Assembly: GCA_016187925.1 (NCBI GenBank)
Contig: JACPIS010000039.1
Coordinates: forward strand, 124,001-188,000
Length of the DNA stretch: 64,000 bases
Direction: 5' to 3'
DNA from: Opitutia bacterium
GTDB taxonomy: Bacteria > Verrucomicrobiota > Verrucomicrobiia > Opitutales > Opitutaceae
This document shows positions 1 to 64,000 of this stretch, piece by piece. A model generated the notes under the pieces. It did not search any database, was not told the origin of the DNA, and worked only from the letters and a program-made list of their open reading frames with translations. Both the position numbers and the translations under genes were made by a program. Within the stretch, counting starts at the first letter, position 1; each line of letters starts with the position of its first letter.

Positions 1-2305
1 CCGCCTTGGCCTTGTCGACCCGCAGGATGGTCTTGGGCTGCTTTTCCTCGACATACCAATCGGTGTCCACGACGCCGGCGGTGGAGTGGAAAATCTCCCG
101 CACGCGCGCGGCGAGCTTGAGCCGGGCCTCCTCGGTCGGGCCGTAGATCTCGGCGACGAGCGTCTGCAGCACGGGCGGGCCGGGCGGCACCTCGGCGACG
201 GCGACCGCGGCGTCGTAGCGGGCGGCGATGGCGGCGAGGCGCGGGCGGATGCGTTTGGCGATGTCGTGGCTCTGCGCGCTGCGCTCGTGCTTGGGCAGGA
301 GGTTGACCTGCAGGTCGGCGACGTTGCTGCCGCGGCGCATGAAGTAGTGGCGTACGAGGCCGTTGAAATTGAAGGGCGACGCCGTGCCGGCGTAGACCTG
401 GTAGTCGCGCACCTCGGGCTCGGTGCGGAGCGCGGCGGCCATCTCGCGGGCGACGCGCGCGGTCTGCTCCAGCGTCGCGCCCTCGGGCAGGTTGAGGATG
501 ACCTGGAACTCGGACTTGTTGTCGAACGGCAGCATCTTGACCTTCACGGCGCCGAGGCCGACGAGCCCCAGGGCGACGACGGTCAGCGCGGCGACGACGG
601 CGAGGAAGCCCCAGCGCCAGCCGCGGTGGTCGAGCAGCGGTTGCATGAACCGTTTGTAGAGGCGCGTGAACGCCGTGTCGGGCGTGGCCTCGGCCTCGTC
701 GGCCGGGGCGTCCACGAACTCGGCGGCGTGCTCGGCGTGCGGGCGGTGGCCGCGGAGGATTTTCAACGCCGCCCACGGGGTGACGGCGAACGCCACCAAC
801 AGCGAGAAGAGCATCGCCGCGCTCGAGCCGATCGGGATCGGCCGCATGTAAGGGCCCATGAGGCCGCTGACGAAGGCCATCGGCAGCACGGCCGCGATGA
901 CCGCCCATGTCGCGAGGATGGTCGGGTTGCCCACCTCGTCGACCGCCTCGACCGCGACGCGCAGCAGCGGCTTGTGCCGGCAGCTGGGCAGGCCCATGTG
1001 GCGGACGATGTTTTCCACGACGACGATCGCGTCGTCCACGAGGATGCCGATGGAGAAGATCAGCGCGAAGAGCGTGATGCGGTTCAGCGTGTAGCCGTAG
1101 AGGTAGAAAACCAGCAGCGTCAGGCCGAGCGTGACCGGGATGGCGAGCAGCACGACCAGCGACTCGCGCCAGCCGAGGAAGAGCAGGATGAGGACGGCCA
1201 CGCCGAAGACCGCCAGGCCCATGTGCAGGAGCAGCTCGTTGGATTTCTCGGAGGCGGTCGCGCCGTAGTCGCGCGTGACGGCCACGCCGATCTCGGCGGG
1301 GATCAGCGTGCCCTGCAACGCATCGACCTTGCGCATGACCTCGGCGACGACGTCCACGGCGTTGGCGCCGGGGCGCTTGGCGAGGGAGAGCGTGACGGCC
1401 GCCTCCTCGTCGCCCGTGCCGCCGCGGCCGTAGAGCACGTAGTTGGAGGGTTCCTCGGGACCGTCGATGATCGCAGCGACTTCGCGCAGGTAAACGGGCC
1501 GGCCGGCGAACACGCCGACCACCACGTTGCCGACGTCGCGCGCGTCGCGGAAGAACGTGCCGGTCTGGAGCAACGACTCCTGGTTGGCGGAAGCCAGCGC
1601 GCCGGTGTGCGCCTGGGTGTTGGCCTGCTGCAGCAACGGCACGAGGTAGGCTGGGCTGAGATTGCGCGAGGCGAGCCGCGCCGGGTCGAGCAGCACGCGC
1701 ACCTGCCGGTGGTTGCCGCCGATGAGGTTGGTCTCGGCGACCTGCGGGATGGATTTCACCACTTCCTCGACCTGCGCGGCGACCCGCCGCAGCATGGCGT
1801 GGTCGTAGCGCGTGCTGTGAAAGGTCAGCGCGACCACCGGCACGTCGTCGATCGTGCGGGGCTTGATGAGCGGCGGGGTGACGCCGAGCGGGATGCGGTC
1901 GTAGTTGGCCTGCAGCTTCTGGTTGAGGCGGACGAGCGCGGCCTCGAGGTCGGTGCCGACCTTGAAACGGACGATGGTGAGGTTCGCACCCGGGCTGGCG
2001 GTGGAGTAGAGATACTCGACGCCGGCGATCTCCCAGAGCAGCTGCTCCATCGGGCGGGTGACGCGGTTCTCGACCTCGCGCGCCTCGGCGCCGGGCATGG
2101 CGACCATGACGTCGATCATCGGCACCTTGATCTGCGGCTCCTCCTCGCGCGGCAGCATGAGCACGGCGAAAAGCCCGAGCAGCAACGAGGCGGCGACGAC
2201 GATGGGCGTCAGCTTCGAATCAATGAACAGCGCCGCCATGCGGCCGGCGATGCCGGGGCGGGTCGTTCCGGGGACGGACGAAGGCGCGGGGGCGGAGGCG
2301 CTCAT
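1..2305 (-). CDS. RND-family efflux transporter (C-terminus outside window)
   Basis: Inner-membrane proton-driven efflux pump of the AcrB/MexB superfamily. About 768 residues are present; the family is usually about 1,050, so the C-terminus lies beyond base 1. Seen: a first membrane helix after a short N-terminus, then [12 protein letters not shown] near residue 50, and the TM4 proton-relay motif [11 protein letters not shown] near residue 420. Its ATG (2303-2305) overlaps the TGA of the upstream adaptor gene (ATGA), so the two are translationally coupled. With the adaptor and TolC-like channel it makes a complete tripartite pump. The substrate cannot be told from sequence; the EEEP segment is common in pumps of environmental bacteria. 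Confidence 0.93.
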
Positions 2306-3321
2306 GGGCGGGCTTCGAGCGGCTGGCCTTCACGCAGGCCGGCCGGCGGGTTGACGACGACGGTCTCGCCCGCGGCGAGGCCGGAAAGGATCTCCACGCG
2401 CTCGTTGCGGGTCGCGCCGGTCTTCACGAGGCGGAGCACGGCGCGGTTGCCCTCGCCGGCGACGAATACCCGCTCCATCTGGCCGGAAGCGGTGACGGCC
2501 CCAGCCGGCACGAACAGCGTGTTGACCGGGGCGCCGGGCACGAACACCCGGGCAAACTGTCCGGAGCGGGCCGGCGCACCGGCGGGCACCGCGAGTTTCG
2601 CGGTGACGGTGCGGGCGTTGGCGTCGGCCGAGGAAGAGAGTTCCACCAGCCGTGCGGCGAAGGTCGTGCCGGCAACATCGACCTGCATCTCCGCCCCGGG
2701 CGCGAGCGCGGCGGCGAGTGAATCGGGAATGTCCGCCTCGACTTGGAAATCACCCGTGCCCTCGAGTTCGAGCAGCGGCTGGCCCGGCGCGGCGAGATCG
2801 CCGGCATGCACATGCTTGCGTGCCACGACGCCGTCGAAGGGCGCGCGCAGCTCCGTGTAGCCGAGCATGGTCTCGGCCTCGCGCACCATGGCCTCGGTCA
2901 GGGCGAAGCGGTCCTCGAGACCGCGCACCATCTCGGCCGTGCTGGCGCCCTTGGCGAGCAGGTCGCGCTCGCGCGCGAGGTCGCGGCCCGCGAGATTGAG
3001 CTGGGACTGGGCCTGCGTGACGCGGGCGGTGATCTCGGCGGCGGAAATTTTCACCAACAGGTCGCCGGCGCGGACGCGCTGACCGAGGGCGACAGGCAGC
3101 TCGCTGATGGTGCCCATGACTTTGGCGGCGAGTGCGGCGCGCTGCGCGGGGCGAACGGTACCGGTGACCTCGGTGAGGGCGGGCACCGCTTCGGCGGCGA
3201 CGCGGGCGAGCTGGACGCGGGCGGGCGGCAATGCCGGGGCGGCGGCTTGCTCGGCGGTGGGCCGGCCGCAACCGGCCAGCAGCGCGGCGGCGAACAGGGA
3301 GAGAAGGCGGGCGGATTTCAT
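2302..3321 (-). CDS. RND efflux periplasmic adaptor, lipoprotein
   Basis: Membrane-fusion protein linking the RND pump to the outer-membrane channel. 339 residues from MKSARLLSL. The lipobox LLAGC puts the lipidated cysteine at residue 18, so it should be anchored to a membrane by lipid. Seen: a biotinyl-lipoyl-like half (around [20 protein letters not shown]), a helical hairpin, the second half-motif [17 protein letters not shown], then beta-barrel segments, which is the usual HlyD/AcrA order. An upstream extension of the frame overlaps the channel gene and is rejected because the lipoprotein signal marks the start. Gap to the upstream channel gene is 13 bases. Confidence 0.93.
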
Positions 3322-3334
3322 GGTCGTTAAAGGG

Positions 3335-4666
3335 TCAGGGTTGGCCGAGCGGCGGCAGGCCGAGCGCGCGGCGGAGTTCGGTGAGGGCGATGCGCTCGTC
3401 GGCTTCGGCGACGGTGCGGCGCATGCGGGCCTCGAGCAGGCGGCTTTCGACGCCGATGAGGTCGGCGGTGAGCAGCGCGCCTTTCTCGAAGCGGGCACGG
3501 CTGAGCGCGGCGCTCTCCTCGGCCTGGGCGACGACTTGCGCGCTGACGGCCAGGCGCTCGCGGGCGCTGGCGTGGGCGAGCCGGGCCTGTTGAACCTCGA
3601 GCGCCAGGCCGAGCTGAACCTTGCGCAGCATTTCCTTCGCTTGCGCCAGTTCGGCGGCGGCCTGGCGGATCTTGCCGGTGGTCTGGCCGCCATCGAAGAC
3701 GTTCACGTCGACGGAGAGACCGGCGAGCCAGCTGTCGGCATGCCGGTCGAGCTGCCAGCCCTGGTCATATTGGTACGACGCGAAGGCGTTGACGGTCGGC
3801 CGGCGGGCGCCGCGCGCGGCGGCGACCATCGCCTCGGCGGCGCGGACGCGCTCGTGCACGCCGGCCAGTTCGGGCCGCGCCGAGAAGTCGCCGCCTTCCG
3901 GAGCGGTGAGCGCGGCGAGCGCGGGATCCTCGGGCGCGAGTTCGATGGACTCGGCCGGTACGGGCTCGAGGCCGAGCACAAATTGGAACGCCTGCGCGGC
4001 GAGCGCGGCGCCGTGGCGGGTGAGGGTGAGGGTCTCGCGCGTCTGGGCCAGCTGGACCTCGAGGCTGAGCAGGTCGGCCTTGAGCATCTGACCGGCCGCG
4101 AAGCGCAGGCGGGCGTTGGCCACGGCGGCCTCGTAGGCGCGCACGCCGGCCTCGACGGCGCCGACGGCTTCGCGCGCCTTGCGGAGGTTGAGCAGGGCCT
4201 TGACCGCCTCGGCGGCGAGCTGGTGCTGCGCGGCGCGCAGATCCTGCTCGGCGGCGCGCGTGCCCGCTTCGGCCGCGGTGCGGCCGGCGCTGGCGCGGCC
4301 ACCGCTGTAGAGATTGTAGGCGACCGTGCCGGTGACGTTCAGATTGTCGATCCGGCCCGGATGGTTGAAATCGAGGCCGAAGTTGAACGCCCGCTGGTTG
4401 AGGATGGAGCCGAAGGCCATCATCGGACTGTTCGTCTCCGTGTAACGGCCGGAGAGCGAGAGCTGGGGATACCATGCGGCGCGGGCCTGCGTGATGAGCG
4501 CTTCGGCGGCCTCGACCCGCGCGCGGGCGAGAGCGGCGTCCGGGCTGTGGCTCAAGGCGGTATCGACCGCCTGCGCGGCGGTCCACACCTCGGCGGAGAG
4601 GGGCGCGGTGCCGGCCAGGAGGAGGCCGGCGGCAAACCAGCCGGTCAAGAAGCGGAGGGTGCGCAT
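3335..4666 (-). CDS. TolC-family outer-membrane efflux channel
   Basis: Outer-membrane channel of the efflux system. 443 residues from MRTLRFLTG, chosen because a signal peptide ending near LSAE follows directly; a longer frame exists but runs into the next small gene. Seen: two OEP-type halves, each rich in Ala/Glu/Leu coiled-coil helices, with the beta-barrel segment PQLSLSGRYTE near residue 70 and its counterpart PTVNAFASYQYDQG near residue 290. First gene of the three-gene pump operon (channel, adaptor, pump). Confidence 0.92.
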   Translation of the reverse strand: MRTLRFLTGWFAAGLLLAGTAPLSAEVWTAAQAVDTALSHSPDAALARARVEAAEALITQARAAWYPQLSLSGRYTETNSPMMAFGSILNQRAFNFGLDFNHPGRIDNLNVTGTVAYNLYSGGRASAGRTAAEAGTRAAEQDLRAAQHQLAAEAVKALLNLRKAREAVGAVEAGVRAYEAAVANARLRFAAGQMLKADLLSLEVQLAQTRETLTLTRHGAALAAQAFQFVLGLEPVPAESIELAPEDPALAALTAPEGGDFSARPELAGVHERVRAAEAMVAAARGARRPTVNAFASYQYDQGWQLDRHADSWLAGLSVDVNVFDGGQTTGKIRQAAAELAQAKEMLRKVQLGLALEVQQARLAHASARERLAVSAQVVAQAEESAALSRARFEKGALLTADLIGVESRLLEARMRRTVAEADERIALTELRRALGLPPLGQP

Positions 4667-4670
4667 GGCT

Positions 4671-4853
4671 TCAGGAGTGGGAGCGCGGGCCCAGCGACCA
4701 GATGAGGCCGAGGCAGGCGCCATAGAGCGCGCCGCGCCACCAAGTGGAAGTTAGCGGGCAAGTGCCGGAACTGCACTGCCCAAAATAGCCCACCAAGGCG
4801 CCAAGCGCGGCGCCTGCGGCGATGGGAAGCAGGTAACGGAGGAGCAGGGCCAT
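4671..4853 (-). CDS. Small membrane protein, DUF6132-like
   Basis: 60 residues with two hydrophobic segments (LLLRYLLPIAAGAALGALVGY and GALYGACLGLIWSL) around a short loop with two cysteines (QCSSGTC). Resembles small YtfJ-neighbour/DUF6132 proteins found beside rhodanese-type membrane proteins; the family name is from memory. Stops 4 bases before the efflux channel start and begins 4 bases after the DUF2892-like gene, so it is probably co-transcribed with that gene under the ArsR repressor. Confidence 0.7.
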   Translation of the reverse strand: MALLLRYLLPIAAGAALGALVGYFGQCSSGTCPLTSTWWRGALYGACLGLIWSLGPRSHS

Positions 4854-4857
4854 GGGA

Positions 4858-5091
4858 TCAATCGGCCTTCGGGTGCCGGCCGCCCCAGTGGATGGTGCCG
4901 GTCTCGTCGACCCAGCCGAGCTTGGTCAGCAGCAGGGTGGGCGGGCAGAAGCCGGTGAAAGCGGACTGGATGAGGTTGAGCGCGGCGAAGCAGGCCAGCA
5001 GCAGCCACCACGGGCTCACGAAATGGCCGAGCGCCACGCTGAGCAGCACCAGGGAGCCGGCGAGGATGCGGATGAGGGATTCGGTTTTCAT
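4858..5091 (-). CDS. DUF2892-type (YgaP-like) membrane protein
   Basis: 77 residues, MKTESLIRI to GGRHPKAD. Two membrane helices and the motif NLIQSAFTGFCPPTLLLTKLG, typical of the YgaP/DUF2892 transmembrane module whose FCP cysteine is conserved. Such proteins often accompany sulfur-transfer or persulfide-handling genes. Divergent from an ArsR-type regulator with a clear palindrome in the 43-base gap, which suggests direct repression. The function in sulfur metabolism is an inference. Confidence 0.8.
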   Translation of the reverse strand: MKTESLIRILAGSLVLLSVALGHFVSPWWLLLACFAALNLIQSAFTGFCPPTLLLTKLGWVDETGTIHWGGRHPKAD

Positions 5092-5103
5092 TCGGCTTGA
5101 CTT

Positions 5104-5125
5104 TATATGCGCATATACGCATATA
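5104..5125. promoter_or_regulatory. Palindromic operator between ArsR-type gene and DUF2892 gene
   Basis: Two perfect 8-base arms TATATGCG and CGCATATA separated by 6 bases; the left part also forms a 14-base palindrome TATATGCGCATATA. It lies exactly between divergent starts (5091 minus, 5135 plus) and is very AT-rich in a GC-rich context. Best read as the binding site of the adjacent winged-helix repressor, controlling both directions. Confidence 0.75.
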
Positions 5126-5134
5126 CTTGCGGCG

Positions 5135-5500
5135 ATGTCAAGAGGCTGTTTCCTACCGAGCATGGCAAAACACCGTCCGCTCAACGACGAGGCGCTCCAG
5201 CTGGTGGCGCGCCGTTTCTCCGTGCTGGCCGAGCCGATGCGCCTCCGCCTCATCCAGTCGCTCTTTGAGGGCGAGCGGAACGTCTCCGAGCTGGTCGAGG
5301 CCACGGGCGGCACGCAGGCCAACGTCTCACGGCACCTGCAGACGCTCACGGCCGCGCACATTCTTTCGCGCCGCAAGGAAGGCCTGCAGGTCTTCTACCG
5401 CATCGCCGATCCGACCATTCCGAAGCTTTGCGAGCTGGTCTGCGGCAGCCTGGAAAAATCCCTCGCCCGGCAGGTCGGCCAGCTGGCCCCGGCGAGATAA
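5135..5500 (+). CDS. ArsR-family winged-helix repressor
   Basis: 121 residues if ATG 5135 is used (MSRGCFLP); ATG 5162 (MAKHRPLND) gives 112 and is equally possible, and neither has a clear ribosome-binding site. Seen: FSVLAEPMRLRLIQSL, then the recognition helix ATGGTQANVSRHLQTL and wing RKEGLQVFYRIAD. Cysteines occur at residue 5 and as LCELVC in the last helix, so thiol or metal sensing is possible; the classical ELCVCDL metal site is absent. Likely autorepressor and repressor of the divergent membrane genes. Confidence 0.9.
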   Translation: MSRGCFLPSMAKHRPLNDEALQLVARRFSVLAEPMRLRLIQSLFEGERNVSELVEATGGTQANVSRHLQTLTAAHILSRRKEGLQVFYRIADPTIPKLCELVCGSLEKSLARQVGQLAPAR

Positions 5501-5725
5501 GGAAGAAAAGCCACCGGCTGGGCCCGCGCCCGAAGGTTGGCGCTGATTGAGCCCCGCGGATCAGACTGACCGGTAGAGCGCACCACCAAGGCTGACGCAC
5601 TTGTCGCCGGCCCGGTGCGCCGGGAACGAGATATCACCCTCGCGGCGGAGCGGGCCGCTCCGCCCTACCTTTCGTTTCGCGGGCGTCAGTCTATGGCGCG
5701 AGCCTTACTAGGAAGTGACAAGCAT
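5501..5725. repeat. Intergenic stretch with a REP-type palindrome
   Basis: 225 bases without a credible gene between convergent genes. The 5643-5669 segment carries GGCGGAGCGGGCCGCTCCGCC followed by CTACC, an inverted repeat that recurs at 34.2 kb in the other orientation. No T-run follows it, so it reads as a dispersed repeat rather than a terminator. Confidence 0.7.
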
Positions 5726-6481
5726 TCAGCCGGCGTGGGCGGCGTCGGAGAGGGCGTCGTCCATTTCCTCGTTGGAGAACACGGCTTGCACGTCGTCGTT
5801 CTCCTCGAGGGTTTCCTGCAGTTGCACGATGGCCTGGGCGGCGTCGAGGTTCGTGACCGGGACGGTGGTGGTGGGGATGTAGGCGATCTCGGAAGAGTCG
5901 GGCTTGATGCCGGCCTGCTCGAGCGCCTGGGCAACCCTGTCGAAGGCGTGCACGCCGCAGCGCACCTCGAAGCACTGGTCCGCGGCGATGACATCGTCGG
6001 CGCCGGCCTCGAGGGCGACTTCCATGAGGCGGTCCTCGGCGACCTGGTCGGTGCCGATGAGGAACTGGCCGGCGTGGAGGAACTGGAAGGCGACGGCGCC
6101 ACTCTGGGCGAGGTTGCCGCCGAAGCGCGCGAAGATGGCGCGCACGTCCTTCGCGGCGCGGGTCTTGTTGTCGGTGGTGACCTTCACGACGAAGGCGACG
6201 CCGCCGGGGCCGTAGGCCTCGTAGGTGATTTCCTCGATGACGACGCCCGGCAGCTCGCCGGTGCCCTTCTGGATGGCGCGCTCGACATTATCGACGGGCA
6301 TGTTGGCCGCGCGGGCCTTGAGCAGGAGGGTGCGGAGACGGGCGTTGCTGTCGGGGCTGCCGCCGCCGGACTTGGCGGCGAGGGTGATGTCGCGCGCGAT
6401 GCGCGAGAAGACCTTGCCCTTGCGGGCGTCGGTGACGGCCTTAAGCCGTTTGACCTTCGACCACTTGTTGTGCTTGGCCAT
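5726..6481 (-). CDS. yebC: YebC/PmpR-family transcription or translation factor
   Basis: 251 residues, starting MAKHNKWSKVKRLKAV. The family signature is clear: KVFSRIARDITLAAKSGGGSP near residue 25, then NMPVDNVERAIQKGTGE, then YEAYGPGGVAFVVKV. Length matches the family. YebC proteins bind DNA in some species and have been linked to relief of ribosome stalling. Lies 54 bases downstream of yidC on the same strand and is probably read with the rpmH-yidC cluster. Confidence 0.95.
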   Translation of the reverse strand: MAKHNKWSKVKRLKAVTDARKGKVFSRIARDITLAAKSGGGSPDSNARLRTLLLKARAANMPVDNVERAIQKGTGELPGVVIEEITYEAYGPGGVAFVVKVTTDNKTRAAKDVRAIFARFGGNLAQSGAVAFQFLHAGQFLIGTDQVAEDRLMEVALEAGADDVIAADQCFEVRCGVHAFDRVAQALEQAGIKPDSSEIAYIPTTTVPVTNLDAAQAIVQLQETLEENDDVQAVFSNEEMDDALSDAAHAG

Positions 6482-6535
6482 GGGAGGGAAGCGGAGAAGG
6501 GCGGTTGAGAGCAACCGCCCCGGCCGCACGGTCCG

Positions 6536-8344
6536 TTACTTTTTCTTCTTCGGCGTGACGTTCTTCAGGCCGTCGGCGCCGACGGCGGCGGTGGCGAGCT
6601 CGGGCTCGGGCAGGCGGTTGATGACCATCTGCTGGCCGATGGTGAAGAGCGCGTTGATCGTCGAGTAGAGCGCGAGGGCCGAGGCGAAGTTGTAGCAGAA
6701 CAGCGTGAACATCACGGGCATGATCTTCATCATCGCGGCCTGCGTCGGGTCGGTGCTCGGCGTGGGCGTGAGCTTCATCTGATAGACCATCGTGGCGCCC
6801 ATGAGCAGCGGGAGGATGTTGATGTTCAGGTGGGTCAGGCCCAGCAGCGGGAGCTGCACCGCGCCGAAGGAGTAGATGGTGTCGGCGGCGGAGAGGTCGG
6901 CGGCCCAGAGGAACGGCGCGAAGCGCAGCTCGGCGGCGCCCTGCAGCACGGCAAAGAAACCGATGAAGAGCGGCATCGTGATGAGGATCGGGATGCAGCC
7001 GCCGAGCGGGTTGACCTTGTTGTCCTTGTAGACGCGCATCATGGCCTCCTGCATCTTGGCCGGGTTGTCCTTGTATTTCTCGCGGACCTCGGTGACGAGC
7101 GGCATGAGCTTCTGCATGCGCTTGGCGGAGCGCGACGCGGCGAGCGTGAACGGCAGCGTGGCGACCTTCAGCAGGATGGTCATCACGACGATGGCCCAGC
7201 CCCAGTTCGGGATCCAGGTGTGCACCCAGCTCATCAGCGTCAGCAGCAGCGGCGCGAAGAACTGGGAGAAAAACATCTTGTTGAAGAAGAACGGGGCGAA
7301 ATTCATCACCTTGTCCTCGCTGTGCGGGAACCGGTCGGATTTGGAGAGGCGGCTGTATTCCTTCGGGCCGGCGTAGTAGGTGGCGCTCCAGGTGGCGGTG
7401 GCGTTCGCCGGGATCGGCTTGAGGTCGATCTGCAGCAGGCCGGTGACGCCGTAGGCGCTGCGGTCCTCGATCGGCTTGAGCGGATCGATCTTCACGCGCT
7501 CGATGCGCAGGCCGACGCCGGGCTGGTCGGGCGAGAGGATGGCGGCGAAGAACTGGTTTTTCACCGCGGCCCACGTGACCGGCGCGACCTTCTCGAGGAA
7601 GGGCAGCGGTGCGCTGGAGGAGAAGAAGCCGCCGCCGGCGAGCTCGTCGCGGCGGGTGAACTCCGTCTTGTCGCCGTTGTAGTAACCGGCGTCGAGATAC
7701 ATGCCGGTGTCCTGGGCGTTGAGCGGGGCGACGGTGCCGAGGCTGAGCGCGGTGCGCGGCAGGGGCAGCGGCTGGTCGGTGAGATTGCGGAACGTGGTCT
7801 CGTGGCGGATCTGGTAGGGATCGCCGTTGGCGCCGCCGAGCAGGGTGTAGCGGCGGGTGACCTCGAGTTTGCCGGCCTGCACCGCGCGATAGACGATCTC
7901 ACCGGCGCCCTGCGAAACGAGTTCGTAGCGCGCGTTCTGGTCGAGGCCGGGCAGCTCGGCAAAGCTCAACGCCGGCGCGGCCGCCGCGGCGTTCAACGTG
8001 TAGGAGGCATTGTGGCCGAGCCCGGCCTTGTGCTTGAGCAGCTCGATGCGGTCGATGGCGCCGCCGGCATTGGTGAAGCGCACCGCGATGAACTCGTTGG
8101 CGAGCGTCTGGTACTCGGCGGGCGCCGTGGCAGGCTGCGCGGGCGCGGTGAGCGTGGCATCGGCCGGCGAACGGGCCGGGCCCGGGGGCGGCGCCTCGTT
8201 CTTGGCGAGCGGGCTGCCGCTCGACGTCGTGGTGCCGACGGCGGGCTTGGCGGGCGGCTGGGGCGCGTACTTGGCGCTGAAATAGAAGCTGGCCATGGCG
8301 GCCACGAGCAGCAGCACGCCGATGACGGTGTTTTTCTTGTCCAT
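6536..8344 (-). CDS. yidC: Membrane protein insertase YidC
   Basis: 602 residues. N-terminal helix MDKKNTVIGVLLLVAAM, a large periplasmic beta domain (residues about 60-340), then the five-helix insertase core with LMSWVHTWIPNWGWAIVVMT, the cytoplasmic hairpin ASRSAKRMQKLMPLVTEVR, and QGAAELRFAPFLWAADLS. Ends in a lysine tail (KKKK), consistent with ribosome contact. Inserts proteins alone or with SecYEG. Immediately downstream of yidD, as in the conserved rpmH-rnpA-yidD-yidC order. Confidence 0.97.
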   Translation of the reverse strand: MDKKNTVIGVLLLVAAMASFYFSAKYAPQPPAKPAVGTTTSSGSPLAKNEAPPPGPARSPADATLTAPAQPATAPAEYQTLANEFIAVRFTNAGGAIDRIELLKHKAGLGHNASYTLNAAAAAPALSFAELPGLDQNARYELVSQGAGEIVYRAVQAGKLEVTRRYTLLGGANGDPYQIRHETTFRNLTDQPLPLPRTALSLGTVAPLNAQDTGMYLDAGYYNGDKTEFTRRDELAGGGFFSSSAPLPFLEKVAPVTWAAVKNQFFAAILSPDQPGVGLRIERVKIDPLKPIEDRSAYGVTGLLQIDLKPIPANATATWSATYYAGPKEYSRLSKSDRFPHSEDKVMNFAPFFFNKMFFSQFFAPLLLTLMSWVHTWIPNWGWAIVVMTILLKVATLPFTLAASRSAKRMQKLMPLVTEVREKYKDNPAKMQEAMMRVYKDNKVNPLGGCIPILITMPLFIGFFAVLQGAAELRFAPFLWAADLSAADTIYSFGAVQLPLLGLTHLNINILPLLMGATMVYQMKLTPTPSTDPTQAAMMKIMPVMFTLFCYNFASALALYSTINALFTIGQQMVINRLPEPELATAAVGADGLKNVTPKKKK

Positions 8345-8356
8345 GAAGGGAGCGGT

Positions 8357-8656
8357 TTAAGCGGGGGTGACGCGCGCGCAGACCGGGCGGCGGCGGGCGG
8401 GAGGAACAGGATCGAGGCCGCCCGGGTGCCACGGGGCACACTTGACGAGGCGGCGGAAAGTGAGGGCGAGGCCGAGCAGCAGGCCGTGCTCGCGCAGAGC
8501 CTCGCGGGCATAGTGCGAACAGGTGGGCGCGAAACGGCAGCCGCAGGACGGCGCGGCGACGGCCAGCGCGGGCGACACCGTCTTCTGGTATATCCAGACC
8601 AAGCCCTCCGCGAGGCGGGCGGGCAGGGAGACGAGGGTGGCGCGGAAATCAGACAT
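8357..8656 (-). CDS. yidD: Membrane protein insertion efficiency factor YidD
   Basis: 99 residues. Signature seen: WIYQKTVSPALAVAAPSCGC, then RFAPTCSHYAREALREHG and GLDPVP. Small amphipathic protein that assists YidC. Its start overlaps the end of rnpA by 8 bases (8649-8656), which indicates translational coupling. Confidence 0.95.
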   Translation of the reverse strand: MSDFRATLVSLPARLAEGLVWIYQKTVSPALAVAAPSCGCRFAPTCSHYAREALREHGLLLGLALTFRRLVKCAPWHPGGLDPVPPARRRPVCARVTPA

Positions 8657-9026
8657 GGGGGACGGGCGGCGGCGGGGTGGCGAGCTTGCGGCACGCCGCG
8701 ACGAACTTTTGTTCCACTTCGACGAATTCGAGCCGGAGCACGGCGGCGCGGGCGGTGAGCACGAGGTCGAGGCCGGGCGGCACGAGTTGCTGGTGCTTGC
8801 GGTAGACCTCGCGGAGGCGGCGCTTGGCGCGGTTGCGCTCGGTGGCGCCGCCCACGGCGGCCCGGGAGGCGACGACGCCGACGCGCGGGTTGGCCGGGCC
8901 GGTCTCGGTCGCGGGCCGGACGCGCCACGTGAGCAGGAAGGCGTCGCAGTCGGTGCGGCGGCCCTGCTCGCGCACGGCGCGGAAGTCGGCGTTGCGCCGC
9001 AGGCGTTGCCCGGCGGTCAGGCGCAT
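8649..9026 (-). CDS. rnpA: Ribonuclease P protein component
   Basis: 125 residues from MRLTAGQRLRRNADF; an in-frame upstream Met is rejected because homologues start near this position. The RNR motif region is present: ATERNRAKRRLREVYR near residue 60. Protein subunit of RNase P, which matures the 5' ends of tRNAs. That is relevant here because the array at 56-59.5 kb would need this enzyme. Lies 42 bases downstream of rpmH. Confidence 0.95.
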   Translation of the reverse strand: MRLTAGQRLRRNADFRAVREQGRRTDCDAFLLTWRVRPATETGPANPRVGVVASRAAVGGATERNRAKRRLREVYRKHQQLVPPGLDLVLTARAAVLRLEFVEVEQKFVAACRKLATPPPPVPHV

Positions 9027-9068
9027 AGGTGGGCGCGCTTCAGGGCGGACACGCAACGGCGGGACGCG

Positions 9069-9206
9069 TCAGACGACCGTCAGGCGCTTGCGGCCCTTGC
9101 GGCGGCGGGCGGCGAGGACCTTGCGGCCGCCACGGGTGGATTTACGGGCGCGGTAACCGATTTTGCGGGCGCGTTTCTTGCGGTGCGGGCGGAATGTAGG
9201 TTGCAT
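9069..9206 (-). CDS. rpmH: Ribosomal protein bL34
   Basis: 45 residues, [19 protein letters not shown] and on to [10 protein letters not shown]; very basic, standard length. Signature [18 protein letters not shown] differs slightly from the usual N-terminus but the block [20 protein letters not shown] is diagnostic. First gene of the rpmH-rnpA-yidD-yidC operon. dnaA, often next to it, is not in this window. Confidence 0.96.
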
Positions 9207-9426
9207 AATTGAGAGGGAAAAAGAGGCCCAAAGTCAGAGGAGCGGGCGGGGGGTGTCAAGCGAGAGGTTTTCGGGGCCCGGGGCGGGGGGCAAGCCCGCG
9301 GAGGTTACAACCGCCGGCACCTTTTCCGGCCCGGCGGGGGTTCCGGGCTCGCCTTGGCGCTGCCGGTGAACAGCCTGCGCATAAATTCCTTTTGCGTTCA
9401 GGCGCGGTGCCCGCGACCTTGGGCGC

Positions 9427-9639
9427 ATGTCCGAGCCATGCAGCAAAAAGACCCGTTCACCGGACGACCGACCCTCCTCCAAGGCCCCCGCCTCCCCGGC
9501 GCGGAAGGATGGGCCGCTGTTCTGGACGGTCACCGGCAACGACTTCGGACGCTCGATCGGCTGGGCCAAAAAGCAGCGGAATGCGGTATCCGAGCAGATA
9601 AAGACCGCGATCTCGTCCTCGTCCAAGAAGACGAAGTAA
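9427..9639 (+). CDS. Small basic protein of unknown function
   Basis: 70 residues, MSEPCSKKTRSPDD to SSSSKKTK. Chosen over a longer overlapping frame because third codon positions are strongly G/C here (about 84 percent by hand count against about 60 percent in the competing frame). The central segment FWTVTGNDFGRSIGWAKKQR is hydrophobic and basic; both ends are Ser/Lys-rich. No family recognised. Its TAA (9637-9639) is immediately followed by the kinase-like frame, so the two are probably coupled. Confidence 0.6.
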   Translation: MSEPCSKKTRSPDDRPSSKAPASPARKDGPLFWTVTGNDFGRSIGWAKKQRNAVSEQIKTAISSSSKKTK

Positions 9640-9641
9640 GC

Positions 9642-10370
9642 CTGCTCGAGGCCACCGGCGGCGAATGGGCCGCGCTGGGCGAGGCCATCCGCGAGTTCCG
9701 CACGCACCTGCCGGTCGTGCCGCTGGAGACCTTCGGCTTCCACTCGGATGTCGACGATCCGTTCGAGGCCAACACCGCGCAGCTGCGCCGCATCGGCGGC
9801 GGGGTGGAGGCGCTGGCCTTCATCGACGCCGACCAGTCGGTCTACAAATTTTTCCTTTTCCGCGAGGGCGGCGACGTCGGGGCGACCTTCGCCTTTGCCC
9901 GCGGCGAGGGCGAACTGCTCCAGGCCACCGCCGTGCCGGGCAGCTACCGCATGCTCTTCGAAAAACTCCGGCTCACGCACCAGTTCGGCATCCCCACCGA
10001 GATCGTGGGCATCACGCCCGAGGGCGTGGTCGTGGCCAAGCAGACCTTCGGCCGCCTCCTGCCGGAGAAGACCGACATGTCCGGCCTCGACCCGGAGCGG
10101 CTCATTCCGATCCCCTCGCGCTTCCTGCGCGCCGATCGCGATCACCCGCGGCTCGCGTTTCTCGATGGCGAACCGTGGCTCGTGGCCGACACGCATGACC
10201 GCAACGTCGTCGTGACCGAGGACGGCGCATGGCGCGTCATCGACCTCGTGGCCGCGCCACTCGCGCCCGCATGGCTCGGCCGGCTGCCGCTGTTCCGCGA
10301 CTGGGTGGAGCGCGCCCGGCTCGACCCGCGCGCCGAGGTGCTCGCGCCGGCGAACGACGACGAGCTGTGA
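9642..10370 (+). CDS. Kinase-like protein, polyvalent-protein type; start uncertain
   Basis: About 243 residues if translation begins near LLEATGGEWAALGEA. No ATG lies at this point, so the start may be CTG 9642, a downstream GTG at 9717, or an upstream in-frame ATG at 9438 that would overlap the small gene. Seen: FIDADQSVYKFFLFREGG (nucleotide-loop and Lys region) and, near the C-terminus, WLVADTHDRNVVVTEDGAWRVIDL, which resembles the HDxxxxN and D(F/L) catalytic elements of small kinase-fold proteins. Read as a kinase-like fold with moderate confidence. Target unknown. Confidence 0.5.
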   Translation: MLEATGGEWAALGEAIREFRTHLPVVPLETFGFHSDVDDPFEANTAQLRRIGGGVEALAFIDADQSVYKFFLFREGGDVGATFAFARGEGELLQATAVPGSYRMLFEKLRLTHQFGIPTEIVGITPEGVVVAKQTFGRLLPEKTDMSGLDPERLIPIPSRFLRADRDHPRLAFLDGEPWLVADTHDRNVVVTEDGAWRVIDLVAAPLAPAWLGRLPLFRDWVERARLDPRAEVLAPANDDEL

Positions 10371-10388
10371 ACTGACCGCGTGGCGAGG

Positions 10389-10508
10389 GGTGGAGCGCGT
10401 TGACCCCAACGCGCTCGGTGCGCGGCGGACACGATCCGCGCGTTGGGTCACCTCGCTCCACCATTAAGAGCATGCGCAAAAAAGGCGGGGTCAGCGACCC
10501 CGCCCTGC
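10389..10508. repeat. Cluster of palindromic repeats (two subfamilies)
   Basis: 10389-10414 carries GGTGGAGCGCGTTGACCCCA and 10437-10462 carries it reversed, so the pair can form a long hairpin. 10484-10508 carries GGCGGGGTCAGCGACCCCGC, the same unit that flanks the RAYT gene at 20 kb. Sits between convergent genes; no T-run. Confidence 0.8.
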
Positions 10509-10532
10509 AAAAATCGTGCGTGGTGTCCGGGC

Positions 10533-11066
10533 TCAGCCCTTGTGCTCCGCGAGCACGGCGAGGATGGCCTCGGCCTGCTTGTCGGTCGTGCCCTTGTAGT
10601 CGGTGTAGACGATCTTGCCGTCCTTGATGAGGTAGGCGGAGCGCGAGGCGAACTCGCCCTTCAGGGGCACATTCACGACCGGCACGCCGAAGGCGTTGAT
10701 CACGGCCTTGTCGGTGTCGGCGATGAGCGTGAACGGCAGGTGATACTTGTCCTTGAACGCCTTTTGCGCAGCGACGTCGTCGTGGCTCACGCCGATGACC
10801 GCGACACCTTGCTTCGTCAGCGCCTCGTAGCCGTCGCGCAGCGAGCAGCCCTGCTTCGTGCAGCCGGGCGTATCGGCCTTCGGGTAGAAGTAGACGAGCG
10901 TATAGGCGTGCTGCTGGTAGACCTCGGCGAGGTTCAACTTCGCTCCGGAGTCGGTGACGCCGGCGACGGCGGGCGCGCGGTCGCCGACCTTCAGCGGCTC
11001 GGCATTCGCTTTCGCGAAGAGAAAAAAGAGGGAGGAGAAGCTCACAAGGGCGTGGAGTAATTTCAT
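10533..11066 (-). CDS. Peroxiredoxin, BCP/PrxQ type, exported
   Basis: 177 residues starting MKLLHALVSFSSLFFLFAKANAE, a signal peptide, so it acts outside the cytoplasm. AhpC/TSA fold: VGDRAPAVAG, then TPGCTKQGCSLRDGYE with the peroxidatic cysteine and the second cysteine five residues later, as in PrxQ. Then VAVIGVSHDDVAAQKAFKDKY. Reduces peroxides using thioredoxin-like donors. Monocistronic; convergent with the kinase-like gene across the repeat cluster. Confidence 0.93.
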   Translation of the reverse strand: MKLLHALVSFSSLFFLFAKANAEPLKVGDRAPAVAGVTDSGAKLNLAEVYQQHAYTLVYFYPKADTPGCTKQGCSLRDGYEALTKQGVAVIGVSHDDVAAQKAFKDKYHLPFTLIADTDKAVINAFGVPVVNVPLKGEFASRSAYLIKDGKIVYTDYKGTTDKQAEAILAVLAEHKG

Positions 11067-11278
11067 GGCACGCCAACCGTAGCCGGGCGAGAGGCTTTCG
11101 CAAGAGGTGCGAAAAAAGAAAAACCCCCAGGCCGACATGGTGTGTGCCGCCGGGTTCCGTTTCATACGGAAATTTTTCCCCGGAACTTTGCGCGCCGCTC
11201 CGTGTTCATTGAGCCCGTCGGCGCGCGTTGTCTCGCGACAGCCCGCGCCGGCAACCAAGCAAAAAAAGACAAACTCGC

Positions 11279-11926
11279 ATGAAAAACGTTACATCGTTCA
11301 AGACTCTCATTCTGGCCGGCGCGGTTGCGCTCGGCTTCGCCACTGCGGCGGTCGCCGGTGAAGGCCCCGCGGAGGCTTCCGCTCCGGCGGTCACAGGCCG
11401 CGGCCTCCTCGGCCAAAGCTACGTGAACCTCGGTTACAGCTTCGTGGACCTGCAGGGCACGGGGATCGACGCCCAGGGCGTCAACTTCGAGCTCAACCAG
11501 AACGTCCGCGAGGGCGTCGATACGCTGCTCTCGTACAACTACCTCCGCTCCGATTCGTTCGCCGGCGGCCGCATCAAGCAAAACACGCTCGTGGCCGGCG
11601 GACGTTTCTACACTTCGTTCCGCGGGTTCAAGCCCTACGCCGAGGCCGGCCTCGGCTGGACCTGGCTGCGCGCGCCGCTCGGTTTCAGTGACGACTCCTT
11701 CACCTACTTCGCGGGAGTCGGCGCCGAATTCCAGGTCACGCCCGACGTCACGGTCACGCCGTTCATCCGCTACATCGACGCCACGACCGACAGCGTCGAC
11801 CACGAGTGGAACTACGGCGTCCGCGCCAACTGGTGGGCGACGGAGAAGATCGGCCTCACCGCCGCCGTGATCCGCGACAACTCGCGGAACATGGAATACA
11901 ACATCGGCGTGAACTACCGCTTCTAA
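11279..11926 (+). CDS. Outer-membrane beta-barrel protein (paralogue 1)
   Basis: 215 residues from MKNVTSFKTLILAGAVALGF; signal peptide cleaved near AVAGE. Alternating aromatic and hydrophobic strands (SYVNLGYSFVDLQ, FKPYAEAGLGWTWLRA, YFAGVGAEFQVT, EYNIGVNYRF) with a terminal Phe, typical of an 8-stranded OmpA-like barrel. About half the residues recur in the next gene, so this is a tandem duplication. A strong intrinsic terminator follows. Confidence 0.85.
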   Translation: MKNVTSFKTLILAGAVALGFATAAVAGEGPAEASAPAVTGRGLLGQSYVNLGYSFVDLQGTGIDAQGVNFELNQNVREGVDTLLSYNYLRSDSFAGGRIKQNTLVAGGRFYTSFRGFKPYAEAGLGWTWLRAPLGFSDDSFTYFAGVGAEFQVTPDVTVTPFIRYIDATTDSVDHEWNYGVRANWWATEKIGLTAAVIRDNSRNMEYNIGVNYRF

Positions 11927-11956
11927 GCGCAAAAAATTCTGTTCGGTAAATTGCGA

Positions 11957-11989
11957 GCCGCGGCGTGTGCAGACGCCGCGGCTTTTTTT
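11957..11989 (+). terminator. Intrinsic terminator after first barrel gene
   Basis: Perfect 10-bp stem GCCGCGGCGT / ACGCCGCGGC with a 6-base loop, followed by seven T. Confidence 0.93.
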
Positions 11990-12171
11990 GCGCGGGTCCA
12001 AACCGCGCGGGGGCCGAAAGGCGAAGACGAAAGCCGTTGCGCCGCGCCGGGGAGAAATTCCTTTTCGCCAGCCCTGCGGGAACGGTCGCGTGGGGCGGAC
12101 GGGAAGGGGCGGGTTCAGCTCCGCTTCGCCGCCAACTCCGCCCGACCGGAACCGTTTTCGCCAACACAACT

Positions 12172-12810
12172 ATGAAGCAATCACATCAGTTCACGAAACT
12201 CCTCCTGGCCGCGGCGCTCGCGCTCGGCTTCGCCACCGCCGCGCTCCACGCGGCCGAAAACACCGCCCCGGCCGGTCTGCTCGGCCAGCGCTATGCCACG
12301 GCCGGTTTTGGGATCATCGATCTCGGTGACTCGTCGCTCGACGTGCACAGTTACCGTCTCGCCTACAATCAGGATGTCGCGGCCGGCGTCGACGCCCGGC
12401 TCGAACTCGATTATCTGCGCTCCCAGCCGACCAACAGCGTGCTCTACGGACACCAGCGCTACACGGACCGCAACGCGGTGATCGGCGCGCGCGCTTTCAC
12501 GCGACGCGGCACGGTGACGCCTTACGCCGAGCTGGGCGCGGGTTGGACGTGGTTCAAGCTCGCAGACTGGCGCGAGGACTCGTTCCTGTGGTTCGCCGGG
12601 GTCGGCGCGGAATTCGCGGTGAACGGGAGCTTCGTCGTCGCGCCCTATGTCCGCTACACGGACCGGGTCGATCTCTTCCGCGGCCACAGCTGGAATTATG
12701 GTATGCGCGCAAACTACGCGCTGACCGCCCAGCTCGCGCTCACCGCGACGCTCGACCGCGACGACGATCAGGACATGGAGTATCAGCTCGGTCTGGCCTG
12801 GCGTTTCTGA
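12172..12810 (+). CDS. Outer-membrane beta-barrel protein (paralogue 2)
   Basis: 212 residues from MKQSHQFTKLLLAAALALGF, signal peptide ending near ALHAAE. Same plan as the upstream gene: GLLGQRYATAGFGIIDLGD, VTPYAELGAGWTWFKL, WFAGVGAEFAVN, EYQLGLAWRF. The block GLLGQ...Y...G is shared. Separated from paralogue 1 by a terminator, so each has its own promoter. Function unknown; possibly a structural outer-membrane protein. Confidence 0.83.
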   Translation: MKQSHQFTKLLLAAALALGFATAALHAAENTAPAGLLGQRYATAGFGIIDLGDSSLDVHSYRLAYNQDVAAGVDARLELDYLRSQPTNSVLYGHQRYTDRNAVIGARAFTRRGTVTPYAELGAGWTWFKLADWREDSFLWFAGVGAEFAVNGSFVVAPYVRYTDRVDLFRGHSWNYGMRANYALTAQLALTATLDRDDDQDMEYQLGLAWRF

Positions 12811-12840
12811 GCGCCGCGGTCGTCGCTTAACCAGTCTCAC

Positions 12841-12872
12841 GCCGCGGTGCATCCAGCGCCGCGGCTTTTTTT
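12841..12872 (+). terminator. Intrinsic terminator after second barrel gene
   Basis: Stem GCCGCGGTGC / GCGCCGCGGC (one G-T pair), 5-base loop, seven T. Nearly the same stem as the terminator of the first paralogue, so the terminator was duplicated with the gene. Confidence 0.92.
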
Positions 12873-12932
12873 GCGCGCGGACGGGAATGCGCGGGCATCC
12901 GGGCGGCTCGCACCGGCGTAACTACGGAAACC

Positions 12933-13463
12933 ATGGCCGCCACCCGCCGCACCTTCTACCAGAGTTTAGAACTCACCATCGGGCTGGGCGCGCTGGCGGG
13001 CGCCGGACTGGCGTGGTTTTTCCCGGTGCGGACCGTCGCGGTCGAGCCGGTGGATTTTCTGCGCTACGCGGGCCTGGCGCTGCTGCTGCAGGGTTTCGTG
13101 CGCGACTTGGTGCTGCTGGCGTTTTACCGGAAGGAACTCGCGGCGACGGACGACGCGCCCCGTGCGGGTGCGTGGATCTGCCTCGAATCGACGCTGGGGC
13201 TCGGGCTCATCGCACTCTCGGCGCTGTTCGCGGTCTTCGAGGTGCGCGGCGCGCTGCTGCTCTCGACGCGGTGCCTCGCCCTGCTCGGCGCGCTGTGGTG
13301 GCTCTTCGGCTATGCGACGCGCGACTACGTCATCGAGCTGCGCAAGGAGACCAACCACCTGAACCTGCTCGTGCGTTTCCGGCCGGCGGCAAAACCGAGT
13401 TTGGAGGCGGAGCCATCAGCCCCTCAGGCGGTCCGCGAAATCGGTGAGGAAGTGCGGAGCTGA
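12933..13463 (+). CDS. Membrane protein of unknown function
   Basis: 176 residues. Four hydrophobic segments: LELTIGLGALAGAGLAWFFP, YAGLALLLQGFVRDLVLLAF, TLGLGLIALSALFAVFEV, LALLGALWWLFGYAT. Cytoplasmic-looking basic tail with ETNHLNLLVRFRP. No family recognised. Start supported by the immediate hydrophobic N-terminus. Alone on its strand; convergent with the ligase cluster. Confidence 0.75.
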   Translation: MAATRRTFYQSLELTIGLGALAGAGLAWFFPVRTVAVEPVDFLRYAGLALLLQGFVRDLVLLAFYRKELAATDDAPRAGAWICLESTLGLGLIALSALFAVFEVRGALLLSTRCLALLGALWWLFGYATRDYVIELRKETNHLNLLVRFRPAAKPSLEAEPSAPQAVREIGEEVRS

Positions 13464-13538
13464 CGGCTCCGCCGCCAAGGGGAATGTCATATAATAGATG
13501 ACACTTTCCTCGCGTCCGGTTCTCGTGCGACGTGAGGC

Positions 13539-14804
13539 TCACACCGCCGGGTGGAAGCCTGCGCTGGCGCCGACCCAGGTTTTGCCTTTGTTGAAGTCGA
13601 CGCCGTGCATCGCGCCCTTGGTGAGGCGCACGAGGTTGTTGACGAGCCGTGGCATGCCGTCGCCGTCGCCGGCGAAGATGAGCCGCACTTCGGCCTTGGC
13701 CGGGCCGTCAGGCGTCTCGAGCACGGGTGAGTAGACGACCTTGCGCTGCAGCAGCCACTCGGCGGGTTTTTCCAGCGCGGCGATCTTGTCGCGCGTGGGC
13801 GCGATGTCGACGCCGAGCCCGGCGAACGAGTAGAGCGGCTTGAGCACGTAGTTCTCCAGATCGGCGGGAAGCAGGAGGTTTTTGTCGGGGGATGAACCCC
13901 CTCCCACAGCAAAGTCGGACACGAAGCGGCACTCGGGCACGTAGGGGCTGCGGAGGAACGGCAGCGTGTGCTTGCTGATGCGGTAATACCAATTGGGGTG
14001 GCCGGCCCATTGCACGTCGAGGTCGTCGGCGAAGTTGAACTTCATCGGCGGATTCTTGCGCAGCAGCTCGTCGAAGATCACGCGGTTGAAGATGCGGTGG
14101 ATCGGCACCTCGCGTCCGCCGGAGAAGTAGAACAGCTGCCGGCCGCGCTTCACGACCTTGGTCACGCACATCGGACGGACGCCGAGCAGCGCGTGCGTGC
14201 AGGCGAAGTCGATGCGCGTCTTCTGCTCGCCGGGCGCGATCTCGAGCAGCACCGTGTTCTCCGGCAGACAGTCGCCGACCAGGGCGGTGCGCAGCGCGGC
14301 GAGGTAGCCTTCCTCGTCGAGCCCGCCGAAGTAAGGAGTGAACTCGGCCGGGATGCCCGGGAAGTGCTTGCGGTAGGAGTTGGTGAGCAGCACCTGCCAG
14401 CACGCGACCGTCGGGAAACCCTGCAGCTCGATCAGCTGCGGCCTAATTTTGCCGGCGTCGTCGCGGCAGAGCGCGAAGTCGACGCACAGGAAGTGGGGCC
14501 ACGGCGTCTCGGCCGGGACCTCGAGGGACGAAAGCCCTTCGACAAGCTCCGGGCGCGCGCCCCCGAAGGCGCGCGGGATGGCCGTCTGGGCGTGCGTGCG
14601 AAATTCGGGCTGCGCCAGCTGGCGCGTGATGTCCTCGGAAGCTTTCACCAACTCCCGGGTCGTCTCCTCGTCGAGGAACAGCGGCGACTCCGCCACGCGG
14701 AAATCCACCGGCCAGTACATCGCTTGGTTCAGCTCGCGCAGAAACGCCGCATAGCGTTCGTCGGTGAACGCGGCATTGTAGCGCTGGCGGAGGGCGGGGA
14801 TCAT
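13539..14804 (-). CDS. ATP-grasp-like protein of unknown substrate
   Basis: 421 residues. Reads like a family widespread in Bacteroidetes and Verrucomicrobia: PQLIELQGFPTVACWQVLL, KTRIDFACTHALLGVRPMCV, HPNWYYRISKHTLPFL, then the probable nucleotide-binding block ENYVLKPLYSFAGLGVDI and EWLLQRKVVYSPVLET, ending MHGVDFNKGKTWVGASAGF. The order suggests a circularly permuted ATP-grasp fold, as in glutathionylspermidine synthase; this is inference from motif style. Residues about 82-95 (ARPELVEGLSS) are a repeat-derived insertion. Last gene of the minus-strand ligase cluster. Confidence 0.65.
   Translation of the reverse strand: MIPALRQRYNAAFTDERYAAFLRELNQAMYWPVDFRVAESPLFLDEETTRELVKASEDITRQLAQPEFRTHAQTAIPRAFGGARPELVEGLSSLEVPAETPWPHFLCVDFALCRDDAGKIRPQLIELQGFPTVACWQVLLTNSYRKHFPGIPAEFTPYFGGLDEEGYLAALRTALVGDCLPENTVLLEIAPGEQKTRIDFACTHALLGVRPMCVTKVVKRGRQLFYFSGGREVPIHRIFNRVIFDELLRKNPPMKFNFADDLDVQWAGHPNWYYRISKHTLPFLRSPYVPECRFVSDFAVGGGSSPDKNLLLPADLENYVLKPLYSFAGLGVDIAPTRDKIAALEKPAEWLLQRKVVYSPVLETPDGPAKAEVRLIFAGDGDGMPRLVNNLVRLTKGAMHGVDFNKGKTWVGASAGFHPAV
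14534..14553. repeat. Palindromic repeat inserted in frame within a gene
   Basis: CCCTTCGACAAGCTCCGGGC inside the ATP-grasp-like gene, translated as part of RPELVEG. A related unit occurs in frame in cstA at 35382-35404. Such units are known as dispersed intergenic palindromes in many genomes. Confidence 0.75.
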
Positions 14805-14826
14805 GCGGTGGGTGGACGTTTTATTT

Positions 14827-14883
14827 GACCACGGATTTCAGGGTGAATCAGCTTATCCGTATTCATCCGTGAAATCCGTGGTC
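14827..14883. repeat. Inverted repeat between ligase-cluster genes
   Basis: Arms GACCACGGATTTCA and TGAAATCCGTGGTC, 14 bp perfect, in the 108-base gap between the peptidase and the ATP-grasp-like gene. AT-rich for this genome. No T-run in the reading direction, so a repeat or processing hairpin rather than a terminator. Confidence 0.8.
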
Positions 14884-14912
14884 AAAAAAACGCGTTCGCT
14901 CGCGGCACAACT

Positions 14913-15950
14913 TCAGATCAGGAACTTCCCCTTCGCCATCACCTGTTCGTCGTCGAGCCAGATGTCGAAAAAACGGCCGACGCAGTCGATGTGGGTGGTG
15001 CTCTTCCAGGGCTGGCCGGTGTGCTCGGAGTAGGGGTGGCCGAAGGCGATGTGGATGCCGGGGAGCTTCTCGTCCTGCAGGATGTGGCCGATGATGTGCG
15101 TGCAGGCGAGGTTGGTGCCGATGGCGAACTCGCCGATGCGGTCCGAGTTCTCGTCCGTGTGGCAATACCGGTCGAACTCCTCGAGCAGCTCCTTGTTCGC
15201 GCACGACAGCCCGGCGATGCGGTTGTCCTTGATGTCGATGGTCAGCGGCGTCCGCCCGATGTCGCCGTATTTCTGGCAGAGATAATCGCCGACGACACCA
15301 TCGACGACGAAGCGGCCGTTCGAATTGAAGGGCGAGGTGAAGATCTCGCCGCCGGGCAGGTTGCCCCATTTTTCGGGCGTGATGAGGCCGGAGGTTTTGA
15401 CCCACTTGAGCGTCGGCGAAAGTTCGGCGACGTAGTCGGTGCCGGCGGCGGTCCGGCAGGTGACGCGTTTCGCGCGGCGGCATTTCTCGATGAGCTTCTG
15501 CGAGAGCGCGTCGACGGCGAGGAAGTCCGCGCACATGCCTTCGAGCATGATCTGCTGGTTGATGTTGACCATGTGCCCGTGGCGGATGCGGTGCGGGTTG
15601 ATGACATCCATCATCTGCATGCGGGTGCGGAGCTCGCCGGTCTGGGTGATGCAGGCGTAGAGGCTGACCTGCGAGCGGGCGAGGTCGTCGAGGATGGCGC
15701 GCGGCATGTCGCGGTGCGGGCGCGGGCCGTAGTCCTCGAGGAGGAAAACGTGGTAGGGCGCGCCGGTCTTCTCGACCTCGGCGACGAGCGCGGCGGCGAT
15801 CTCGGCGCAGGCCCGGTCGGCGATGATGGTCATGCGCTCGTGCGACTGCAGCCGCAGGCAGACGTGGATGGCGTTGGCCGCGCCGCGCGCGAGGGCGGGA
15901 TCGAAGGTGGCGGGCAGCGAGGTGGCAGGAGGCATGGCGGAGGTGGGCAT
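14913..15950 (-). CDS. M29-type aminopeptidase
   Basis: 345 residues. Metallopeptidase family M29 (aminopeptidase T/S), a two-metal exopeptidase. Seen: NLPGGEIFTSP near residue 200 (first metal glutamate), DENSDRIGEFAIGTN near 270 (second glutamate), and HIAFGHPYSEHTG followed by THIDCV, which hold the remaining ligands and the tyrosine. Family length is about 400, so this is slightly short at the N-terminus. Placement within the ligase cluster suggests hydrolysis or trimming of a cluster product, an inference. Confidence 0.85.
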   Translation of the reverse strand: MPTSAMPPATSLPATFDPALARGAANAIHVCLRLQSHERMTIIADRACAEIAAALVAEVEKTGAPYHVFLLEDYGPRPHRDMPRAILDDLARSQVSLYACITQTGELRTRMQMMDVINPHRIRHGHMVNINQQIMLEGMCADFLAVDALSQKLIEKCRRAKRVTCRTAAGTDYVAELSPTLKWVKTSGLITPEKWGNLPGGEIFTSPFNSNGRFVVDGVVGDYLCQKYGDIGRTPLTIDIKDNRIAGLSCANKELLEEFDRYCHTDENSDRIGEFAIGTNLACTHIIGHILQDEKLPGIHIAFGHPYSEHTGQPWKSTTHIDCVGRFFDIWLDDEQVMAKGKFLI

Positions 15951-16000
15951 CAGGAGAGGAGGTGATCGAGGAAAGGCGGGAGGCGGGCAGCGGGCTACTT

Positions 16001-16089
16001 GTCACCCTGAGCGCAGCGAAGGGTCCACGGATTCGGCCTCGGCGCGACGTTCGGCGGGCATGGATTCTTCGCTGCGCTCAGAATGACAG
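16001..16089. repeat. Dispersed palindromic repeat, copy 1
   Basis: Outer arms CACCCTGAGCGCAGCGAAGG and its near complement ending CGCTGCGCTCAGAATGAC, about 85 bases in all. A second copy is at 37987-38074. Resembles short palindromic elements common in several phyla. Confidence 0.85.
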
Positions 16090-16122
16090 GGGCTGGGCAT
16101 GGGTTGATTGTCCGATCGGCCC

Positions 16123-17244
16123 TTACAGCTCAAGGCCGTGATGGGTTTCGGAGATGATATAGTCGACGACGGCCTTGAGGTCCTTGGTGCGATGGTAAAC
16201 CTCAACCTGCCGGTCGGCGCCGGTGCCCTGGCGCAGGATCTGGTGGACGTAGTCGATCTCCTCGCGCGAGCCGAGGTCATCCACCACGTCGTCGATGAAC
16301 TCGAGCAGTTCGCCGATGAGCGCGCGGGTCTCGACCTCCTCCTGCTTGCCGAAATCGATCATCTTGCCGCTGATGCCGTAGCGGGAGGCGCGCCAGCGGT
16401 TTTCCGCGAGGAGGCGGCTGCGGTAGATGCGGTAACCCATGTTCTGCCGGTAGAGCTGGTACAACTTGGCGATGACGGCCTGCATGACGGCGGCGAGGCA
16501 GATGGTCTCGTCGACGCGCATCGGGATGTCGCACACGCGGAACTCCAGCGTGTGGAAAAGCGGGTGCAGGCGGATGTCCCACCAGATCTTCTTCGCGTTG
16601 TCGATGCACCCGGTCTTGATGAGGAGGTTGACGTATTCGTCGTGCTCGCCGACGGAGTCGAAGGCGTCTGGGATGCCGGTGCGCGGGAAGCGTTGGAAGA
16701 CCTGCAGGCGGTAGCTCTTGAAGCCGGTGTCGCGGCCGACCCAGAACGGCGAGTTGGTCGAGAGCGCAAAGATGTGCGGCAGGAAATACCGCGCGGTGTT
16801 CATCAGCTGGATGGCCGTCTCGCGGTCGGGCATGCCCACGTGGACGTGGAGGCCGAAGATGAGGTTGGCGCGGGCGATCTGCTGGAGGTCCTGCAGGACG
16901 ACCTGGTAGCGATCGCCCTTGGAAATTTTCTGGTCGATCCAGTGGGAAAACGGGTGCGTGCCGGCGGCGGCGATGCGGAGGTTGGACTTCATCGCCAATC
17001 GCGCGAGGTCGGTGCGGAGCGAGGTGACGTTGCGGCGGGCGCACTGCACGTCCTCGCAGATGTCGGTGCCGACCTCGACGACCGACTGGTGCAGCTCGGG
17101 CTTCACGCGCTCCTTGAGGATGACCTTGCCGCCCTCGAGCATCTCCTCGATGTGCGACTTGAGCTCGCGCGAGACGGGGTCGACGATCTGGAACTCCTCC
17201 TCGATGCCGAGGGTGAAGCGGTGCTTTTTCTTGGCGGCGCACAT
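16123..17244 (-). CDS. Carboxylate-amine ligase, GCS2/YbdK type
   Basis: 373 residues from MCAAKKKHRFTLGIEEEFQ. Glutamate-cysteine ligase family 2: GIEEEFQIVDP at the N-terminus (metal-binding glutamates), FGLHVHVGMPDRETAIQL near residue 135, RLHPLFHTLEFRVCDIPMRV near 235, ENRWRASRYGISGKMID near 290. The family joins glutamate to an amine or cysteine using ATP. Upstream frame extension rejected because the IEEE motif must sit near the start. Follows the ATP-grasp gene by 109 bases containing a palindromic repeat. Confidence 0.92.
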   Translation of the reverse strand: MCAAKKKHRFTLGIEEEFQIVDPVSRELKSHIEEMLEGGKVILKERVKPELHQSVVEVGTDICEDVQCARRNVTSLRTDLARLAMKSNLRIAAAGTHPFSHWIDQKISKGDRYQVVLQDLQQIARANLIFGLHVHVGMPDRETAIQLMNTARYFLPHIFALSTNSPFWVGRDTGFKSYRLQVFQRFPRTGIPDAFDSVGEHDEYVNLLIKTGCIDNAKKIWWDIRLHPLFHTLEFRVCDIPMRVDETICLAAVMQAVIAKLYQLYRQNMGYRIYRSRLLAENRWRASRYGISGKMIDFGKQEEVETRALIGELLEFIDDVVDDLGSREEIDYVHQILRQGTGADRQVEVYHRTKDLKAVVDYIISETHHGLEL

Positions 17245-17287
17245 GGTGGGGAGCGGGGTTGAGGGGCGTGGGAAGAGCGGGCGGGCT

Positions 17288-17338
17288 GGAGGGCTCAGCT
17301 CCGGCTGAGCCGCGGCCCGCCGGGAGGCGGGCCCTCCA
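17288..17338. repeat. Two adjacent palindromes between ligase genes
   Basis: GCTCAGCTCCGGCTGAGC followed by GGCCCGCCGGGAGGCGGGCC. The first relates to the GGCTCAGCAGGAGCTGAGCC units at 34.3, 34.6 and 44.4 kb. Confidence 0.75.
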
Positions 17339-17353
17339 AGGCGGAAACGAGGT

Positions 17354-18334
17354 TCATTTTTTCTTCGCCGGGGCGGGGGCGGTGATGGCGGCGCCGCTGG
17401 CGCCGGCCTGCACGTATTTGCCCCAGGTAAGGTTGTCCTGACCGGGTTTGTGCTCCTTGGCGCGGCGGACGAGCATCTGCGCGGCGGCCTCGACGACCCA
17501 CGCAAAGTTTTCCTCGCCGACAGATTTCCGGTCGGCGTCGGGTGCGGGGTTGCAGAAGTCGATCGCGTAGGGCACGCCGCCGCTCACGCCGAACTCGACG
17601 GTGTTGAAGTCGTAGCCGAGCGCCTGGTTGAGCGTGAGCACGTCGCGCCGCACGCGCTCGAGCAGCGCGGGGGCCGGGGCGGGGCGGTCGACGACATAGC
17701 GCAGGTGGTGCGGGTTGCGCGGCTCGTAGGGCATGATGCGGACGTCGGTGCCGCCGATGCAGTAGCAGCGGAAGTAATCGTCGAACTGCACCTCGGACTG
17801 GAGGAGCATGACGAGCTGGCCGGTCTCGCCGTAGGCCTTGAAGAACTCGTCGGGGTTGCGGACCTTGTAGACGTTTTTCCAGCCGCCGCCGGAGTGCGGC
17901 TTGAAGTACGCGGGCCAGCCGATGTAGGCGAAGATGCCGTCCCAATCGAGGGGGAACGCGAGGTTGCTGAACGACTCCGCGGTGCAGTCGGCCGGGTGGT
18001 CCTTCGAGGGGAGGATGACGGTGTTGGGCACGGCGACGCCGAGCTTCGTGGCGAGGCAGTTGTTGAAGAACTTCTCGTCGGCGGACCACCAGAACGGGTT
18101 GTTGACGACGGCGGTGCCGTTGAGCGCGGCGTTCTTCAGGTAGGCGCGGTAGAACGGCACGTCCTGCGAGATGCGGTCGAGGATGACGGCGTAGGCGGTG
18201 GCCTCGCCCTGCGCGACCCGGTTGATGTTCACCGGCTCGGCCGTGATGCCGGGCTCGTTGAGGGCATTGATGTGCTCGATGAGCGCCTGCGGGAAGCTGC
18301 GTTCCTTGCCGTGGAGAATGCCGATTTTTTTCAT
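17354..18334 (-). CDS. ATP-grasp ligase (RimK-like)
   Basis: 326 residues. N-terminal nucleotide-fold start MKKIGILHGKERSFPQALIE; ATP-grasp core with YFKPHSGGGWKNVYKV (glycine-rich lid, near residue 145), QLVMLLQSEVQFDDYFRCY, and YDFNTVEFGVSGGVPYAIDFCNP (metal site ending in the Asp and Asn). Joins a carboxylate to an amine through an acyl phosphate. Starts 12 bases after the esterase gene. Ends in an Ala/Pro/Lys tail. Substrates unknown; the neighbouring GCS2 ligase suggests a glutamyl peptide. Confidence 0.85.
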   Translation of the reverse strand: MKKIGILHGKERSFPQALIEHINALNEPGITAEPVNINRVAQGEATAYAVILDRISQDVPFYRAYLKNAALNGTAVVNNPFWWSADEKFFNNCLATKLGVAVPNTVILPSKDHPADCTAESFSNLAFPLDWDGIFAYIGWPAYFKPHSGGGWKNVYKVRNPDEFFKAYGETGQLVMLLQSEVQFDDYFRCYCIGGTDVRIMPYEPRNPHHLRYVVDRPAPAPALLERVRRDVLTLNQALGYDFNTVEFGVSGGVPYAIDFCNPAPDADRKSVGEENFAWVVEAAAQMLVRRAKEHKPGQDNLTWGKYVQAGASGAAITAPAPAKKK

Positions 18335-18346
18335 GGGGGAGCGGGA

Positions 18347-19069
18347 TTAGGAATGGATGAGGGAGAGGTAGTGCGGGAACATGTCGCGCCAGTAGTTCCA
18401 GTCGTGGCCGCACCACTTGCGGTCGTCGAGGAAATGCGGGATGCCGCGGGCGTTGAGCATGCCGGAGAAATGCAGGTTGCGGTCGCGGCAGGTGTCGCGG
18501 TCGCCCGTGCCGAGGACGATGCCCATGTGGCGCAGGTGGCCGAGGAACCACGGGTCGTTGAGGTTCGGCACGTAGTCGACCGGGTTGTTGAAGTAGACGT
18601 TGTCGTCGTAATAGCCGTCGAGGAACGAGCGCACGTCGAACGAGCCGCTCAGGCTGACGCAGTAGCCGGTGAGGTCGGGATGGCGGAAGGCGAAGTTCAC
18701 CGCGTGGTAGCCGCCGAAGCTCGCGCCGGCCATCGCCACGCGGCCGTGGCCGGTCTCGGCCTGGGCGCGCGCGACCACGTCGTGCAGGATGACTTTCTCG
18801 TAGGCCATGTGCGTCTTCACGCGGTCGGCCGGGTGGACGGACTTGTTGTACCAGCTCTGCTCGTCGATGCCGTCGGGGCAGTAGATCTTCACCTGGCCGG
18901 CGTCGACGAGGTGCGCGACCGAGCCGACGAGCCCGAAGTCCTTGTTCTGCGAAAAACGCCCCAGCGAGGTTGGAAACAGGACGACCGGATAACCCGCGTG
19001 TCCGAAGACCAGCATCTCGAAATCCCTGCTCAGGTGCGGTGTGTACCAGCGGACGTATTGCTCGTTCAT
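18347..19069 (-). CDS. Alpha/beta-hydrolase esterase
   Basis: 240 residues from MNEQYVRWYTPHLSRDFEML; an upstream in-frame Met is less likely. Esterase-D-like fold with nucleophile elbow GASFGGYHAV near residue 115 and a C-terminal HDWNYWRDMFPHYL holding the histidine. No signal peptide, so cytoplasmic. First gene of the five-gene minus-strand locus (esterase, ATP-grasp, GCS2 ligase, peptidase, ATP-grasp-like). Confidence 0.87.
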   Translation of the reverse strand: MNEQYVRWYTPHLSRDFEMLVFGHAGYPVVLFPTSLGRFSQNKDFGLVGSVAHLVDAGQVKIYCPDGIDEQSWYNKSVHPADRVKTHMAYEKVILHDVVARAQAETGHGRVAMAGASFGGYHAVNFAFRHPDLTGYCVSLSGSFDVRSFLDGYYDDNVYFNNPVDYVPNLNDPWFLGHLRHMGIVLGTGDRDTCRDRNLHFSGMLNARGIPHFLDDRKWCGHDWNYWRDMFPHYLSLIHS

Positions 19070-19206
19070 GCGGGGGAGGACTCGGGCCGGAGCAGGCGGT
19101 GTGCCGCCAAGACATACAAGGCCCGGGTTCCGGGGCAAGCCGCGTCCGTCACGGTTGGAAAAACCGCTTGGCTTCGCCCCGGCTGCGCCCTACCACCGCC
19201 CGCCAC

Positions 19207-20019
19207 ATGACCCGCCGTCCCGCCAACCCGAAAGCCGCCCCGCTGCGCCTGCACCGGCGCTTCCACTCGCGCGTGCTCCGCAACTGCCGCGACGTCGTCG
19301 TGTGGCTCCCGCCCGGCTACGGCCTGGCCCGGCGCCGCCACCCGGTCGTCTATTTTCAGGACGGGCAGAACATCTTCGATCCGCTCACCGCGTTCCTCGG
19401 CCAGGCCTGGCACGCCGGCGAGCGCGCCGCCGAGCTCATCCGGGAGCGCCGCATCGTCGCGCCGATCATGGTTGGCGTCTACAACACCGGCTTCAACCGC
19501 ATGAACGAGTACGCGCCCACGCGCGCGGAGTTCACCGGCTGGGACGGCGAGAAGTGCCGGAGCCAGGGCGACGCCAAGCGCTACGCGCGCTTCTTCACGC
19601 AGGAGCTGGTCCCGTTCATCGACGCCCATTACCTCACGCTCACCGGCCCGCGGCACACCTCCGTCGTCGGCTCGTCGATGGGCGGGCTCGTGTCGCTCTA
19701 CTTCGCGTTGTGGCATCCGCGCGTGTTCGGCCGCGTCGCCGCGCTGTCGCCCTCGCTGTGGTGGGACAACCGCGTCGTGCTGCAGGATTTCGCCCGGCTC
19801 CCGAAAAAGTCCGACGTGCGGCTCTGGCTCGACATGGGCACGGCTGAGCCGGGCTGGGAGGTCGTGCAGCTGTTCCGCGACAACCTCGTCGGCCGCGGCT
19901 GGGCGCAGGGCGGCGACCTCGAGTACCGCGAGATTCCCGGCGGCCAGCACAACGAAGCCGCCTGGGCCGCGCGCATCGGCGACGTGCTGGAGTGGATGCT
20001 CGGCCGGGAGCAGAGGTAG
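19207..20019 (+). CDS. Alpha/beta-hydrolase esterase, divergent partner
   Basis: 270 residues from MTRRPANPKAAPLRLHRRF. Esterase family with VVYFQDGQNIFDP (oxyanion region), nucleophile elbow VVGSSMGGLVSLY near residue 158, and C-terminal GGQHNEAAWAARIGDVLEWM with the histidine. Divergent from the first esterase with 137 bases between. Likely part of the same locus. Confidence 0.88.
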   Translation: MTRRPANPKAAPLRLHRRFHSRVLRNCRDVVVWLPPGYGLARRRHPVVYFQDGQNIFDPLTAFLGQAWHAGERAAELIRERRIVAPIMVGVYNTGFNRMNEYAPTRAEFTGWDGEKCRSQGDAKRYARFFTQELVPFIDAHYLTLTGPRHTSVVGSSMGGLVSLYFALWHPRVFGRVAALSPSLWWDNRVVLQDFARLPKKSDVRLWLDMGTAEPGWEVVQLFRDNLVGRGWAQGGDLEYREIPGGQHNEAAWAARIGDVLEWMLGREQR

Positions 20020-20060
20020 CCGGCGAATCGGCAGATTCACGGAACGGGCGTTCCGCGTTG

Positions 20061-20139
20061 TAGGGCGGGGTCGCCGGACCCCGCCGTATGTTGCGTAGCG
20101 TATGTCACATTCGCGGCGGGGTCAGCGACCCCGCCCTAC
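20061..20139. repeat. REP pair downstream of RAYT
   Basis: Two GGCGGGGTC...GACCCCGCC palindromes at 20061-20085 and 20113-20139, in opposite orientation as judged by the flanking TAGG/CCTA. They bracket one side of the RAYT gene. Confidence 0.88.
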
Positions 20140-20202
20140 AAAAGCCAGCGTGAAGCGTGGGAGAAAATTTTCGTCGGGGGGCCTTGGAGGAAAATTTCTT
20201 GG

Positions 20203-20676
20203 CTAGAAACCCAGCTTCTCGCACTCGCCGGAATACGGCCAGGTATCGGCGTCGTCGACGAATCCGGCGCGCACCGGGTTCTGGCGCACATAGTCCCATT
20301 TTTCTGAATAGCTCTTTGGGGAACGCAGGACGTGGTCGAAAAACTCCGGCTGCCAAACGGGCGGCGCGACCTGCCGGGTAGTAATGATCTGCCGGGCAGT
20401 CCACTTCTTCCAATCGCGCATGAAGGCGCTGAGCGATTTAGCGTCGGGTTCCGGAGCGGCAAAGAAGTGCACGTGATCCGGCATGATGACATAGCGCCCA
20501 ATCACCCAACCATGCACGTTCATAGAGTCGCGCCAAGAGCTGGTCAGGACTCCGGCAATTGGCGCGCCGACCAGAATCGGGCGACGCCGGTGCGTACAGA
20601 CGGTCAAAAAATACAGAGGATATTTGATCCACACATCGCGCAGGCGGCGCAGGTGTTCGCGATCTGGTTGGGGCAT
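20203..20676 (-). CDS. REP-associated tyrosine transposase (RAYT)
   Basis: 157 residues from MPQPDREHLRRLRDVW. Y1 transposase of the IS200-like type: FLTVCTHRRRPIL near the start, the HUH element VIMPDHVHFFAAP near residue 70, and the tyrosine-bearing block SYSEKWDYVRQNPVRAGFV near 125. Domesticated relatives process and spread REP hairpins. Palindromes of one family flank it on both sides (20061-20139 and 20782-20809) and recur through the window, which fits a REPtron. The frame is intact, so it may be active. Confidence 0.9.
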   Translation of the reverse strand: MPQPDREHLRRLRDVWIKYPLYFLTVCTHRRRPILVGAPIAGVLTSSWRDSMNVHGWVIGRYVIMPDHVHFFAAPEPDAKSLSAFMRDWKKWTARQIITTRQVAPPVWQPEFFDHVLRSPKSYSEKWDYVRQNPVRAGFVDDADTWPYSGECEKLGF

Positions 20677-20781
20677 GGAAGTGGGTGGCCCAACCCGGGT
20701 GCAGGGTTTTCGAATCAGATATGTCCGACAAGCGAATTGTTGTCGGGTGGGGTCGCTGGGTTGAGTAGCGCATGCCACATT

Positions 20782-20809
20782 GCGGCGGGGTCAGCGACCC
20801 CGCCCTACA
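20782..20809. repeat. REP copy upstream of RAYT
   Basis: GGCGGGGTCAGCGACCCCGC followed by CCTAC, identical core to the copy at 20113-20139. Confidence 0.88.
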
Positions 20810-20821
20810 ACGGCACAAAAC

Positions 20822-20848
20822 AAAAAAGCCCGCCGGACCGGCGGGCTT
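20822..20848 (-). terminator. Intrinsic terminator of the MuiA-like gene
   Basis: Perfect palindrome AAGCCCGCCGG-A-CCGGCGGGCTT with an A-run on its left, which is a T-run for the minus strand. It sits 26 bases after the stop. Confidence 0.9.
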
Positions 20849-20874
20849 CGCGAAGGGAGGGGATGCGGGGCGGC

Positions 20875-22536
20875 TCAGTCGAGGCCGGTGACGTTCACGT
20901 CCTTGTCGTACTCGACGGCGAACTTCACGGTGAGCTCGCGCTTCTCGCCGGGCTTGAGGTCGAGCGTCCACTTGAGCGCGCCCTCGTCGGTGGGCTTCAC
21001 TTCCTTGGCGTCGGGCGCGAGCTGCTTGACGACGATCTTCTCGTTGCGCGAGAGCGGCACCTGGTCGACCACGATCACGCGCTCGGCGGTCCGCTTGTTG
21101 TTTTGGATCGTGATCAGGTACTCGTAGGTGATGCGGCGGCCGGAATTGGTCAGGCCGGTCTCCTCGGAGAATTTCTGGACGCGCTTGTGCTTCACGCTGA
21201 TGCCCTCGTCGGCGCCGAGCGCGAGGTCGAACTTCTCGCCCGACATCACCGTGCGCACGCGGCTGGTAGCGACGAAGGTGCCGTCGAGGAACACGTTCAT
21301 CGCGCCGGCGAGCAGAGGGAACTCGGAGCTGTTGACGACCTTCGCGGTGAGGAAGGCCGAGGCGAGGCGCTTCGGCGTCGTGAGGTATTCGGGGTTGGCG
21401 GCGAGCCGGGCCGTGGTGATCGGCACCTTCTGCGGCGAATTGTCGCTCGGCACGGAGGCGGCGGTGCCGATCTTGAACGACGCGCTGGTGGCGCCGGCCT
21501 CGAGCGTGGCTTGGGCGACTTCGGCGACCTTGTCTTCCACCGCACCCGCATCGGCCGTGGTGAAAGTCTGCATGTTCATCTGGCCGGCGGCAGCCGGCGC
21601 GTTCATGCGGGCGCTTTTGGCTATCACCTCGCGCTCGTAGGCGACCGGAATCGGTCGCGGCACGAACACGTCCAGATTCCACGCCGTTAGCGTGGGCGCC
21701 GCCCCGCCGAGCGAGGGGCGGGCGGTCGAGAGCGTGAGGACGACGTCCTTCCAATCCTCGCCGGTGCTCTGGCGCACGAGCCCGAAGTAACCGAGCGACA
21801 CGGCGTGCTCGGTGCTGAGCACGCGGGCGTCGTAGCTGGGCGCCCAGCTGGCGCCGGGGACGGCGTAGGAGAGGGCCACGTCGAGATTGCCGGCCTGGGC
21901 GGCGCTGACGCGGACGGTGACGGTCTTGAAGGCGCGGCCGCCGGCGCCGCGCAGCTCGTTGAGCTGGGCCTGCACGGTGCTGATCTTGTTCTGCAATTCC
22001 TCGCGCGTCTCGTCGAGCGTGGCGCGCTCGGCGGTGATCTTGGATTTCTGCTCGGTGAGGTAGGTCAGCGAGGCGGTGAACTGGTTGAGGTCGGGCCGCG
22101 GCACGTCCTTGGCGGGCGGGGCGAAGAGCGCGTGTTCCATGCGGGTGAGGATGGTGGCCTGTGCCTCGAGCACGCCGTTGCGGTCGTCGAGGCCGCGCAT
22201 CTGTTTGCCGAGCGCCTTGAGCTGGTCCTCCAGTTCCTTGACGCGGGCGTTGGGCGTGAAGTCGACGTAAGTCTGCTTCGCGCTCACGTCGAGGATGGTG
22301 GCCGCGGCGGTGCCCTTGCCGCTGACCTGCAGCGACTGCTCGTTGAGCGACTCGGGCAGGTTGGCGAAGACCAGTTCGGTCACGCCGGTGCCGAGCTCGG
22401 CGGTGGCGGTGCGGGTGACAACGGCGCGGTCGGTGTAGACCGTGACGGCGGAAATCGTGGAAGTGACGGGCGCGGCGCCGAGGCGAAGCACGGCGAGCAA
22501 CGCGCTCAGGGACAGGAACAGGCGGATGATTTTCAT
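20875..22536 (-). CDS. MuiA-family (DUF4139/DUF4140) exported protein
   Basis: 553 residues. Signal peptide MKIIRLFLSLSALLAVLRLGAA. N-terminal DUF4140-like part with VTVYTDRAVVTRTA and ELVFANLPESLNEQSLQVSG, a coiled coil about residues 95-195 (VKELEDQLKALGKQMRGL and onward), then DUF4139 with SYAVPGASWAPSYDARVLS, TGEDWKDVVLTLSTARP, and a C-terminal YEYLITIQNNKRTAERVIVV. Named for mucoidy inhibition, but the biochemical role is unknown. Single gene with its own terminator. Confidence 0.9.
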   Translation of the reverse strand: MKIIRLFLSLSALLAVLRLGAAPVTSTISAVTVYTDRAVVTRTATAELGTGVTELVFANLPESLNEQSLQVSGKGTAAATILDVSAKQTYVDFTPNARVKELEDQLKALGKQMRGLDDRNGVLEAQATILTRMEHALFAPPAKDVPRPDLNQFTASLTYLTEQKSKITAERATLDETREELQNKISTVQAQLNELRGAGGRAFKTVTVRVSAAQAGNLDVALSYAVPGASWAPSYDARVLSTEHAVSLGYFGLVRQSTGEDWKDVVLTLSTARPSLGGAAPTLTAWNLDVFVPRPIPVAYEREVIAKSARMNAPAAAGQMNMQTFTTADAGAVEDKVAEVAQATLEAGATSASFKIGTAASVPSDNSPQKVPITTARLAANPEYLTTPKRLASAFLTAKVVNSSEFPLLAGAMNVFLDGTFVATSRVRTVMSGEKFDLALGADEGISVKHKRVQKFSEETGLTNSGRRITYEYLITIQNNKRTAERVIVVDQVPLSRNEKIVVKQLAPDAKEVKPTDEGALKWTLDLKPGEKRELTVKFAVEYDKDVNVTGLD

Positions 22537-22666
22537 GACGGGGTTGGACTGGGATGTCCGGTTAGACGTTCCGGTACGGCGGAACTTAGGCGAGCGTAGA
22601 CAAAATATCCCGCCGGTCCGAACCTAATTTCTGTTCATTCCGCAAATAGCCCCTAAGAATTCGCGC

Positions 22667-23509
22667 ATGAGTTCGTTGGCCGGCCAGGTTGTCATCATCA
22701 CGGGTGCATCGTCGGGCATCGGCGAGGCGACGGCCCGCCGCCTCGCGCGCGGCGGCGCGCGGCTCGTCCTCGCCGCCCGGCGGCCCGACCGGCTCGAGGC
22801 GCTCGCGCGCGAGCTCGACCCGAGCGGCGCGAGCGTCCTCGCCGTGGCGGGCGACGTCACGAGCGAGGCCGACCGCCAGCAGCTCGTCGCGGCGGCGCAG
22901 GAAAAATTCGGCCGCATCGACGCGCTGGTGAACAACGCCGGCTACGGCACGCGCGGCCCCGTCGAGCTGGTGCCGGTCGAGCTCATCCGGAAAAATTTCG
23001 AGACGAACGTCTTCTCGCTCGTCGCGCTGACGCAGCTCGTGCTGCCCGGCATGCGCGCGCGCGGCAGCGGCACCATCGTCAACATCGGCTCGGTGGCCGG
23101 CCGCATCGCGCGCCCGCTCTCCAGCATCTACGACTCCACCAAGCACGCGCTCGAGGCGCTGACCGACGGCCTGCGCGGCGAATTGAAACCCTTTGGCGTG
23201 CGCGTGACGCTCATCCGCCCGGGCTTCATCCTCACCGAGTTTGTCGACGCCGCCAACAAGGCGTCGGACACCGTCCTCGAGAACGCGGGGCCCTACGCGA
23301 AATACATGGCCGGCTTCCGGCTCGGCTACCAGAAGCTGCGCTCGGTGGCCGGCGTGCCCGACGACATCGCCCTGCTCGTCGAGCGCGCGCTCACCAGCCG
23401 TAACCCCGCGCCGCGCTACAACGGCCCGCTCCACGCCAAGTTCTTCCTCTTCCTCAAATGGGCGCTCCCCCGCCGCACACTGGAGTGGATCACGCGGCTG
23501 CGGACGTGA
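22667..23509 (+). CDS. Short-chain dehydrogenase/reductase
   Basis: 280 residues. Rossmann motif TGASSGIGEATARRL (TGxxxGxG) at residue 13, NNAGYG near 90, catalytic serine in NIGSVAGR near 143, and YDSTKHA (YxxxK) near 156. ARRPDR after strand 2 suggests NADP preference. C-terminal FFLFLKWALPRRTLEWI is amphipathic and may contact a membrane. Substrate unknown. Confidence 0.92.
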   Translation: MSSLAGQVVIITGASSGIGEATARRLARGGARLVLAARRPDRLEALARELDPSGASVLAVAGDVTSEADRQQLVAAAQEKFGRIDALVNNAGYGTRGPVELVPVELIRKNFETNVFSLVALTQLVLPGMRARGSGTIVNIGSVAGRIARPLSSIYDSTKHALEALTDGLRGELKPFGVRVTLIRPGFILTEFVDAANKASDTVLENAGPYAKYMAGFRLGYQKLRSVAGVPDDIALLVERALTSRNPAPRYNGPLHAKFFLFLKWALPRRTLEWITRLRT

Positions 23510-23804
23510 AAAGGCTTCTCGGGTGCATGGTTCACCGAGACTTTTTAACGGCCACAAAGAGGCACAAAAAACGCAAGGCCGGAAGGGAGTCGTAGATAGG
23601 CATGGTGTGCACGAAACAAGAATGGCGGCGTGTAGGGTTGCCCTGATTTGACGGACAGTGGGCTGGGGTTCAAATCCCGTTGGCCGCCCCTGAACCGGGA
23701 CTTGATTTTCCGTGGGTTCGTGCCGATAGTGCTTTCGGAATCGCCCCCCAGACCAAACCGGCTCCGTATGGTGCTCTTTCCGCAAGGATAGGTCGGGGGG
23801 CTTC
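23510..23804. other. Gene-free stretch with a tRNA-like remnant
   Basis: No credible gene. Around 23623-23690 there is GGCGGCG at the left and GGCCGCC at the right, with a normal-looking T-arm core GGGGTTCAAATCCC between, but no anticodon arm with 5 bp. Best read as a decayed tRNA or chance similarity; it lies next to a DUF3800 gene of mobile-element style. Confidence 0.3.
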
Positions 23805-24434
23805 CTATTTGGGCCAGAATTGGACGAGCATTTCGCGGTGGGAGATGAGCCTGCGATAGCGGTTGTTCTCCTGCGGTTGGGTGTAGCCGCGGGCAACAGC
23901 GCCGCAGACCATGTCGGCCAGCTGGAGCAACAGATTGCGGTCGGAATCCTGCACCTTGACCTTGCGGATGAACTTCGGTCCGTCGCCGGCTTCGTTCACG
24001 CGTTTGCGCAGATAGGTGTTGAGTTGGTTGCGGAACTCACGGCCACCGCTGCCATCGATCACGACAATTGAGTCGTTCAGGTAGGGCTTGGCGTTCTGAA
24101 AAACGAGCCCGCAGGTATATTTGTAGAAAGGATCGGGAAACTGGAAGCCCCTGCCGGTCAGCTTGGCCTTGTTGATGACGACCGAAAAATAGAACCACTC
24201 GTAGGGTGCGACGGCGCGCAGAAACGCCTCGCGCCAGTCGGTCCGCAGTTTGCTGAAGTGAAATTCAAAGCGGTCGGGCAGGCGCAGCTCCCGTTTCAGC
24301 AGCGCAAGCCGCTGCTCCACCGCGGCGGCTTCGTCGTGATCCTCAAACGCGATCAGCGTGACCGTGAAGAAGGCGGAGCAGCTGCCGCCAGGCGGCATGC
24401 CGGGATCGCCAGATTCGTCGATGAATACTAGCAT
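23805..24434 (-). CDS. DUF3800 protein
   Basis: 209 residues from MLVFIDESGDPG, the family signature with the acidic residues of an RNase H-like fold. Also seen: SVVINKAKLTG in the middle, SIVVIDGSGGREFRNQL near residue 130, and LLLQLADMVCGAVARGY near 180, the conserved QLAD block. An earlier ATG would add 16 residues. DUF3800 proteins occur in mobile and defence-linked loci; the activity is not established. Starts 10 bases after the small upstream gene. Confidence 0.85.
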   Translation of the reverse strand: MLVFIDESGDPGMPPGGSCSAFFTVTLIAFEDHDEAAAVEQRLALLKRELRLPDRFEFHFSKLRTDWREAFLRAVAPYEWFYFSVVINKAKLTGRGFQFPDPFYKYTCGLVFQNAKPYLNDSIVVIDGSGGREFRNQLNTYLRKRVNEAGDGPKFIRKVKVQDSDRNLLLQLADMVCGAVARGYTQPQENNRYRRLISHREMLVQFWPK

Positions 24435-24444
24435 GCCGGGCCGG

Positions 24445-24639
24445 TCATTTTCGGAGACGCTTCTCGGCGTCTTCGAGAACAACCCATCGGCCCGGGGTCT
24501 TGTCGTTGATCTTGTCGGCCAGGTGGCGTTTGAAGCCGGGATCGGACTTGCGCTCCAACGCCGCCAGATGTGCCGCGAGGTGACGGCGTTCGGCGGGACT
24601 CAGGCGCTCGGCTTCGTGCTTCAGCTCGGCCAGACTCAT
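24445..24639 (-). CDS. Small antitoxin-like protein upstream of DUF3800
   Basis: 64 residues, MSLAELKHEAERLSPAERRH then LAAHLAALERKSDPGFKRHL. Helical and charged, in the style of small addiction-module antitoxins whose N-terminus reads ELKxEAxxLSPxER. Ends with DKTPGRWVVLEDAEKRLRK. Tightly coupled with the DUF3800 gene. Toxin-antitoxin status is an inference only. Confidence 0.6.
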   Translation of the reverse strand: MSLAELKHEAERLSPAERRHLAAHLAALERKSDPGFKRHLADKINDKTPGRWVVLEDAEKRLRK

Positions 24640-24688
24640 GCGCGCAAGTTACCCGCCGCACCTCAACCGTCAACGGGGGAAAGGGCGC

Positions 24689-26185
24689 TCAAGGGTGCTG
24701 CAAGAAACCGTGCAGCTCCGCCGCGAATTTTTTTCCGAAGCCGGGGACTTCGGCGATCTGCTCGGCGGTGGCGGCGCGGAGCTTGTCGATGGAACCGAAA
24801 TGATCGAGCAGCGTGGCCTTCCGCTTTTCGCCGAGGCCGGGGAAATCGTCCAAAATGCTCTCCTTGATCTTCCGCGAGCGGAGGTCGGCGTTGTAGGTGT
24901 TGGCGAAGCGGTGGGCCTCGTCGCGCAGGCGCTGGAGCAGGTTGAGGCCGGGGTGGTCGAGCGGCAGGTTGAGCGGCGCGCGCGCGTCGGGGAAGATGAT
25001 CGTCTCGTGCTTCTTCGCCAGGCCGATGAGCGCGGGCGGCGGGCACTCGAGCTTGAGAAAGGCCTTGAGCGCGGCGGCGATCTGCCCGCGGCCGCCGTCG
25101 ATGACGACGAGATCGGGGAACTGCTTCTGCTCCTCGATGAGCCGGCGGTAGCGGCGGCCGACGACCTCCTCCATGGCGCGGAAGTCGTCGTTGCCGATGA
25201 AGCTCTTGATCGAGAAGCGCCGGTAGTGGTCCTTGTCGGGCCGGCCGTCGGTGAAGTGCACCATCGAGGCGACGACGAACGTGCCGCTGATGTGCGAGAT
25301 GTCGAAGCACTCCATGTGCGCCGGCGGCGCCTCGAGGCCGAGCGCCTCCTGCAGCGAGCGCAGCGCCTCGTCGTTCGGGCGGAGCTTGGTCAGGTCGCGG
25401 GTGAACTTACGCGTGCGCTCCAGCGTGCGTTCGAGGGCGAGCACGACATCGCGCAGCTCGGCGGCCTTCTCGAACTCCTGCTGGGCGGCGCGCTCCTTCA
25501 TCTCCGTGCGCAGCGCCTCCAGCCACTCGCGCGACTTGCCGTCGAGGAAGGCGCAGGCTTGGTCGACGCGCGTGCGGTATTCCGCGGCGGCGACCTCGTT
25601 GGGCCAGCCGTAGAGCTCGGCGCGCACGTCGTCGTAGAGCCGGTAGCGGCCGTCGGGGAGCTTCGTGGGCCGCGTGTCGCCGAGGAGTACGCCGAACTGC
25701 TTGCGCATGGAGGCGAGCGTGCGGCGCAGCAGCCCGGAGTGGGCGAAGGGCCCGAAGTAGCGCGAGCGGTCCTCCTTGCGGAAGCGCGTGAGCGTGAAGC
25801 GCGGCATGTCGTCCTCGGCGTTGAGGCGGACGAGGAGGAAGCGTTTGTCGTCGGTGAAGTCGGTGTTGTATTTCGGGCGCCACTGCTTGATCAGCTTGCC
25901 CTCGAGCAGCAGGGCCTCGGGTTCGGACTTCACCTCGATGATGTCGAAGTCGGTGATGAGCTCGATCAGCGTGCGGATCTTCGGCTGGTGGCGCAGCGCG
26001 CGGGCGCGGCCGGGCTGGAAGTAGGATGACACACGTTTTTTCAGGCTCTTGGCCTTGCCGACGTAGATGATGCGGCCCAGCCGGTCCTTCATCAGGTAAA
26101 CGCCCGGGCCTTCCGGCAGGGTGCGGACTTTTTCCTTCAGGTCTGGAGAGTGGGTAGCCACGAGGAGGCGCTGGGGGTTGGGCAT
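24689..26185 (-). CDS. uvrC: Excinuclease ABC subunit C
   Basis: 498 residues from MPNPQRLLVATHSPDLKEK. GIY-YIG nuclease domain: GVYLMKDRLGRIIYVGKAKSLKKRV near residue 28. UVR domain: ALRTEMKERAAQQEFEKAAELRD near 215. RNase H-like 5' nuclease: ECFDISHISGTFVVASMVHF near 305, then DLVVIDGGRGQIAAAL near 375. HhH repeats: DFPGLGEKRKATLLDHFGS and VPGFGKKFAAEL at the end. Shorter than the usual 600 but all domains are present. Nucleotide excision repair with UvrAB. Confidence 0.95.
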   Translation of the reverse strand: MPNPQRLLVATHSPDLKEKVRTLPEGPGVYLMKDRLGRIIYVGKAKSLKKRVSSYFQPGRARALRHQPKIRTLIELITDFDIIEVKSEPEALLLEGKLIKQWRPKYNTDFTDDKRFLLVRLNAEDDMPRFTLTRFRKEDRSRYFGPFAHSGLLRRTLASMRKQFGVLLGDTRPTKLPDGRYRLYDDVRAELYGWPNEVAAAEYRTRVDQACAFLDGKSREWLEALRTEMKERAAQQEFEKAAELRDVVLALERTLERTRKFTRDLTKLRPNDEALRSLQEALGLEAPPAHMECFDISHISGTFVVASMVHFTDGRPDKDHYRRFSIKSFIGNDDFRAMEEVVGRRYRRLIEEQKQFPDLVVIDGGRGQIAAALKAFLKLECPPPALIGLAKKHETIIFPDARAPLNLPLDHPGLNLLQRLRDEAHRFANTYNADLRSRKIKESILDDFPGLGEKRKATLLDHFGSIDKLRAATAEQIAEVPGFGKKFAAELHGFLQHP

Positions 26186-26319
26186 CGCGCACCGGTCAGC
26201 TGGATTGCTTCGTCGCCCGGCTCCTCGCAACGACAGAATGGGGGCGGTGGTCCACAAAGAAGGCGTGCGGGGGCTGGCATTTTCGGAAAATCGGGCTACG
26301 GTGCGGCGTCGGTCACAGT

Positions 26320-27645
26320 ATGGCACACACTGCACCCAATGAATCCGCGCGCAACCACGCCGGCAAATCTTCTCCGCGCTACGAGCTCCTCACGCTCGGC
26401 GACGAGTTGCTGCTGGGCCTGACGGCGAACAGCCACCTGACGTGGATCGGCTCCGAGCTGGGCCGCCGCGGCGTGCAGCTGGCGCGCAACGTGACCATCG
26501 ACGACAAGGCCGAGGTCATCGCCGCGCAGTTCCGCGAGAGCTGGGGCAAGGCCGACATCATCATCACCACCGGCGGGCTCGGCCCGACCTGCGACGACAA
26601 CACCCGCGAGGCTGTGGCGCAGGTGCTGGGGCAAAAGCTGGTGTTCGATCCCGCCATCGAGCAGGCGATCGCGGACCGTTTCGCCAAGTTCGGCCGGAAG
26701 ATGGTGCCGACGGCCAACAACCGGAAACAGGCTTTCAAGTTCGAGCGCGGCGAGGTGTTGCCCAACGCCAACGGCACGGCGCCCGGCCTCTGGGTCGAGC
26801 AGGATGGCAGGGTGCTCGTCATGCTGCCCGGTCCGCCCAACGAGCTGCGCCCGATGTTCACCGAGCAGGTGCTGCCGCGGCTGGCCGCGCGCGGGCTGCT
26901 TACCACCGGCGAGGCCTACGTGCAGATCCGCACGGCCGGCGTCGGCGAGTCGCTGCTCGAGACGCGCTTCCAGCCGATCTTCGACCGCTACCCGGACCTC
27001 GGCATCGCGTACTGCGCGCACCTCGGCCAGGTCGATTGCCGCATCAGCTCGCCCGACGGCCGTTACGAGATGGACGTGCTGCAGAACGTCGCGCAGGAGT
27101 GCGCCACGCTGCTCGGCGAGGACTTCGTGTGCTTCGGGCACGCCAACATGGTCAAGGTCGTGGCCGACCGCCTGCGCGAGCAGGGCCGCACGCTCGCCGT
27201 GGCCGAGGCCTGCACCGGCGGCCTGCTGGCCAACTCGTTCACCGACACCTGCGGCGCCTCGAAGTTCTTTCAGGGCGGCGTCGTCAGCTACAGCAACGAG
27301 TCCAAGATGCTTTTCCTCGACTGTCCCGAGTGCCTGCTCTCGCAGCACGGCGCCGTCAGCCCCGAGTGCGCGGTGGCGATGGCCTCGGGCGTCGCCGAGC
27401 AGCTCGGCGCCGACTACGGCCTGTCCATCACCGGCTTTGCCGGGCCGACCGGCGGCGCGGGCGAGAATCCCGTCGGCACGATCTACATCGGCCTGCATGC
27501 GCCCGGCGGCGACTGGACGAAGAAACTGACCTATCCCGGCCCGCGCTGCGCCGTGAAGGAACGCGCCGTGACCGCCGCCATCGACTGGCTCCGCCGCGAA
27601 GTCGTGAAGGAATCGCAGAAAGCCGCCGCCCCGCTGGCGAATTGA
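26320..27645 (+). CDS. cinA: CinA-family protein
   Basis: 441 residues. N-terminal MoaB/MoeA-like domain: ELLTLGDELLL near residue 22, IITTGGLGPTCDDNTREAV near 78, then MLPGPPNELRPMF. C-terminal amidase domain: VAEACTGGLLANSFTD near 298, GGVVSYSNESK, SITGFAGPTGGAGENPVGTI near 368, which is the NMN amidohydrolase signature. Role in pyridine-nucleotide salvage or competence-linked damage repair. Divergent from uvrC with 134 bases between. Confidence 0.93.
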   Translation: MAHTAPNESARNHAGKSSPRYELLTLGDELLLGLTANSHLTWIGSELGRRGVQLARNVTIDDKAEVIAAQFRESWGKADIIITTGGLGPTCDDNTREAVAQVLGQKLVFDPAIEQAIADRFAKFGRKMVPTANNRKQAFKFERGEVLPNANGTAPGLWVEQDGRVLVMLPGPPNELRPMFTEQVLPRLAARGLLTTGEAYVQIRTAGVGESLLETRFQPIFDRYPDLGIAYCAHLGQVDCRISSPDGRYEMDVLQNVAQECATLLGEDFVCFGHANMVKVVADRLREQGRTLAVAEACTGGLLANSFTDTCGASKFFQGGVVSYSNESKMLFLDCPECLLSQHGAVSPECAVAMASGVAEQLGADYGLSITGFAGPTGGAGENPVGTIYIGLHAPGGDWTKKLTYPGPRCAVKERAVTAAIDWLRREVVKESQKAAAPLAN

Positions 27646-27655
27646 GACGGGGAAT

Positions 27656-27733
27656 GTAGGGCGGGGTCGCTGACCCCGCCTTGGTGCGCGAAGCGTGCGG
27701 TGCTTGCGGCGGGATCAGGCGATCCCGCCCTAC
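27656..27733. repeat. REP pair between cinA and holA
   Basis: GGCGGGGTCGCTGACCCCGCC at 27661-27680 and GGCGGGATCAGGCGATCCCG at 27707-27727, facing each other with TAGG and CCTA on the outer sides: the same family as around the RAYT gene. Confidence 0.87.
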
Positions 27734-27838
27734 ATTTCGCAGCAACGAAGGCTTAGCGGCGTCGGGCTGAAGCCGGCCACCACCTCGCGGCACTTTTTTC
27801 GTGCGCTTTCGGGTGTTTCGTGGGCAAATCCCAACCCG

Positions 27839-28951
27839 ATGCCCGCCGCCACCAAAGCCTTCGCCTTCGTCTGCGGTCCGGATGACTTCCTCGTCAACCG
27901 GATCGGCCAGGAGCGTTTCGCGGCGCTGGCGGCCGAGGCGGGCGCGGACGACATGGCGCGCGAGATCGTGAGCGGCTTCGCCAACAACGTCGACGAGGTC
28001 GAGACCGCCGTGAACCGCTTCCGCGAGGTCGTGCTCACCGTGCCGATGTTCGGCGGCAAGCGCGTGGTGTGGTTCAAGGACGTGAATTTCCTCGCCGACT
28101 CCGTGACCGGCCGCGCCGAGGGCACGCTCCGGCAGGTCGAAGCGCTGCAGGAGCTGCTGGCCAAAGTGAACGCGGACGAGGTGTCCGTGGTCATCACGGC
28201 CGCGCCGGTCGACCGCCGCCGCAGTTTTCCGAAATGGTGCGAGGCCCACTCCGATTTCACACTGGCCGGCGGCGATGGCGACAACGCCGCCGAGGCGCTC
28301 GCGGGCGTCGTGCTCGGCGAGGCGCGCGCGTGCGGCGTGACGTTCGGCGAGGGCGCCGTCGAGCTGCTGCTCCAGAAAGTCGGCGCCAACACCCGGCTGC
28401 TCACCGAGGAGGTGCGCAAGCTCGCCACCTACGCGGGCGATCCTGCGGTGATCGAGGAGGCCCACGTCGCCGAGCTGACGGCGAACACGGCCGAGGGCGA
28501 TTTCTTCGAGGCGGCCGACCGGTTCTTCGCCGGCGACCTCCCGGGCACGCTGCGCGCGTTGCAGAAACATTTCTTCGCGGGCGGCGACGCGCGGCCGATC
28601 ATCTCGGCGCTGCAGAACCGCAACCGCATCCTGCTGCAGGCGCGCGTGCTCATCGACGCCGGCGACCTGCGCGCGCCCGGCCCCTACGGCTTCGACAAGG
28701 CGGCGTTCGCCCGCGCGCAGGCGGCCTACGCGAAGCATTTCGGCGGCGACGCCGAGAAGAGCTCGTTCAATTTCTTCACTCAGAACCAGTGGTATGTCGG
28801 CAAGCTCGTGAGTTCGGCCAAATTGCCGTCGCTCCGCCGGCTGATCGACAACCAGCAGGAATTCATCCGCGCCTTCGAGGAGATCATCGCGCGCTCCAGC
28901 GAGCAGGAGACGGTGCTGCGCGACCTCGCCGTCCGCTGCCTGACGGCCTGA
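27839..28951 (+). CDS. holA: DNA polymerase III subunit delta
   Basis: 370 residues from MPAATKAFAFVCGPDDFLVN. Seen: GPDDFLVNR at the start (degenerate P-loop region), VVLTVPMFGGKRVVWFKDVNFL near residue 65, ELLLQKVGANTRLLTEEVRKLATYAG near 180, EGDFFEAADRFFAGDLPGTL near 220. Opens the beta clamp in the clamp loader. Start chosen by homologue style; the ORF extends upstream through the repeats. Confidence 0.9.
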   Translation: MPAATKAFAFVCGPDDFLVNRIGQERFAALAAEAGADDMAREIVSGFANNVDEVETAVNRFREVVLTVPMFGGKRVVWFKDVNFLADSVTGRAEGTLRQVEALQELLAKVNADEVSVVITAAPVDRRRSFPKWCEAHSDFTLAGGDGDNAAEALAGVVLGEARACGVTFGEGAVELLLQKVGANTRLLTEEVRKLATYAGDPAVIEEAHVAELTANTAEGDFFEAADRFFAGDLPGTLRALQKHFFAGGDARPIISALQNRNRILLQARVLIDAGDLRAPGPYGFDKAAFARAQAAYAKHFGGDAEKSSFNFFTQNQWYVGKLVSSAKLPSLRRLIDNQQEFIRAFEEIIARSSEQETVLRDLAVRCLTA

Positions 28952-28975
28952 GTGGCTGCGAAATACCGCGAGGCG

Positions 28976-29410
28976 TCAGACCGACGCGCCGCGCAACAGG
29001 GCGATCTCCCGCTCCACCTCGATGCGCAGCGCGACGGGAACGCCCCAGTAGTCGAAAATGCCGCCGTGCGCGGAATTTTGTCCGCACACGACCATGACAC
29101 CCGTGCCGAGGCGGTTTTTCAGATGCGAGGCGAGCCAGCCGACGAAACCGCTGTTGTCCATCTGTGCCGGAAAATGAAACCGGAAGACCGCGAAACGCTC
29201 CGCCTCGCCGCCGGTCGCCGGGTGCAGCGCGCACCAGACGGTGTCGTCGCGCACCAACGCCAGCGCCCGGTCGGCCAGGTGCGCGGGGAATTGCGCCGCC
29301 GGAAATTCCGTGAAGGCGTAGTCGCCCGGCAGAAAAACCACCTCGGCGGCGGCGATGACGCGGCGCAGGCGGCGCTCGGTCTGGGCGGGAGATTCGCGGC
29401 TGATGTGCAT
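28976..29410 (-). CDS. DUF6196-like protein
   Basis: 144 residues, MHISRESPAQTERRLRRVIA. Conserved-looking blocks AEVVFLPGDYAFTEFP, VRDDTVWCALHPA and GVMVVCGQNSAHGGIFDYWG. Family name from memory; function unknown. Starts 3 bases after the stop of the upstream small gene, so they form one operon. Confidence 0.65.
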   Translation of the reverse strand: MHISRESPAQTERRLRRVIAAAEVVFLPGDYAFTEFPAAQFPAHLADRALALVRDDTVWCALHPATGGEAERFAVFRFHFPAQMDNSGFVGWLASHLKNRLGTGVMVVCGQNSAHGGIFDYWGVPVALRIEVEREIALLRGASV

Positions 29411-29413
29411 GGC

Positions 29414-29761
29414 TCAGATTTCCTCGAAGATGTTGATGCCTTCGCCGGCCTGTGACTCCCACTGGAAACGTTCTTCCAGCCGCCAGCGTCCCTCGGGGGA
29501 ACGGGTGAGGGTGGCGAGGGAGGAGCCGCTTTGCACGATGCCGTCCGTGGTGGCTTGCACGTAACGAAAAGACAGCCGGTCGGCCTCCCGCCGGCCGGCG
29601 AGAAAACCGGCGGCGATCCGGCCGCCGGCGTAAGAGGAGGTCACGAGGGAATCCTGCTGCTGAAAAACAAAGATCGTGTCGGGGCCAACCACGCCGTTGG
29701 CCGCAGTGGTGATCACGCGCATGCGGATGCCGTGAAGGGAAGGAGATGGCGAATCGGGCAT
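29414..29761 (-). CDS. Small protein, beta-strand repeat type
   Basis: 115 residues from MPDSPSPSLHGIRMRV. Segments VVGPDTIFVFQQQDSLVTSSYAGGRI and RLSFRYVQATTDGIVQSGSS are typical of a small family often mis-named N-acetylglutamate synthase. Probably a single-domain beta-rich protein. Upstream of and coupled to the DUF6196-like gene. Confidence 0.65.
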   Translation of the reverse strand: MPDSPSPSLHGIRMRVITTAANGVVGPDTIFVFQQQDSLVTSSYAGGRIAAGFLAGRREADRLSFRYVQATTDGIVQSGSSLATLTRSPEGRWRLEERFQWESQAGEGINIFEEI

Positions 29762-29975
29762 GATGCCCTGATGAAACCGGCTGCGGCCACGGACAATAGT
29801 TTCCCGCGTGTAACGCCGGGAAAGCAAAGCCGGTGTCCTCCCGCCCGTGGCGGCAATTTCCGAGGGGAGGGGGAGACACGGCGCCTCCGCCATCGGGTCG
29901 TTTATGACGGGCATGGACACGCCGCGGTCTTGCCCGGCGGGGTGAGGCCTGCACGGTGGGCGCGCCCCCATTGCT

Positions 29976-30302
29976 ATGAGCGTTCTGCCCTCCCAGTTCT
30001 CCGGCGTCACCGTGCTGACCAAGGCCAACCTGTATTTCGACGGCAAGGTCGCCAGCCACACGGTGCTCTTCCCGGATGGTTCGAAGAAAACAATCGGCCT
30101 CATCTACCCCGGCTCGTTCCACTTCAAAACCGGCGCCCCGGAGCGCATGGAGATTGTCGCCGGCTCATGCCGCGTGACGCTCGACGGCGCCCCGGCTGCG
30201 AACGACTACGCCGCCGGCCAGCACTTCGACGTGCCCGGCAACTCCGGCTTCGCCATCGAGGTGGCGGGCGGCGTCTGCGAATACATCTGCTCGTTCCTCT
30301 GA
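29976..30302 (+). CDS. ppnP: Pyrimidine/purine nucleoside phosphorylase PpnP
   Basis: 108 residues. Cupin-like family (former DUF1255): KANLYFDGKVASHTVLFPDG near residue 17, IGLIYPGSFHFKTGAPERME, and the end NSGFAIEVAGGVCEYICSFL. Cleaves nucleosides with phosphate. Length equals the family norm. Followed by a strong hairpin. Confidence 0.93.
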   Translation: MSVLPSQFSGVTVLTKANLYFDGKVASHTVLFPDGSKKTIGLIYPGSFHFKTGAPERMEIVAGSCRVTLDGAPAANDYAAGQHFDVPGNSGFAIEVAGGVCEYICSFL

Positions 30303-30317
30303 GCGGGCGGCGAAAAA

Positions 30318-30350
30318 ACCCGCCCCGCGGTGCACGGGGGCGGGTTTTTT
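30318..30350. terminator. Terminator after ppnP
   Basis: Stem CCCGCCCCG / CGGGGGCGGG around CGGTGCA, A-run before and six T after, so it can work in both directions. Confidence 0.88.
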
Positions 30351-30483
30351 GCCGCCCATTTTCCTCGCGCCGGGCGCAGCGGACTTGTCCGCAAGGGTGG
30401 AGCGCATTGACCTCAATGCGCTTGAGCGCGGGGAAAATCCGCAGCGCGCTTGCCAGTCGGGGAAAACGGGCTTGTTTGCCCGC

Positions 30484-31113
30484 ATGCTCGATCCGCACAG
30501 CCTCTGGCTTTTCATCCTCGCCGGCCTGCTCCTGAACATCACGCCCGGGCCGGACGTGCTCTACATCGTCGGCCGCAGCCTGAGCCAGGGACGGGCGGCG
30601 GGCGTGGCCTCGGTGCTGGGCATCACGACCGGCTGCCTCGTGCACACGACGGCGGCGGCGTGCGGATTGTCGGCGCTGCTCATGGCGCTGCCGCTGGCCT
30701 ACGATGTCGTGCGCTATGCCGGCGCGGCCTACCTCGTCTGGCTCGGCGCGCGGGCGCTGTTCGGCAAATCCAGCGCGTTGGAAGTGCGGCAGCTCGCGCC
30801 GCAGTCGCTGCGCCGGGTTTTCCTCCAAGGCATGATTACCAACGTGCTCAATCCCAAGGTCGCGCTGTTCTTCCTGGCGTTCCTGCCGCAGTTCGCCGAC
30901 CCGGCGCGCGGCTCGCTGACCATCCAGCTCCTGCTGCTCGGCCTGATTTTCAACGTCAACGGCGTGCTCGTCGACCTCGCCTACGCACTGGCCGCCAGCC
31001 GGCTCGGCGACTGGCTGAAGTCGCGCTACGACATCTCCGCGTGGCTCAACCGCGCCACGGGTGGACTCTTCCTCGCGCTGGGCGTGCGGCTGGCCCTGCT
31101 CGACCGGCGCTGA
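30484..31113 (+). CDS. LysE/RhtB-family exporter
   Basis: 209 residues from MLDPHSLWLFILAGLLLNIT. Family signature NITPGPDVLYIVGRSLSQGR at residue 18, then six hydrophobic segments and FLQGMITNVLNPKVALFFLAFLPQF near 115. Exports amino acids such as threonine or homoserine. A REP-type unit (30398-30423) lies just upstream, so upstream in-frame starts are rejected. Confidence 0.9.
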   Translation: MLDPHSLWLFILAGLLLNITPGPDVLYIVGRSLSQGRAAGVASVLGITTGCLVHTTAAACGLSALLMALPLAYDVVRYAGAAYLVWLGARALFGKSSALEVRQLAPQSLRRVFLQGMITNVLNPKVALFFLAFLPQFADPARGSLTIQLLLLGLIFNVNGVLVDLAYALAASRLGDWLKSRYDISAWLNRATGGLFLALGVRLALLDRR

Positions 31114-31163
31114 CGCGGTTTTCCGTTGGCAAGGCCCGCGCCCTGCCTTAACGGTTCCGCGCC

Positions 31164-32609
31164 GTGATGCCGACCGACGCCTCCTCTTCCTCCGACCCGA
31201 TCCCCAACGTGCTCGCCGAGCGCTATGCCTCGCCGGCGATGAAGGACATCTGGTCGGCCGAGGGCCGCATCCTGCTCGAGCGCGATTTCTGGATCGCCGT
31301 CATGAAGGCGCAGCGCGACCTCGGCGTCGCCATCCCCGCCGAGGCGATCAAGGACTACGAGCGCGTGCGCGACCAGGTGAACCTCGCCGCCATCAAGGAG
31401 CGCGAGCGCACCACGCTCCACGACGTGAAGGCGCGCATCGAGGAATTTTCCGACCTGGCCAAACGCCAGTTCATCCACCTCGGCCTCACCAGCCGCGACC
31501 TGACGGAGAACGTCGAACAGCTCCAGGTCGCCCGCTCGCTCCAGCTCGTGCGTTTCAAGGCCGCCGCCGCCCTCGCGCTGCTGGCGAAGCGCGCCGCGGA
31601 ATTCCGCGACCTGATGATCACCGGCCGCACGCACAACGTGCCTGCGCAGCCCACGACGCTCGGCAAGCGCCTCGCGATGTTCGGCCAGGAGCTGCTCATC
31701 GCCCACGCGCGGATCGACGAGCTGCTCGCCCGCTACCCGGTGCGCGGCCTCAAGGGCGCCGTCGGCACGCAGCTCGACCAGCTCACGCTCCTCGGCGGCG
31801 ACACGGACAAGGTCGACCAGCTCGAGGCGCGCATCGTCAAGCATCTCGGTTTCAAGCGCCCGCTCGGCGCGGTCGGCCAAGTTTACCCGCGCTCGCTCGA
31901 TTTCGACGCCGTCAGCGCGCTGCACCAGGTCGGTGCGGCGGCGGCGAGTTGCGCCACCACGCTCCGGCTCATGGCCGGCGCGGGCCTGCTCACCGAGGGT
32001 TTCCAGGAGGGCCAGGTCGGCTCGTCCGCGATGCCGCACAAGGTCAACGCGCGGAATTGCGAGCGCATCTGCGGCTTCTCCACGATCCTCGCCGGCTACG
32101 TGACGATGACGGCCAGCCTTGCCGGCCACCAATGGAACGAAGGCGACGTGTCGTGCTCGGTCGTGCGCCGCGTGGCGCTGCCCGATGCGTGCTACGCGAT
32201 CGACGGCCTGCTCGAGACCTATCTCACCGTGCTGCGGCAGATGGAGGTTTTCCCTGCCACCATCGCGGCCGAGAACGAGCGCAACCTGCCGTTCCTCGCC
32301 ACGACCACGATTTTGATGGAGGCTGTGAAGAACGGCGCGGGCCGCGAGACCGCGCACGAGGCCATCAAGGAGCACGCGCTCGCCGCCGCCAAGGCGTTGC
32401 GCACCGGCGGCGACGCCGACCTGCTCGGCCGGCTCGCCGGCGACAAGCGCGTCGGCCTCGGCAAAAAGAAACTGCAGCAAGTCCTCCACGAGAGCGAACG
32501 CTTCGTCGGCGCCGCCCCGCATCAGGTGGACGAATTCGCGGCCACGGCGCAGGCGCTGGCGAAAAAGCACAAGGGCGCGGCCGACTATCGCCCGGGCAAG
32601 CTGCTGTAA
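31164..32609 (+). CDS. purB: Adenylosuccinate lyase
   Basis: 481 residues. Fumarase/aspartase superfamily: RDFWIAVMKAQRDLGV near residue 37, HLGLTSRDLTENVEQL near 106 (catalytic His region), TGRTHNVPAQPTTLGKR near 152, signature VGSSAMPHKVNARNCER near 285. Acts twice in purine synthesis. With purC at 47.7 kb it is the second purine gene here. Confidence 0.96.
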   Translation: MMPTDASSSSDPIPNVLAERYASPAMKDIWSAEGRILLERDFWIAVMKAQRDLGVAIPAEAIKDYERVRDQVNLAAIKERERTTLHDVKARIEEFSDLAKRQFIHLGLTSRDLTENVEQLQVARSLQLVRFKAAAALALLAKRAAEFRDLMITGRTHNVPAQPTTLGKRLAMFGQELLIAHARIDELLARYPVRGLKGAVGTQLDQLTLLGGDTDKVDQLEARIVKHLGFKRPLGAVGQVYPRSLDFDAVSALHQVGAAAASCATTLRLMAGAGLLTEGFQEGQVGSSAMPHKVNARNCERICGFSTILAGYVTMTASLAGHQWNEGDVSCSVVRRVALPDACYAIDGLLETYLTVLRQMEVFPATIAAENERNLPFLATTTILMEAVKNGAGRETAHEAIKEHALAAAKALRTGGDADLLGRLAGDKRVGLGKKKLQQVLHESERFVGAAPHQVDEFAATAQALAKKHKGAADYRPGKLL

Positions 32610-32805
32610 GCTCGCTGATTCCGGCGAAAATATTTTTTCGCCCGGTCCGCGGATTCGCGCGGCACCCGCGCAATTCGCGGGCGATGCGGCGTCCGCCGCG
32701 CCATGAATTTTTCCGCGCGCGGGGAGATTTGGTTTGCCAGTCCTCCGGCACCGGCCTTTTTTGACCATTCCCTTTCATTCTTTAGCAACTTTAACCACAC
32801 AAACC

Positions 32806-34059
32806 ATGGCAGAAGAACTCGTAGGTAACTGTCTCATCGGCCAAAGCGGCGGTCCGTCCGCCGTGAACAACGCCAGCGTCGCCGGCATTGTGTCCGAGGC
32901 CCTCAATCACGGTTGCATCGAGGAAGTCTACGGCGCGCTCAACGGCGTGCTCGGCATCCTGAATGAAGACCTCGTCGACCTCGCGGCCGAGTCGCAGCAG
33001 GCCATCCGCGGCCTCCGCTTCACGCCCGGCGCCGCCCTCGGCAGCTGCCGCACGAAGCTGAAGAAGCAGCAGGACTTCGAGCGCGCGCTCGAGGTCTTCA
33101 AGGCGCACAACATCCGCTATTATTTCCACATCGGTGACGGCGACGCGCAGGAGACGGCCGCCAAGATCGCCGAGCTCGCCAAGGCCCAGGCCTACGAGCT
33201 GCGCGTCATCGGCATCCCGAAGACGATCGACAACGACCTGCCCGCCACCGACCACTGCCCGGGTTACGGCAGCGCGGTGAAGTTCATCGCCACCACGGTG
33301 AAGGAGCTGGCCGTCGACGCCGACGCCGCCGGCGCCAACGACCTCGTCACCATCATCGAGGTCATGGGCCGCAACACCGGCTGGCTCGCCGCCGGCGCCT
33401 CGCTGGCCAAGCGCCGCGATCATCCGAACGATCCGCCCCATCTCGTCTACGTGCCCGAGGTCGCCTTCTCGAACGAGAAGTTCGTCGAAGACGTCCGCCG
33501 CGTGCTGAAGAAGGAGAAACACTGCGTCGTCGTCGTGGGCGAAGGCCTCGTCGATAAGGACGGCAATTACGTGGCCGTCGAGGCCGGCGACGCTTCCGGC
33601 GCCGCCCAGTTCGGCGGCGTGGGCGAATTCCTCAAGGATCTCGTCGAGTCGCAGGCCGGCGCGAAGGTTCGCGTGGCCCGCCTCGGTGTCGCTCAGCGCG
33701 CCGCCGCCCACCTTTCCTCGAAGACGGACGGTGACGAGGCGTTCCTCGCCGGCCAGGCCGCCGTCAAGGCCGCCGTCAACGGCGAGTCCGACAAGATGGT
33801 CACGCTCGTCCGCGGCGACGGCGACCACTACACCTGCGAGACGGGCCTCACCGCGCTGGCCGAGCTGGCCGGCAACGTGAAGAAGCTCCCGCGCGAGTGG
33901 ATCAACGAGGACGGCGTCAGCCTGAACTTCCAGTTCTACCGCTACGCCACTCCGCTCATCCAGGGTGAGGTCGCGGTGCCGTTCGACAACGGCCTGCCCG
34001 CCTACATCCGCCTCGCCAAGGACAGCGTCGACAAGCAGCTCCCCGGCTACGAGGCCTGA
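32806..34059 (+). CDS. 6-phosphofructokinase, probably PPi-dependent
   Basis: 417 residues from MAEELVGNCLIGQSGGPSAV. Seen: SGGPSAVNN at the N-terminus, HIGDGDAQETAAKI near residue 108, IGIPKTIDNDLPATDHCPGY near 138, VIEVMGRNTGWLAAG-type block near 185, VVVGEGLVDKDG near 245. PKTIDND (Lys instead of the Gly of ATP enzymes) and Asp after GDG are marks of the pyrophosphate-using type, so it may run glycolysis reversibly. Followed by a perfect terminator. Confidence 0.93.
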   Translation: MAEELVGNCLIGQSGGPSAVNNASVAGIVSEALNHGCIEEVYGALNGVLGILNEDLVDLAAESQQAIRGLRFTPGAALGSCRTKLKKQQDFERALEVFKAHNIRYYFHIGDGDAQETAAKIAELAKAQAYELRVIGIPKTIDNDLPATDHCPGYGSAVKFIATTVKELAVDADAAGANDLVTIIEVMGRNTGWLAAGASLAKRRDHPNDPPHLVYVPEVAFSNEKFVEDVRRVLKKEKHCVVVVGEGLVDKDGNYVAVEAGDASGAAQFGGVGEFLKDLVESQAGAKVRVARLGVAQRAAAHLSSKTDGDEAFLAGQAAVKAAVNGESDKMVTLVRGDGDHYTCETGLTALAELAGNVKKLPREWINEDGVSLNFQFYRYATPLIQGEVAVPFDNGLPAYIRLAKDSVDKQLPGYEA

Positions 34060-34120
34060 GCGAGCAACGCCCACGGGATCGCCCCGGCCCGCTTCTGCAG
34101 GCCCCGCGATGACAAAACGC

Positions 34121-34150
34121 AGAGCCGGTCACGCGACCGGCTCTTTTTTT
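34121..34150 (+). terminator. Terminator after phosphofructokinase
   Basis: Perfect 10-bp stem AGAGCCGGTC / GACCGGCTCT, loop ACGC, run of seven T. Confidence 0.95.
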
Positions 34151-34159
34151 GCGCCCCAA

Positions 34160-34688
34160 AGGTAGAGCGAGGCGTCCCCGCCGAGCCGCAACCGCTGAGG
34201 TAGGGCGGAGCGGCCCGCTCCGCCGCGGCTCCATCTGTAGCGGCGGTCTGCGACTGCCGACCAACGTCCCGAGCGGTGGAGCGCGTTGACCTCAACGCGC
34301 TGCGAACAAACGCGGATAGCGCGGTAGGACAGAGCGGCTCAGCAGGAGCTGAGCCCTCCATGTTGCTGCGAACCCGAATGCGTAGGGGCGCGGCTTGACC
34401 GCGCCCGGTGGCGTCCAGCGACGCTCCTCTCACTTGTCATCGCGAGGTGCGCGCAGCGCGCCGTGGCGATCCATTCGTGCGAATGTGTTTCAATGTTACG
34501 AGGAGCCGCGGCTCCGGCTGTAGCGGCGGTCTGCGACCGCCGACCAGCGTCCGAGCAGTGCAGCGCGTTGACCTCAACGCGCCGCGAACCGACGCGGATA
34601 GCGCGGTGGTAGGGCGAGGCGTCCCGCTCCGCCGCGGCTCAGCAGGAGCTGAGCCCTCCACCTCGTTGGCCAGAGCCGGCCCCGGCTC
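34160..34688. repeat. Dense repeat block: a duplicated composite of REP units
   Basis: No gene. Copy A (about 34195-34369) and copy B (about 34500-34665) share the order TGTAGCGGCGGTCTGCGACC, GCGTTGACCTCAACGCGC, GACGCGGATAGCGCGGT-type link, and GGCTCAGCAGGAGCTGAGCC. Within each the GTAGGGCGGAGCGG...CCGCTCCGCC unit shifts position. Separated by about 130 bases. Reads like a BIME-type mosaic grown by local duplication. Confidence 0.85.
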
Positions 34689-36782
<2,094 letters not shown>

Positions 36783-36913
36783 AAGCAGAAGGGGGAGGGG
36801 TTGCCGGAACCTATGGAGGAAGGCGTCAGAAGCTATCAAAAACTAGCGGGTTCGTGCCGGGCGCGGCGGCTTTGGGCTTTTCCCCGCGGTGCGCTCCGCC
36901 CATCGTCGCGGCC

Positions 36914-37912
36914 ATGAGCGGTTACCTCCCCGATCCCACGCGTTACTCCCGGATGTCGTATGCCCGCTGCGGCCGGAGCGGCCTGAAGCTCCCGCACCTC
37001 TCGCTCGGTCTCTGGCATAACTTCGGCGGCGTCGACCCGCTCGAGAACCAGCGCGCCCTGCTGCGCCGCGCGTTCGATCTCGGCATCACCCATTTCGACC
37101 TCGCCAACAACTACGGCCCGCCCCCCGGCTCGGCCGAGGAGAACTTCGGCCGCCTGCTGCGCGACGACTTCGCCGCGCACCGCGACGAGCTCATCATCTC
37201 CACCAAGGCCGGTTACCAGATGTGGCCCGGCCCCTACGGCGAATGGGGCTCGCGCAAATACCTGCTCGCCTCGCTCGACCAGAGCCTCCGCCGCCTGGGC
37301 CTCGATTACGTCGACATTTTTTATTCGCACCGCTTCGACCCCGACACGCCGCTCGAGGAGACGATGGCCGCGCTGGCCGACGCCGTGCGCTCCGGCCGCG
37401 CACTCTACGCCGGCCTCTCCAGCTACGACGCCGACCAGACCCGCGCCGCCGCCGCGATCCTGCGCAGCCTCGGCGTGCCGCTGCTCATCCACCAGCCGAT
37501 CTACAACATGCTCAACCGCTGGGTGGAGCCCGCGCTGCTCCCCGCGCTCGCCGAACTCGGCGTCGGTTGCATTCCGTTCTCGCCGCTCGCGCAGGGCCTG
37601 CTGACCAACCGCTATCTGCAGGGCATCCCGGCCGATTCGCGCGCCGGCCGGCCCACCGGCTTCCTCCGGCCCGAGGGCGTCACCGACGCCACGCTCGCCA
37701 AGGTCCGTGCGCTCGACGGCGTCGCCCGGCAGCGCGGCGCCACGCTCGCCCAGCTCGCCATGCTCTGGCTGCGCCGCCGCCCGGAGATCACCTCCGTGCT
37801 CATCGGCGCCAGCAAGGTCGCACAGCTCGACGACACCTATGCCGGCCTCGCGCAACCCCCGCTCTCCGCGGAGGAGCTCGGCCGCATCGAGGCCATCCTC
37901 GGCGGCGCCTGA
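36914..37912 (+). CDS. Aldo/keto reductase, YghZ-like
   Basis: 332 residues from MSGYLPDPTRYSRMSYARCG. Seen: RCGRSGLKLPHLSLGLWHNF at residue 18, FDLANNYGPPPGSAEENFGR near 62 with the catalytic Asp and Tyr, IISTKAGYQMWPGPYGEWGS near 97 (catalytic Lys), DIFYSHRFDPDTPLEET near 137 (His), and GASKVAQLDD near the end for NADP. Close in style to L-glyceraldehyde-3-phosphate reductases that detoxify methylglyoxal. Confidence 0.93.
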   Translation: MSGYLPDPTRYSRMSYARCGRSGLKLPHLSLGLWHNFGGVDPLENQRALLRRAFDLGITHFDLANNYGPPPGSAEENFGRLLRDDFAAHRDELIISTKAGYQMWPGPYGEWGSRKYLLASLDQSLRRLGLDYVDIFYSHRFDPDTPLEETMAALADAVRSGRALYAGLSSYDADQTRAAAAILRSLGVPLLIHQPIYNMLNRWVEPALLPALAELGVGCIPFSPLAQGLLTNRYLQGIPADSRAGRPTGFLRPEGVTDATLAKVRALDGVARQRGATLAQLAMLWLRRRPEITSVLIGASKVAQLDDTYAGLAQPPLSAEELGRIEAILGGA

Positions 37913-38547
37913 GCCGACGAGTCATCCGAAAAACTCCGGACAACCAACCGCTGATTGACGCCAGGGCGTGTATTCAAAACCGGTTTGTCATCCTGAGCTA
38001 AGCGAAGGATCCACGGCATTGAAGGCCATATCGCGAGCGAAAGTATGGATTCTTCACTTCGTTCAGAATGACAGGTTGAGTTGATGGGTGGGGTTTGAAG
38101 ACGCACCCTAATGCACGCTAATCGGCCAAGGGAAGCGGAGGCTCTTCGTTTGGTCCCTGCACCCGCCCAGCGAGGTTTCATGGATTTATCCTGCGGCAAC
38201 TTCATCAGCGCCGGTTAGCGAAGATGAGCGGTTGGCCGGCTGCGGGATTGGGGCTTATTCCGCCTCGGCTTGGTTTGAAATGGAGCCGGGGCGCCCTCGC
38301 CTCCGGGGGCACAAGACCGGCCCGAGATCGGCTGGCTCCAGATGCTGGCGGTTTGATCAAACACCCCGGAACTTGCTCCAAGGGATGCCTTCGTACTGCT
38401 TTCGGAGATCCTTCGGACATCCTTGCTAGACGCTTCTGCGCCGGCGTCGGCGCGCGGCCATCAGCAGGTTGCGCCGGCCCGGGTGGCCGCCGGAGAAAAT
38501 CCTTGCACGCCCGGAGGGGCGCCGTAGCTTGCCCGACTCCGTGCTGG
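37913..38547. other. Gene-free stretch upstream of tRNA-Glu
   Basis: 635 bases. Contains the second copy of the 85-base palindromic repeat (37987-38074). The rest holds no frame with protein-like composition. A segment near 38347 (TTTGATCAAACACCCCGG and on to CTTGCTCC) weakly resembles one near 46910, so it may be another decayed repeat. Confidence 0.6.
37987..38074. repeat. Dispersed palindromic repeat, copy 2
   Basis: Arms GTCATCCTGAGCTAAGCGAA and TTCGTTCAGAATGAC, same plan as 16001-16089 with different centres. Confidence 0.85.
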
Positions 38548-38624
38548 GTCCCCATCGTCTAGCCCGGTCAGGACACCACCCTTTCACGGTGAGAACCGGG
38601 GTTCGAATCCCCGTGGGGACGCCA
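38548..38624 (+). tRNA. tRNA-Glu (TTC), canonical
   Basis: Acceptor GTCCCCA / TGGGGAC, G73 and encoded CCA. Anticodon TTC at 38583-38585 in loop CTTTCAC. D-loop contains GG, T-loop TTCGAAT: the normal elbow. This is the internal reference against which the array tRNAs at 56-59.5 kb are abnormal. An integrase fragment follows 73 bases later. Confidence 0.96.
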
Positions 38625-38696
38625 TCTTAACTCCTTGGAGACAAGGAGTTCATTTTCTGCCGAAGCTCGGTTGCCAGTTGACATGGCAACCGATGC

Positions 38697-38969
38697 ATGG
38701 AGCAAACCAAGTTCAACGTCAGCCGGTTCGAGAATCGAACCGGAACCGTCCCGTGGCGAGTCACGGGCTACCTTTACGGAATTCGCGTCCGGAAAAATTT
38801 CCCGACGCGTGAAGAAGCGGCGGCCGAGAAGGCCGCCTTGGAGATCAAGGCCATCCAGACGGCCAGTGGTCAGCGTGCGGCAGTCACGTCGCTGAGCGAT
38901 GTTCAACTGCGTGAAGCCGAGTCGCTCTTCCACCTTGTTGCGGTGAAGGCGATGCGCATAGGGGCGTAG
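38697..38969 (+). pseudogene. N-terminal stub of a tyrosine recombinase (integrase)
   Basis: 90 residues. FENRTGTVPWRVTGYLYGIRV then RKNFPTREEAAAEKAALEIKAIQ resembles the arm-type DNA-binding N-terminus of phage integrases found next to tRNAs in related genomes; LSDVQLREAESLFHLVA resembles the start of the next helix. It stops before any catalytic Arg/His/Tyr. Directly downstream of tRNA-Glu, so it marks a lost integrative element. Confidence 0.65.
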
Positions 38970-39053
38970 TCGGTGGCGCGGTGCGCGGACTGGGGTTGGG
39001 TCGTTTTCTGGCGGTCATTCTGCGGGATCTATTTTCCGCCCGCCGGGCCCGCC

Positions 39054-40508
39054 TCATTGACCGGAGCCCACCAACTGCACCGCATCGATCTCTTTCCAAC
39101 CGGGACCGGCGGCAAGGTTCAGTGTGATCCTAACCTTCGCCACGAGATAACCCGTCTGCGGTACGCGGACGGCAAACCAGACGATCTCCCGCACGGCAGG
39201 AGTCTTGAAGGCATCAACGCCTTCCCACCAGACGTGCGAGGTGCCATCGGGCTCAATGGCTTCGATCTTCGTAATCGCGCCCGCCGCGTCGTTTTGCCGC
39301 ACACGTATCTCGGTGGCGTGCGTCGGCTGGGCAAAGGTCACTTCAAGCCAGTCCGTGCCGCGGTCCTTGTTTTCGGAACACCACGCATCGGGGCTGTTGC
39401 CCGCCGTGAAAATGTTCGGAGCACCAGTTGCCTGCTGAGCCGAGTACTGCGTCCTGCCGTATTGCGTCCCCGCGATGGCTTTCGTGGCCCACAGGCCGGC
39501 CGGATCGGCGATGATTTTGGCATCGATGAGTTCGGCGGCCGGAACGACGGTTCCGTTCGGCCGTGCAGCGGAGCGGGCCGGAGTTGCCGCAGGAGTAGGC
39601 GCGTTCGGCCCCGGAACGGTGATCGTCGGCAAATCGCCGAACTTCAAAGCTTCGTTCCCCGGCAGCAGCAACACGCTGGAGGGCGGCCAGGTCCACCCCG
39701 GTGGATTGGCTGACGGCGGCGATTCCTGCCCGCGGGCTTGGTAGACGTGCGCCTGCGTCTCAACCAGCATCAGCGGCGGCGGGCCCGGAGCTTTGGGCGA
39801 AAGCATGCCCGCGGCCCGGTTGACACAAATCATCGCGGCCAGCGGATTGTCGCCGTTTAATGCCACAGCGGCACGCAGGCAGAGCAACTCGAAGTCGTCG
39901 GGGGTTTTCGCGAGCACCCCATCCAGCAGGCGTGCCGCCTCTTCGAAGGCGCCGGCCGAAAAGGCGATCTGGGCCCGCGCCAGCGTGCGCGCACTCACCC
40001 GCTCCGGCGCGGAGGAAAGGGCGATGATGCGCAAGGGCATCTCCTCCGAGACCACGGCACCCGACCATCCCGGGTTTCCCTTGAGCGAGAGGCGGGCGCG
40101 CACGACGTAGTCTCCCGCGGCAATGCCACGGGTCGAACTTTCGGCGAAAAGCCACAGACCGCCCGCAACGCGGCTGCGGTCCAGGATCGCCCGCGGAGAC
40201 GCGGGGGTGCCAACCGGACTGGCCCGGGCGATGACCGCATTGCTTCCGGCGACTGACAGCTCAACCACGACCGCGTCCACCCAGGTGCCAGTGGCCGGCG
40301 CGAGTTCGACGGTGCCGGTGCCTGCATTCGGGGATTCCAGCCGCACCGCGACGCGGAGCGGCTCGCCTTGCTCCAATGAGTCGTCCACCAAGCCGCGCAG
40401 GGAAAGTGAAATTTCCGGGGCCGTCGCATCGGATGCGGCCCGAAGCAACGACGTCAGCAGGCACAGGATCACCACCGGATGGAAAAGCTGGAGGGGAAGT
40501 TTCATCAT
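39054..40508 (-). CDS. Secreted protein with discoidin-like C-terminal domain
   Basis: 484 residues. Signal peptide MMKLPLQLFHPVVILCLLTS. Residues about 30-165 are beta-rich (LSLRGLVDDSLEQGEPLRVAV); 170-240 hold a TPR-like helix pair (ARTLARAQIAFSAGAFEEAARL). C-terminal 130 residues (WCSENKDRGTDWLEVTFAQP onward, ending GPGWKEIDAVQLVG) look like an F5/8 type C or related carbohydrate- or protein-binding domain. Start overlaps the stop of the metzincin gene (ATGA). Confidence 0.6.
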   Translation of the reverse strand: MMKLPLQLFHPVVILCLLTSLLRAASDATAPEISLSLRGLVDDSLEQGEPLRVAVRLESPNAGTGTVELAPATGTWVDAVVVELSVAGSNAVIARASPVGTPASPRAILDRSRVAGGLWLFAESSTRGIAAGDYVVRARLSLKGNPGWSGAVVSEEMPLRIIALSSAPERVSARTLARAQIAFSAGAFEEAARLLDGVLAKTPDDFELLCLRAAVALNGDNPLAAMICVNRAAGMLSPKAPGPPPLMLVETQAHVYQARGQESPPSANPPGWTWPPSSVLLLPGNEALKFGDLPTITVPGPNAPTPAATPARSAARPNGTVVPAAELIDAKIIADPAGLWATKAIAGTQYGRTQYSAQQATGAPNIFTAGNSPDAWCSENKDRGTDWLEVTFAQPTHATEIRVRQNDAAGAITKIEAIEPDGTSHVWWEGVDAFKTPAVREIVWFAVRVPQTGYLVAKVRITLNLAAGPGWKEIDAVQLVGSGQ

Positions 40509-43066
40509 TTCACCTTGCGCGGCGGAATCGCGTCGTTGGGACAGATCTGACTAAAGCAGTCGCCCGCGTCGGCCGCCGCGTTGCCATAGCGGGATTGCGG
40601 CAGGCTGGGTGGATGGGGCGCATTGTTCCCCGTGCCCGTGCCGGAGTGGCAGATTTCCATGCCGATGCGCTCCGTGCCGGGCGTCACCAGATACAACGTC
40701 TTCTCCTTCGTATTCCTCGCCTCGTAGAATTTGGCGAAGTAGTACCGCATCACGCATTCCTGGTCGCCGGAGTGAACCCCGTGCTCTTGGCCGAGCATGC
40801 CCCGCATGCCGAAGGTCGCCCTCGTCAGTTGATCAATGTACTCGTCAACGAACGCCTTAAACGCCGGCGAGCCGGCCGGCTTATCATGAAAGGCACGGCC
40901 ATAGAGGCTCTCAATCACCTCGCGCAGGCCCGAAGCCACCAGCCATTGCCGCGCCTGCACATACAGGGGATACGTCTTCGTCGCTATATCATGCCCGTTC
41001 TCTTCCCAGAGATTGACCACGGTGCCATCGCCAGATCGAAAGTGAGGACGCCCTATCTTGTTATCGGGTACATTGGGCGGGATGAATGACACGGAGTAAC
41101 CGGTGGTGTCGTCCGGCCCATGATGCTCGACGCCCACCGAGTGCAGTAATTCGTGCGCGATGGCGCGATCATAGGCGAAGATCGTGTCCTGGGCCGGCAG
41201 GTTGAAAGGCTGGTTGAAGATACTCTCTGGATTACCCCGGGAGAGGATGCCGACGCCTTTGGTGATGCCGGGGCGTCCCGCGACGCCGGCCTTCGTCATG
41301 GGTGTGTCGGCGCCATTGTCTCCCAGCGCGGCGCGGGTGAACGTCTTCACCCATACCCCGTGCTGGTCCACCAGGTGCGGAGCGTCGCGGTGGTTGCCGT
41401 TCATCAGACGCGCGTCCTGCGACATCTCCCAGCGGCGCAGTTTCGAATGCACCCGCAGTTTCGAAAGCGTCTCGAACAGCGCGATGCCGGGCCGGCCGTC
41501 GAAACCAATCATGTTCAACACGAAAAAGTCCTTCTGCTTCGGATCGCCCTCGAGGTGGTTCCCATGTTCCACCCAGCCGCGGTATTCCTCGTAGAGCGTG
41601 TAGCCGTCGCCGTTGTCCTTCTGGCCCTCGACCTTCTCGTTGTCATCGTCGTCGGCGAGTTTCTCGACGTCGTGCGCCTTGCGCCAGCTGTTGGCGATCC
41701 AGCCCGGACTCTTCATCTTCGGCAGACGCGGGGTCTCGCCGATGTCTTTCATCACGCCCTCGATCTCGCGGCCGTCATTCAGCCGGCACACGGCGCGGAG
41801 CGAGGCCCGGCCGCCGAAGTCGTAGCTGTCGATCCTCACGTCGGCGTAAGGCTGCCCCTCGTCGTTCCGAGTCGGATCGGTGACTTCCAGTTTTTGGTCC
41901 GAATTGCTCAGGGTGCCGCCCGCCACCGCGGCCAGGCGCAGATCGTAGTCCGTGTCCTTGGCGTTGAGCGGCCAGTTCAGGCACACGCCGGGTTCGCGCG
42001 AAGCGTCGAGGAGCTCGAAGCGGATGCTCTTCACCCGGGGAATGAACGTTCCCTGTCCCGCCTTCGGCTTGAGCGTGGCGCGCGCCGTGAGGTTGTTGCC
42101 GGGCTCGGCCGGCTTTTTGATATTCCCCTCCGGCCGCCACTCATCGTAACCGGGGACAGTGATGACCAATTCAACCGGAGGCAGGGAAATATCGATCTGC
42201 CAGGAGACTTCGAGGGCGAGGTCCCACGAACCATCCCAGCCCGCCGGTTTCGGGACCGGGATCCGGGTGGTGCCGATCAGTTCGTTCGCCTCGCCCGCCA
42301 GGGGCTGGCCTTTCACTTCGGCGACGATCTGATAATTGCTGTAGCCGAGATTCATCTGGCCCGGTCCCATATCCAGAGGCACGTTGGCCTCGGACTCTGA
42401 ATGGATGTCGTGACCCTCTTCCGTATGATCACGGACCAGGGTCTGGTGGACGGCCTCCATTGTCGTGGCCATGTCGGGCATCAGCGTGAACTGAAGGTCG
42501 TAAAGTTTTTCCTCCGGGCGGATTTTGACGAAGGCGTTGACGAGATTCCCCCCGAACACTTTCTGACCCTTGTAGGCCTCGGTCCCGTGGCCGCTGCTCG
42601 CCCGGGTCTCCCCATGCGCCGTCCCGGATTCACTCGACGTCATCGTCTCGGAAATCCGGCCGGTGATTTCCACCTGATCGCCCCGCGGAAACCACGTGAC
42701 CAACAGTGGCGGCGTGGCCTTGGTCAATTTTTCAGCATCGCCGGCCAGCACGGCGGCCTGCATGGCCTCCATCTGCTTCAGCTGGGCTGCTTCCGACTGG
42801 CCGGTCGGAATATCGTACGCTTCGGTGGGCCGGACTTCGATCCGGCCGCTAAATAGATCATTCACTTCCAGGCTGGTTTCGCTGTGGCTGTAGGCATCCT
42901 GCGAAGACTTGGTGGCGCTCCCGCGGTAACCGATCTGGAAAGTGAGGTAGTGCTTCTTGGGTCCGTCATCGTCATGCTTGGAACTGTCGGCCCCCGAATG
43001 ATCCTGCCCGTGGGAATACGGCACCGCGAGCCCGAGGGCAGCAAGAAACACGACGGCACTGCGCAT
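40505..43066 (-). CDS. Secreted metzincin-like protease
   Basis: 853 residues from MRSAVVFLAALGLAVPYSHG, a signal peptide. The zinc motif HELLHSVGVEHHG (HExxHxxGxxH) is near residue 640, in the C-terminal third, and FGMRGMLGQEHG about 130 residues later could supply the Met-turn. The N-terminal 300 residues are beta-rich with no recognised domain; an acidic stretch EKLADDDDNEKVEGQKDNGDG occurs near 490, where Asp/Gly runs suggest calcium sites. Probably a two-gene secreted system with the discoidin-like protein. Substrate unknown. Confidence 0.65.
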   Translation of the reverse strand: MRSAVVFLAALGLAVPYSHGQDHSGADSSKHDDDGPKKHYLTFQIGYRGSATKSSQDAYSHSETSLEVNDLFSGRIEVRPTEAYDIPTGQSEAAQLKQMEAMQAAVLAGDAEKLTKATPPLLVTWFPRGDQVEITGRISETMTSSESGTAHGETRASSGHGTEAYKGQKVFGGNLVNAFVKIRPEEKLYDLQFTLMPDMATTMEAVHQTLVRDHTEEGHDIHSESEANVPLDMGPGQMNLGYSNYQIVAEVKGQPLAGEANELIGTTRIPVPKPAGWDGSWDLALEVSWQIDISLPPVELVITVPGYDEWRPEGNIKKPAEPGNNLTARATLKPKAGQGTFIPRVKSIRFELLDASREPGVCLNWPLNAKDTDYDLRLAAVAGGTLSNSDQKLEVTDPTRNDEGQPYADVRIDSYDFGGRASLRAVCRLNDGREIEGVMKDIGETPRLPKMKSPGWIANSWRKAHDVEKLADDDDNEKVEGQKDNGDGYTLYEEYRGWVEHGNHLEGDPKQKDFFVLNMIGFDGRPGIALFETLSKLRVHSKLRRWEMSQDARLMNGNHRDAPHLVDQHGVWVKTFTRAALGDNGADTPMTKAGVAGRPGITKGVGILSRGNPESIFNQPFNLPAQDTIFAYDRAIAHELLHSVGVEHHGPDDTTGYSVSFIPPNVPDNKIGRPHFRSGDGTVVNLWEENGHDIATKTYPLYVQARQWLVASGLREVIESLYGRAFHDKPAGSPAFKAFVDEYIDQLTRATFGMRGMLGQEHGVHSGDQECVMRYYFAKFYEARNTKEKTLYLVTPGTERIGMEICHSGTGTGNNAPHPPSLPQSRYGNAAADAGDCFSQICPNDAIPPRKVK

Positions 43067-43149
43067 GAAGAGGCCGGATCGCACGGCGGCTAGGCAAGTT
43101 GATCGGCGCCGGGGCGTCGATGGTATTCGGGGCCGGGTATGAATCGAGG

Positions 43150-43303
43150 GCATCGGTAACACACTGTCCGGGGACATGGGTTACACTTTCAGGCTCTGGC
43201 CTGGGACCAAGTAACCGCCATGGAACAGCAGCGACGATTCGTCAGTCTCGCGGCCACGGGCCGCTTCACGTTAACGGAGTTGTGCGCGGATTTTCACGTC
43301 TAG
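43150..43303 (+). mobile_element. IS481-type insertion sequence remnant
   Basis: 43220-43303 encodes 28 residues, MEQQRRFVSLAATGRFTLTE then LCADFHV and stop, matching the N-terminus of IS481-like transposases before their helix-turn-helix. The preceding GTCCGGGGACATGGGTTACA is the style of an IS481 end. The rest of the element is gone; its stop overlaps the esterase gene's stop on the other strand. Confidence 0.6.
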
Positions 43304-44160
43304 CGGGTCGCCGGCAGCGCCCAGTCGAGGAAGCCGGGCAGGGCTTGCGCCCAGGTGGTCTCGTGGTGTTTGCCGCCGGGAATCTCGGTGTAATGCAGGT
43401 TGGCTCCGCGCCGGAAGCCGCGCAGCACGAGCGCGTCGACCAGCTCGGTGGTGTCCTGCACGGCATCGATCACGCCGTTGCCGTCGCGGTCGTCCTTTTC
43501 TTCCGCGGTGCCGATCGCGAACCACAGGCGCACAGGTGGCGGCACCGGTGTTTCGCGCACGCGCCGGTGGGCGAGGCGCGAGGTCTGTTGCGCGGCCGGC
43601 GAGGAGTTGTCGCCCCGCCACCAGAACGAGCCGGAAAAAATCCCGGCGAAACCGAAGACGTCGGGGTGGCGCCACGCGAGGTCGAACGCCGCGAGCCCGC
43701 CGAGCGACGCGCCGAAGACGCCCGTGCGCGCCGGGTCGGCCGTCACGCCGTAGCGGGCGCGCACTGCGGGCAGTACGCTCGCGATGACGAAGCGCTGGAA
43801 CTCCGCCGCCTTGCCGCCGCGGCCCGCGTAGTCGGGCAGTCCCGCGAGGCCGTATTCGTCGAGCCGGCCGTCGCCCGCGGTGATCGCGACGACGAGCGGG
43901 GGCACCACCGCACCTTTGGCGGCGAGGGCCGCGAGCGTTTCCTCCAACCGCCATTCCTTCATCATCTGTCCGTCGAGGGCGATGAGGACGGGCGTGGACG
44001 GCGTCACGCCGCCCGGCGGCAGATAGACGCGCACCTCGCGCGGCGGCAGATCCCCGAAGGTCAGTCCGGGCAGCACTTCGCTGGAAGCGCCAAAAATAGC
44101 GACGCCCGGGAGCGCGAGCAGCCGAACGAACCAGAGCGCGAGAAAACGGCAGGCGGGCAT
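43300..44160 (-). CDS. Exported esterase (esterase D-like)
   Basis: 286 residues from MPACRFLALWFVRLLALPGV, probable signal sequence. PPREVRVYLPPG near residue 40, VLIALDGQMMKEWRLEET near 60, nucleophile elbow GVFGASLGGLAAFDLAW near 150, C-terminal EIPGGKHHETTWAQALPGFLDW with the histidine. DRDGNGVIDA near 225 looks like a calcium loop. Third esterase of this type in the window. Confidence 0.87.
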   Translation of the reverse strand: MPACRFLALWFVRLLALPGVAIFGASSEVLPGLTFGDLPPREVRVYLPPGGVTPSTPVLIALDGQMMKEWRLEETLAALAAKGAVVPPLVVAITAGDGRLDEYGLAGLPDYAGRGGKAAEFQRFVIASVLPAVRARYGVTADPARTGVFGASLGGLAAFDLAWRHPDVFGFAGIFSGSFWWRGDNSSPAAQQTSRLAHRRVRETPVPPPVRLWFAIGTAEEKDDRDGNGVIDAVQDTTELVDALVLRGFRRGANLHYTEIPGGKHHETTWAQALPGFLDWALPATR

Positions 44161-44541
44161 GCTTCGATTTGGCGCGCCTTCCGCGCCGAGGCAAGCCGCG
44201 CGCGGGGATAGAACGTCGGGGCGTTCCGCCTTCGCCGAGGCGGCGGCGGATAAGAAAGCCCCTCCCGCAATATTGGCCGCAGCGAGGGCGTCGCGGCGAG
44301 GTAAGATAATTCGCTTCGTTGGCGTGTTGAATCGGGCGCAAGGAGCCGACCGCACGATCCATGGCAGCCTGATCGCGGCTCAGCGGGAGCTGAGCCCTCC
44401 AGCCAAGCGCGGCAGTCGCGGCTCGCCACCAGATCGATCCCCGCGGTCCGGGCCGTCGCAAACGAACCGCCTCTTGGCCGCGGCGGAAGCGCCGCGGCTC
44501 CAGGGATGGGTCAGCGACCGGCGCGACGCGCGCGGGCCGAC
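44161..44541. repeat. Gene-free stretch with two palindromic repeats
   Basis: GGCTCAGCGGGAGCTGAGCC at 44376-44395 belongs to the 34.3 kb family. 44456-44503 (GGCCGCGGCGGAAGCGCCGC and onward to CTCCAGG) recurs at 45655-45702. No gene seen. Confidence 0.7.
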
Positions 44542-44961
44542 TCAATGATCCTTCAAGACCTCGTCAGCGGGTTTGACGGTGTTCTTCTCATGCGCGGCGG
44601 CGTTGTCCTTGGCCTTCTGCACGGCCTTGCCGTAAGTGGTCTGCGGTGGATTGGCGGGCTTGGTTTCCACCGGCTTGCTCTCGCGCGGTTTTTCCTCGGC
44701 CGGCTTGGCGGCCGAAACCGGAGCGGCGGGAGCGGACGCGGCGGCGGTCTCCTCCAGTTTGCTCGCCGGGATTTTGCCAGTGAGGTTGTGATACTTGATG
44801 ACGACCTGGGTGCCGTCGCGCGCGACGAGCTCGACCACGGTGCCCGCCTTGAGTGAAACGATGTTGCGGTCCGCCTTGAGCAGGGCCGGCTGCTTCAGGG
44901 TGACTTCCTCGGCCAGCAGCGAAGCGGTGAGGGCCAGCAGAATCAGTGGGAGGCGTTTCAT
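44542..44961 (-). CDS. Small exported protein, SH3-like
   Basis: 139 residues from MKRLPLILLALTASLLAEEV, signal peptide. Residues 20-70 (LKADRNIVSLKAGTVVELVA then VVIKYHNLTGKIPASKL) look like a bacterial SH3-type beta barrel; the rest is a low-complexity Pro/Lys/Ala/Glu tail. Function unknown. Confidence 0.65.
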   Translation of the reverse strand: MKRLPLILLALTASLLAEEVTLKQPALLKADRNIVSLKAGTVVELVARDGTQVVIKYHNLTGKIPASKLEETAAASAPAAPVSAAKPAEEKPRESKPVETKPANPPQTTYGKAVQKAKDNAAAHEKNTVKPADEVLKDH

Positions 44962-45231
44962 GATGACGGCAGAATAGCCGCGCGCGCTGCGGGCCGGAAC
45001 CGCAAAGTTTGGTGAAAATCCCGTGACGCCCAGCCGCCGCCCGGCGCGCGATTTTTCCCGGAAGCGGGACAATCGGCGCGTGGTGCGCGCACGGTGACGT
45101 AAGAAAATGAAGTTTCATGTAACTCGGGCGGCACCGGAGTGTTTTCCCCGCCAGCCCCGGAAAATTTCCGGAGCCACAAACCAATCCAAGTCCAACCACG
45201 AAACCTCCGCGGCCAACGCGGAATCTCTCCC

Positions 45232-45621
45232 ATGAAATCCATCAAGCTCATCGTCGGAGCCGCCTTGCTCGGCGGGCTCCTCGCCGCCCCGACCTTCGCC
45301 GCCACGAACCTCGATCGCTACGTCGACCACTACAAGGTCGTGCGGACGGACGTGCCGCTGCCGGCCAAGGTGGTGAATCCCACGGACCTGCCGGCGCGCT
45401 ACATCGGCGCCGTCGTGAATGTCACGCTCACGGTCGATGCGACCGGCCAGCCGCGCGACATCGCGCTGGAGTCGCCCGACGCCGAACTCGCCAACCTGCT
45501 CGTGCCGGTCGTCGCGCAATGGCGTTTCACGCCCGCGCAGAAGGACGGCGTGCCGGTGGCGAAGCGCATCCTGCTGCCGCTCGCGCTCGGCTCGAAGTAC
45601 CAAAACCCCTCGCTGCGCTGA
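45232..45621 (+). CDS. Periplasmic TonB C-terminal-like protein
   Basis: 129 residues from MKSIKLIVGAALLGGLLAAP. After the signal peptide, YIGAVVNVTLTVDATGQPRD and LVPVVAQWRFTPAQKDGVPVAKR match the TonB C-terminal fold (the RFxPAxxDGxPV element). It has no membrane anchor or proline linker, so it is not a complete TonB. A repeat unit (45655-45702) follows. Confidence 0.75.
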   Translation: MKSIKLIVGAALLGGLLAAPTFAATNLDRYVDHYKVVRTDVPLPAKVVNPTDLPARYIGAVVNVTLTVDATGQPRDIALESPDAELANLLVPVVAQWRFTPAQKDGVPVAKRILLPLALGSKYQNPSLR

Positions 45622-45712
45622 GCGCGGCGTCGGGTGCGCGGAAGCCCGCGCGCGAACGAAACGGCTTTCGGCCGCGGCAAGGGCGCCGCGGCTTCAGGGC
45701 TGAAGTCCGCGC

Positions 45713-46654
45713 TTACGGGGCAACCCCGGCCGGCGTCCGCGCCGGGCGCGGGATCTCGATGCGGATGCGCGTGCCGGCGCCCAGCTCCGAGCGGATCCAA
45801 AACCGCCCGCCGAACTGCTTCGTCACGAGGAAGGCCTTGGTGAGACCGAAGCCGCCGCCCATCGTACGCACCTCACCCACGTTGCTGCCACGCTTGCCGT
45901 AGTGCACGACGGTCTGCAGCTCGCCGGGCGGGATGCCGCGCCCCGTATCCTGCACGGTGAATTTCAATTGGTCCGCCGTCTCGTAGAGGCCGGCGCTGAT
46001 CGTGCCGCCGAGCGGCGTGTACTTGCGGGCGTTGGCCATGAGATCGCGCATCACGTCCTTGAAGACGGGCGGCAGCGCGATGGTGCGCTGATCCTGGCTC
46101 TCGATGACAAAATCGACATAATAATCCGCCGGTTCCTGCCGGGCGAGGTTGTAGATGATGCGGTAGCGACCGTGGCTGTTCTTCTCGATGGCGGCGAACA
46201 CGGCGCGAAATTCCGCGCGCAACTCGTCGATGGGCACATCCACCCAACGGCCGGGAGCCTGTGCCCGGGCCAGAATTTCCCGGGCGCGCACCAGAAAGAT
46301 GTCAAAGACCGAGCGGATGTTCGCGAGCGAGTCCTGCACCTCGGGGGTGTGGGCTTTGCTCGGGTTGCAGGTCAGCACATGCGTGATCATCCGGTCGATC
46401 GCCGCGATGGTCTCCGGCAACTCCGCCGCGTGGCGCAGGCTCGCGGCCGGATCAACCAGATCGGCCTGGATGTGCTCGCACAGGGTGAGTGCGGGCCGCA
46501 GCAGTTCCGCGTCGTTGGCGAGAGTCAGCCCGAGCACGACGAGTTCTCCGTGCAGCACGTTGAGCACGTTGAGGACCGAGTGAAGGTTCAGCAGCGAGGT
46601 CTCGCCGGGGCTGAGCGGGGGGATGTCGGTGATCTCTACTTCCAGATGGGGCAC
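45713..46654 (-). CDS. Histidine kinase-type ATPase protein
   Basis: 313 residues. C-terminal HATPase: N-box DLMANARKYTPLGG near residue 208, DTGRGIPPGELQ near 240, MGGGFGLTKAFLV near 268. N-terminal helices with LLNLHSVLNVLNVLHGELVVL carry two His that could be the phosphoacceptor; a standard H-box is not obvious. No membrane segment, so a soluble sensor or an anti-sigma-type kinase. No response regulator next to it. Confidence 0.8.
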   Translation of the reverse strand: MPHLEVEITDIPPLSPGETSLLNLHSVLNVLNVLHGELVVLGLTLANDAELLRPALTLCEHIQADLVDPAASLRHAAELPETIAAIDRMITHVLTCNPSKAHTPEVQDSLANIRSVFDIFLVRAREILARAQAPGRWVDVPIDELRAEFRAVFAAIEKNSHGRYRIIYNLARQEPADYYVDFVIESQDQRTIALPPVFKDVMRDLMANARKYTPLGGTISAGLYETADQLKFTVQDTGRGIPPGELQTVVHYGKRGSNVGEVRTMGGGFGLTKAFLVTKQFGGRFWIRSELGAGTRIRIEIPRPARTPAGVAP

Positions 46655-47136
46655 AAAAAAACTCTACGCGCCGCCCCGGTGGTAGCCACCTCAAAAGCTC
46701 CACCGCAGCACGCGGCGCGGCCGCCGCTCACCCGACCGGCGCGCTCCCTCTCGACGAGGACGAGCGCAGAGGCGCGGTCGGCGGAGGCGCGTGCATTCAC
46801 AGTGGGTCCGATGCCCCGGAGCTGGCTCCGGTTTGGTTGCGGTGTAGGAGCCTGCAAGCAGGCTCCTGCAACTATGAAAGCAAGAGGCGGGCAAGTTGAG
46901 ATGGCGCTGGCTTGATTCAACGCCCCAGGGCTTGCTCCGGTGATCTTCGTGCGGGAAAAACGTTTTCGCGCGAAAGAGTCGGCCGGGCCAAGGCGACCCA
47001 CACCGGAGCAATGCGTGGGGGTTAATCCCTTGTCTCGCGGTGTGAATCCCCTGCGCGAACCGTAACGGAATTATCAAAACCGGCCGCCGGGCGGCAGGAC
47101 GCTTAGGTGGCGGATGGGCGGGCCGTTTATGCGGGC
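46655..47136. other. Gene-free stretch with one palindrome
   Basis: 482 bases. GTAGGAGCCTGCAAGCAGGC and onward (46843-46870) is a hairpin of REP style. No credible gene in either strand; weak similarity around 46905 to 38347. Confidence 0.6.
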
Positions 47137-47664
47137 ATGCGCTACCTCACCCTTTTCCTTCTGCTGGTGGTTGCAGTGTCCGGAGCCACCGACCCGAGAC
47201 TCAGCGGGCTGGCCGATGTCGCCGTGGGCTCCGCCGCGGTGGATGGGAAGCTGCTCTACGTGCTGGGCGGCGTGGACGACGGGCGCATCCAGCAGCGGCT
47301 GGCGCAGACCATTTCGCGGTCCGCTTTGCCGCTGGGGAGCGAGGATCTCCGCTGGGACCGCGGCGTCATCGACGTGAAGGTCGACGGCTACCGCGCCTCC
47401 GCACGGCAGTACATTTACCTCGTCACGGTTTCCCTCAAGCGCCTCGTGCGCGCGCCGGGCACTGCGGAAGGATTTCTCTCCACGGTCGACACCCGCACGA
47501 TCTACGGCATGGCGTCGCCCTCCGGGCTGGCGGTGCAGGTGATGGTGGCAGTGGAGGAGCAGACGGAGGATCTACTCGGGCAGGTGCGGCTGGCCCAGGT
47601 GGACAAATCCCGGGTGGGGCCGGCGGCGCGGTCCCTCGTTGCGCTGGCGGCGCCCCGGCGGTGA
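47137..47664 (+). CDS. Exported protein of unknown function
   Basis: 175 residues from MRYLTLFLLLVVAVSGATDP. Signal peptide, then VDGKLLYVLGGVDDGRIQQR and IDVKVDGYRASARQYIYLVT; hydrophobic but no membrane span. No family recognised. Upstream of purC by 79 bases on the same strand. Confidence 0.65.
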   Translation: MRYLTLFLLLVVAVSGATDPRLSGLADVAVGSAAVDGKLLYVLGGVDDGRIQQRLAQTISRSALPLGSEDLRWDRGVIDVKVDGYRASARQYIYLVTVSLKRLVRAPGTAEGFLSTVDTRTIYGMASPSGLAVQVMVAVEEQTEDLLGQVRLAQVDKSRVGPAARSLVALAAPRR

Positions 47665-47743
47665 GGGCGGAGGCAAGGTGGTTTCCCGCCCGCTGCGCGT
47701 TTCTGTTTTTGACGCGCGGGCGGCGGCGCGTTCCTCTGGCGGG

Positions 47744-48667
47744 ATGAATTTCGCCGAAATCGCCGCCGCGCTGCCGAAGACCGCGGTCACCACCATCGAG
47801 GGGCTGCCGTTCCCGAAGATCGCCTCGGGCAAGGTGCGGGAGATCTTCGACCTCGGTGACGCGCTGCTGCTCGTGGCGACGGACCGGCTCTCGGCCTTCG
47901 ACGTCATCCTGCCCGACGGCATCCCGGGCAAGGGCGCCATCCTCACGCAGATGAGCCTGTGGTGGTTTCGCCAGACCGAGCACCTCATCCAGAACCACCT
48001 GCTGCCCGACCAGGAACGCGAGTTCGCCCGGCGCGGCATCGGCAGCCGCGACCTGCGGCTGCGCAGCATGATCGTGCGGAAGCTCAAGCCGCTCGCCATC
48101 GAGTGCGTCGCGCGCGGCTACCTCATCGGCAGTGGCTGGAATTCCTATCAAAAGACCGGCGAGGTCTGCGGCATCCGGCTGCCCGCCGGGTTGCGGCAGG
48201 CCGACCGGTTGCCCGCGCCCATTTTCACGCCCACCACCAAGGCGCCCAAGGGCCAGCACGACGCGCCGATCGACGACGCGCAGGGCGCGGCCATCGTCGG
48301 CACGGAACTCTACACGCAGGTCAAGGCGACGAGCCTCGCGCTCTACGCGTTCGGCCACGACCGCGCGCGGCAGGCGGGCATGATCCTCGCCGACACGAAA
48401 TTCGAGTTTGGCACCGACGCGGCCGGGAAGCTGTTCCTCATCGACGAGGTGCTGACGCCCGACTCCTCGCGTTACTGGCCGGCGGCCGAATACCGGCCGG
48501 ACTGCTCGCCGCCGAGCTACGACAAACAGTTCGTGCGCGACCACCTGCTCTCGCTCAAGTGGGACCAGAAACCGCCCGGCCCGCGCCTGCCGGCCGAGGT
48601 CATCGCCCACACGCAGGAAAAATACCTCGCGGCGCTGCGCAATCTGCTTACAGGTTCCGGCGTATGA
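47744..48667 (+). CDS. purC: SAICAR synthase
   Basis: 307 residues from MNFAEIAAALPKTAVTTIEG. GKVREIFDLGDALLLVATDR near residue 29, SAFDVILPDGIPGKG, ECVARGYLIGSGWNSYQKTG near 118, and DTKFEFG near 220, LIDEVLTPDSSRYWPA near 237. Joins CAIR and aspartate in purine synthesis. Its TGA overlaps the ATG of the next gene. Confidence 0.95.
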   Translation: MNFAEIAAALPKTAVTTIEGLPFPKIASGKVREIFDLGDALLLVATDRLSAFDVILPDGIPGKGAILTQMSLWWFRQTEHLIQNHLLPDQEREFARRGIGSRDLRLRSMIVRKLKPLAIECVARGYLIGSGWNSYQKTGEVCGIRLPAGLRQADRLPAPIFTPTTKAPKGQHDAPIDDAQGAAIVGTELYTQVKATSLALYAFGHDRARQAGMILADTKFEFGTDAAGKLFLIDEVLTPDSSRYWPAAEYRPDCSPPSYDKQFVRDHLLSLKWDQKPPGPRLPAEVIAHTQEKYLAALRNLLTGSGV

Positions 48668-49137
48668 ACCGCGCGCTCGTCCTTGTTGCGCTGGCCTGCC
48701 TGGCCGCCACATCCGCCGAGGCGCGGCTGGGCGAGACCTTGGAGAAGCTCAAGGAGCGCTATGGAAAACCGCAGACGCAGCTGAAGAAGGAGTCGGCGAC
48801 ATGGTTCTTCGACACCGACGACGAGAAGCAGTTGGTTTTCACGGCGACGTTCAACGACAAGGGCCTCGTGATCGCCGAGGGGCTGAAACCCGTGCGGTAC
48901 GCGCGCCTCACCCGGGAATCGGTGCAGGCCTTCATCGACCTGCAGGTCCAGCCGTTCGCCGGCTCCAAGACCCTGCGCTCGATGAAGCCGGGCGAGCAAT
49001 ACACCTTTGCCGGGAAGGCCTACACCTGCGCCGCCACCGAACTCGTGATCGTGGACGATGCCAACGGCATCCTCATCGTCTGGAACAACGGCGCGGATCC
49101 CTTCGTTCTGGCAGTCACCCCGCAGATGCTGCACTGA
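48664..49137 (+). CDS. Small exported protein coupled to purC
   Basis: 157 residues, MNRALVLVALACLAATSAEA signal. ETLEKLKERYGKPQTQLKKE then WFFDTDDEKQLVFTATFNDK. Looks like a small secreted domain protein common in Opitutaceae; function unknown. ATGA overlap with purC. Confidence 0.7.
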   Translation: MNRALVLVALACLAATSAEARLGETLEKLKERYGKPQTQLKKESATWFFDTDDEKQLVFTATFNDKGLVIAEGLKPVRYARLTRESVQAFIDLQVQPFAGSKTLRSMKPGEQYTFAGKAYTCAATELVIVDDANGILIVWNNGADPFVLAVTPQMLH

Positions 49138-49147
49138 GCGCACCGGC

Positions 49148-50293
49148 TCACAGCCGGTTGGCCTTCAGCTCCCGCAGCGGGTAGTGCGTGCCGCGCCATG
49201 TGATGCCGCGCTGCATGATCGTCACGGACATCGAGCGCAGCAGGATGTAGTCGAACACCACGAGCCCGACAGGGAAGAAGAGCCCGTGCCACGGGCGGCC
49301 GCCGTCGAAGCGCTGGTTGTCGGCCGCGACGAGCAGCATCACGAGCACGGCGGCGCAGTCCAGCTGCCACGCGAGGCCGTGGGTGAAAAACAGCGCAGCC
49401 ACCGGGCCGAGGAAAAACACGGTGTGCAGCAGCACGGCGAGCAGCACCAGCCCCGCGCGGTAGTCCGCGCCGGCGAAGGCGTTTTTCGTGAGGCCGCGGA
49501 CCAGCCCGCCGACGGAGGCGTACCACTCGACGGTGATGACGCCCGCTCCGAGCACCATCTCGCTGAATCCGCCCGACTTCATGAGCTTGCCCAGCTTCAG
49601 ATCGTCGTCGGGGCGCAGGCGCAACGGCTCGTGGCCGCCGAGCTTCCGGTAGGTCGAGGCGCGCACGAGGTTGAAGGCGCCGACCCCGCCGTGGCAGCGG
49701 CTGCGTGGATCGGGGATGCACCACGGGCGGACGAACAGGGCGAAGAGCAGGCTGAACGCGCCGACGCAGATGCCGAGCAGCGCGCCGCGCTCATGTAGTT
49801 GTGGCACGGCGGAGAGATGGTCGAGTTGCTGTGCGCGGGCGTGGGCGACGGCGCGCCGCAGCGCGTCGGCCCGGAAATGAATATCGGCGTCGGTGAACAG
49901 GATCCATTCGCCCGTGGACTGCGCAGCGCCGTGGTGCAGGGCGTGGTTCTTGCCGATCCAGCCCGGCGGCAGTTCGCGGATGTGGTCGACGCGCAGGCGC
50001 GGATCGGCGGCGGCGAGCCGGTCGAGCACGGCGCCCGTGTCGTCCTCGGAGCGGTCGTCGACCGCGATGAGTTCGAGGTCGGGATAGTCGAGCGCGAGCA
50101 TCGTGGGCACGGCGGCGCCGACGGTGCGGCCCTCGTTGCGCGCGGCGAAGACCACGGAGACGCGCGGCCAGCGCGCCGACTCGGGCGGAGTCAGCCGCGC
50201 GAGGGATTTCATCCGGCGGTTGCCGCGCATCACTTCCCAGGCGGCGCCCAGCCAGAGCGCGAGGGTCAGGGCGGCGAAGACGAGGGAGGACAT
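49148..50293 (-). CDS. Glycosyltransferase family 2, membrane-bound
   Basis: 381 residues from MSSLVFAALTLALWLGAAWE. N-terminal helix, GT-A domain: WPRVSVVFAARNEGRTVGAA near 45, ELIAVDDRSEDDTGAVL near 75, WILFTDADIHFRADALR near 130 (the DAD metal site), then a C-terminal group of membrane helices (LVLLAVLLHTVFFLGPVAAL). HpnB/CrtQ-like in style; acceptor unknown. Confidence 0.87.
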   Translation of the reverse strand: MSSLVFAALTLALWLGAAWEVMRGNRRMKSLARLTPPESARWPRVSVVFAARNEGRTVGAAVPTMLALDYPDLELIAVDDRSEDDTGAVLDRLAAADPRLRVDHIRELPPGWIGKNHALHHGAAQSTGEWILFTDADIHFRADALRRAVAHARAQQLDHLSAVPQLHERGALLGICVGAFSLLFALFVRPWCIPDPRSRCHGGVGAFNLVRASTYRKLGGHEPLRLRPDDDLKLGKLMKSGGFSEMVLGAGVITVEWYASVGGLVRGLTKNAFAGADYRAGLVLLAVLLHTVFFLGPVAALFFTHGLAWQLDCAAVLVMLLVAADNQRFDGGRPWHGLFFPVGLVVFDYILLRSMSVTIMQRGITWRGTHYPLRELKANRL

Positions 50294-50384
50294 GCGGCGA
50301 AAACAGGCGGGGTGAAACGGCGGTTGGCCGCGAGACTCCGCAGAAAGTCCGCCGGGGTCAACTCGCTCCGCCAAACGGCGCAGC

Positions 50385-51722
50385 TCAGGCCGAGACCTGT
50401 TCCTCCGTGGCGGGAGCCGCGGGCAGGCGGGCGATGAGCACCTTGTCCACGCGCTGGCGGTCCATGTCCATCACCTCGAAGCGCCAGCCGGACCAGTCGA
50501 AATAATCGCCGGCGGCCGGGATGCGGCCGAAGTGCGTGACGATGAAGCCGCCGAGCGTCTGGTAGTCGGCCTCCTCCTCGCCGGGCAGCGCCTTGAGGCT
50601 GAGCAGGGTCTTGATCTCGCCGGCGGCCATGGTGGCGTCGACGAGCCACGAGCCGTCCTCGCGGCGCTTGGCCTCGGGTTGCGCGCGGCGCATCTGGTCG
50701 GGCAGGTCGCCGACGATGGCCTCGAGGATGTCGATGAGCGTGACCATGCCCTGGATGCTGCCGAACTCGTCGGCGACGAGCGCGACGTGCTTGCCGGATT
50801 TCTTGAAGGTCTCGAGCACCTGGATCGCCGTGGCGGTCTCGGGCATGATCTGCGGCGGCGTGATGAGGTTGCGCAGTGTCGTGGGCAGGCTGAAGGCGGC
50901 GTTGGCCCACAGGGCCTTGATGCTGACCATGCCGAGCACGTTGTCGCGGTGCTGGTGGTAGACGGGGAAATGCGAGTGGCCGCTCGCGACGATCTTGCGC
51001 CAGTTGACCTCGTCGGGATCGTCGACATTGAGCCAGACCATCTTCGGGCGCGGGGTCATGAGCGCGGTGACGGAGCACTGGTCGAGCGCCATGACGCTGC
51101 GGACCATCTCCTTCTCGGCCTTGTGGAAGACGCCGGCGGTCAGGCCCTGCTCGATGAGGCTGGCGACCTCCTCCTCGGAAACGGGCGTAGGCTTGTTCGA
51201 GCCGGCCCCGAAGAGCCGCGCCAGCCCCTCGGTGCACGTGCTCAGGATCCAGACGAACGGCGCGGCCAGCCGCGAGAGCACCAGCATCGGACGGGCGAGG
51301 GCGAGGGCCCAGCGCTCGGGATGGGCCAGCGCGAGGCGCTTTGGCACGAGTTCGCCGACGACGATGGTGACGAAGGTGATGCCGAGCACGACGGCGGCGA
51401 AGCTGACGAGCTTGGTGTAGTCGGCGTATTGCGGGTAGCGGAACAGCAGCCAGTGGTTCAGGTGCCGGGCGACCGCCGCGCCGCCGTAGGCGCCGGTGAA
51501 CACGCCGCTCAGCGTCACGCCGAACTGCACCGTGGAGAGGAACCGCGTGGGGTTCTCCGCCAGCTCGTGTGCGAGCCGGGCGCGTTCCGAGCCGCCGTCG
51601 GCCAGCTGCTTGAGCTTGGATTTGCGGGCGGACACGAGCGCGATCTCGGCCATGGCGAACAGGCCGTTCAGGATCACCAGCAGGGTGATGACCAGCAACT
51701 CGGTGGAAACTTCGCTCATCAT
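50385..51722 (-). CDS. CNNM/CorC-type membrane protein
   Basis: 445 residues from MMSEVSTELLVITLLVILNG. DUF21 membrane domain with four helices (FAMAEIALVSARKSKLKQLA near 20, TFVTIVVGELVPKRLAL near 110), a CBS pair (DQCSVTALMTPRPKMVWLNV near 200; DEFGSIQGMVTLIDILEAIV near 300), and a C-terminal CorC_HlyC domain (AGDYFDWSGWRFEVMDMD). Divalent-ion transport or regulation. Confidence 0.92.
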   Translation of the reverse strand: MMSEVSTELLVITLLVILNGLFAMAEIALVSARKSKLKQLADGGSERARLAHELAENPTRFLSTVQFGVTLSGVFTGAYGGAAVARHLNHWLLFRYPQYADYTKLVSFAAVVLGITFVTIVVGELVPKRLALAHPERWALALARPMLVLSRLAAPFVWILSTCTEGLARLFGAGSNKPTPVSEEEVASLIEQGLTAGVFHKAEKEMVRSVMALDQCSVTALMTPRPKMVWLNVDDPDEVNWRKIVASGHSHFPVYHQHRDNVLGMVSIKALWANAAFSLPTTLRNLITPPQIMPETATAIQVLETFKKSGKHVALVADEFGSIQGMVTLIDILEAIVGDLPDQMRRAQPEAKRREDGSWLVDATMAAGEIKTLLSLKALPGEEEADYQTLGGFIVTHFGRIPAAGDYFDWSGWRFEVMDMDRQRVDKVLIARLPAAPATEEQVSA

Positions 51723-51839
51723 GGGACGGGCGGCGGACGCTAGGTGGAGCGGCACGGCCGGCAACTACTTTACCCTGACGCCCCGGGCAAACCAGCGTAA
51801 ATTATCCGCGCAAACGCCTGCGGGCCAGCCGGGTGCGTC

Positions 51840-53156
51840 TCAGTTGCGCACCTCGTCCGGCGTGCCGAAAACCTGCGCCTTCTTATCGTCGAACTCGCCT
51901 TCCCAGCGCGCGACCACAACGGATGCGAGGCAGTTGCCCAGCACGTTCACCGACGTGCGCGCCATGTCCATCAGCGCATCGACGCCGAGGATCATCGCGG
52001 CGCCCTCGAGCGGGAGGCCGAAGGATTGCAGCGCGGCGATGAGGATGACGAGCGAGGCGCGCGGCACCGCCGCCACGCCCTTCGAGGTGATCATGAGCGT
52101 GATCATCATCATCAACTGCTGGGCGATTCCGAAATGGATGCCACTGGTCGTCTCCGCTGCCTGCGCGACGAACACCGAGGCGACCGCAAGGTGCAGCGTG
52201 GAGCCGTCGAGATTGAACGTGTAGCCGGCCGGCAGCACGAAGCCCACGGTGCCGCGCGGCACGCCCACGCGCTCCATGTTTTCAAACGCCTTGGGCAGGG
52301 CCGCCTCGCTGTTGGCCGTGGCGAACGCCAGCGTGAACGGCTCGCGCACCGCGCGGACGAACGGCTTCAGCGGCACCTTGGTGATCCAGATGACCGTGCC
52401 GAGCACCAACACCACGAACACCACCAGCGCGCCGTAGAGCGTGAGCACGAGCTTGCCCAGGCTCAGCAGCACGTCGAGGCCCTGGTGGCCGACCGTCACC
52501 GCCATCGCCGCGCCCACGCCGAGCGGCGCGAGCTTCATGATGATGCCGGCGAACTTGAACATCACGTGCGTGAGCGCCTCGCACCACTGCAGGATCGGCT
52601 TGCCCGCCTCGCCCGCGGCGATGACCGCCATCGCAAAAATCACCGAGAAGCACACGATCTGGAGCACGTCGCCCCGCGCCATCGCGTCGATCACACTGAC
52701 GGGGAAGGTGTGGAGGATCGTCTCGATGAGCGTGAGCGGCTTCGTGCTCGCCGCCGCGCCGAGCGTGCCCGCGCTGCCGCTGACGAGGTGCACGCCCGCG
52801 CCGGGCTGGAACACATTCACCATCAGCAGGCCGATCGCCAGCGCGAAGGTGGTGACGATTTCAAAGTACAGCAGCGACTTCGCGCCCATGCGGCCCACGC
52901 GCTTGAGGTCGCCCGTGCCGGCGATGCCCTGCACGATACTGGCGAACACCAGCGGCGCGATCATGGCCTTGATCAGGTGGAGGAAGATGTCGCGGAAGAG
53001 CGCCATCCACTTGTCCCAACCCGTGCGCGCCTCGACGGGCAGCGTGCTCATCCACCAGCCGACAAGGGTGCCGGCGACGAGGCCGATCATGATCTGCTGG
53101 GTGAGGGAGAACTGATACCATTTCCGCGGCGCGGCGGGTGCGTGAGAGGCGGCCAT
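51840..53156 (-). CDS. Dicarboxylate/amino acid:cation symporter
   Basis: 438 residues from MAASHAPAAPRKWYQFSLTQ. DAACS family: IKAMIAPLVFASIVQGIAG near 65, TLAFATANSEAALPKAFENM near 275 (hairpin with the serine-rich variant), GFVLPAGYTFNLDGSTLHL near 305 (NxDG motif), and DALMDMARTSVNVLGNCLAS near 395. Imports aspartate, glutamate or C4-dicarboxylates with Na+ or H+. Last ordinary gene before the composition change. Confidence 0.94.
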   Translation of the reverse strand: MAASHAPAAPRKWYQFSLTQQIMIGLVAGTLVGWWMSTLPVEARTGWDKWMALFRDIFLHLIKAMIAPLVFASIVQGIAGTGDLKRVGRMGAKSLLYFEIVTTFALAIGLLMVNVFQPGAGVHLVSGSAGTLGAAASTKPLTLIETILHTFPVSVIDAMARGDVLQIVCFSVIFAMAVIAAGEAGKPILQWCEALTHVMFKFAGIIMKLAPLGVGAAMAVTVGHQGLDVLLSLGKLVLTLYGALVVFVVLVLGTVIWITKVPLKPFVRAVREPFTLAFATANSEAALPKAFENMERVGVPRGTVGFVLPAGYTFNLDGSTLHLAVASVFVAQAAETTSGIHFGIAQQLMMMITLMITSKGVAAVPRASLVILIAALQSFGLPLEGAAMILGVDALMDMARTSVNVLGNCLASVVVARWEGEFDDKKAQVFGTPDEVRN

Positions 53157-53558
53157 AAAAGGGTGCGCGCACTCTACGGCGGAGTAGTGGCTTGGCGAGT
53201 TTAACCTGAGCACCGTTGGTAACAGGACGGAAAGACCGGCGCCCGGATCGCGGCGGATGCAGGCCTACAATTGCAGTTGAGCAGGGCCACCGGGCTTCCC
53301 ACGCTACCGCGTGGTAAAGTGAAGCTTTGCTGACGCTGTTTGGGCACCACAAGTTGTCGCGTTTCCGTGTTAAAACGGACATTTTGTAGGGGGTTGGACA
53401 CCACAAGATGTCGCAGATTCCGGTTTTAAAGTATGTCGTGTCGCACTTTTCATGACCATCGAATCCGGAGCGGCGATGAAAACTGAGACACGACTTATCA
53501 GCGCATCGGAAACTACGACATCTCGTACCGTTCTACAATCTGCAGAATTGCGCAGACG
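53157..53558. promoter_or_regulatory. AT-richer intergenic region with repeats and a palindrome
   Basis: 402 bases. Hairpin CCACGCTACCGCGTGG at 53299-53314. Two direct repeats with consensus CACCACAAG-TGTCGC starting 53345 and 53399, each followed by TTCCG and a TTTTAAA/TTAAAA-type tract. Palindrome TACGACATCTCGTA at 53514-53527, 32 bases before the antitoxin frame, is a good operator candidate. No gene. Confidence 0.6.
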
Positions 53559-53987
53559 GTGGAGATTAGTCGCGATAGGCGGATGAAGCGGCAATCCCGT
53601 GAGCAGACCAAACGACGAACAAATTATTTAAAGCGCCACACGACCAAAAAAGTGATGCGCCGGCCGTTGAAATTGTCGGCGGAGGAACTGGCACTGCATC
53701 ATTCCTTCGAAGCCCCCCGAAACACGCGCAGGCTCGAATTGCTCCAGAATGCACTGCTGCTAGATATAATCTGCCGCATCGGATACCTGAAAAAACTGCC
53801 GAATATCGATGAGTCGTTGTATCGGGCAGGAATCGATGCGTTGGAGTCGGACACCTACCTCATCCAGTGGATGTGTGAACCAGTGCCATCCTTAGGCGGA
53901 AAGCGTCCGATTGAAGTCGCTGAGACCGAAGAGGGCAGAAGGGAGATTCGCAAAGCGCTGCACAGGATCTCACATGGAGTTTCTTGA
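53559..53987 (+). CDS. Orphan MbcA/ParS/Xre-type antitoxin (DUF2384)
   Basis: 142 residues; start could also be 53583 (MKRQSREQTKRRTNYL) or 53655. Basic N-terminus, then the C-terminal toxin-binding domain: GIDALESDTYLIQWMCEPVPSL followed by GGKRPIEVAETEEGRREIRK and HRISHGVS. In this family the antitoxin usually precedes a RES-domain toxin. Here only a 37-residue frame (53974-54087) follows, with no RES motif, so the toxin is missing. Codon use is AT-richer than the neighbours to the left. Confidence 0.7.
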   Translation: MEISRDRRMKRQSREQTKRRTNYLKRHTTKKVMRRPLKLSAEELALHHSFEAPRNTRRLELLQNALLLDIICRIGYLKKLPNIDESLYRAGIDALESDTYLIQWMCEPVPSLGGKRPIEVAETEEGRREIRKALHRISHGVS

Positions 53988-54356
53988 GCCCGCCCATCAC
54001 GCGCGTACGGACAGGCTGCTCGTTTTTGCTGGGTTACCTACGGCCTTTGCAGGTTATGACTTCCGATCGACCGTAACGATTTCTTGATAGCCATCCCGAC
54101 CATGTGCTTGCCCGAATAGAGGGCTCGTGACATGATCTGTATGATTGCTCCGGTGGTAAGTGTCACGGCCACAGGCACCCAAAGGCATCTGGAAAGTTCC
54201 GGTATTTGCTTTTTAGCAAATCCATTTGCTAAAAAGCAAATAAGTCAGCGCCGGCGCATTCCCTCTTTTGTTTCCGATCCCATAAGAAAGGGATTTCGTG
54301 GCACATACCTAAGGAGAAAACGGTAGCGTCCAGATGTGCGTCTCGTCATCTGTGAA
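53988..54356. other. Gene-free AT-rich stretch
   Basis: 369 bases between the antitoxin and the LysR gene's end. Holds the large inverted repeat at 54204-54241; otherwise only short frames with no recognisable product. Confidence 0.6.
54204..54241. repeat. Perfect AT-rich inverted repeat of nested hairpins
   Basis: Arms ATTTGCTTTTTAGCAAAT and ATTTGCTAAAAAGCAAAT, 18 bp, separated by CC. Each arm is itself a small palindrome (ATTTGCT/AGCAAAT around TTTT or AAAA), giving four copies of one heptamer. Too symmetric for an ordinary terminator; suits a regulator or recombinase site. Confidence 0.9.
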
Positions 54357-55265
54357 TTAGAAGCTCAATTCGGTCTGAAGGTGCTCGATCACTTTTTTCG
54401 CGCTGGGTCGAATGTTCGGGAGCCGTGAATTCCACGCAAGGACCAGACTGCGGCTCAGGCCGGTCAGGGCGTCGGCTGGGAACTCCACGAAGGTGCCGGG
54501 TTCGAGATCCTTGAGGGCAAGGGCGGGGAGCACCGCACCGAACCCACCCGACTGGACCGCGGCCAGGGCCTGAGGAAACGATTGGCAGACAAGCGTTGGA
54601 CGGAGATCGGTCTTCAGCGCTTTCGCCACGTCGCGCAGCTTCTGGGTGAACTGGCCATCGCTGGTGTGAGCGGCAAACGGCAGCAGGCTGAAGAGATCGC
54701 GAAGGGTGGGATGGCTGCGCGTTGCAACGAGGGTCTTAGGCACGACCGCCGTGAAACTCAGCACCCCGAGCGCTGCCGACTTGAGTGGAGCCATCAGGGC
54801 ATCCTTGCGGATCACGCCGAAATCCACCCGCCCTTCCTTCAACTGCTGGACGATCTCATTCGTGCGCAGATTGCAGGTCGCGAAGCGAACGGCGGGCGCC
54901 TTCCGCAGGATAGTGCCAAGCCGCGGAATCACGAGCCAATGGATCAGGCTGTCGCCGGCGGCGATGGTGTAGTCGACAGTTTCTGAACGGCACGTCGCCC
55001 TGAAGTCTTGCAGGGAGTGGAGTTGAGCTCTGACCAGCTCGGCCAGCTCAATACCTTGTGCCGTCAACTTGAGCTGACGACCCTGGCGACGGGCAACCTC
55101 GGTGCCGAAGAATTCAGACAGCTCGCGGAGCTGACGGCTGTATTGACTCTGCCGGACCGGGTCCCCTGGTGCGGCTTTGGCAATTCCACCGGCATCGTGA
55201 ACTTCGACTAGCACACGTAAGCGATCAAACGAGAGTCCTCGCTCGGAGAAGAGGTTATCATACAT
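54357..55265 (-). CDS. LysR-family transcriptional regulator
   Basis: 302 residues. N-terminal winged helix: FDRLRVLVEVHDAGGIAKAA then RQSQYSRQLRELSEFFGTEV near residue 35, RRQGRQLKLTAQGIELAELV. C-terminal co-inducer domain with IVQQLKEGRVDFGVIRKDAL near 135 and VQSGGFGAVLPALAL near 245. Convergent with the antitoxin, divergent from the leader of the tRNA array, so it could regulate the array; that is an inference. Confidence 0.9.
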   Translation of the reverse strand: MYDNLFSERGLSFDRLRVLVEVHDAGGIAKAAPGDPVRQSQYSRQLRELSEFFGTEVARRQGRQLKLTAQGIELAELVRAQLHSLQDFRATCRSETVDYTIAAGDSLIHWLVIPRLGTILRKAPAVRFATCNLRTNEIVQQLKEGRVDFGVIRKDALMAPLKSAALGVLSFTAVVPKTLVATRSHPTLRDLFSLLPFAAHTSDGQFTQKLRDVAKALKTDLRPTLVCQSFPQALAAVQSGGFGAVLPALALKDLEPGTFVEFPADALTGLSRSLVLAWNSRLPNIRPSAKKVIEHLQTELSF

Positions 55266-55479
55266 GACTAACCAGTCACATATTATGCGTGATCAGCTAT
55301 GGCAAGTCTGCGCTGCTCTGGTATGATCTGGGGAATCAACCATAGACCGACCGAAAGAAATCCAGGAAAAACATAACAACCCCCTTGATTTTCCCCGCCG
55401 ATCTTCCGTTGTAACCTGTAGAACACCTTAACGTCTCCCACCTGCCATGAAACCCACATTATCCATACTAGCACCGGCC

Positions 55480-55659
55480 CTCCGTAGAACGGAGAGGCAT
55501 TGGTCGTATGCGACCATGTGTGCCCGAGTGACCGCACGGTCACTTACCAATTCGGGTAGTTTTCAACCCGAACCGCAAAGTCCAGGAAGTGGAATGACCT
55601 GACGCTACCGAATAGCTGTAGCCTCTTGCCGCCCACTTCCGCCCGGAAGTGGGTTTTTT
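55480..55659 (+). ncRNA. Candidate structured RNA ending in a terminator
   Basis: Paired by eye: GGTCGTATGCGACC; GTGACCGCACGGTCAC; TTCGGGTAGTTTTCAACCCG(AA); and a final perfect stem. Four consecutive hairpins in an AT-richer setting suggest a small RNA or regulatory leader. No known class recognised. Confidence 0.4.
55632..55659 (+). terminator. Intrinsic terminator before the tRNA array
   Basis: Stem CCCACTTCCG / CGGAAGTGGG with a 2-base loop, then six T. Confidence 0.9.
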
Positions 55660-55813
55660 CATGCGTGAACGGCCGCTTCCGGGAATCGAGACATTCTCAA
55701 TTTCCATATACCGTAAGCGGCTTCAACGCTGAGCCCAGTCAATCAGCCAACGTCCGCATCAAATCCCGCGGGCGCCCAAACCATGCCGACATCGTCGGCA
55801 CGAGAGGGGCGAC

Positions 55814-55835
55814 GGTGTGTGTTCTTTTTTGCGAA
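55814..55835 (+). repeat. Left arm of the 22-bp inverted repeat around the array
   Basis: Starts GGTGTGTGTTC and ends TTTTGCGAA. The exact reverse complement is at 59517-59538. In a transcript the two could pair and enclose the whole array. Confidence 0.9.
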
Positions 55836-55868
55836 ACGCAGGACCGCTCTTACGCGGTTCTGCTCAAA

Positions 55869-55921
55869 GCGTGCGGTGCGCCCTCGATGGGCGTTAAACG
55901 GCCAGGCCGGCCGCACGCTTC
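55869..55921 (+). ncRNA. Branched stem just upstream of the first tRNA
   Basis: Outer stem AAGCGTGCGG / CCGCACGCTT, with inner hairpins GCGCCC-TCGAT-GGGCGT and CGGCC-AG-GCCGG, then CAATTTTT. A three-way junction; could be a terminator-antiterminator or a processing signal. Confidence 0.45.
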
Positions 55922-55929
55922 AATTTTTC

Positions 55930-56005
55930 CGCCTTGTCGTCTAAGATGAGAGGATGCCGGTCTTTCAAGCCGGTGATGCGGGTGCGAATCCCGTCGAGGC
56001 GGCCA
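55930..56005 (+). tRNA. tRNA-Glu (TTC), array member 1
   Basis: Acceptor CGCCTTG / CGAGGCG, G73, CCA encoded. Anticodon TTC at 55964-55966 in loop CTTTCAA. T-loop TGCGAAT (G55). D-loop has AG but no GG. Same anticodon and G73 as the canonical copy at 38.5 kb. Confidence 0.88.
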
Positions 56006-56111
56006 TTTCCTATAGGAAACGCCGGTTGTTGATCCGAAACCGGAGTTCGTTTCTGCCCCATCGGATCTTTACTGGAGCTTGCCGGCAGCCCGAGCCGGCA
56101 GGGGCTAATTT
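56006..56111. other. Structured spacer 1 in the array
   Basis: Hairpins CCGGTT...AACCGG, GATCCGA...TCGGATC and TGCCGGCAGCCCGAGCCGGCA. No tRNA found. Longest gap but one in the array. Confidence 0.5.
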
Positions 56112-56185
56112 GCGCGCGTGGCGTAGGAGCAACGCGGCGGTCTGCCAGTCCGCAGTCCCGGGTGCGATTCCCGGCGCGCGCACCA
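56112..56185 (+). tRNA. tRNA-Gly (GCC), array member 2
   Basis: Acceptor GCGCGCG / CGCGCGC, A73, CCA. Anticodon GCC at 56144-56146. T31-T39 mismatch closes the anticodon loop. T-loop TGCGATT, D-loop AGGAGCA. Confidence 0.85.
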
Positions 56186-56186
56186 T

Positions 56187-56263
56187 GGAGCTGTGGTGTC
56201 AACAGTCAGCACAGCGGACTTTTAATCCGTAGAGTGCGGGTGCAACTCCCGCCGGCTCCACCA
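56187..56263 (+). tRNA. tRNA-Lys (TTT), array member 3
   Basis: Acceptor GGAGCTG / CGGCTCC, A73, CCA. Anticodon TTT at 56221-56223, loop CTTTTAA. T-loop TGCAACT, D-loop CAACAGTCA. One base after member 2. Confidence 0.9.
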
Positions 56264-56346
56264 TTTTGCCACCAGTCAGTCATCGAGGGCGGTCGCAGGA
56301 GAAATCTTCCTGCGCCGAGCGACCTGGAACTGCTGGCGGTGGCTTT
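56264..56346. other. Structured spacer 2 in the array
   Basis: Outer pairing GCCACC...GGTGGC, inner GGTCGC...GCGACC and GCAGGA...TCCTGC: a long branched hairpin, not a tRNA. Confidence 0.5.
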
Positions 56347-56421
56347 CGCGCGTTGGGAGAGGAGTCATCCGGCAGTCCGCAAAACTGTCCCACGTCGGTG
56401 CAAATCCGGCACGCGCGTCCA
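56347..56421 (+). tRNA. tRNA-Cys (GCA), array member 4
   Basis: Acceptor CGCGCGT / ACGCGCG, T73 (the cysteine discriminator), CCA. Anticodon GCA at 56379-56381. Position 33 is C, not T. T-loop TGCAAAT. Confidence 0.87.
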
Positions 56422-56430
56422 TTTTCAATT

Positions 56431-56505
56431 GGGGCTGTGATGATAATAGCAGCATGCCGCGCCCGCAACGCGGATGAGACGGAGCGTAACCGTCCAGCTC
56501 CACCA
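56431..56505 (+). tRNA. tRNA-Ala (CGC), array member 5
   Basis: Acceptor GGGGCTG / CAGCTCC with the alanine identity pair G3-U70, A73, CCA. Anticodon CGC at 56464-56466, C33. T-loop AGCGTAA, where A54 faces T58 instead of T54-A58. Confidence 0.88.
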
Positions 56506-56510
56506 ATTTT

Positions 56511-56585
56511 GCCCGGGAGGTGTTGATAGATGCACGACTGCCTTCCAAGCAGACGGAGCCGGCGCGATACCGGCCCCGGGCACCA
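56511..56585 (+). tRNA. tRNA-Gly (TCC), array member 6
   Basis: Acceptor GCCCGGG / CCCGGGC, A73, CCA. Anticodon TCC at 56544-56546, loop CTTCCAA. T-loop CGCGATA (C54, G55), D-loop TGATAGAT. Confidence 0.87.
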
Positions 56586-56586
56586 C

Positions 56587-56661
56587 AGGCCCTAGATGTC
56601 CAAGCGGACGGGTTGGTCTCCAAATCCGACCGGGAGGGTGCGAGTCCCTCAGGGCCTGCCA
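56587..56661 (+). tRNA. tRNA-Trp (CCA), array member 7
   Basis: Acceptor AGGCCCT / AGGGCCT, G73 as expected for Trp, CCA. Anticodon CCA at 56620-56622. T31-T39 mismatch with compensating extension of the anticodon stem. D-arm can close to a 4-base loop AAGC. T-loop TGCGAGT. Confidence 0.85.
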
Positions 56662-56668
56662 ATTTAAC

Positions 56669-56744
56669 GGAGGTTAGGCCGATCTAGTGATGGCGCGTGG
56701 CCGAAGACCACGAGAGCGCGGCGCGAAACCGCGAGCCTCCACCA
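56669..56744 (+). tRNA. tRNA-Phe (GAA), array member 8
   Basis: Acceptor GGAGGTT / AGCCTCC, A73, CCA. Anticodon GAA at 56703-56705, C33, loop CCGAAGA. T-loop CGCGAAA. D-loop ATCTAGTGA. Confidence 0.87.
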
Positions 56745-56750
56745 TTTCAT

Positions 56751-56823
56751 AGCAGGAAGCGGACAGTTCCGCCTCCGGTCTCATAAGCCGGTTCTTTCCG
56801 TGCAACTCGGAATCCTGCTCCCA
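56751..56823 (+). tRNA. tRNA with CAT anticodon (Met or Ile2), array member 9
   Basis: Acceptor AGCAGGA / TCCTGCT, C73, CCA. Anticodon CAT at 56782-56784. No G-C triplet in the anticodon stem and a paired 1-72, so not an initiator. D-arm 4 bp with loop CAGT. T-loop TGCAACT. Confidence 0.82.
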
Positions 56824-56830
56824 CTTTCAT

Positions 56831-56906
56831 CGGAGCGTAGCGTAGTAGCTAACGCGCTCGGCTTGGGACCGAGAGATCGCAGGTGCAACTCCTGTCGCTC
56901 CGACCA
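56831..56906 (+). tRNA. tRNA-Pro (TGG), array member 10
   Basis: Acceptor CGGAGCG / CGCTCCG, A73, CCA. Anticodon TGG at 56864-56866, loop CTTGGGA. T-loop TGCAACT, D-loop AGTAGCTA. Only Pro tRNA found. Confidence 0.9.
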
Positions 56907-56913
56907 TTTTTGT

Positions 56914-56989
56914 CAGGTGTGTGGCCCAGTTAGCGGGGCACCGGTCTGTGACGCCGGGGAAATGGGTGCAAATCCCATCCACCTGACCA
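56914..56989 (+). tRNA. tRNA-His (GTG), array member 11
   Basis: Anticodon GTG at 56948-56950, loop CTGTGAC. In register the acceptor is CAGGTGT / CCACCTG with A73 and CCA, so the usual extra G-1 opposite C73 is lacking; an 8-bp reading GTCAGGTG / CACCTGAC is possible but would spoil CCA. T-loop TGCAAAT. Confidence 0.8.
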
Positions 56990-56994
56990 CTTTT

Positions 56995-57071
56995 GCTCGT
57001 GGAGATGAAGGAGTCGAATCAGCCCTCTGTCGAAGGGAAGTCAGTCGGTGCGAGTCCGATCACGAGCGCCA
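56995..57071 (+). tRNA. tRNA-Asp (GTC), array member 12
   Basis: Acceptor GCTCGTG / CACGAGC, G73 (Asp discriminator), CCA. Anticodon GTC at 57029-57031. T-loop TGCGAGT, D-loop AAGGAGTCG. Confidence 0.88.
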
Positions 57072-57075
57072 TTTT

Positions 57076-57150
57076 GGGCGGGTCGTCCAACAGTCAGGAC
57101 CCCTCTCCTACACAGAGGAGATCACGGTGCGAATCCGTGCCCGCCCACCA
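57076..57150 (+). tRNA. tRNA-Val (TAC), array member 13
   Basis: Acceptor GGGCGGG / CCCGCCC, A73, CCA. Anticodon TAC at 57109-57111 with C33 (loop CCTACAC). T-loop TGCGAAT, D-loop AACAGTCA. Confidence 0.88.
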
Positions 57151-57151
57151 T

Positions 57152-57226
57152 TGTCAGGTAGCTCAATAGTCGAGCGGCCGATTGTTAATCGGTAAGATGC
57201 AGGTGCGAGTCCTGCCCTGACAGCCA
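57152..57226 (+). tRNA. tRNA-Asn (GTT), array member 14
   Basis: Acceptor TGTCAGG / CCTGACA, G73 (Asn discriminator), CCA. Anticodon GTT at 57184-57186. T-loop TGCGAGT, D-loop AATAGTC. Confidence 0.9.
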
Positions 57227-57230
57227 ATTT

Positions 57231-57305
57231 CGTCGGCGAGTAAGCCAGTGACTATGCCTGCCCGACATGCAGGAGGGCCGGGTGCGACTCCCGGGCCGAC
57301 GACCA
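57231..57305 (+). tRNA. tRNA-Val (GAC), array member 15
   Basis: Acceptor CGTCGGC / GCCGACG, A73, CCA. Anticodon GAC at 57264-57266, C33. T-loop TGCGACT, D-loop GCCAGTGA with a weak D-stem. Confidence 0.85.
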
Positions 57306-57310
57306 TTTAT

Positions 57311-57384
57311 TGCGGTGTCGTCTAACAGCAGGACAACGGGTTTTGAACCCGTGAATGGAGGTGCGAGTCCTCCTGCCGCAGCCA
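57311..57384 (+). tRNA. tRNA-Gln (TTG), array member 16
   Basis: Acceptor TGCGGTG / TGCCGCA, G73 (Gln discriminator), CCA. Anticodon TTG at 57343-57345, loop TTTTGAA. T-loop TGCGAGT, D-loop AACAGCA. Confidence 0.9.
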
Positions 57385-57387
57385 AAC

Positions 57388-57466
57388 GGGGCCTGGGACT
57401 GCCTAGCGTGGTCGTCTCCCTGGCAGGGAGAAATTCAGGCGGGTGCGACTCCCGCAGGCTCCACCA
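57388..57466 (+). tRNA. tRNA-Ala (GGC), array member 17
   Basis: Acceptor GGGGCCT / AGGCTCC with G3-U70, A73, CCA. Anticodon GGC at 57422-57424. Seven-base variable region. T-loop TGCGACT. The second alanine tRNA that keeps the synthetase's key wobble pair. Confidence 0.88.
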
Positions 57467-57473
57467 CTTTCAT

Positions 57474-57548
57474 GGGTCGCAAGCATTAACAGTGATGCCG
57501 CCGGTTCTTACCCGGCAGAACCCGGAGCGTTACCGGGGCGGCCCACCA
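57474..57548 (+). tRNA. tRNA-Lys (CTT), array member 18
   Basis: Acceptor GGGTCGC / GCGGCCC, A73, CCA. Anticodon CTT at 57507-57509, loop TTCTTAC. T-loop AGCGTTA (A54-T58). D-loop TAACAGTG. Confidence 0.88.
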
Positions 57549-57551
57549 TTT

Positions 57552-57627
57552 GGCTCAGTGGCGCAGCAGTCAGCGCAGCTCCCTCATAAGGAGAAGGTCG
57601 CGGGTGCGAATCCCGCCTGAGCCCCCA
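57552..57627 (+). tRNA. tRNA-Met (CAT), array member 19
   Basis: Acceptor GGCTCAG / CTGAGCC, C73, CCA. Anticodon CAT at 57585-57587, loop CTCATAA. Elongator type. T-loop TGCGAAT, D-loop AGCAGTCA. Both CAT tRNAs in the array share C73. Confidence 0.87.
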
Positions 57628-57631
57628 TTTT

Positions 57632-57718
57632 CGAGGCGTGGCAGAGCAGCAATTGCAGCGCGCTGTAAACGCGCCGCCCTCACGGGCTGCGGAGGTGCAA
57701 GTCCTTCCGCCTCGACCA
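57632..57718 (+). tRNA. tRNA-Tyr (GTA), array member 20
   Basis: Acceptor CGAGGCG / CGCCTCG, A73, CCA. Anticodon GTA at 57665-57667, loop CTGTAAA. Long variable arm GCCCTCACGGGC, as bacterial tRNA-Tyr should have. T-loop TGCAAGT. Confidence 0.9.
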
Positions 57719-57725
57719 GTTTTAT

Positions 57726-57800
57726 TCCGGCAAAGCGTAGGTAGCGACGTATCCCAGTGGTATTGGGAAGAGCGGAGCGCAACTCTCCGTGCCGGATCCA
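57726..57800 (+). tRNA. tRNA-Thr (GGT), array member 21
   Basis: Acceptor TCCGGCA / TGCCGGA, T73, CCA. Anticodon GGT at 57759-57761. T-loop CGCAACT. All three Thr tRNAs in the array have T73. Confidence 0.88.
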
Positions 57801-57806
57801 TTTTGT

Positions 57807-57893
57807 GCGGACGTGGCGGAACTAGCAGACGCGCCGGCCCGAGAAGCCGTCGGGCGCAAGCCCGTGAGGGTGCAACTCCCTCCGCCCGCACCA
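57807..57893 (+). tRNA. tRNA-Leu (GAG), array member 22
   Basis: Type II with variable arm CGGGCGCAAGCCCG. Acceptor GCGGACG / CGCCCGC (one A-C mismatch), A73 (Leu discriminator), CCA. Anticodon GAG at 57841-57843, C33. T-loop TGCAACT. Confidence 0.87.
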
Positions 57894-57900
57894 CTTTTAT

Positions 57901-57989
57901 CGCGGCGTGGTTGGAACAGCAGACACGGCGGGCTTAAACCCCGTTGGACCTTCCGGTCCGTGCCGGTGCAACCCCGGCCGCCGCGACCA
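57901..57989 (+). tRNA. tRNA-Leu (TAA), array member 23
   Basis: Acceptor CGCGGCG / CGCCGCG, A73, CCA. Anticodon TAA at 57935-57937. Long variable arm GGACCTTCCGGTCC. T-loop TGCAACC. Confidence 0.9.
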
Positions 57990-57994
57990 AACAT

Positions 57995-58083
57995 GCGGCC
58001 GTGCGTGGAACAGTAGACCGGGCGGTTTCAAAAACCGCCGCGCCTCACGGCGCGTGGGCGTGCAAGTCGCCCCGGCCGCACCA
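57995..58083 (+). tRNA. tRNA-Leu (CAA), array member 24
   Basis: Acceptor GCGGCCG / CGGCCGC, A73, CCA. Anticodon CAA at 58029-58031. Variable arm GCGCCTCACGGCGC. T-loop TGCAAGT. Confidence 0.9.
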
Positions 58084-58089
58084 ATTTAT

Positions 58090-58174
58090 CGACGGGTGGT
58101 GGAACGAATACACGCGAGTCTCAGAAACTCGTGGGCGAAAGCCCGTGCAGGTGCGAATCCTGTCCCGTCGACCA
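58090..58174 (+). tRNA. tRNA-Leu (CAG), array member 25
   Basis: Acceptor CGACGGG / CCCGTCG, A73, CCA. Anticodon CAG at 58122-58124, loop CTCAGAA. Variable arm GGGCGAAAGCCC. T-loop TGCGAAT. The D-loop (ACGAATACA) is the one in the array without AG. Confidence 0.89.
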
Positions 58175-58181
58175 TTTGGCT

Positions 58182-58258
58182 CGCTGACGCTCGGCGCCTC
58201 GCGCCAGCCCTGCGGGCTGCCCATCTCCGCACGATCACAGGATCGTGCTCCGTCAGCG
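58182..58258 (+). other. Cloverleaf-like four-way junction between tRNAs
   Basis: Closing stem CGCTGACG / CGTCAGCG; three hairpins inside: GGCGC-CTC-GCGCC, AGCCC-TGC-GGGCT and GCACGATC-ACAG-GATCGTGC. All loops are 3-4 bases, so there is no anticodon loop. The right end overlaps the Glu tRNA by two bases. A tRNA-shaped element that cannot be a normal tRNA. Confidence 0.7.
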
Positions 58259-58331
58259 CTTCGTCCTCTAGCCAGTAGGAGACCCGTCTCTCAAGCGGGC
58301 AACGCGGGTGCAAATCCCGTCGGAGCGACCA
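58257..58331 (+). tRNA. tRNA-Glu (CTC), array member 26
   Basis: Acceptor CGCTTCG / CGGAGCG, A73, CCA. Anticodon CTC at 58290-58292, loop CTCTCAA. T-loop TGCAAAT, D-loop AGCCAGTA. Confidence 0.88.
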
Positions 58332-58336
58332 TTTGT

Positions 58337-58428
58337 TGCCGCGTAGTTCAAAGTGAACCGTCCGCCTTATACACGGAATCGCGCTAGATGAGCGCCAGGC
58401 CCGGGAGCGTTACCCGGCGCGGCAACCA
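58337..58428 (+). tRNA. Type II tRNA with TAT anticodon, array member 27
   Basis: Acceptor TGCCGCG / CGCGGCA, A73, CCA. Loop CTTATAC gives anticodon TAT at 58368-58370 (Ile, ATA codon) with a C31-A39 mismatch. It also has a long variable arm GCGCTAGATGAGCGC, normal for Leu, Ser or Tyr but not Ile. D-loop only AAAGT. T-loop AGCGTTA. Identity uncertain. Confidence 0.7.
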
Positions 58429-58429
58429 T

Positions 58430-58504
58430 GCCTGTCAGACGTAGCGAGCGACGTGCCGGCCTTGTAAACCGGACAGGCCGGTGCGACTCCGGCGGCAGGC
58501 TCCA
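58430..58504 (+). tRNA. tRNA-Thr (TGT), array member 28
   Basis: Acceptor GCCTGTC / GGCAGGC, T73, CCA. Anticodon TGT at 58463-58465, C31-A39 mismatch. T-loop TGCGACT. Confidence 0.87.
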
Positions 58505-58523
58505 ATCAATTTCCGGGTATTTT

Positions 58524-58598
58524 CCCTTCATCGTCCAAAAGCTAGGACGCGAGCGTGCGGAGCTCGAAATCGAGGTGCAAGTCCTCGTGAAGGGACCA
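58524..58598 (+). tRNA. tRNA-Arg (GCG), array member 29
   Basis: Acceptor CCCTTCA / TGAAGGG, A73, CCA. Anticodon GCG at 58557-58559, loop GTGCGGA. T-loop TGCAAGT, D-loop AAAAGCTA. Bacteria usually use ACG for this box. Confidence 0.88.
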
Positions 58599-58604
58599 TT
58601 TTCC

Positions 58605-58680
58605 GGGTCCGTCGGCAATATATAGTCAACCGCGCTTCGAACGCGGAACAGTGTCGGTGAGAATCCGACCGGACCCACCA
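58605..58680 (+). tRNA. tRNA-Arg (TCG), array member 30
   Basis: Acceptor GGGTCCG / CGGACCC, A73, CCA. Anticodon TCG at 58637-58639, loop CTTCGAA. T-loop TGAGAAT is the only one in which C56 is lost. Confidence 0.87.
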
Positions 58681-58795
58681 TTCTTGCGACCCCAGCGGGT
58701 GAGGGAGGCCAGCAGGCCGACCGGCGTGCCCGTAGGCATGGGGCGAAGCCCCGAGCGCGCGAGCGCGAGCCAATCCCGTCGCGAGGTCAATTTTT
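58681..58795. other. Structured spacer 3 in the array
   Basis: Hairpins GGCC-AGCA-GGCC, TGCC-CGTA-GGCA, GGGGC-GAA-GCCCC, and an outer GCGAC...GTCGC. No 7-base anticodon loop and no CCA. Either a degenerate Ser/Leu-type tRNA or another structured element. Confidence 0.45.
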
Positions 58796-58868
58796 CTCCG
58801 CGTGGCCGAGTAGCTCAGGCCTCCGCCTTCTAAGCGGACCGACGCAGGTGCAAATCCTGCCGCGGGGA
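58796..58868 (+). tRNA. tRNA-Arg (TCT), array member 31
   Basis: Acceptor CTCCGCG / CGCGGGG, A73; CCA is not encoded here (ACTTTC follows). Anticodon TCT at 58829-58831, loop CTTCTAA. T-loop TGCAAAT, D-loop AGTAGCTC. Confidence 0.87.
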
Positions 58869-58873
58869 CTTTC

Positions 58874-58963
58874 GGAGGCGAAACTGGCCAAGGCGCTAGC
58901 ACCCGTTTGAAGCGGATTGGGCGGCCGGTGGCCGCTGAGGAGCGTGACCTCTCGCCTCCGCCA
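58874..58963 (+). tRNA. tRNA-Ser (TGA), array member 32
   Basis: Acceptor GGAGGCG / CGCCTCC, G73 (Ser discriminator), CCA. Anticodon TGA at 58908-58910. Long variable arm GCGGCCGGTGGCCGC. T-loop AGCGTGA (A54-T58). Confidence 0.88.
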
Positions 58964-58969
58964 CATTTT

Positions 58970-59055
58970 GGAGAGTAAAGCCGCGAAGCGCGGTGATCGG
59001 TTAGAAGCCGATTCGAGCCGCAAGGCTTGTGGGGCAGGACCACTGCTCTCCGCCA
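58970..59055 (+). tRNA. tRNA-Ser (AGA), array member 33
   Basis: Acceptor GGAGAGT / GCTCTCC, G73, CCA. Anticodon AGA at 59003-59005, loop TTAGAAG; A34 is rare in bacteria outside Arg-ACG. Variable arm GAGCCGCAAGGCTT. T-loop GGCAGGA with G54 facing G58. Confidence 0.84.
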
Positions 59056-59060
59056 TTTTT

Positions 59061-59149
59061 TGAGAGTGAACCCGCCAAGGCGCGGGCGCTGCCTCGAAAG
59101 CAGACGGACCGGTTCGCCGGTTGAGGCGCAAGTCCTCCGCTCTCCGCCA
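59061..59149 (+). tRNA. tRNA-Ser (CGA), array member 34
   Basis: Acceptor TGAGAGT / GCTCTCC (1-72 mismatch), G73, CCA. Anticodon CGA at 59095-59097, loop CTCGAAA. Variable arm ACCGGTTCGCCGGT. T-loop CGCAAGT. Confidence 0.86.
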
Positions 59150-59153
59150 CTAT

Positions 59154-59227
59154 TGGCTCGTAGCTCAAAAGCAGAGCGCTCGCCCGATAAGCGAGTGACG
59201 ACGGAGCGTTACCGTCCGGGCCAACCA
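59154..59227 (+). tRNA. tRNA-Ile (GAT), array member 35
   Basis: Acceptor TGGCTCG / CGGGCCA, A73, CCA. Anticodon GAT at 59186-59188, C33, loop CCGATAA. T-loop AGCGTTA, D-loop AAAAGCA. Confidence 0.89.
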
Positions 59228-59232
59228 TTTTG

Positions 59233-59319
59233 GGAGGGTTAACTCCGGGAGCCGGAGGCCGCGGTGCTAACGCGAGCGGCGATTCTGTCGCTGAGGGGCG
59301 GGACCTCAACCCTCCGCCA
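59233..59319 (+). tRNA. tRNA-Ser (GCT), array member 36
   Basis: Acceptor GGAGGGT / ACCCTCC, G73, CCA. Anticodon GCT at 59266-59268, loop GTGCTAA. Long variable arm. D-arm closes as CTCCGG-GAG-CCGGAG. T-loop GGCGGGA (G54, G58). Confidence 0.86.
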
Positions 59320-59320
59320 T

Positions 59321-59394
59321 TGCCGGGTCGTCTAATAGCAGGACGACGGTCTCTGAAACCGTAGATGCACGTGCGAGTCGTGCCCCGGCAGCCA
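59321..59394 (+). tRNA. tRNA-Gln (CTG), array member 37
   Basis: Acceptor TGCCGGG / CCCGGCA, G73, CCA. Anticodon CTG at 59353-59355. T-loop TGCGAGT, D-loop AATAGCA. Confidence 0.9.
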
Positions 59395-59400
59395 TTTCAT

Positions 59401-59475
59401 TCTCTGCAAGCATAGGCAGCGATGCAGCGGTCCCGTAAACCGCACAGGCCGGCGCAAGCCCGGCGCGGAGATCCA
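59401..59475 (+). tRNA. tRNA-Thr (CGT), array member 38
   Basis: Acceptor TCTCTGC / GCGGAGA, T73, CCA. Anticodon CGT at 59434-59436, C33. T-loop CGCAAGC, D-loop AGGCAGCG. Last recognised tRNA. Confidence 0.88.
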
Positions 59476-59516
59476 GTTTTAGTCAGGAGCACCGGCCTTC
59501 GTGGCCGTCCCACTCC

Positions 59517-59538
59517 TTCGCAAAAAAGAACACACACC
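59517..59538 (+). repeat. Right arm of the 22-bp inverted repeat around the array
   Basis: Starts TTCGCAAAA and ends GAACACACACC; exact reverse complement of 55814-55835. It lies 41 bases after the last tRNA and 57 before the HNH gene. A GGCC-TTCGT-GGCC hairpin precedes it (59494-59506). Confidence 0.9.
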
Positions 59539-59595
59539 ACCGTTGGCTGAGACCAGGCCCGGCGTGAGCCCTCTCATTTTCAACTCCTCTCTCCC

Positions 59596-60231
59596 ATGAA
59601 TACCGATCTCCTCGAGAAACCCATCGTCCTGTCGCTCAACCGGGCGTGGCAGGTTATTGGCCATCGCACCGTCAAGCAGGCGCTCATCGCGCTCAATGGC
59701 GGCTCGGCCGGCCTTCCGCCTGCCATGGGTCTCGACATCGCCTACCCGAAGCTGGAGGACGACTCCTGGAACTTCGACCGGCCGCTCTACCTCAACCCGG
59801 TCCCCTGGGAAGAGTGGATCAAGCTGCCCGTCCGTGAGTTCGATTTCGTCGTTTCTACGCCGAAGCTCCATATCCGGGTGCCGACTGTCATCATCTCGAC
59901 GCAGTTCGACCGTATGCCGATGCGCGTTCCGCGCGTCAGCCGCACGGCGATCTTCGCCCGGGATGGGGGAGTCTGCCAATACACTGGCGAGCACGTCGGC
60001 AAGAACGGCGGCAACCTCGATCACGTTATTCCCCGGGATCGCGGTGGGCGTGACTCGTTCGAGAACCTCGTGTGGGCCAAGCGGGAGATCAATTCCCTCA
60101 AAGCCAACCGACTCCCGCACGAGGCCGGTCTTCGTCTACTACGCCGTCCCACGGCTCCGGCCGTTCTGCCGGTCGCCGCGACGATCCGCGAACCCAAACA
60201 CCCCGACTGGCGCCACTTCCTCATGCACTGA
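59596..60231 (+). CDS. HNH endonuclease
   Basis: 211 residues, MNTDLLEKPIVLSLNRAWQV. The N-terminal half (AWQVIGHRTVKQALIALNGG, FDRPLYLNPVPWEEWIKLPV) is typical of phage- and Planctomycete-style HNH proteins. HNH core near residue 115-165: RTAIFARDGGVCQYTGEHVG, then LDHVIPRDRGGRDSFENLVW; His and Asn are present. Only one Cys of the usual zinc pairs remains. First protein gene after the array. Cleavage target unknown; RNA or DNA is possible. Confidence 0.9.
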   Translation: MNTDLLEKPIVLSLNRAWQVIGHRTVKQALIALNGGSAGLPPAMGLDIAYPKLEDDSWNFDRPLYLNPVPWEEWIKLPVREFDFVVSTPKLHIRVPTVIISTQFDRMPMRVPRVSRTAIFARDGGVCQYTGEHVGKNGGNLDHVIPRDRGGRDSFENLVWAKREINSLKANRLPHEAGLRLLRRPTAPAVLPVAATIREPKHPDWRHFLMH

Positions 60232-60309
60232 TTGCAGCACGCAGGTGAGGGAGTCGCCAGACTCGGTTCACATCCTGTCCGACCTCCTTCTGCGCGCTGC
60301 TGCCCTCCC

Positions 60310-61011
60310 ATGACCTGCGTCAATTCCAGTCCAATCGTTCTCGCCGACCTCCTCGACATCGTGGAGATCGCGCTGGCTACGGTCTCCCGCCGCCTGCCCG
60401 CGCATGTCGGTCGCGATGATCTGGCTTCGGTGGGCAAGCTGGCGCTGATCACCCTGGTGGCGCAAACCACCGGTCCGTCCAACGAGGTTCGCGCCTACTG
60501 CTATGTGCGGGTGCGCGGTGCCATGCTGGATGAACTTCGCCGGATGGACGCTCTTCCGCGCAACCGCCGTGACGAGGCCAACGCCGTCGCCCGGGCCCAA
60601 GCGGCCCTGACGGCGCGGCTTGACCGCGCACCAACCGGCGCAGAACTCGCCACCGAAGCTGGGCTGCCAGCCGCGGTCGTTCATTCGGCAATGGCTGTCC
60701 TGGCTGCCGAGGCTGAACTGCAGGATGTCGAGTGGACGACGCTGCCCGACACCGAGAGTCCGTCGCCGGTGGAGTTCGTCGAGCAGTCGGACATGCAGGC
60801 CAACCTTCGGGCTGCCCTTGATCGCCTGCCGGCCAATCAGGCGCTGGCGCTCCGGCGTTACTATCTGGAGGACGCGACGCTGGACGACATCGCGGCCGAA
60901 CTCGGAGTCTCGCGCGAGCGCGCCCGTCAGGTACGCGAAGCCGCCGAGAAGAAGCTCCGTAACGATCTCGTCGTCCTGTCGCTTTGGCAGGCCGTGCTCG
61001 CCCAATCCTGA
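60310..61011 (+). CDS. FliA-like alternative sigma factor
   Basis: 233 residues from MTCVNSSPIVLADLLDIVEI. Region 2: GRDDLASVGKLALITLVAQ and RAYCYVRVRGAMLDELRRMD (the RIRGAxxDELR block of the FliA/SigF group). Region 3: RLDRAPTGAELATEAGLPA. Region 4: LPANQALALRRYYLEDATLD then IAAELGVSRERARQVREAAE, an intact helix-turn-helix. No flagellar genes nearby. It could drive the array or the rtcB block. Confidence 0.88.
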   Translation: MTCVNSSPIVLADLLDIVEIALATVSRRLPAHVGRDDLASVGKLALITLVAQTTGPSNEVRAYCYVRVRGAMLDELRRMDALPRNRRDEANAVARAQAALTARLDRAPTGAELATEAGLPAAVVHSAMAVLAAEAELQDVEWTTLPDTESPSPVEFVEQSDMQANLRAALDRLPANQALALRRYYLEDATLDDIAAELGVSRERARQVREAAEKKLRNDLVVLSLWQAVLAQS

Positions 61012-61045
61012 TCCTGCCGCCTCATTCCAAAACCATATTCCCTCG

Positions 61046-61192
61046 ATGCCTCATCCACTCACCGTCCGTCCCGCCGCCGTCCCGCTCAAGCTCACCCGTC
61101 TCATCCGCCGGGCACGGCCGTGTCGGATGGTTCGGAGCAAACCCGGACTCGCCTCCCGGCCGTCCCTGTTCACCCATGCCTATCCACGATAA
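61046..61192 (+). CDS. Possible small basic protein
   Basis: 48 residues, MPHPLTVRPAAVPLKLTRLI then RRARPCRMVRSKPG. Proline- and arginine-rich, in the gap between the sigma gene and the next. Its end overlaps the next start by 17 bases. May be only a leader or chance frame. Confidence 0.3.
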   Translation: MPHPLTVRPAAVPLKLTRLIRRARPCRMVRSKPGLASRPSLFTHAYPR

Positions 61193-61838
61193 ATATCTGA
61201 TGCGCGACAAGCACCTGCTCCGACTGGAGCGGGAGCTGAACCGTTTGCACCAAGCACAGTGGCGTGCGCCGATCATCCCTCTGGAACATCCGTACCAGCG
61301 GGGGTGGATGAAGACGTACCAATTGCGCAAGGATGCCCTGCATCACCCCGAAGGGACGGTGTTTCAAGCCGTACTGCCGGTCGTTAACCAGCGGGTGACT
61401 TCCCGCCATCGTGACTTCATGCACAAGAACGGCGGCCAACTGGTGCTGCGCCCTCGTATCATTGCCGTGGGCGAATGGGTTCGCCGCCCTTGGCCGATCA
61501 GCCATCAACGGTTGTTCGCCTACGGTCAGTGGGAGCTGGAGAACATCTATCCATGGACCGGCCGTCGCTACCGTGAGTGCATCCGGGGCTTCCGCCTGAT
61601 GCGCACCTGGTGGCTCGAGGAAATCGTCGGGCCGCTCATGATCACCCATCAACGGGTGGACCTGCCCGAGGTCCGCAGCCGCATTGCCGAGATTGAATGC
61701 TTTTTCACCCTGAATCTCGGGCGGGAGCGATTGAACAAGCTTCACGACCGGCGTTCCCGCTGGCGCGATCATACCGCCTCCGCCAGCGAACAACGCGCCT
61801 CGTCCGCCTTCGCCGATCAAATCGTGCTCTCCGAGTAA
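61176..61838 (+). CDS. Conserved-looking basic protein, unknown
   Basis: 220 residues from MPIHDKYLMRDKHLLRLERE. Rich in Arg, Trp and His: QRGWMKTYQLRKDALHHPEG, RRPWPISHQRLFAYGQWELE, YPWTGRRYRECIRGFRLMRT. This composition suits nucleic-acid binding. No family recognised. Between the sigma factor and a coiled-coil protein on the same strand; part of the array-linked block. Confidence 0.7.
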   Translation: MPIHDKYLMRDKHLLRLERELNRLHQAQWRAPIIPLEHPYQRGWMKTYQLRKDALHHPEGTVFQAVLPVVNQRVTSRHRDFMHKNGGQLVLRPRIIAVGEWVRRPWPISHQRLFAYGQWELENIYPWTGRRYRECIRGFRLMRTWWLEEIVGPLMITHQRVDLPEVRSRIAEIECFFTLNLGRERLNKLHDRRSRWRDHTASASEQRASSAFADQIVLSE

Positions 61839-61930
61839 ACCTGACTGGATAGTCATGGTTTCTGCATCAATCGCGCTACCTCGCCGCACCGATTTCCACT
61901 ATCATCTGCCCATAACCAATCCAAACACAC

Positions 61931-62419
61931 ATGAAGACCATCAATCTTTCCCAAGCCCTCAAGCACAAGAACCGCCTTGCCGGTGAAGTCGCCCGCCTGC
62001 GCGAAATCGTGCAGCGTGAGAACTCCCGCAAGGAGTCCCAGCCGGCTCGCGCCGACGTGCGGATTTCCTTCGATGAATCCGTAGCCCGTTCCCGCGAACT
62101 GGCCCACTTCAAGGGCGCCATTGCTGCGGCGAATGCCGGCGTGACCGATGCCAATCACGGCATCTATGGTAAGCTCAATCTCCAGGCCGAACTCCGCGGC
62201 CTGATCACCTTCATCAAAGCCCTCAACACCAAGGAGGGTGAGGAGGTGGAGCGCGTAGGATTCCTCAGCCGTGACGAAGCCGTCCGCACGGTGTTTATCG
62301 CCGTGATCACCCGCGAAGAGGTGGATCGCCTGACGGTGGCTTACCAGACCGAGATCGAACGTCTTCAGGACGAGATCGACGAGTTCAACGCGACCACCCG
62401 CATCCCTCTCACCGCCTAA
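61931..62419 (+). CDS. Coiled-coil protein, unknown
   Basis: 162 residues, MKTINLSQALKHKNRLAGEV. N-terminal helix KNRLAGEVARLREIVQRENS and C-terminal REEVDRLTVAYQTEIERLQD with heptad spacing; the middle (YGKLNLQAELRGLITFIKAL) is conserved-looking. I do not recognise the family with confidence. Directly upstream of rtcB in the block. Confidence 0.7.
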   Translation: MKTINLSQALKHKNRLAGEVARLREIVQRENSRKESQPARADVRISFDESVARSRELAHFKGAIAAANAGVTDANHGIYGKLNLQAELRGLITFIKALNTKEGEEVERVGFLSRDEAVRTVFIAVITREEVDRLTVAYQTEIERLQDEIDEFNATTRIPLTA

Positions 62420-62655
62420 CAACCCTTTCGGGCCCGGCTTGAGCGGCGACGGACCGACAACAGGCATCAGGCACCTCCGGGTGCCCTCGAGGCAGCTCTT
62501 AACCGGCTGCTTTACCAACGATACCGACCTGATTGTTAACCGTCATCGTTCAACGTCTCAAAAAGCATTAATCACCTCTAAAGGATAAAACCTTTGCCGC
62601 CTGTTTCCGTCTGTCGTCGTCTCAGGCCGGTGTCCCGACCACACTTTATTTGTTT
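62420..62655 (+). promoter_or_regulatory. Leader of the RtcB gene
   Basis: 236 bases. Hairpins GGCACC-TCCG-GGTGCC (62468-62483) and GCAGC-TCTTAACCG-GCTGC, then an AT-rich tract ending CTCTAAAGGATAAAACC. Probably a promoter and structured leader. No tRNA found. Confidence 0.45.
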
Positions 62656-64000
62656 ATGAACATGGAAATCAAAGCCCGCGATCTGATCGCCGCCGGCTGG
62701 CACGAAGGCCGCCGCCTCGGTCCGGCCCTGCGCCGTGCCCGCGACCTCGAGTCGTCGGGCCTGGTCCGCGCCGGCGTGCTCGCGCAACTCGAACAGGAAT
62801 TCCCCAAGCAACTTGCCGTGATCCTTCCGCGCTACGAGCCGGCTCCGCTGGCCGAAGCCATTGAGGCCGAAACCCCGGAGGAGGCCGCCAACGTTGCCTC
62901 TGCGCGCCAGCGCATGACGGAACTGCTCCACGTGCCGGTGGTGCAGCGCGGCGTGATTATGCCGGACGCCTGCCCGTCGGGCGGCGGCACCGCGACCATC
63001 CCGGTTGGCGGCGCCATCGAGGTGGCCAATGCCATCATTCCTGGCGCGCATTCGGCCGATATTTGCTGCTCGATGTTCGCGTCGTTCTTCCCTGCCAATC
63101 ACCCGGTCGGCGAGATGATGGACCACCTCCAGAAGGTGACGCACTTCGGCCCAGGTGGCCGCCCACGTGGCCACCAGTGGTCGTCGCCCGTGCTCGAGGA
63201 GCCGGTTTGGGACAACCCGTTCCTCACCGGACTGCAGAGCCGTGCCCGCGATTTCATGGGCACCCAGGGCGACGGCAACCACTTCGCCTACATCGGCCGT
63301 GTCCAGTTCACCGAGCCGCAGCGCGCCGCCCTTGAGGCCGCGGGCTACACGGAGCTGTCCGACTGGATCACCCGTCGCGATGGCAAGTTCAACGTTCTCG
63401 TGACCCACCATGGCTCGCGTGGCCTCGGCGCCGACCTCTACAAGCGCGGCCAAGTCGCTGCGCGTAAGTGGTGCGATGAGAACGCCAAGGACATCCCCGA
63501 CGCCGCCTGCTGGTTGCCGGGTGATTCGCCCGAGGGCCTGGCTTATTGGGACGCCCTGCAATACATCAGCCGTTGGACCCGCGAGAACCACGCTACGATC
63601 CACGAGGCGCTCCTGCGCCGTCTGGGTCAGCGTGCCCTCGTGCAGGTTGGCAACGAGCACAACTTCGTATGGAAGCGCGGTGACCGCTACTTCCATGGCA
63701 AGGGCGCCACGCCCGCTTGGCGCGACCGTGAGGGCCGCCCGCTGTTGGGCCTCATCCCGCTCAACATGGCGCGTGAAATCCTGATGGTGCTCGGTTCCGA
63801 CAATGACCAGTTCCTGTCGTTCTGTCCGCACGGCGCCGGCCGCAATCTCTCGCGCACCGCTATGCTGCGTCCCTATAAGGACGCCGACGGTCTCATTGAC
63901 CCGGCCCGCGTGCAGCAAATCCTCGGCGAGGTAGCCCCCCGGCCTCGACATCCGCTGGTTCAGCGGCGGCGCTGACCTGTCTGAGTCGCCCCTGGGCTAC
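62656..64000 (+). CDS. rtcB: RtcB-type RNA ligase, apparent frameshift near 63935
   Basis: Joins RNA 2',3'-cyclic phosphate or 3'-phosphate ends to 5'-OH using GTP and Mn2+. About 440 residues in the main frame (starts TTG 62650, ATG 62656 or 62662). Catalytic landmarks: SADICCSMFASFF near 136 (canonical DxGCGM; Asp and metal Cys kept, Gly changed), GDGNHFAYIG near 212, VTHHGSRGLG near 258, GNEHNFVWKRG near 335, KGATPAWRD near 352, FCPHGAGRNLSRTAM near 390 with the guanylated His. After a C6 run (63935-63940) the main frame ends at 63975, but the +2 frame reads LDIRWFSGGADLSESPLGY to the window edge, so the real C-terminus is in the other frame. Confidence 0.88.

Follow-up and report, generated by a model that had tools for sequence, protein, structure and literature searches.

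What might a group of ligase, metallohydrolase and esterase genes lying in tight order make in a bacterium of the Opitutaceae? Such a group occupies positions 13539-20019 of the window, the whole stretch of 64,000 nucleotides analysed here. We consider it fairly probable that a widely conserved pathway, which forms successive ATP-dependent amide bonds on small molecules, is encoded here in one of its versions. The six-gene group probably makes a small compound, and the compound is likely glutamyl, judging by GCS2 family membership only. All six genes listed in a sequence-only reading of this DNA are present as intact reading frames (6/6), with intergenic gaps of 108, 172, 109, 12 and 137 bp in order from H421 to EST2. 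EST2 is divergently oriented, so the six genes do not form a single operon, and a scan for sigma-70-type promoters across 13400-20200 was uninformative (0 sites vs 0.4 expected). The active-site residues of the locus proteins are conserved in homologue alignments, from which L010 (1/12) was excluded for a stop within its frame. The family scans of GCS2, EST1 and EST2 used slightly longer frames than the coordinates given below.

The first of the three ligases, a GCS2 carboxylate-amine ligase placed in the PRK13515 group (16123-17244, minus strand, 373 aa), exceeds the cut-offs of PF04107 (211.7 bits against 21) and NCBIfam PRK13515 (NF010039; 539 bits against 371) and matches YbdK (1r8g) in phmmer at E 4e-47. 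Its signature is GIEEE (G13-I14-E15-E16-E17), in which G13, E15, E16 and E17 are invariant in 69/69 sequences; the active-site signature of GCS2-like ligases is given as GhExE in PMC2588565. A gamma-glutamyl ligase activity is predicted from this family assignment. In a diverged variant of the locus, a permuted ATP-grasp protein occupies the GCS2 position.

The second ligase, ATPG (17354-18334, minus strand, 326 aa), has no Pfam match for the window protein, and its score with NCBIfam TIGR00768 rimK_fam (16.7 bits) lies below the cut-off of 143.4. By its predicted model (pLDDT 88.9) it is an ATP-grasp ligase, as first proposed, with a fold close to RimK (Z 21.5 over 261 residues) and LysX (Z 19.3). 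The fold is common to RimK, LysX and ArgX (Z 18-21.5), but the identity to ATPG is 12-18% and a D-F-C-N motif replaces the usual E-x-N. Residues K88, K145, E247, D259 and N262 are invariant in 81 sequences, and members outside the Opitutaceae are 63-71% identical to ATPG (80 top-ranking loci out of at least 542). Pfam R2K_2 was matched weakly by 22/37 ATPG members (best E 0.0023). In the R2K clade, the lysine that separates the RAGNYA domain from the pre-ATP-grasp domain has been lost (PMC4431377); K88, assigned to that place by motif, is invariant in 81/81 sequences, and membership of ATPG in this clade was rejected.

The third ligase, H421 (13539-14804, minus strand, 421 aa), matched 0 Pfam or NCBIfam families as the window protein. 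Its AlphaFold model (pLDDT 89.5) aligns over the whole length with 21 entries (VIA-align Z 21.3-25.1, 314-371 residues, spanning residues 1-421), including human glutathione synthetase (Z 23.4). The top structural matches are YgiC and YjfC of E. coli (Z 25.1 and 24.7, 342 and 345 residues), although identity is 12-13% and PF03738 (GSP_synth) is absent from the window H421 and matched by 1/33 homologues at E 0.017. On this model H421 is an ATP-grasp ligase with the fold of glutathione synthetase, glutathionylspermidine synthetase and YgiC, so that its earlier label of a second ATP-grasp-like protein proves correct. Residues D109, E126, Q128, K322, E372 and R374 are invariant in 33 sequences. 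H421 occurs as a fusion with a sodium:solute symporter in one genome and comes after such a symporter in a second.

The remaining genes code for candidate hydrolases. The M29-type metallohydrolase (14913-15950, minus strand, 345 aa) exceeds the PF02073 cut-off (49.9 bits, cut-off 27), which agrees with the proposed M29 peptidase, with a partial match covering residues 160-310 only. In the alignment with aminopeptidase AmpS, its residues E202, E274 and H300 fall on E, E and H, candidate metal ligands. H320 and D322 are invariant but beyond the part matched to AmpS; they correspond to positions of the dioxygenase NicX, with which the protein also aligns (E 2e-4). Both predicted esterases are above the PF00756 cut-off of 22. 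EST1 (18347-19069, minus strand, 240 aa; 39.3 bits) is an alpha/beta-hydrolase with S117, D192 and H222 invariant in 27 sequences, found in 8/11 relatives and in 28/80 loci (best 80 of at least 542). The divergent alpha/beta-hydrolase EST2 (19207-20019, plus strand, 270 aa; 114.5 bits) matches the IroE-like hydrolase 3gff (phmmer E 5e-17); S157 is invariant and H248 is conserved in at least 95% of 59 sequences, and its family is divergent from ATPG in 60/80 loci (best 80 of at least 542).

Do these genes belong together? ATPG and H421 are found in an identical set of 12/95 related genomes. Ranking at least 542 GTDB loci by their similarity to ATPG and taking the best 80, we found GCS2 downstream of ATPG in 73/80, and 4/7 of the loci without it end at most 0.8 kb downstream of ATPG; the same stretch carries H421 in 33/80, M29 in 9/80 and the glutamine-amidotransferase-like GAT1 in 22/80. 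For loci without a nearby H421, the gene was found elsewhere in the genome in 36/43, one of them as a fragment (43/47 loci covered, leaving out L075, L110, L111 and L118, together with 4 positive controls). Across 198 Bacteroidota genomes, ATPG occurs in 71, H421 in 59 and GCS2, counted above its cut-off, in 60, and all three in 53/198, sometimes without linkage; where ATPG is matched at E <1e-137 (56 genomes), H421 is present in 56/56. Fisher values for co-occurrence are about 1e-33, computed ignoring shared ancestry. Mucilaginibacter pankratovii (L122) and Arcicella rosea (L057) each carry EST2, EST1, ATPG, GCS2, GAT1 and H421 within a single stretch. The gene set recurs in Bacteroidota, Ignavibacteriota, other Verrucomicrobiota and one MAG titled as Acidobacteriota, and no match was found in 72,556 plasmid records at E 1e-20. 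Co-occurrence in other genomes was the point on which the sequence-only reading had staked its proposal, and because it is observed the grouping is beyond chance. It is highly improbable that the genes are unrelated neighbours held together by general Opitutaceae synteny: the flanking DUF4139, SDR, UvrC and Prx genes are partly syntenic too among the 11 relatives, but the set recurs in other phyla without those flanks and the ligases co-occur although unlinked.

Co-occurrence across phyla, even of unlinked genes, thus supports a shared amide-forming pathway, and this part of the proposed glutamyl amide or peptide metabolite stands. The glutamyl part is likely but less firm, since GCS2 is present in 57/71 of the ATPG genomes in the Bacteroidota sample and absent from 14, of which 7 have ATPG and GAT1 without H421, 4 have ATPG, H421 and GAT1, and 3 have ATPG alone.

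The hydrolase gene upstream of H421 varies by lineage, the M29-type gene of the window being replaced elsewhere by GAT1 or by an amidohydrolase. GAT1 belongs to PF00117 (34.6 and 39.4 bits for 2 members, cut-off 22.8), with C115, H218 and E220 (L052 numbering) invariant in 22 sequences as a Cys-His-Glu triad. This triad is common to MetA-type acyltransferases too, and GAT1 aligns with homoserine O-succinyltransferase (E 8e-4), so that, given also the alignment of the M29-type protein with NicX, either could do non-hydrolytic chemistry. Apart from one 33-bit match, GAT1 was absent from 17 M29-type genomes, including 10/12 Opitutaceae-family carriers (G008 and G058 left out), and no genome among the 198 Bacteroidota (0/198) has both genes. 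GAT1 is present in 49/198, every one with ATPG or H421. The H421 regions of all 18 Bacteroidota with ligases and neither M29-type nor GAT1 gene were inspected, and in 8/18 an upstream Amidohydro_3 gene directly adjoins H421 or overlaps it. In the H421 tree, computed without the incomplete L081, M29 and GAT1 types separate with 2 label changes, the minimum.

This recurrent position of an amide-hydrolase-like gene, from one of three unrelated families, would also suit a scheme in which gamma-glutamyl serves only temporarily, as a protecting or carrier group, added by GCS2, retained while ATPG and H421 act and removed at the end by M29, GAT1 or the amidohydrolase; another GCS2-like family likewise adjoins a GATase-like thiol peptidase or gamma-glutamyl cyclotransferase (PMC2588565). 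We regard such a scheme as unlikely: 10/57 of the Bacteroidota with ATPG and H421 have no GAT1 or M29 genome-wide and no amidohydrolase beside the ligases, although another enzyme could serve.

For the preferred amide-forming pathway, gene content, folds, catalytic residues, co-occurrence and hydrolase exchange are observed, and the order of steps, substrates, product and role are inferred. The 14/71 ATPG genomes lacking GCS2, the 10/57 lacking all three hydrolases and the frequent absence of EST1 count against it. GCS2 would phosphorylate the gamma-carboxylate of glutamate and join an amine, giving gamma-Glu-X, and H421 may then activate the free carboxylate of gamma-Glu-X for addition of a second amine. 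In glutathione synthesis, gamma-Glu-Cys is extended by an enzyme of the same fold as H421. ATPG, the most constant member, could form one further amide bond; M29, or elsewhere GAT1 or the amidohydrolase, may cut an amide as a trimming, deprotection or turnover step; and EST1 and EST2, as putative serine esterases, would take off ester or thioester groups. Among the folds nearest to ATPG are those of RimK, a modifier of ribosomal protein S6, and of LysX/ArgX, whose substrates are bound to a carrier protein, and the ligases might therefore tag a protein, peptide or lipid and not a free metabolite. This seems quite improbable, since the 30 most widespread neighbour families, judged by one representative each, include no carrier or precursor gene (neighbour ORFs <90 aa were left out, so a short precursor could escape), and both symporter arrangements of H421 fit a small imported substrate better.

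Several known systems resemble the locus in part. Glutathione and glutathionylspermidine biosynthesis likewise combines a GCS-type ligase with a ligase of the eukaryotic glutathione-synthetase/Gsp-synthetase fold, but H421 is only 8-15% identical to those structures and the locus additionally has a RimK-like ligase, M29 or GAT1, and esterases. In the fungal E-64 pathway, a small amide is built from epoxysuccinate by two successive ligases, Cp1B and Cp1D (PMC12568646), and Cp1B (9cjn) matches H421 (Z 21.3). H421 has Gln where Cp1B has Asn in its E-x-N motif (PMC12568646), and the arginine preceding the conserved acidic residue of Cp1B is apparently absent from H421 by motif comparison, not structural comparison; a search of that paper by terms gave no mention of GCS2 or glutathione synthetase. 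A 2008 survey predicted that a GCS2-like ligase and a GATase-like thiol peptidase make glutathione-like peptides (PMC2588565). That pair also couples an amide ligase to a GATase-like hydrolase, but it involves a different GCS2-like family from proteobacteria and firmicutes, and ATPG and H421 are not described in the passages compared. In the literature listings searched we found no description of the present gene set, although Iyer et al. 2009 (Mol BioSyst, 'Amidoligases with ATP-grasp...'), which reportedly covers ATP-grasp amidoligases, may already list the neighbourhood.

Two further roles were considered and rejected. Replacement of bacillithiol in Bacteroidota does not agree with the presence of BshC (PF10079) in 196/198 genomes, so the pathway is no bacillithiol stand-in there, a result that is neutral on a second thiol. 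For anti-phage defence, a PADLOC search with the six window proteins plus one GAT1 (7 in all) yielded 0 families at E 0.01.

ATPG is present in about one third of the Bacteroidota sample (71/198) and, among the best 80 loci, members from different phyla stay 63-71% identical, a high degree of conservation for a protein that has no Pfam or NCBIfam assignment. It is possible, though rather doubtful, that the product is an unrecognised but widely used cofactor or protective metabolite of gamma-glutamyl type that functions broadly like glutathione. It would occur in Bacteroidota, Ignavibacteriota and parts of the Verrucomicrobiota and Acidobacteriota, in lineage versions arising by hydrolase exchange and by a change from GCS2 to a permuted ATP-grasp. 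Because three ligases co-occur and unrelated hydrolases substitute for one another at a single gene position, the metabolite is a tractable target and, once identified in one cultured species, could become predictable in hundreds of genomes.

The region 13539-20019 contains six genes, all intact. Five are encoded on the minus strand, in transcription order EST1 (an esterase-like alpha/beta-hydrolase, 18347-19069), ATPG (a RimK/LysX-like ATP-grasp ligase of 326 aa, 17354-18334), GCS2 (a carboxylate-amine ligase of the PRK13515 group, 16123-17244), an M29-type metallohydrolase (M29, 14913-15950) and H421 (an ATP-grasp ligase of 421 aa with a glutathione-synthetase/YgiC fold, 13539-14804), and a second esterase, EST2 (19207-20019), lies divergently on the plus strand. 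GCS2, M29, EST1 and EST2 match curated families (Pfam, NCBIfam) above cut-off. A Pfam search gave no match for ATPG or H421, and the only NCBIfam match of ATPG was to the RimK family, below threshold. The M29-GCS2 gap (16000-16088) holds an imperfect inverted repeat of 28 nt and the H421-M29 gap (14820-14890) one of 24 nt; the core of the former is found three times in the window (0.01 expected by chance). An IS200-like Y1 transposase (20203-20778; PF01797, 33.8 bits) is flanked by inverted repeats (20058-20141 and 20739-20811), both with CAGCGACCCCGCCCTACAA, an arrangement that is probably that of a REP-associated tyrosine transposase and its REPs. Also in the window are 22 clustered plus-strand tRNA genes (55930-59394) and a 23rd, tRNA-Glu, at 38548-38624.

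AlphaFold models of ATPG (from an alignment of 37 sequences) and H421 (33 sequences) reached mean pLDDT values of 88.9 and 89.5. In structure comparison the ATPG model matched RimK (Z 21.5, rmsd 2.8, 261 residues), LysX and ArgX. Over its whole length the H421 model matched YgiC (Z 25.1, rmsd 3.5, 342 residues), YjfC, Gsp synthetase and human glutathione synthetase (Z 23.4), in agreement with the sequence-only reading, which had proposed a second ATP-grasp-like protein here. The full-length H421 model also matched Cp1B (Z 21.3), an amide ligase from fungi that requires R139, D141, E163 and N165 (PMC12568646). Judged by motif, the last three would correspond to D109, E126 and Q128 of H421, which are among the residues invariant in 33 sequences together with K322 and E372, whereas R139 appears to have no evident counterpart. 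Residues of ATPG invariant in 81 sequences include K88, K145, E247, D259 and N262. ATPG carries D-F-C-N-P-A-P-D at what appears to be the place of the motif E-x-N that is usual in ATP-grasp ligases (PMC4431377). H421 also contains a 14-residue insertion at about residues 78-91 (14520-14580), including the peptide RPELVEG, which none of the other 11 aligned homologues has. The DNA of this insertion looks like a REP-type element, and elsewhere in the window its core recurs closely only with 3 mismatches.

The co-occurrence of these genes, suggested as a check on the sequence-only reading, is borne out among close relatives and across phyla. ATPG is present in 12 of 95 related genomes and H421 in the same 12; in the 11 apart from the window genome, ATPG, GCS2, M29, H421 and EST2 are each found in 11/11 and EST1 in 8/11. 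Gene order alone is weak proof within this family, because flanking genes are also partly syntenic. Two adjoining, related small proteins at 11228-12810, outer-membrane beta-barrel-like as judged from the sequence, have relatives near H421 in 5 of these 11 loci. Scanning GTDB contigs with ATPG gave at least 542 relatives, of which the best 80 were kept; by title these include Chitinophagaceae, Cyclobacteriaceae, Mucilaginibacter, Ignavibacteriota, Verrucomicrobiota, a Thermoanaerobaculum MAG (Acidobacteriota) and a MAG titled Alphaproteobacteria, with ATPG 63-71% identical to that of the window outside Opitutaceae. GCS2 was located by tblastn no more than 3.2 kb downstream of ATPG in 73 of these 80 loci (72 by clustering); EST2 family members occur in 60, H421 in 33, EST1 in 28, GAT1 (a glutamine-amidotransferase-like gene) in 22 and M29 in 9. 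H421 is often sited away from ATPG, being present in 36 of 43 genomes queried, once as a fragment (40/47 including four positive controls), and GAT1 adjoins it in 22 of 27 non-control fetched loci (up to 1.5 kb each side). A large TonB-receptor-like gene near ATPG in 24/80 loci is apparently a lineage-specific neighbour.

A single fixed set of 198 Bacteroidota genomes yielded ATPG in 71, PRK13515-type GCS2 above cut-off in 60, H421 in 59 and GAT1 in 49, with all three ligases in 53. ATPG and H421 occur together in 57, ATPG only in 14, H421 only in 2 and neither in 125 (Fisher p 1e-33, uncorrected for ancestry). H421 accompanies ATPG in 56/56 genomes where ATPG matches at E < 1e-137, and in 1/15 with a weaker ATPG. 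A diverged variant of the locus came to light when the surroundings of ATPG were read in the 14 genomes that lack H421. Here a circularly permuted type-2 ATP-grasp, for which three of the four proteins scanned exceed the PF14403 cut-off, groups 11 loci together. Where the gene order is clear (7 loci), it adjoins ATPG in the place of GCS2 and is followed by GAT1, then an EST2-like gene. Among the 11 genomes in which ATPG and GAT1 occur in the absence of H421, 4 have a GCS2 elsewhere.

The hydrolase beside H421 is exchanged between lineages. Of 33 loci with H421, 21 have GAT1, 9 have M29 and 3 neither, GAT1 being sited elsewhere in those three genomes. No GAT1 was found in 17 of 17 M29-type genomes, barring one 33-bit match, and 0/198 Bacteroidota genomes have both; cassette-type M29 (E < 1e-100) occurs in 2 of these, each time adjoining H421, and only distant relatives in 35 more. 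On the H421 tree the two types separate at the cost of 2 label changes, the fewest possible (mean with shuffled labels 11.5). M29-type members come from Verrucomicrobiota, Ignavibacteriota, an Acidobacteriota MAG and one Bacteroidota MAG, and since all 20 GAT1 rows of the tree are Bacteroidota, type and ancestry are partly confounded.

Of the 57 genomes that carry both ATPG and H421, 18 lack M29-type and GAT1 alike. The two ligases are far apart or on separate contigs in 16 of the 18; in the other two (G406, G411), ATPG, GCS2 and H421 are lined up one after another. The surroundings of H421 were read in all 18, and in 8 of them an Amidohydro_3 gene on the same strand lies immediately upstream of it or overlaps it from that side; three of the proteins score 276-313 bits with PF07969 (cut-off 29.7), and the remaining five share 45-51% identity with one of these three. 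One genome with H421 and no ATPG match likewise has this gene abutting or overlapping H421 upstream. Two GAT1-type loci possess an additional, more distantly related amidohydrolase (28-29% identity), so the family is not exclusive of GAT1. In G530 a sodium:solute symporter (PF00474) and H421 form a fusion of 867 aa in one reading frame, the symporter part first (L197 5636-8236), and in G538 the gene immediately upstream of H421 encodes a symporter (L199 6792-9368), a hint that an imported solute is a substrate of H421. No common partner was seen around H421 in the remaining 8.

Linked amide ligases are of a known kind, and published surveys propose stepwise synthesis of peptide metabolites for such genes (PMC4431377; PMC2588565). 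No description of this gene set was found in the literature searched, which did not extend to a key 2009 survey. GCS2 enzymes form gamma-glutamyl amides, which a glutathione-synthetase-fold enzyme can extend and to which a RimK-like ligase can add a further residue. GCS2 would make a gamma-glutamyl amide, H421, using a small imported solute in some bacteria, would extend it, and ATPG would add another residue; the amide hydrolase and esterases may trim or recycle the compound. Two counts speak against this pathway: GCS2 is missing in 14 of the 71 Bacteroidota genomes with ATPG, and none of the three hydrolases was seen in 10 of the 57 that carry both ATPG and H421 (beside the ligases; genome-wide for GAT1 and M29). 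The closest solved sequence to GAT1 is MetA, and M29 matches the dioxygenase NicX as well as AmpS, so hydrolysis by either is not assured. In the simplest reading, which goes beyond the observed genes, folds, conserved residues, co-occurrence and hydrolase exchange by inferring substrates, order and purpose alike, the product would be gamma-glutamyl in nature and consist of three or four units.
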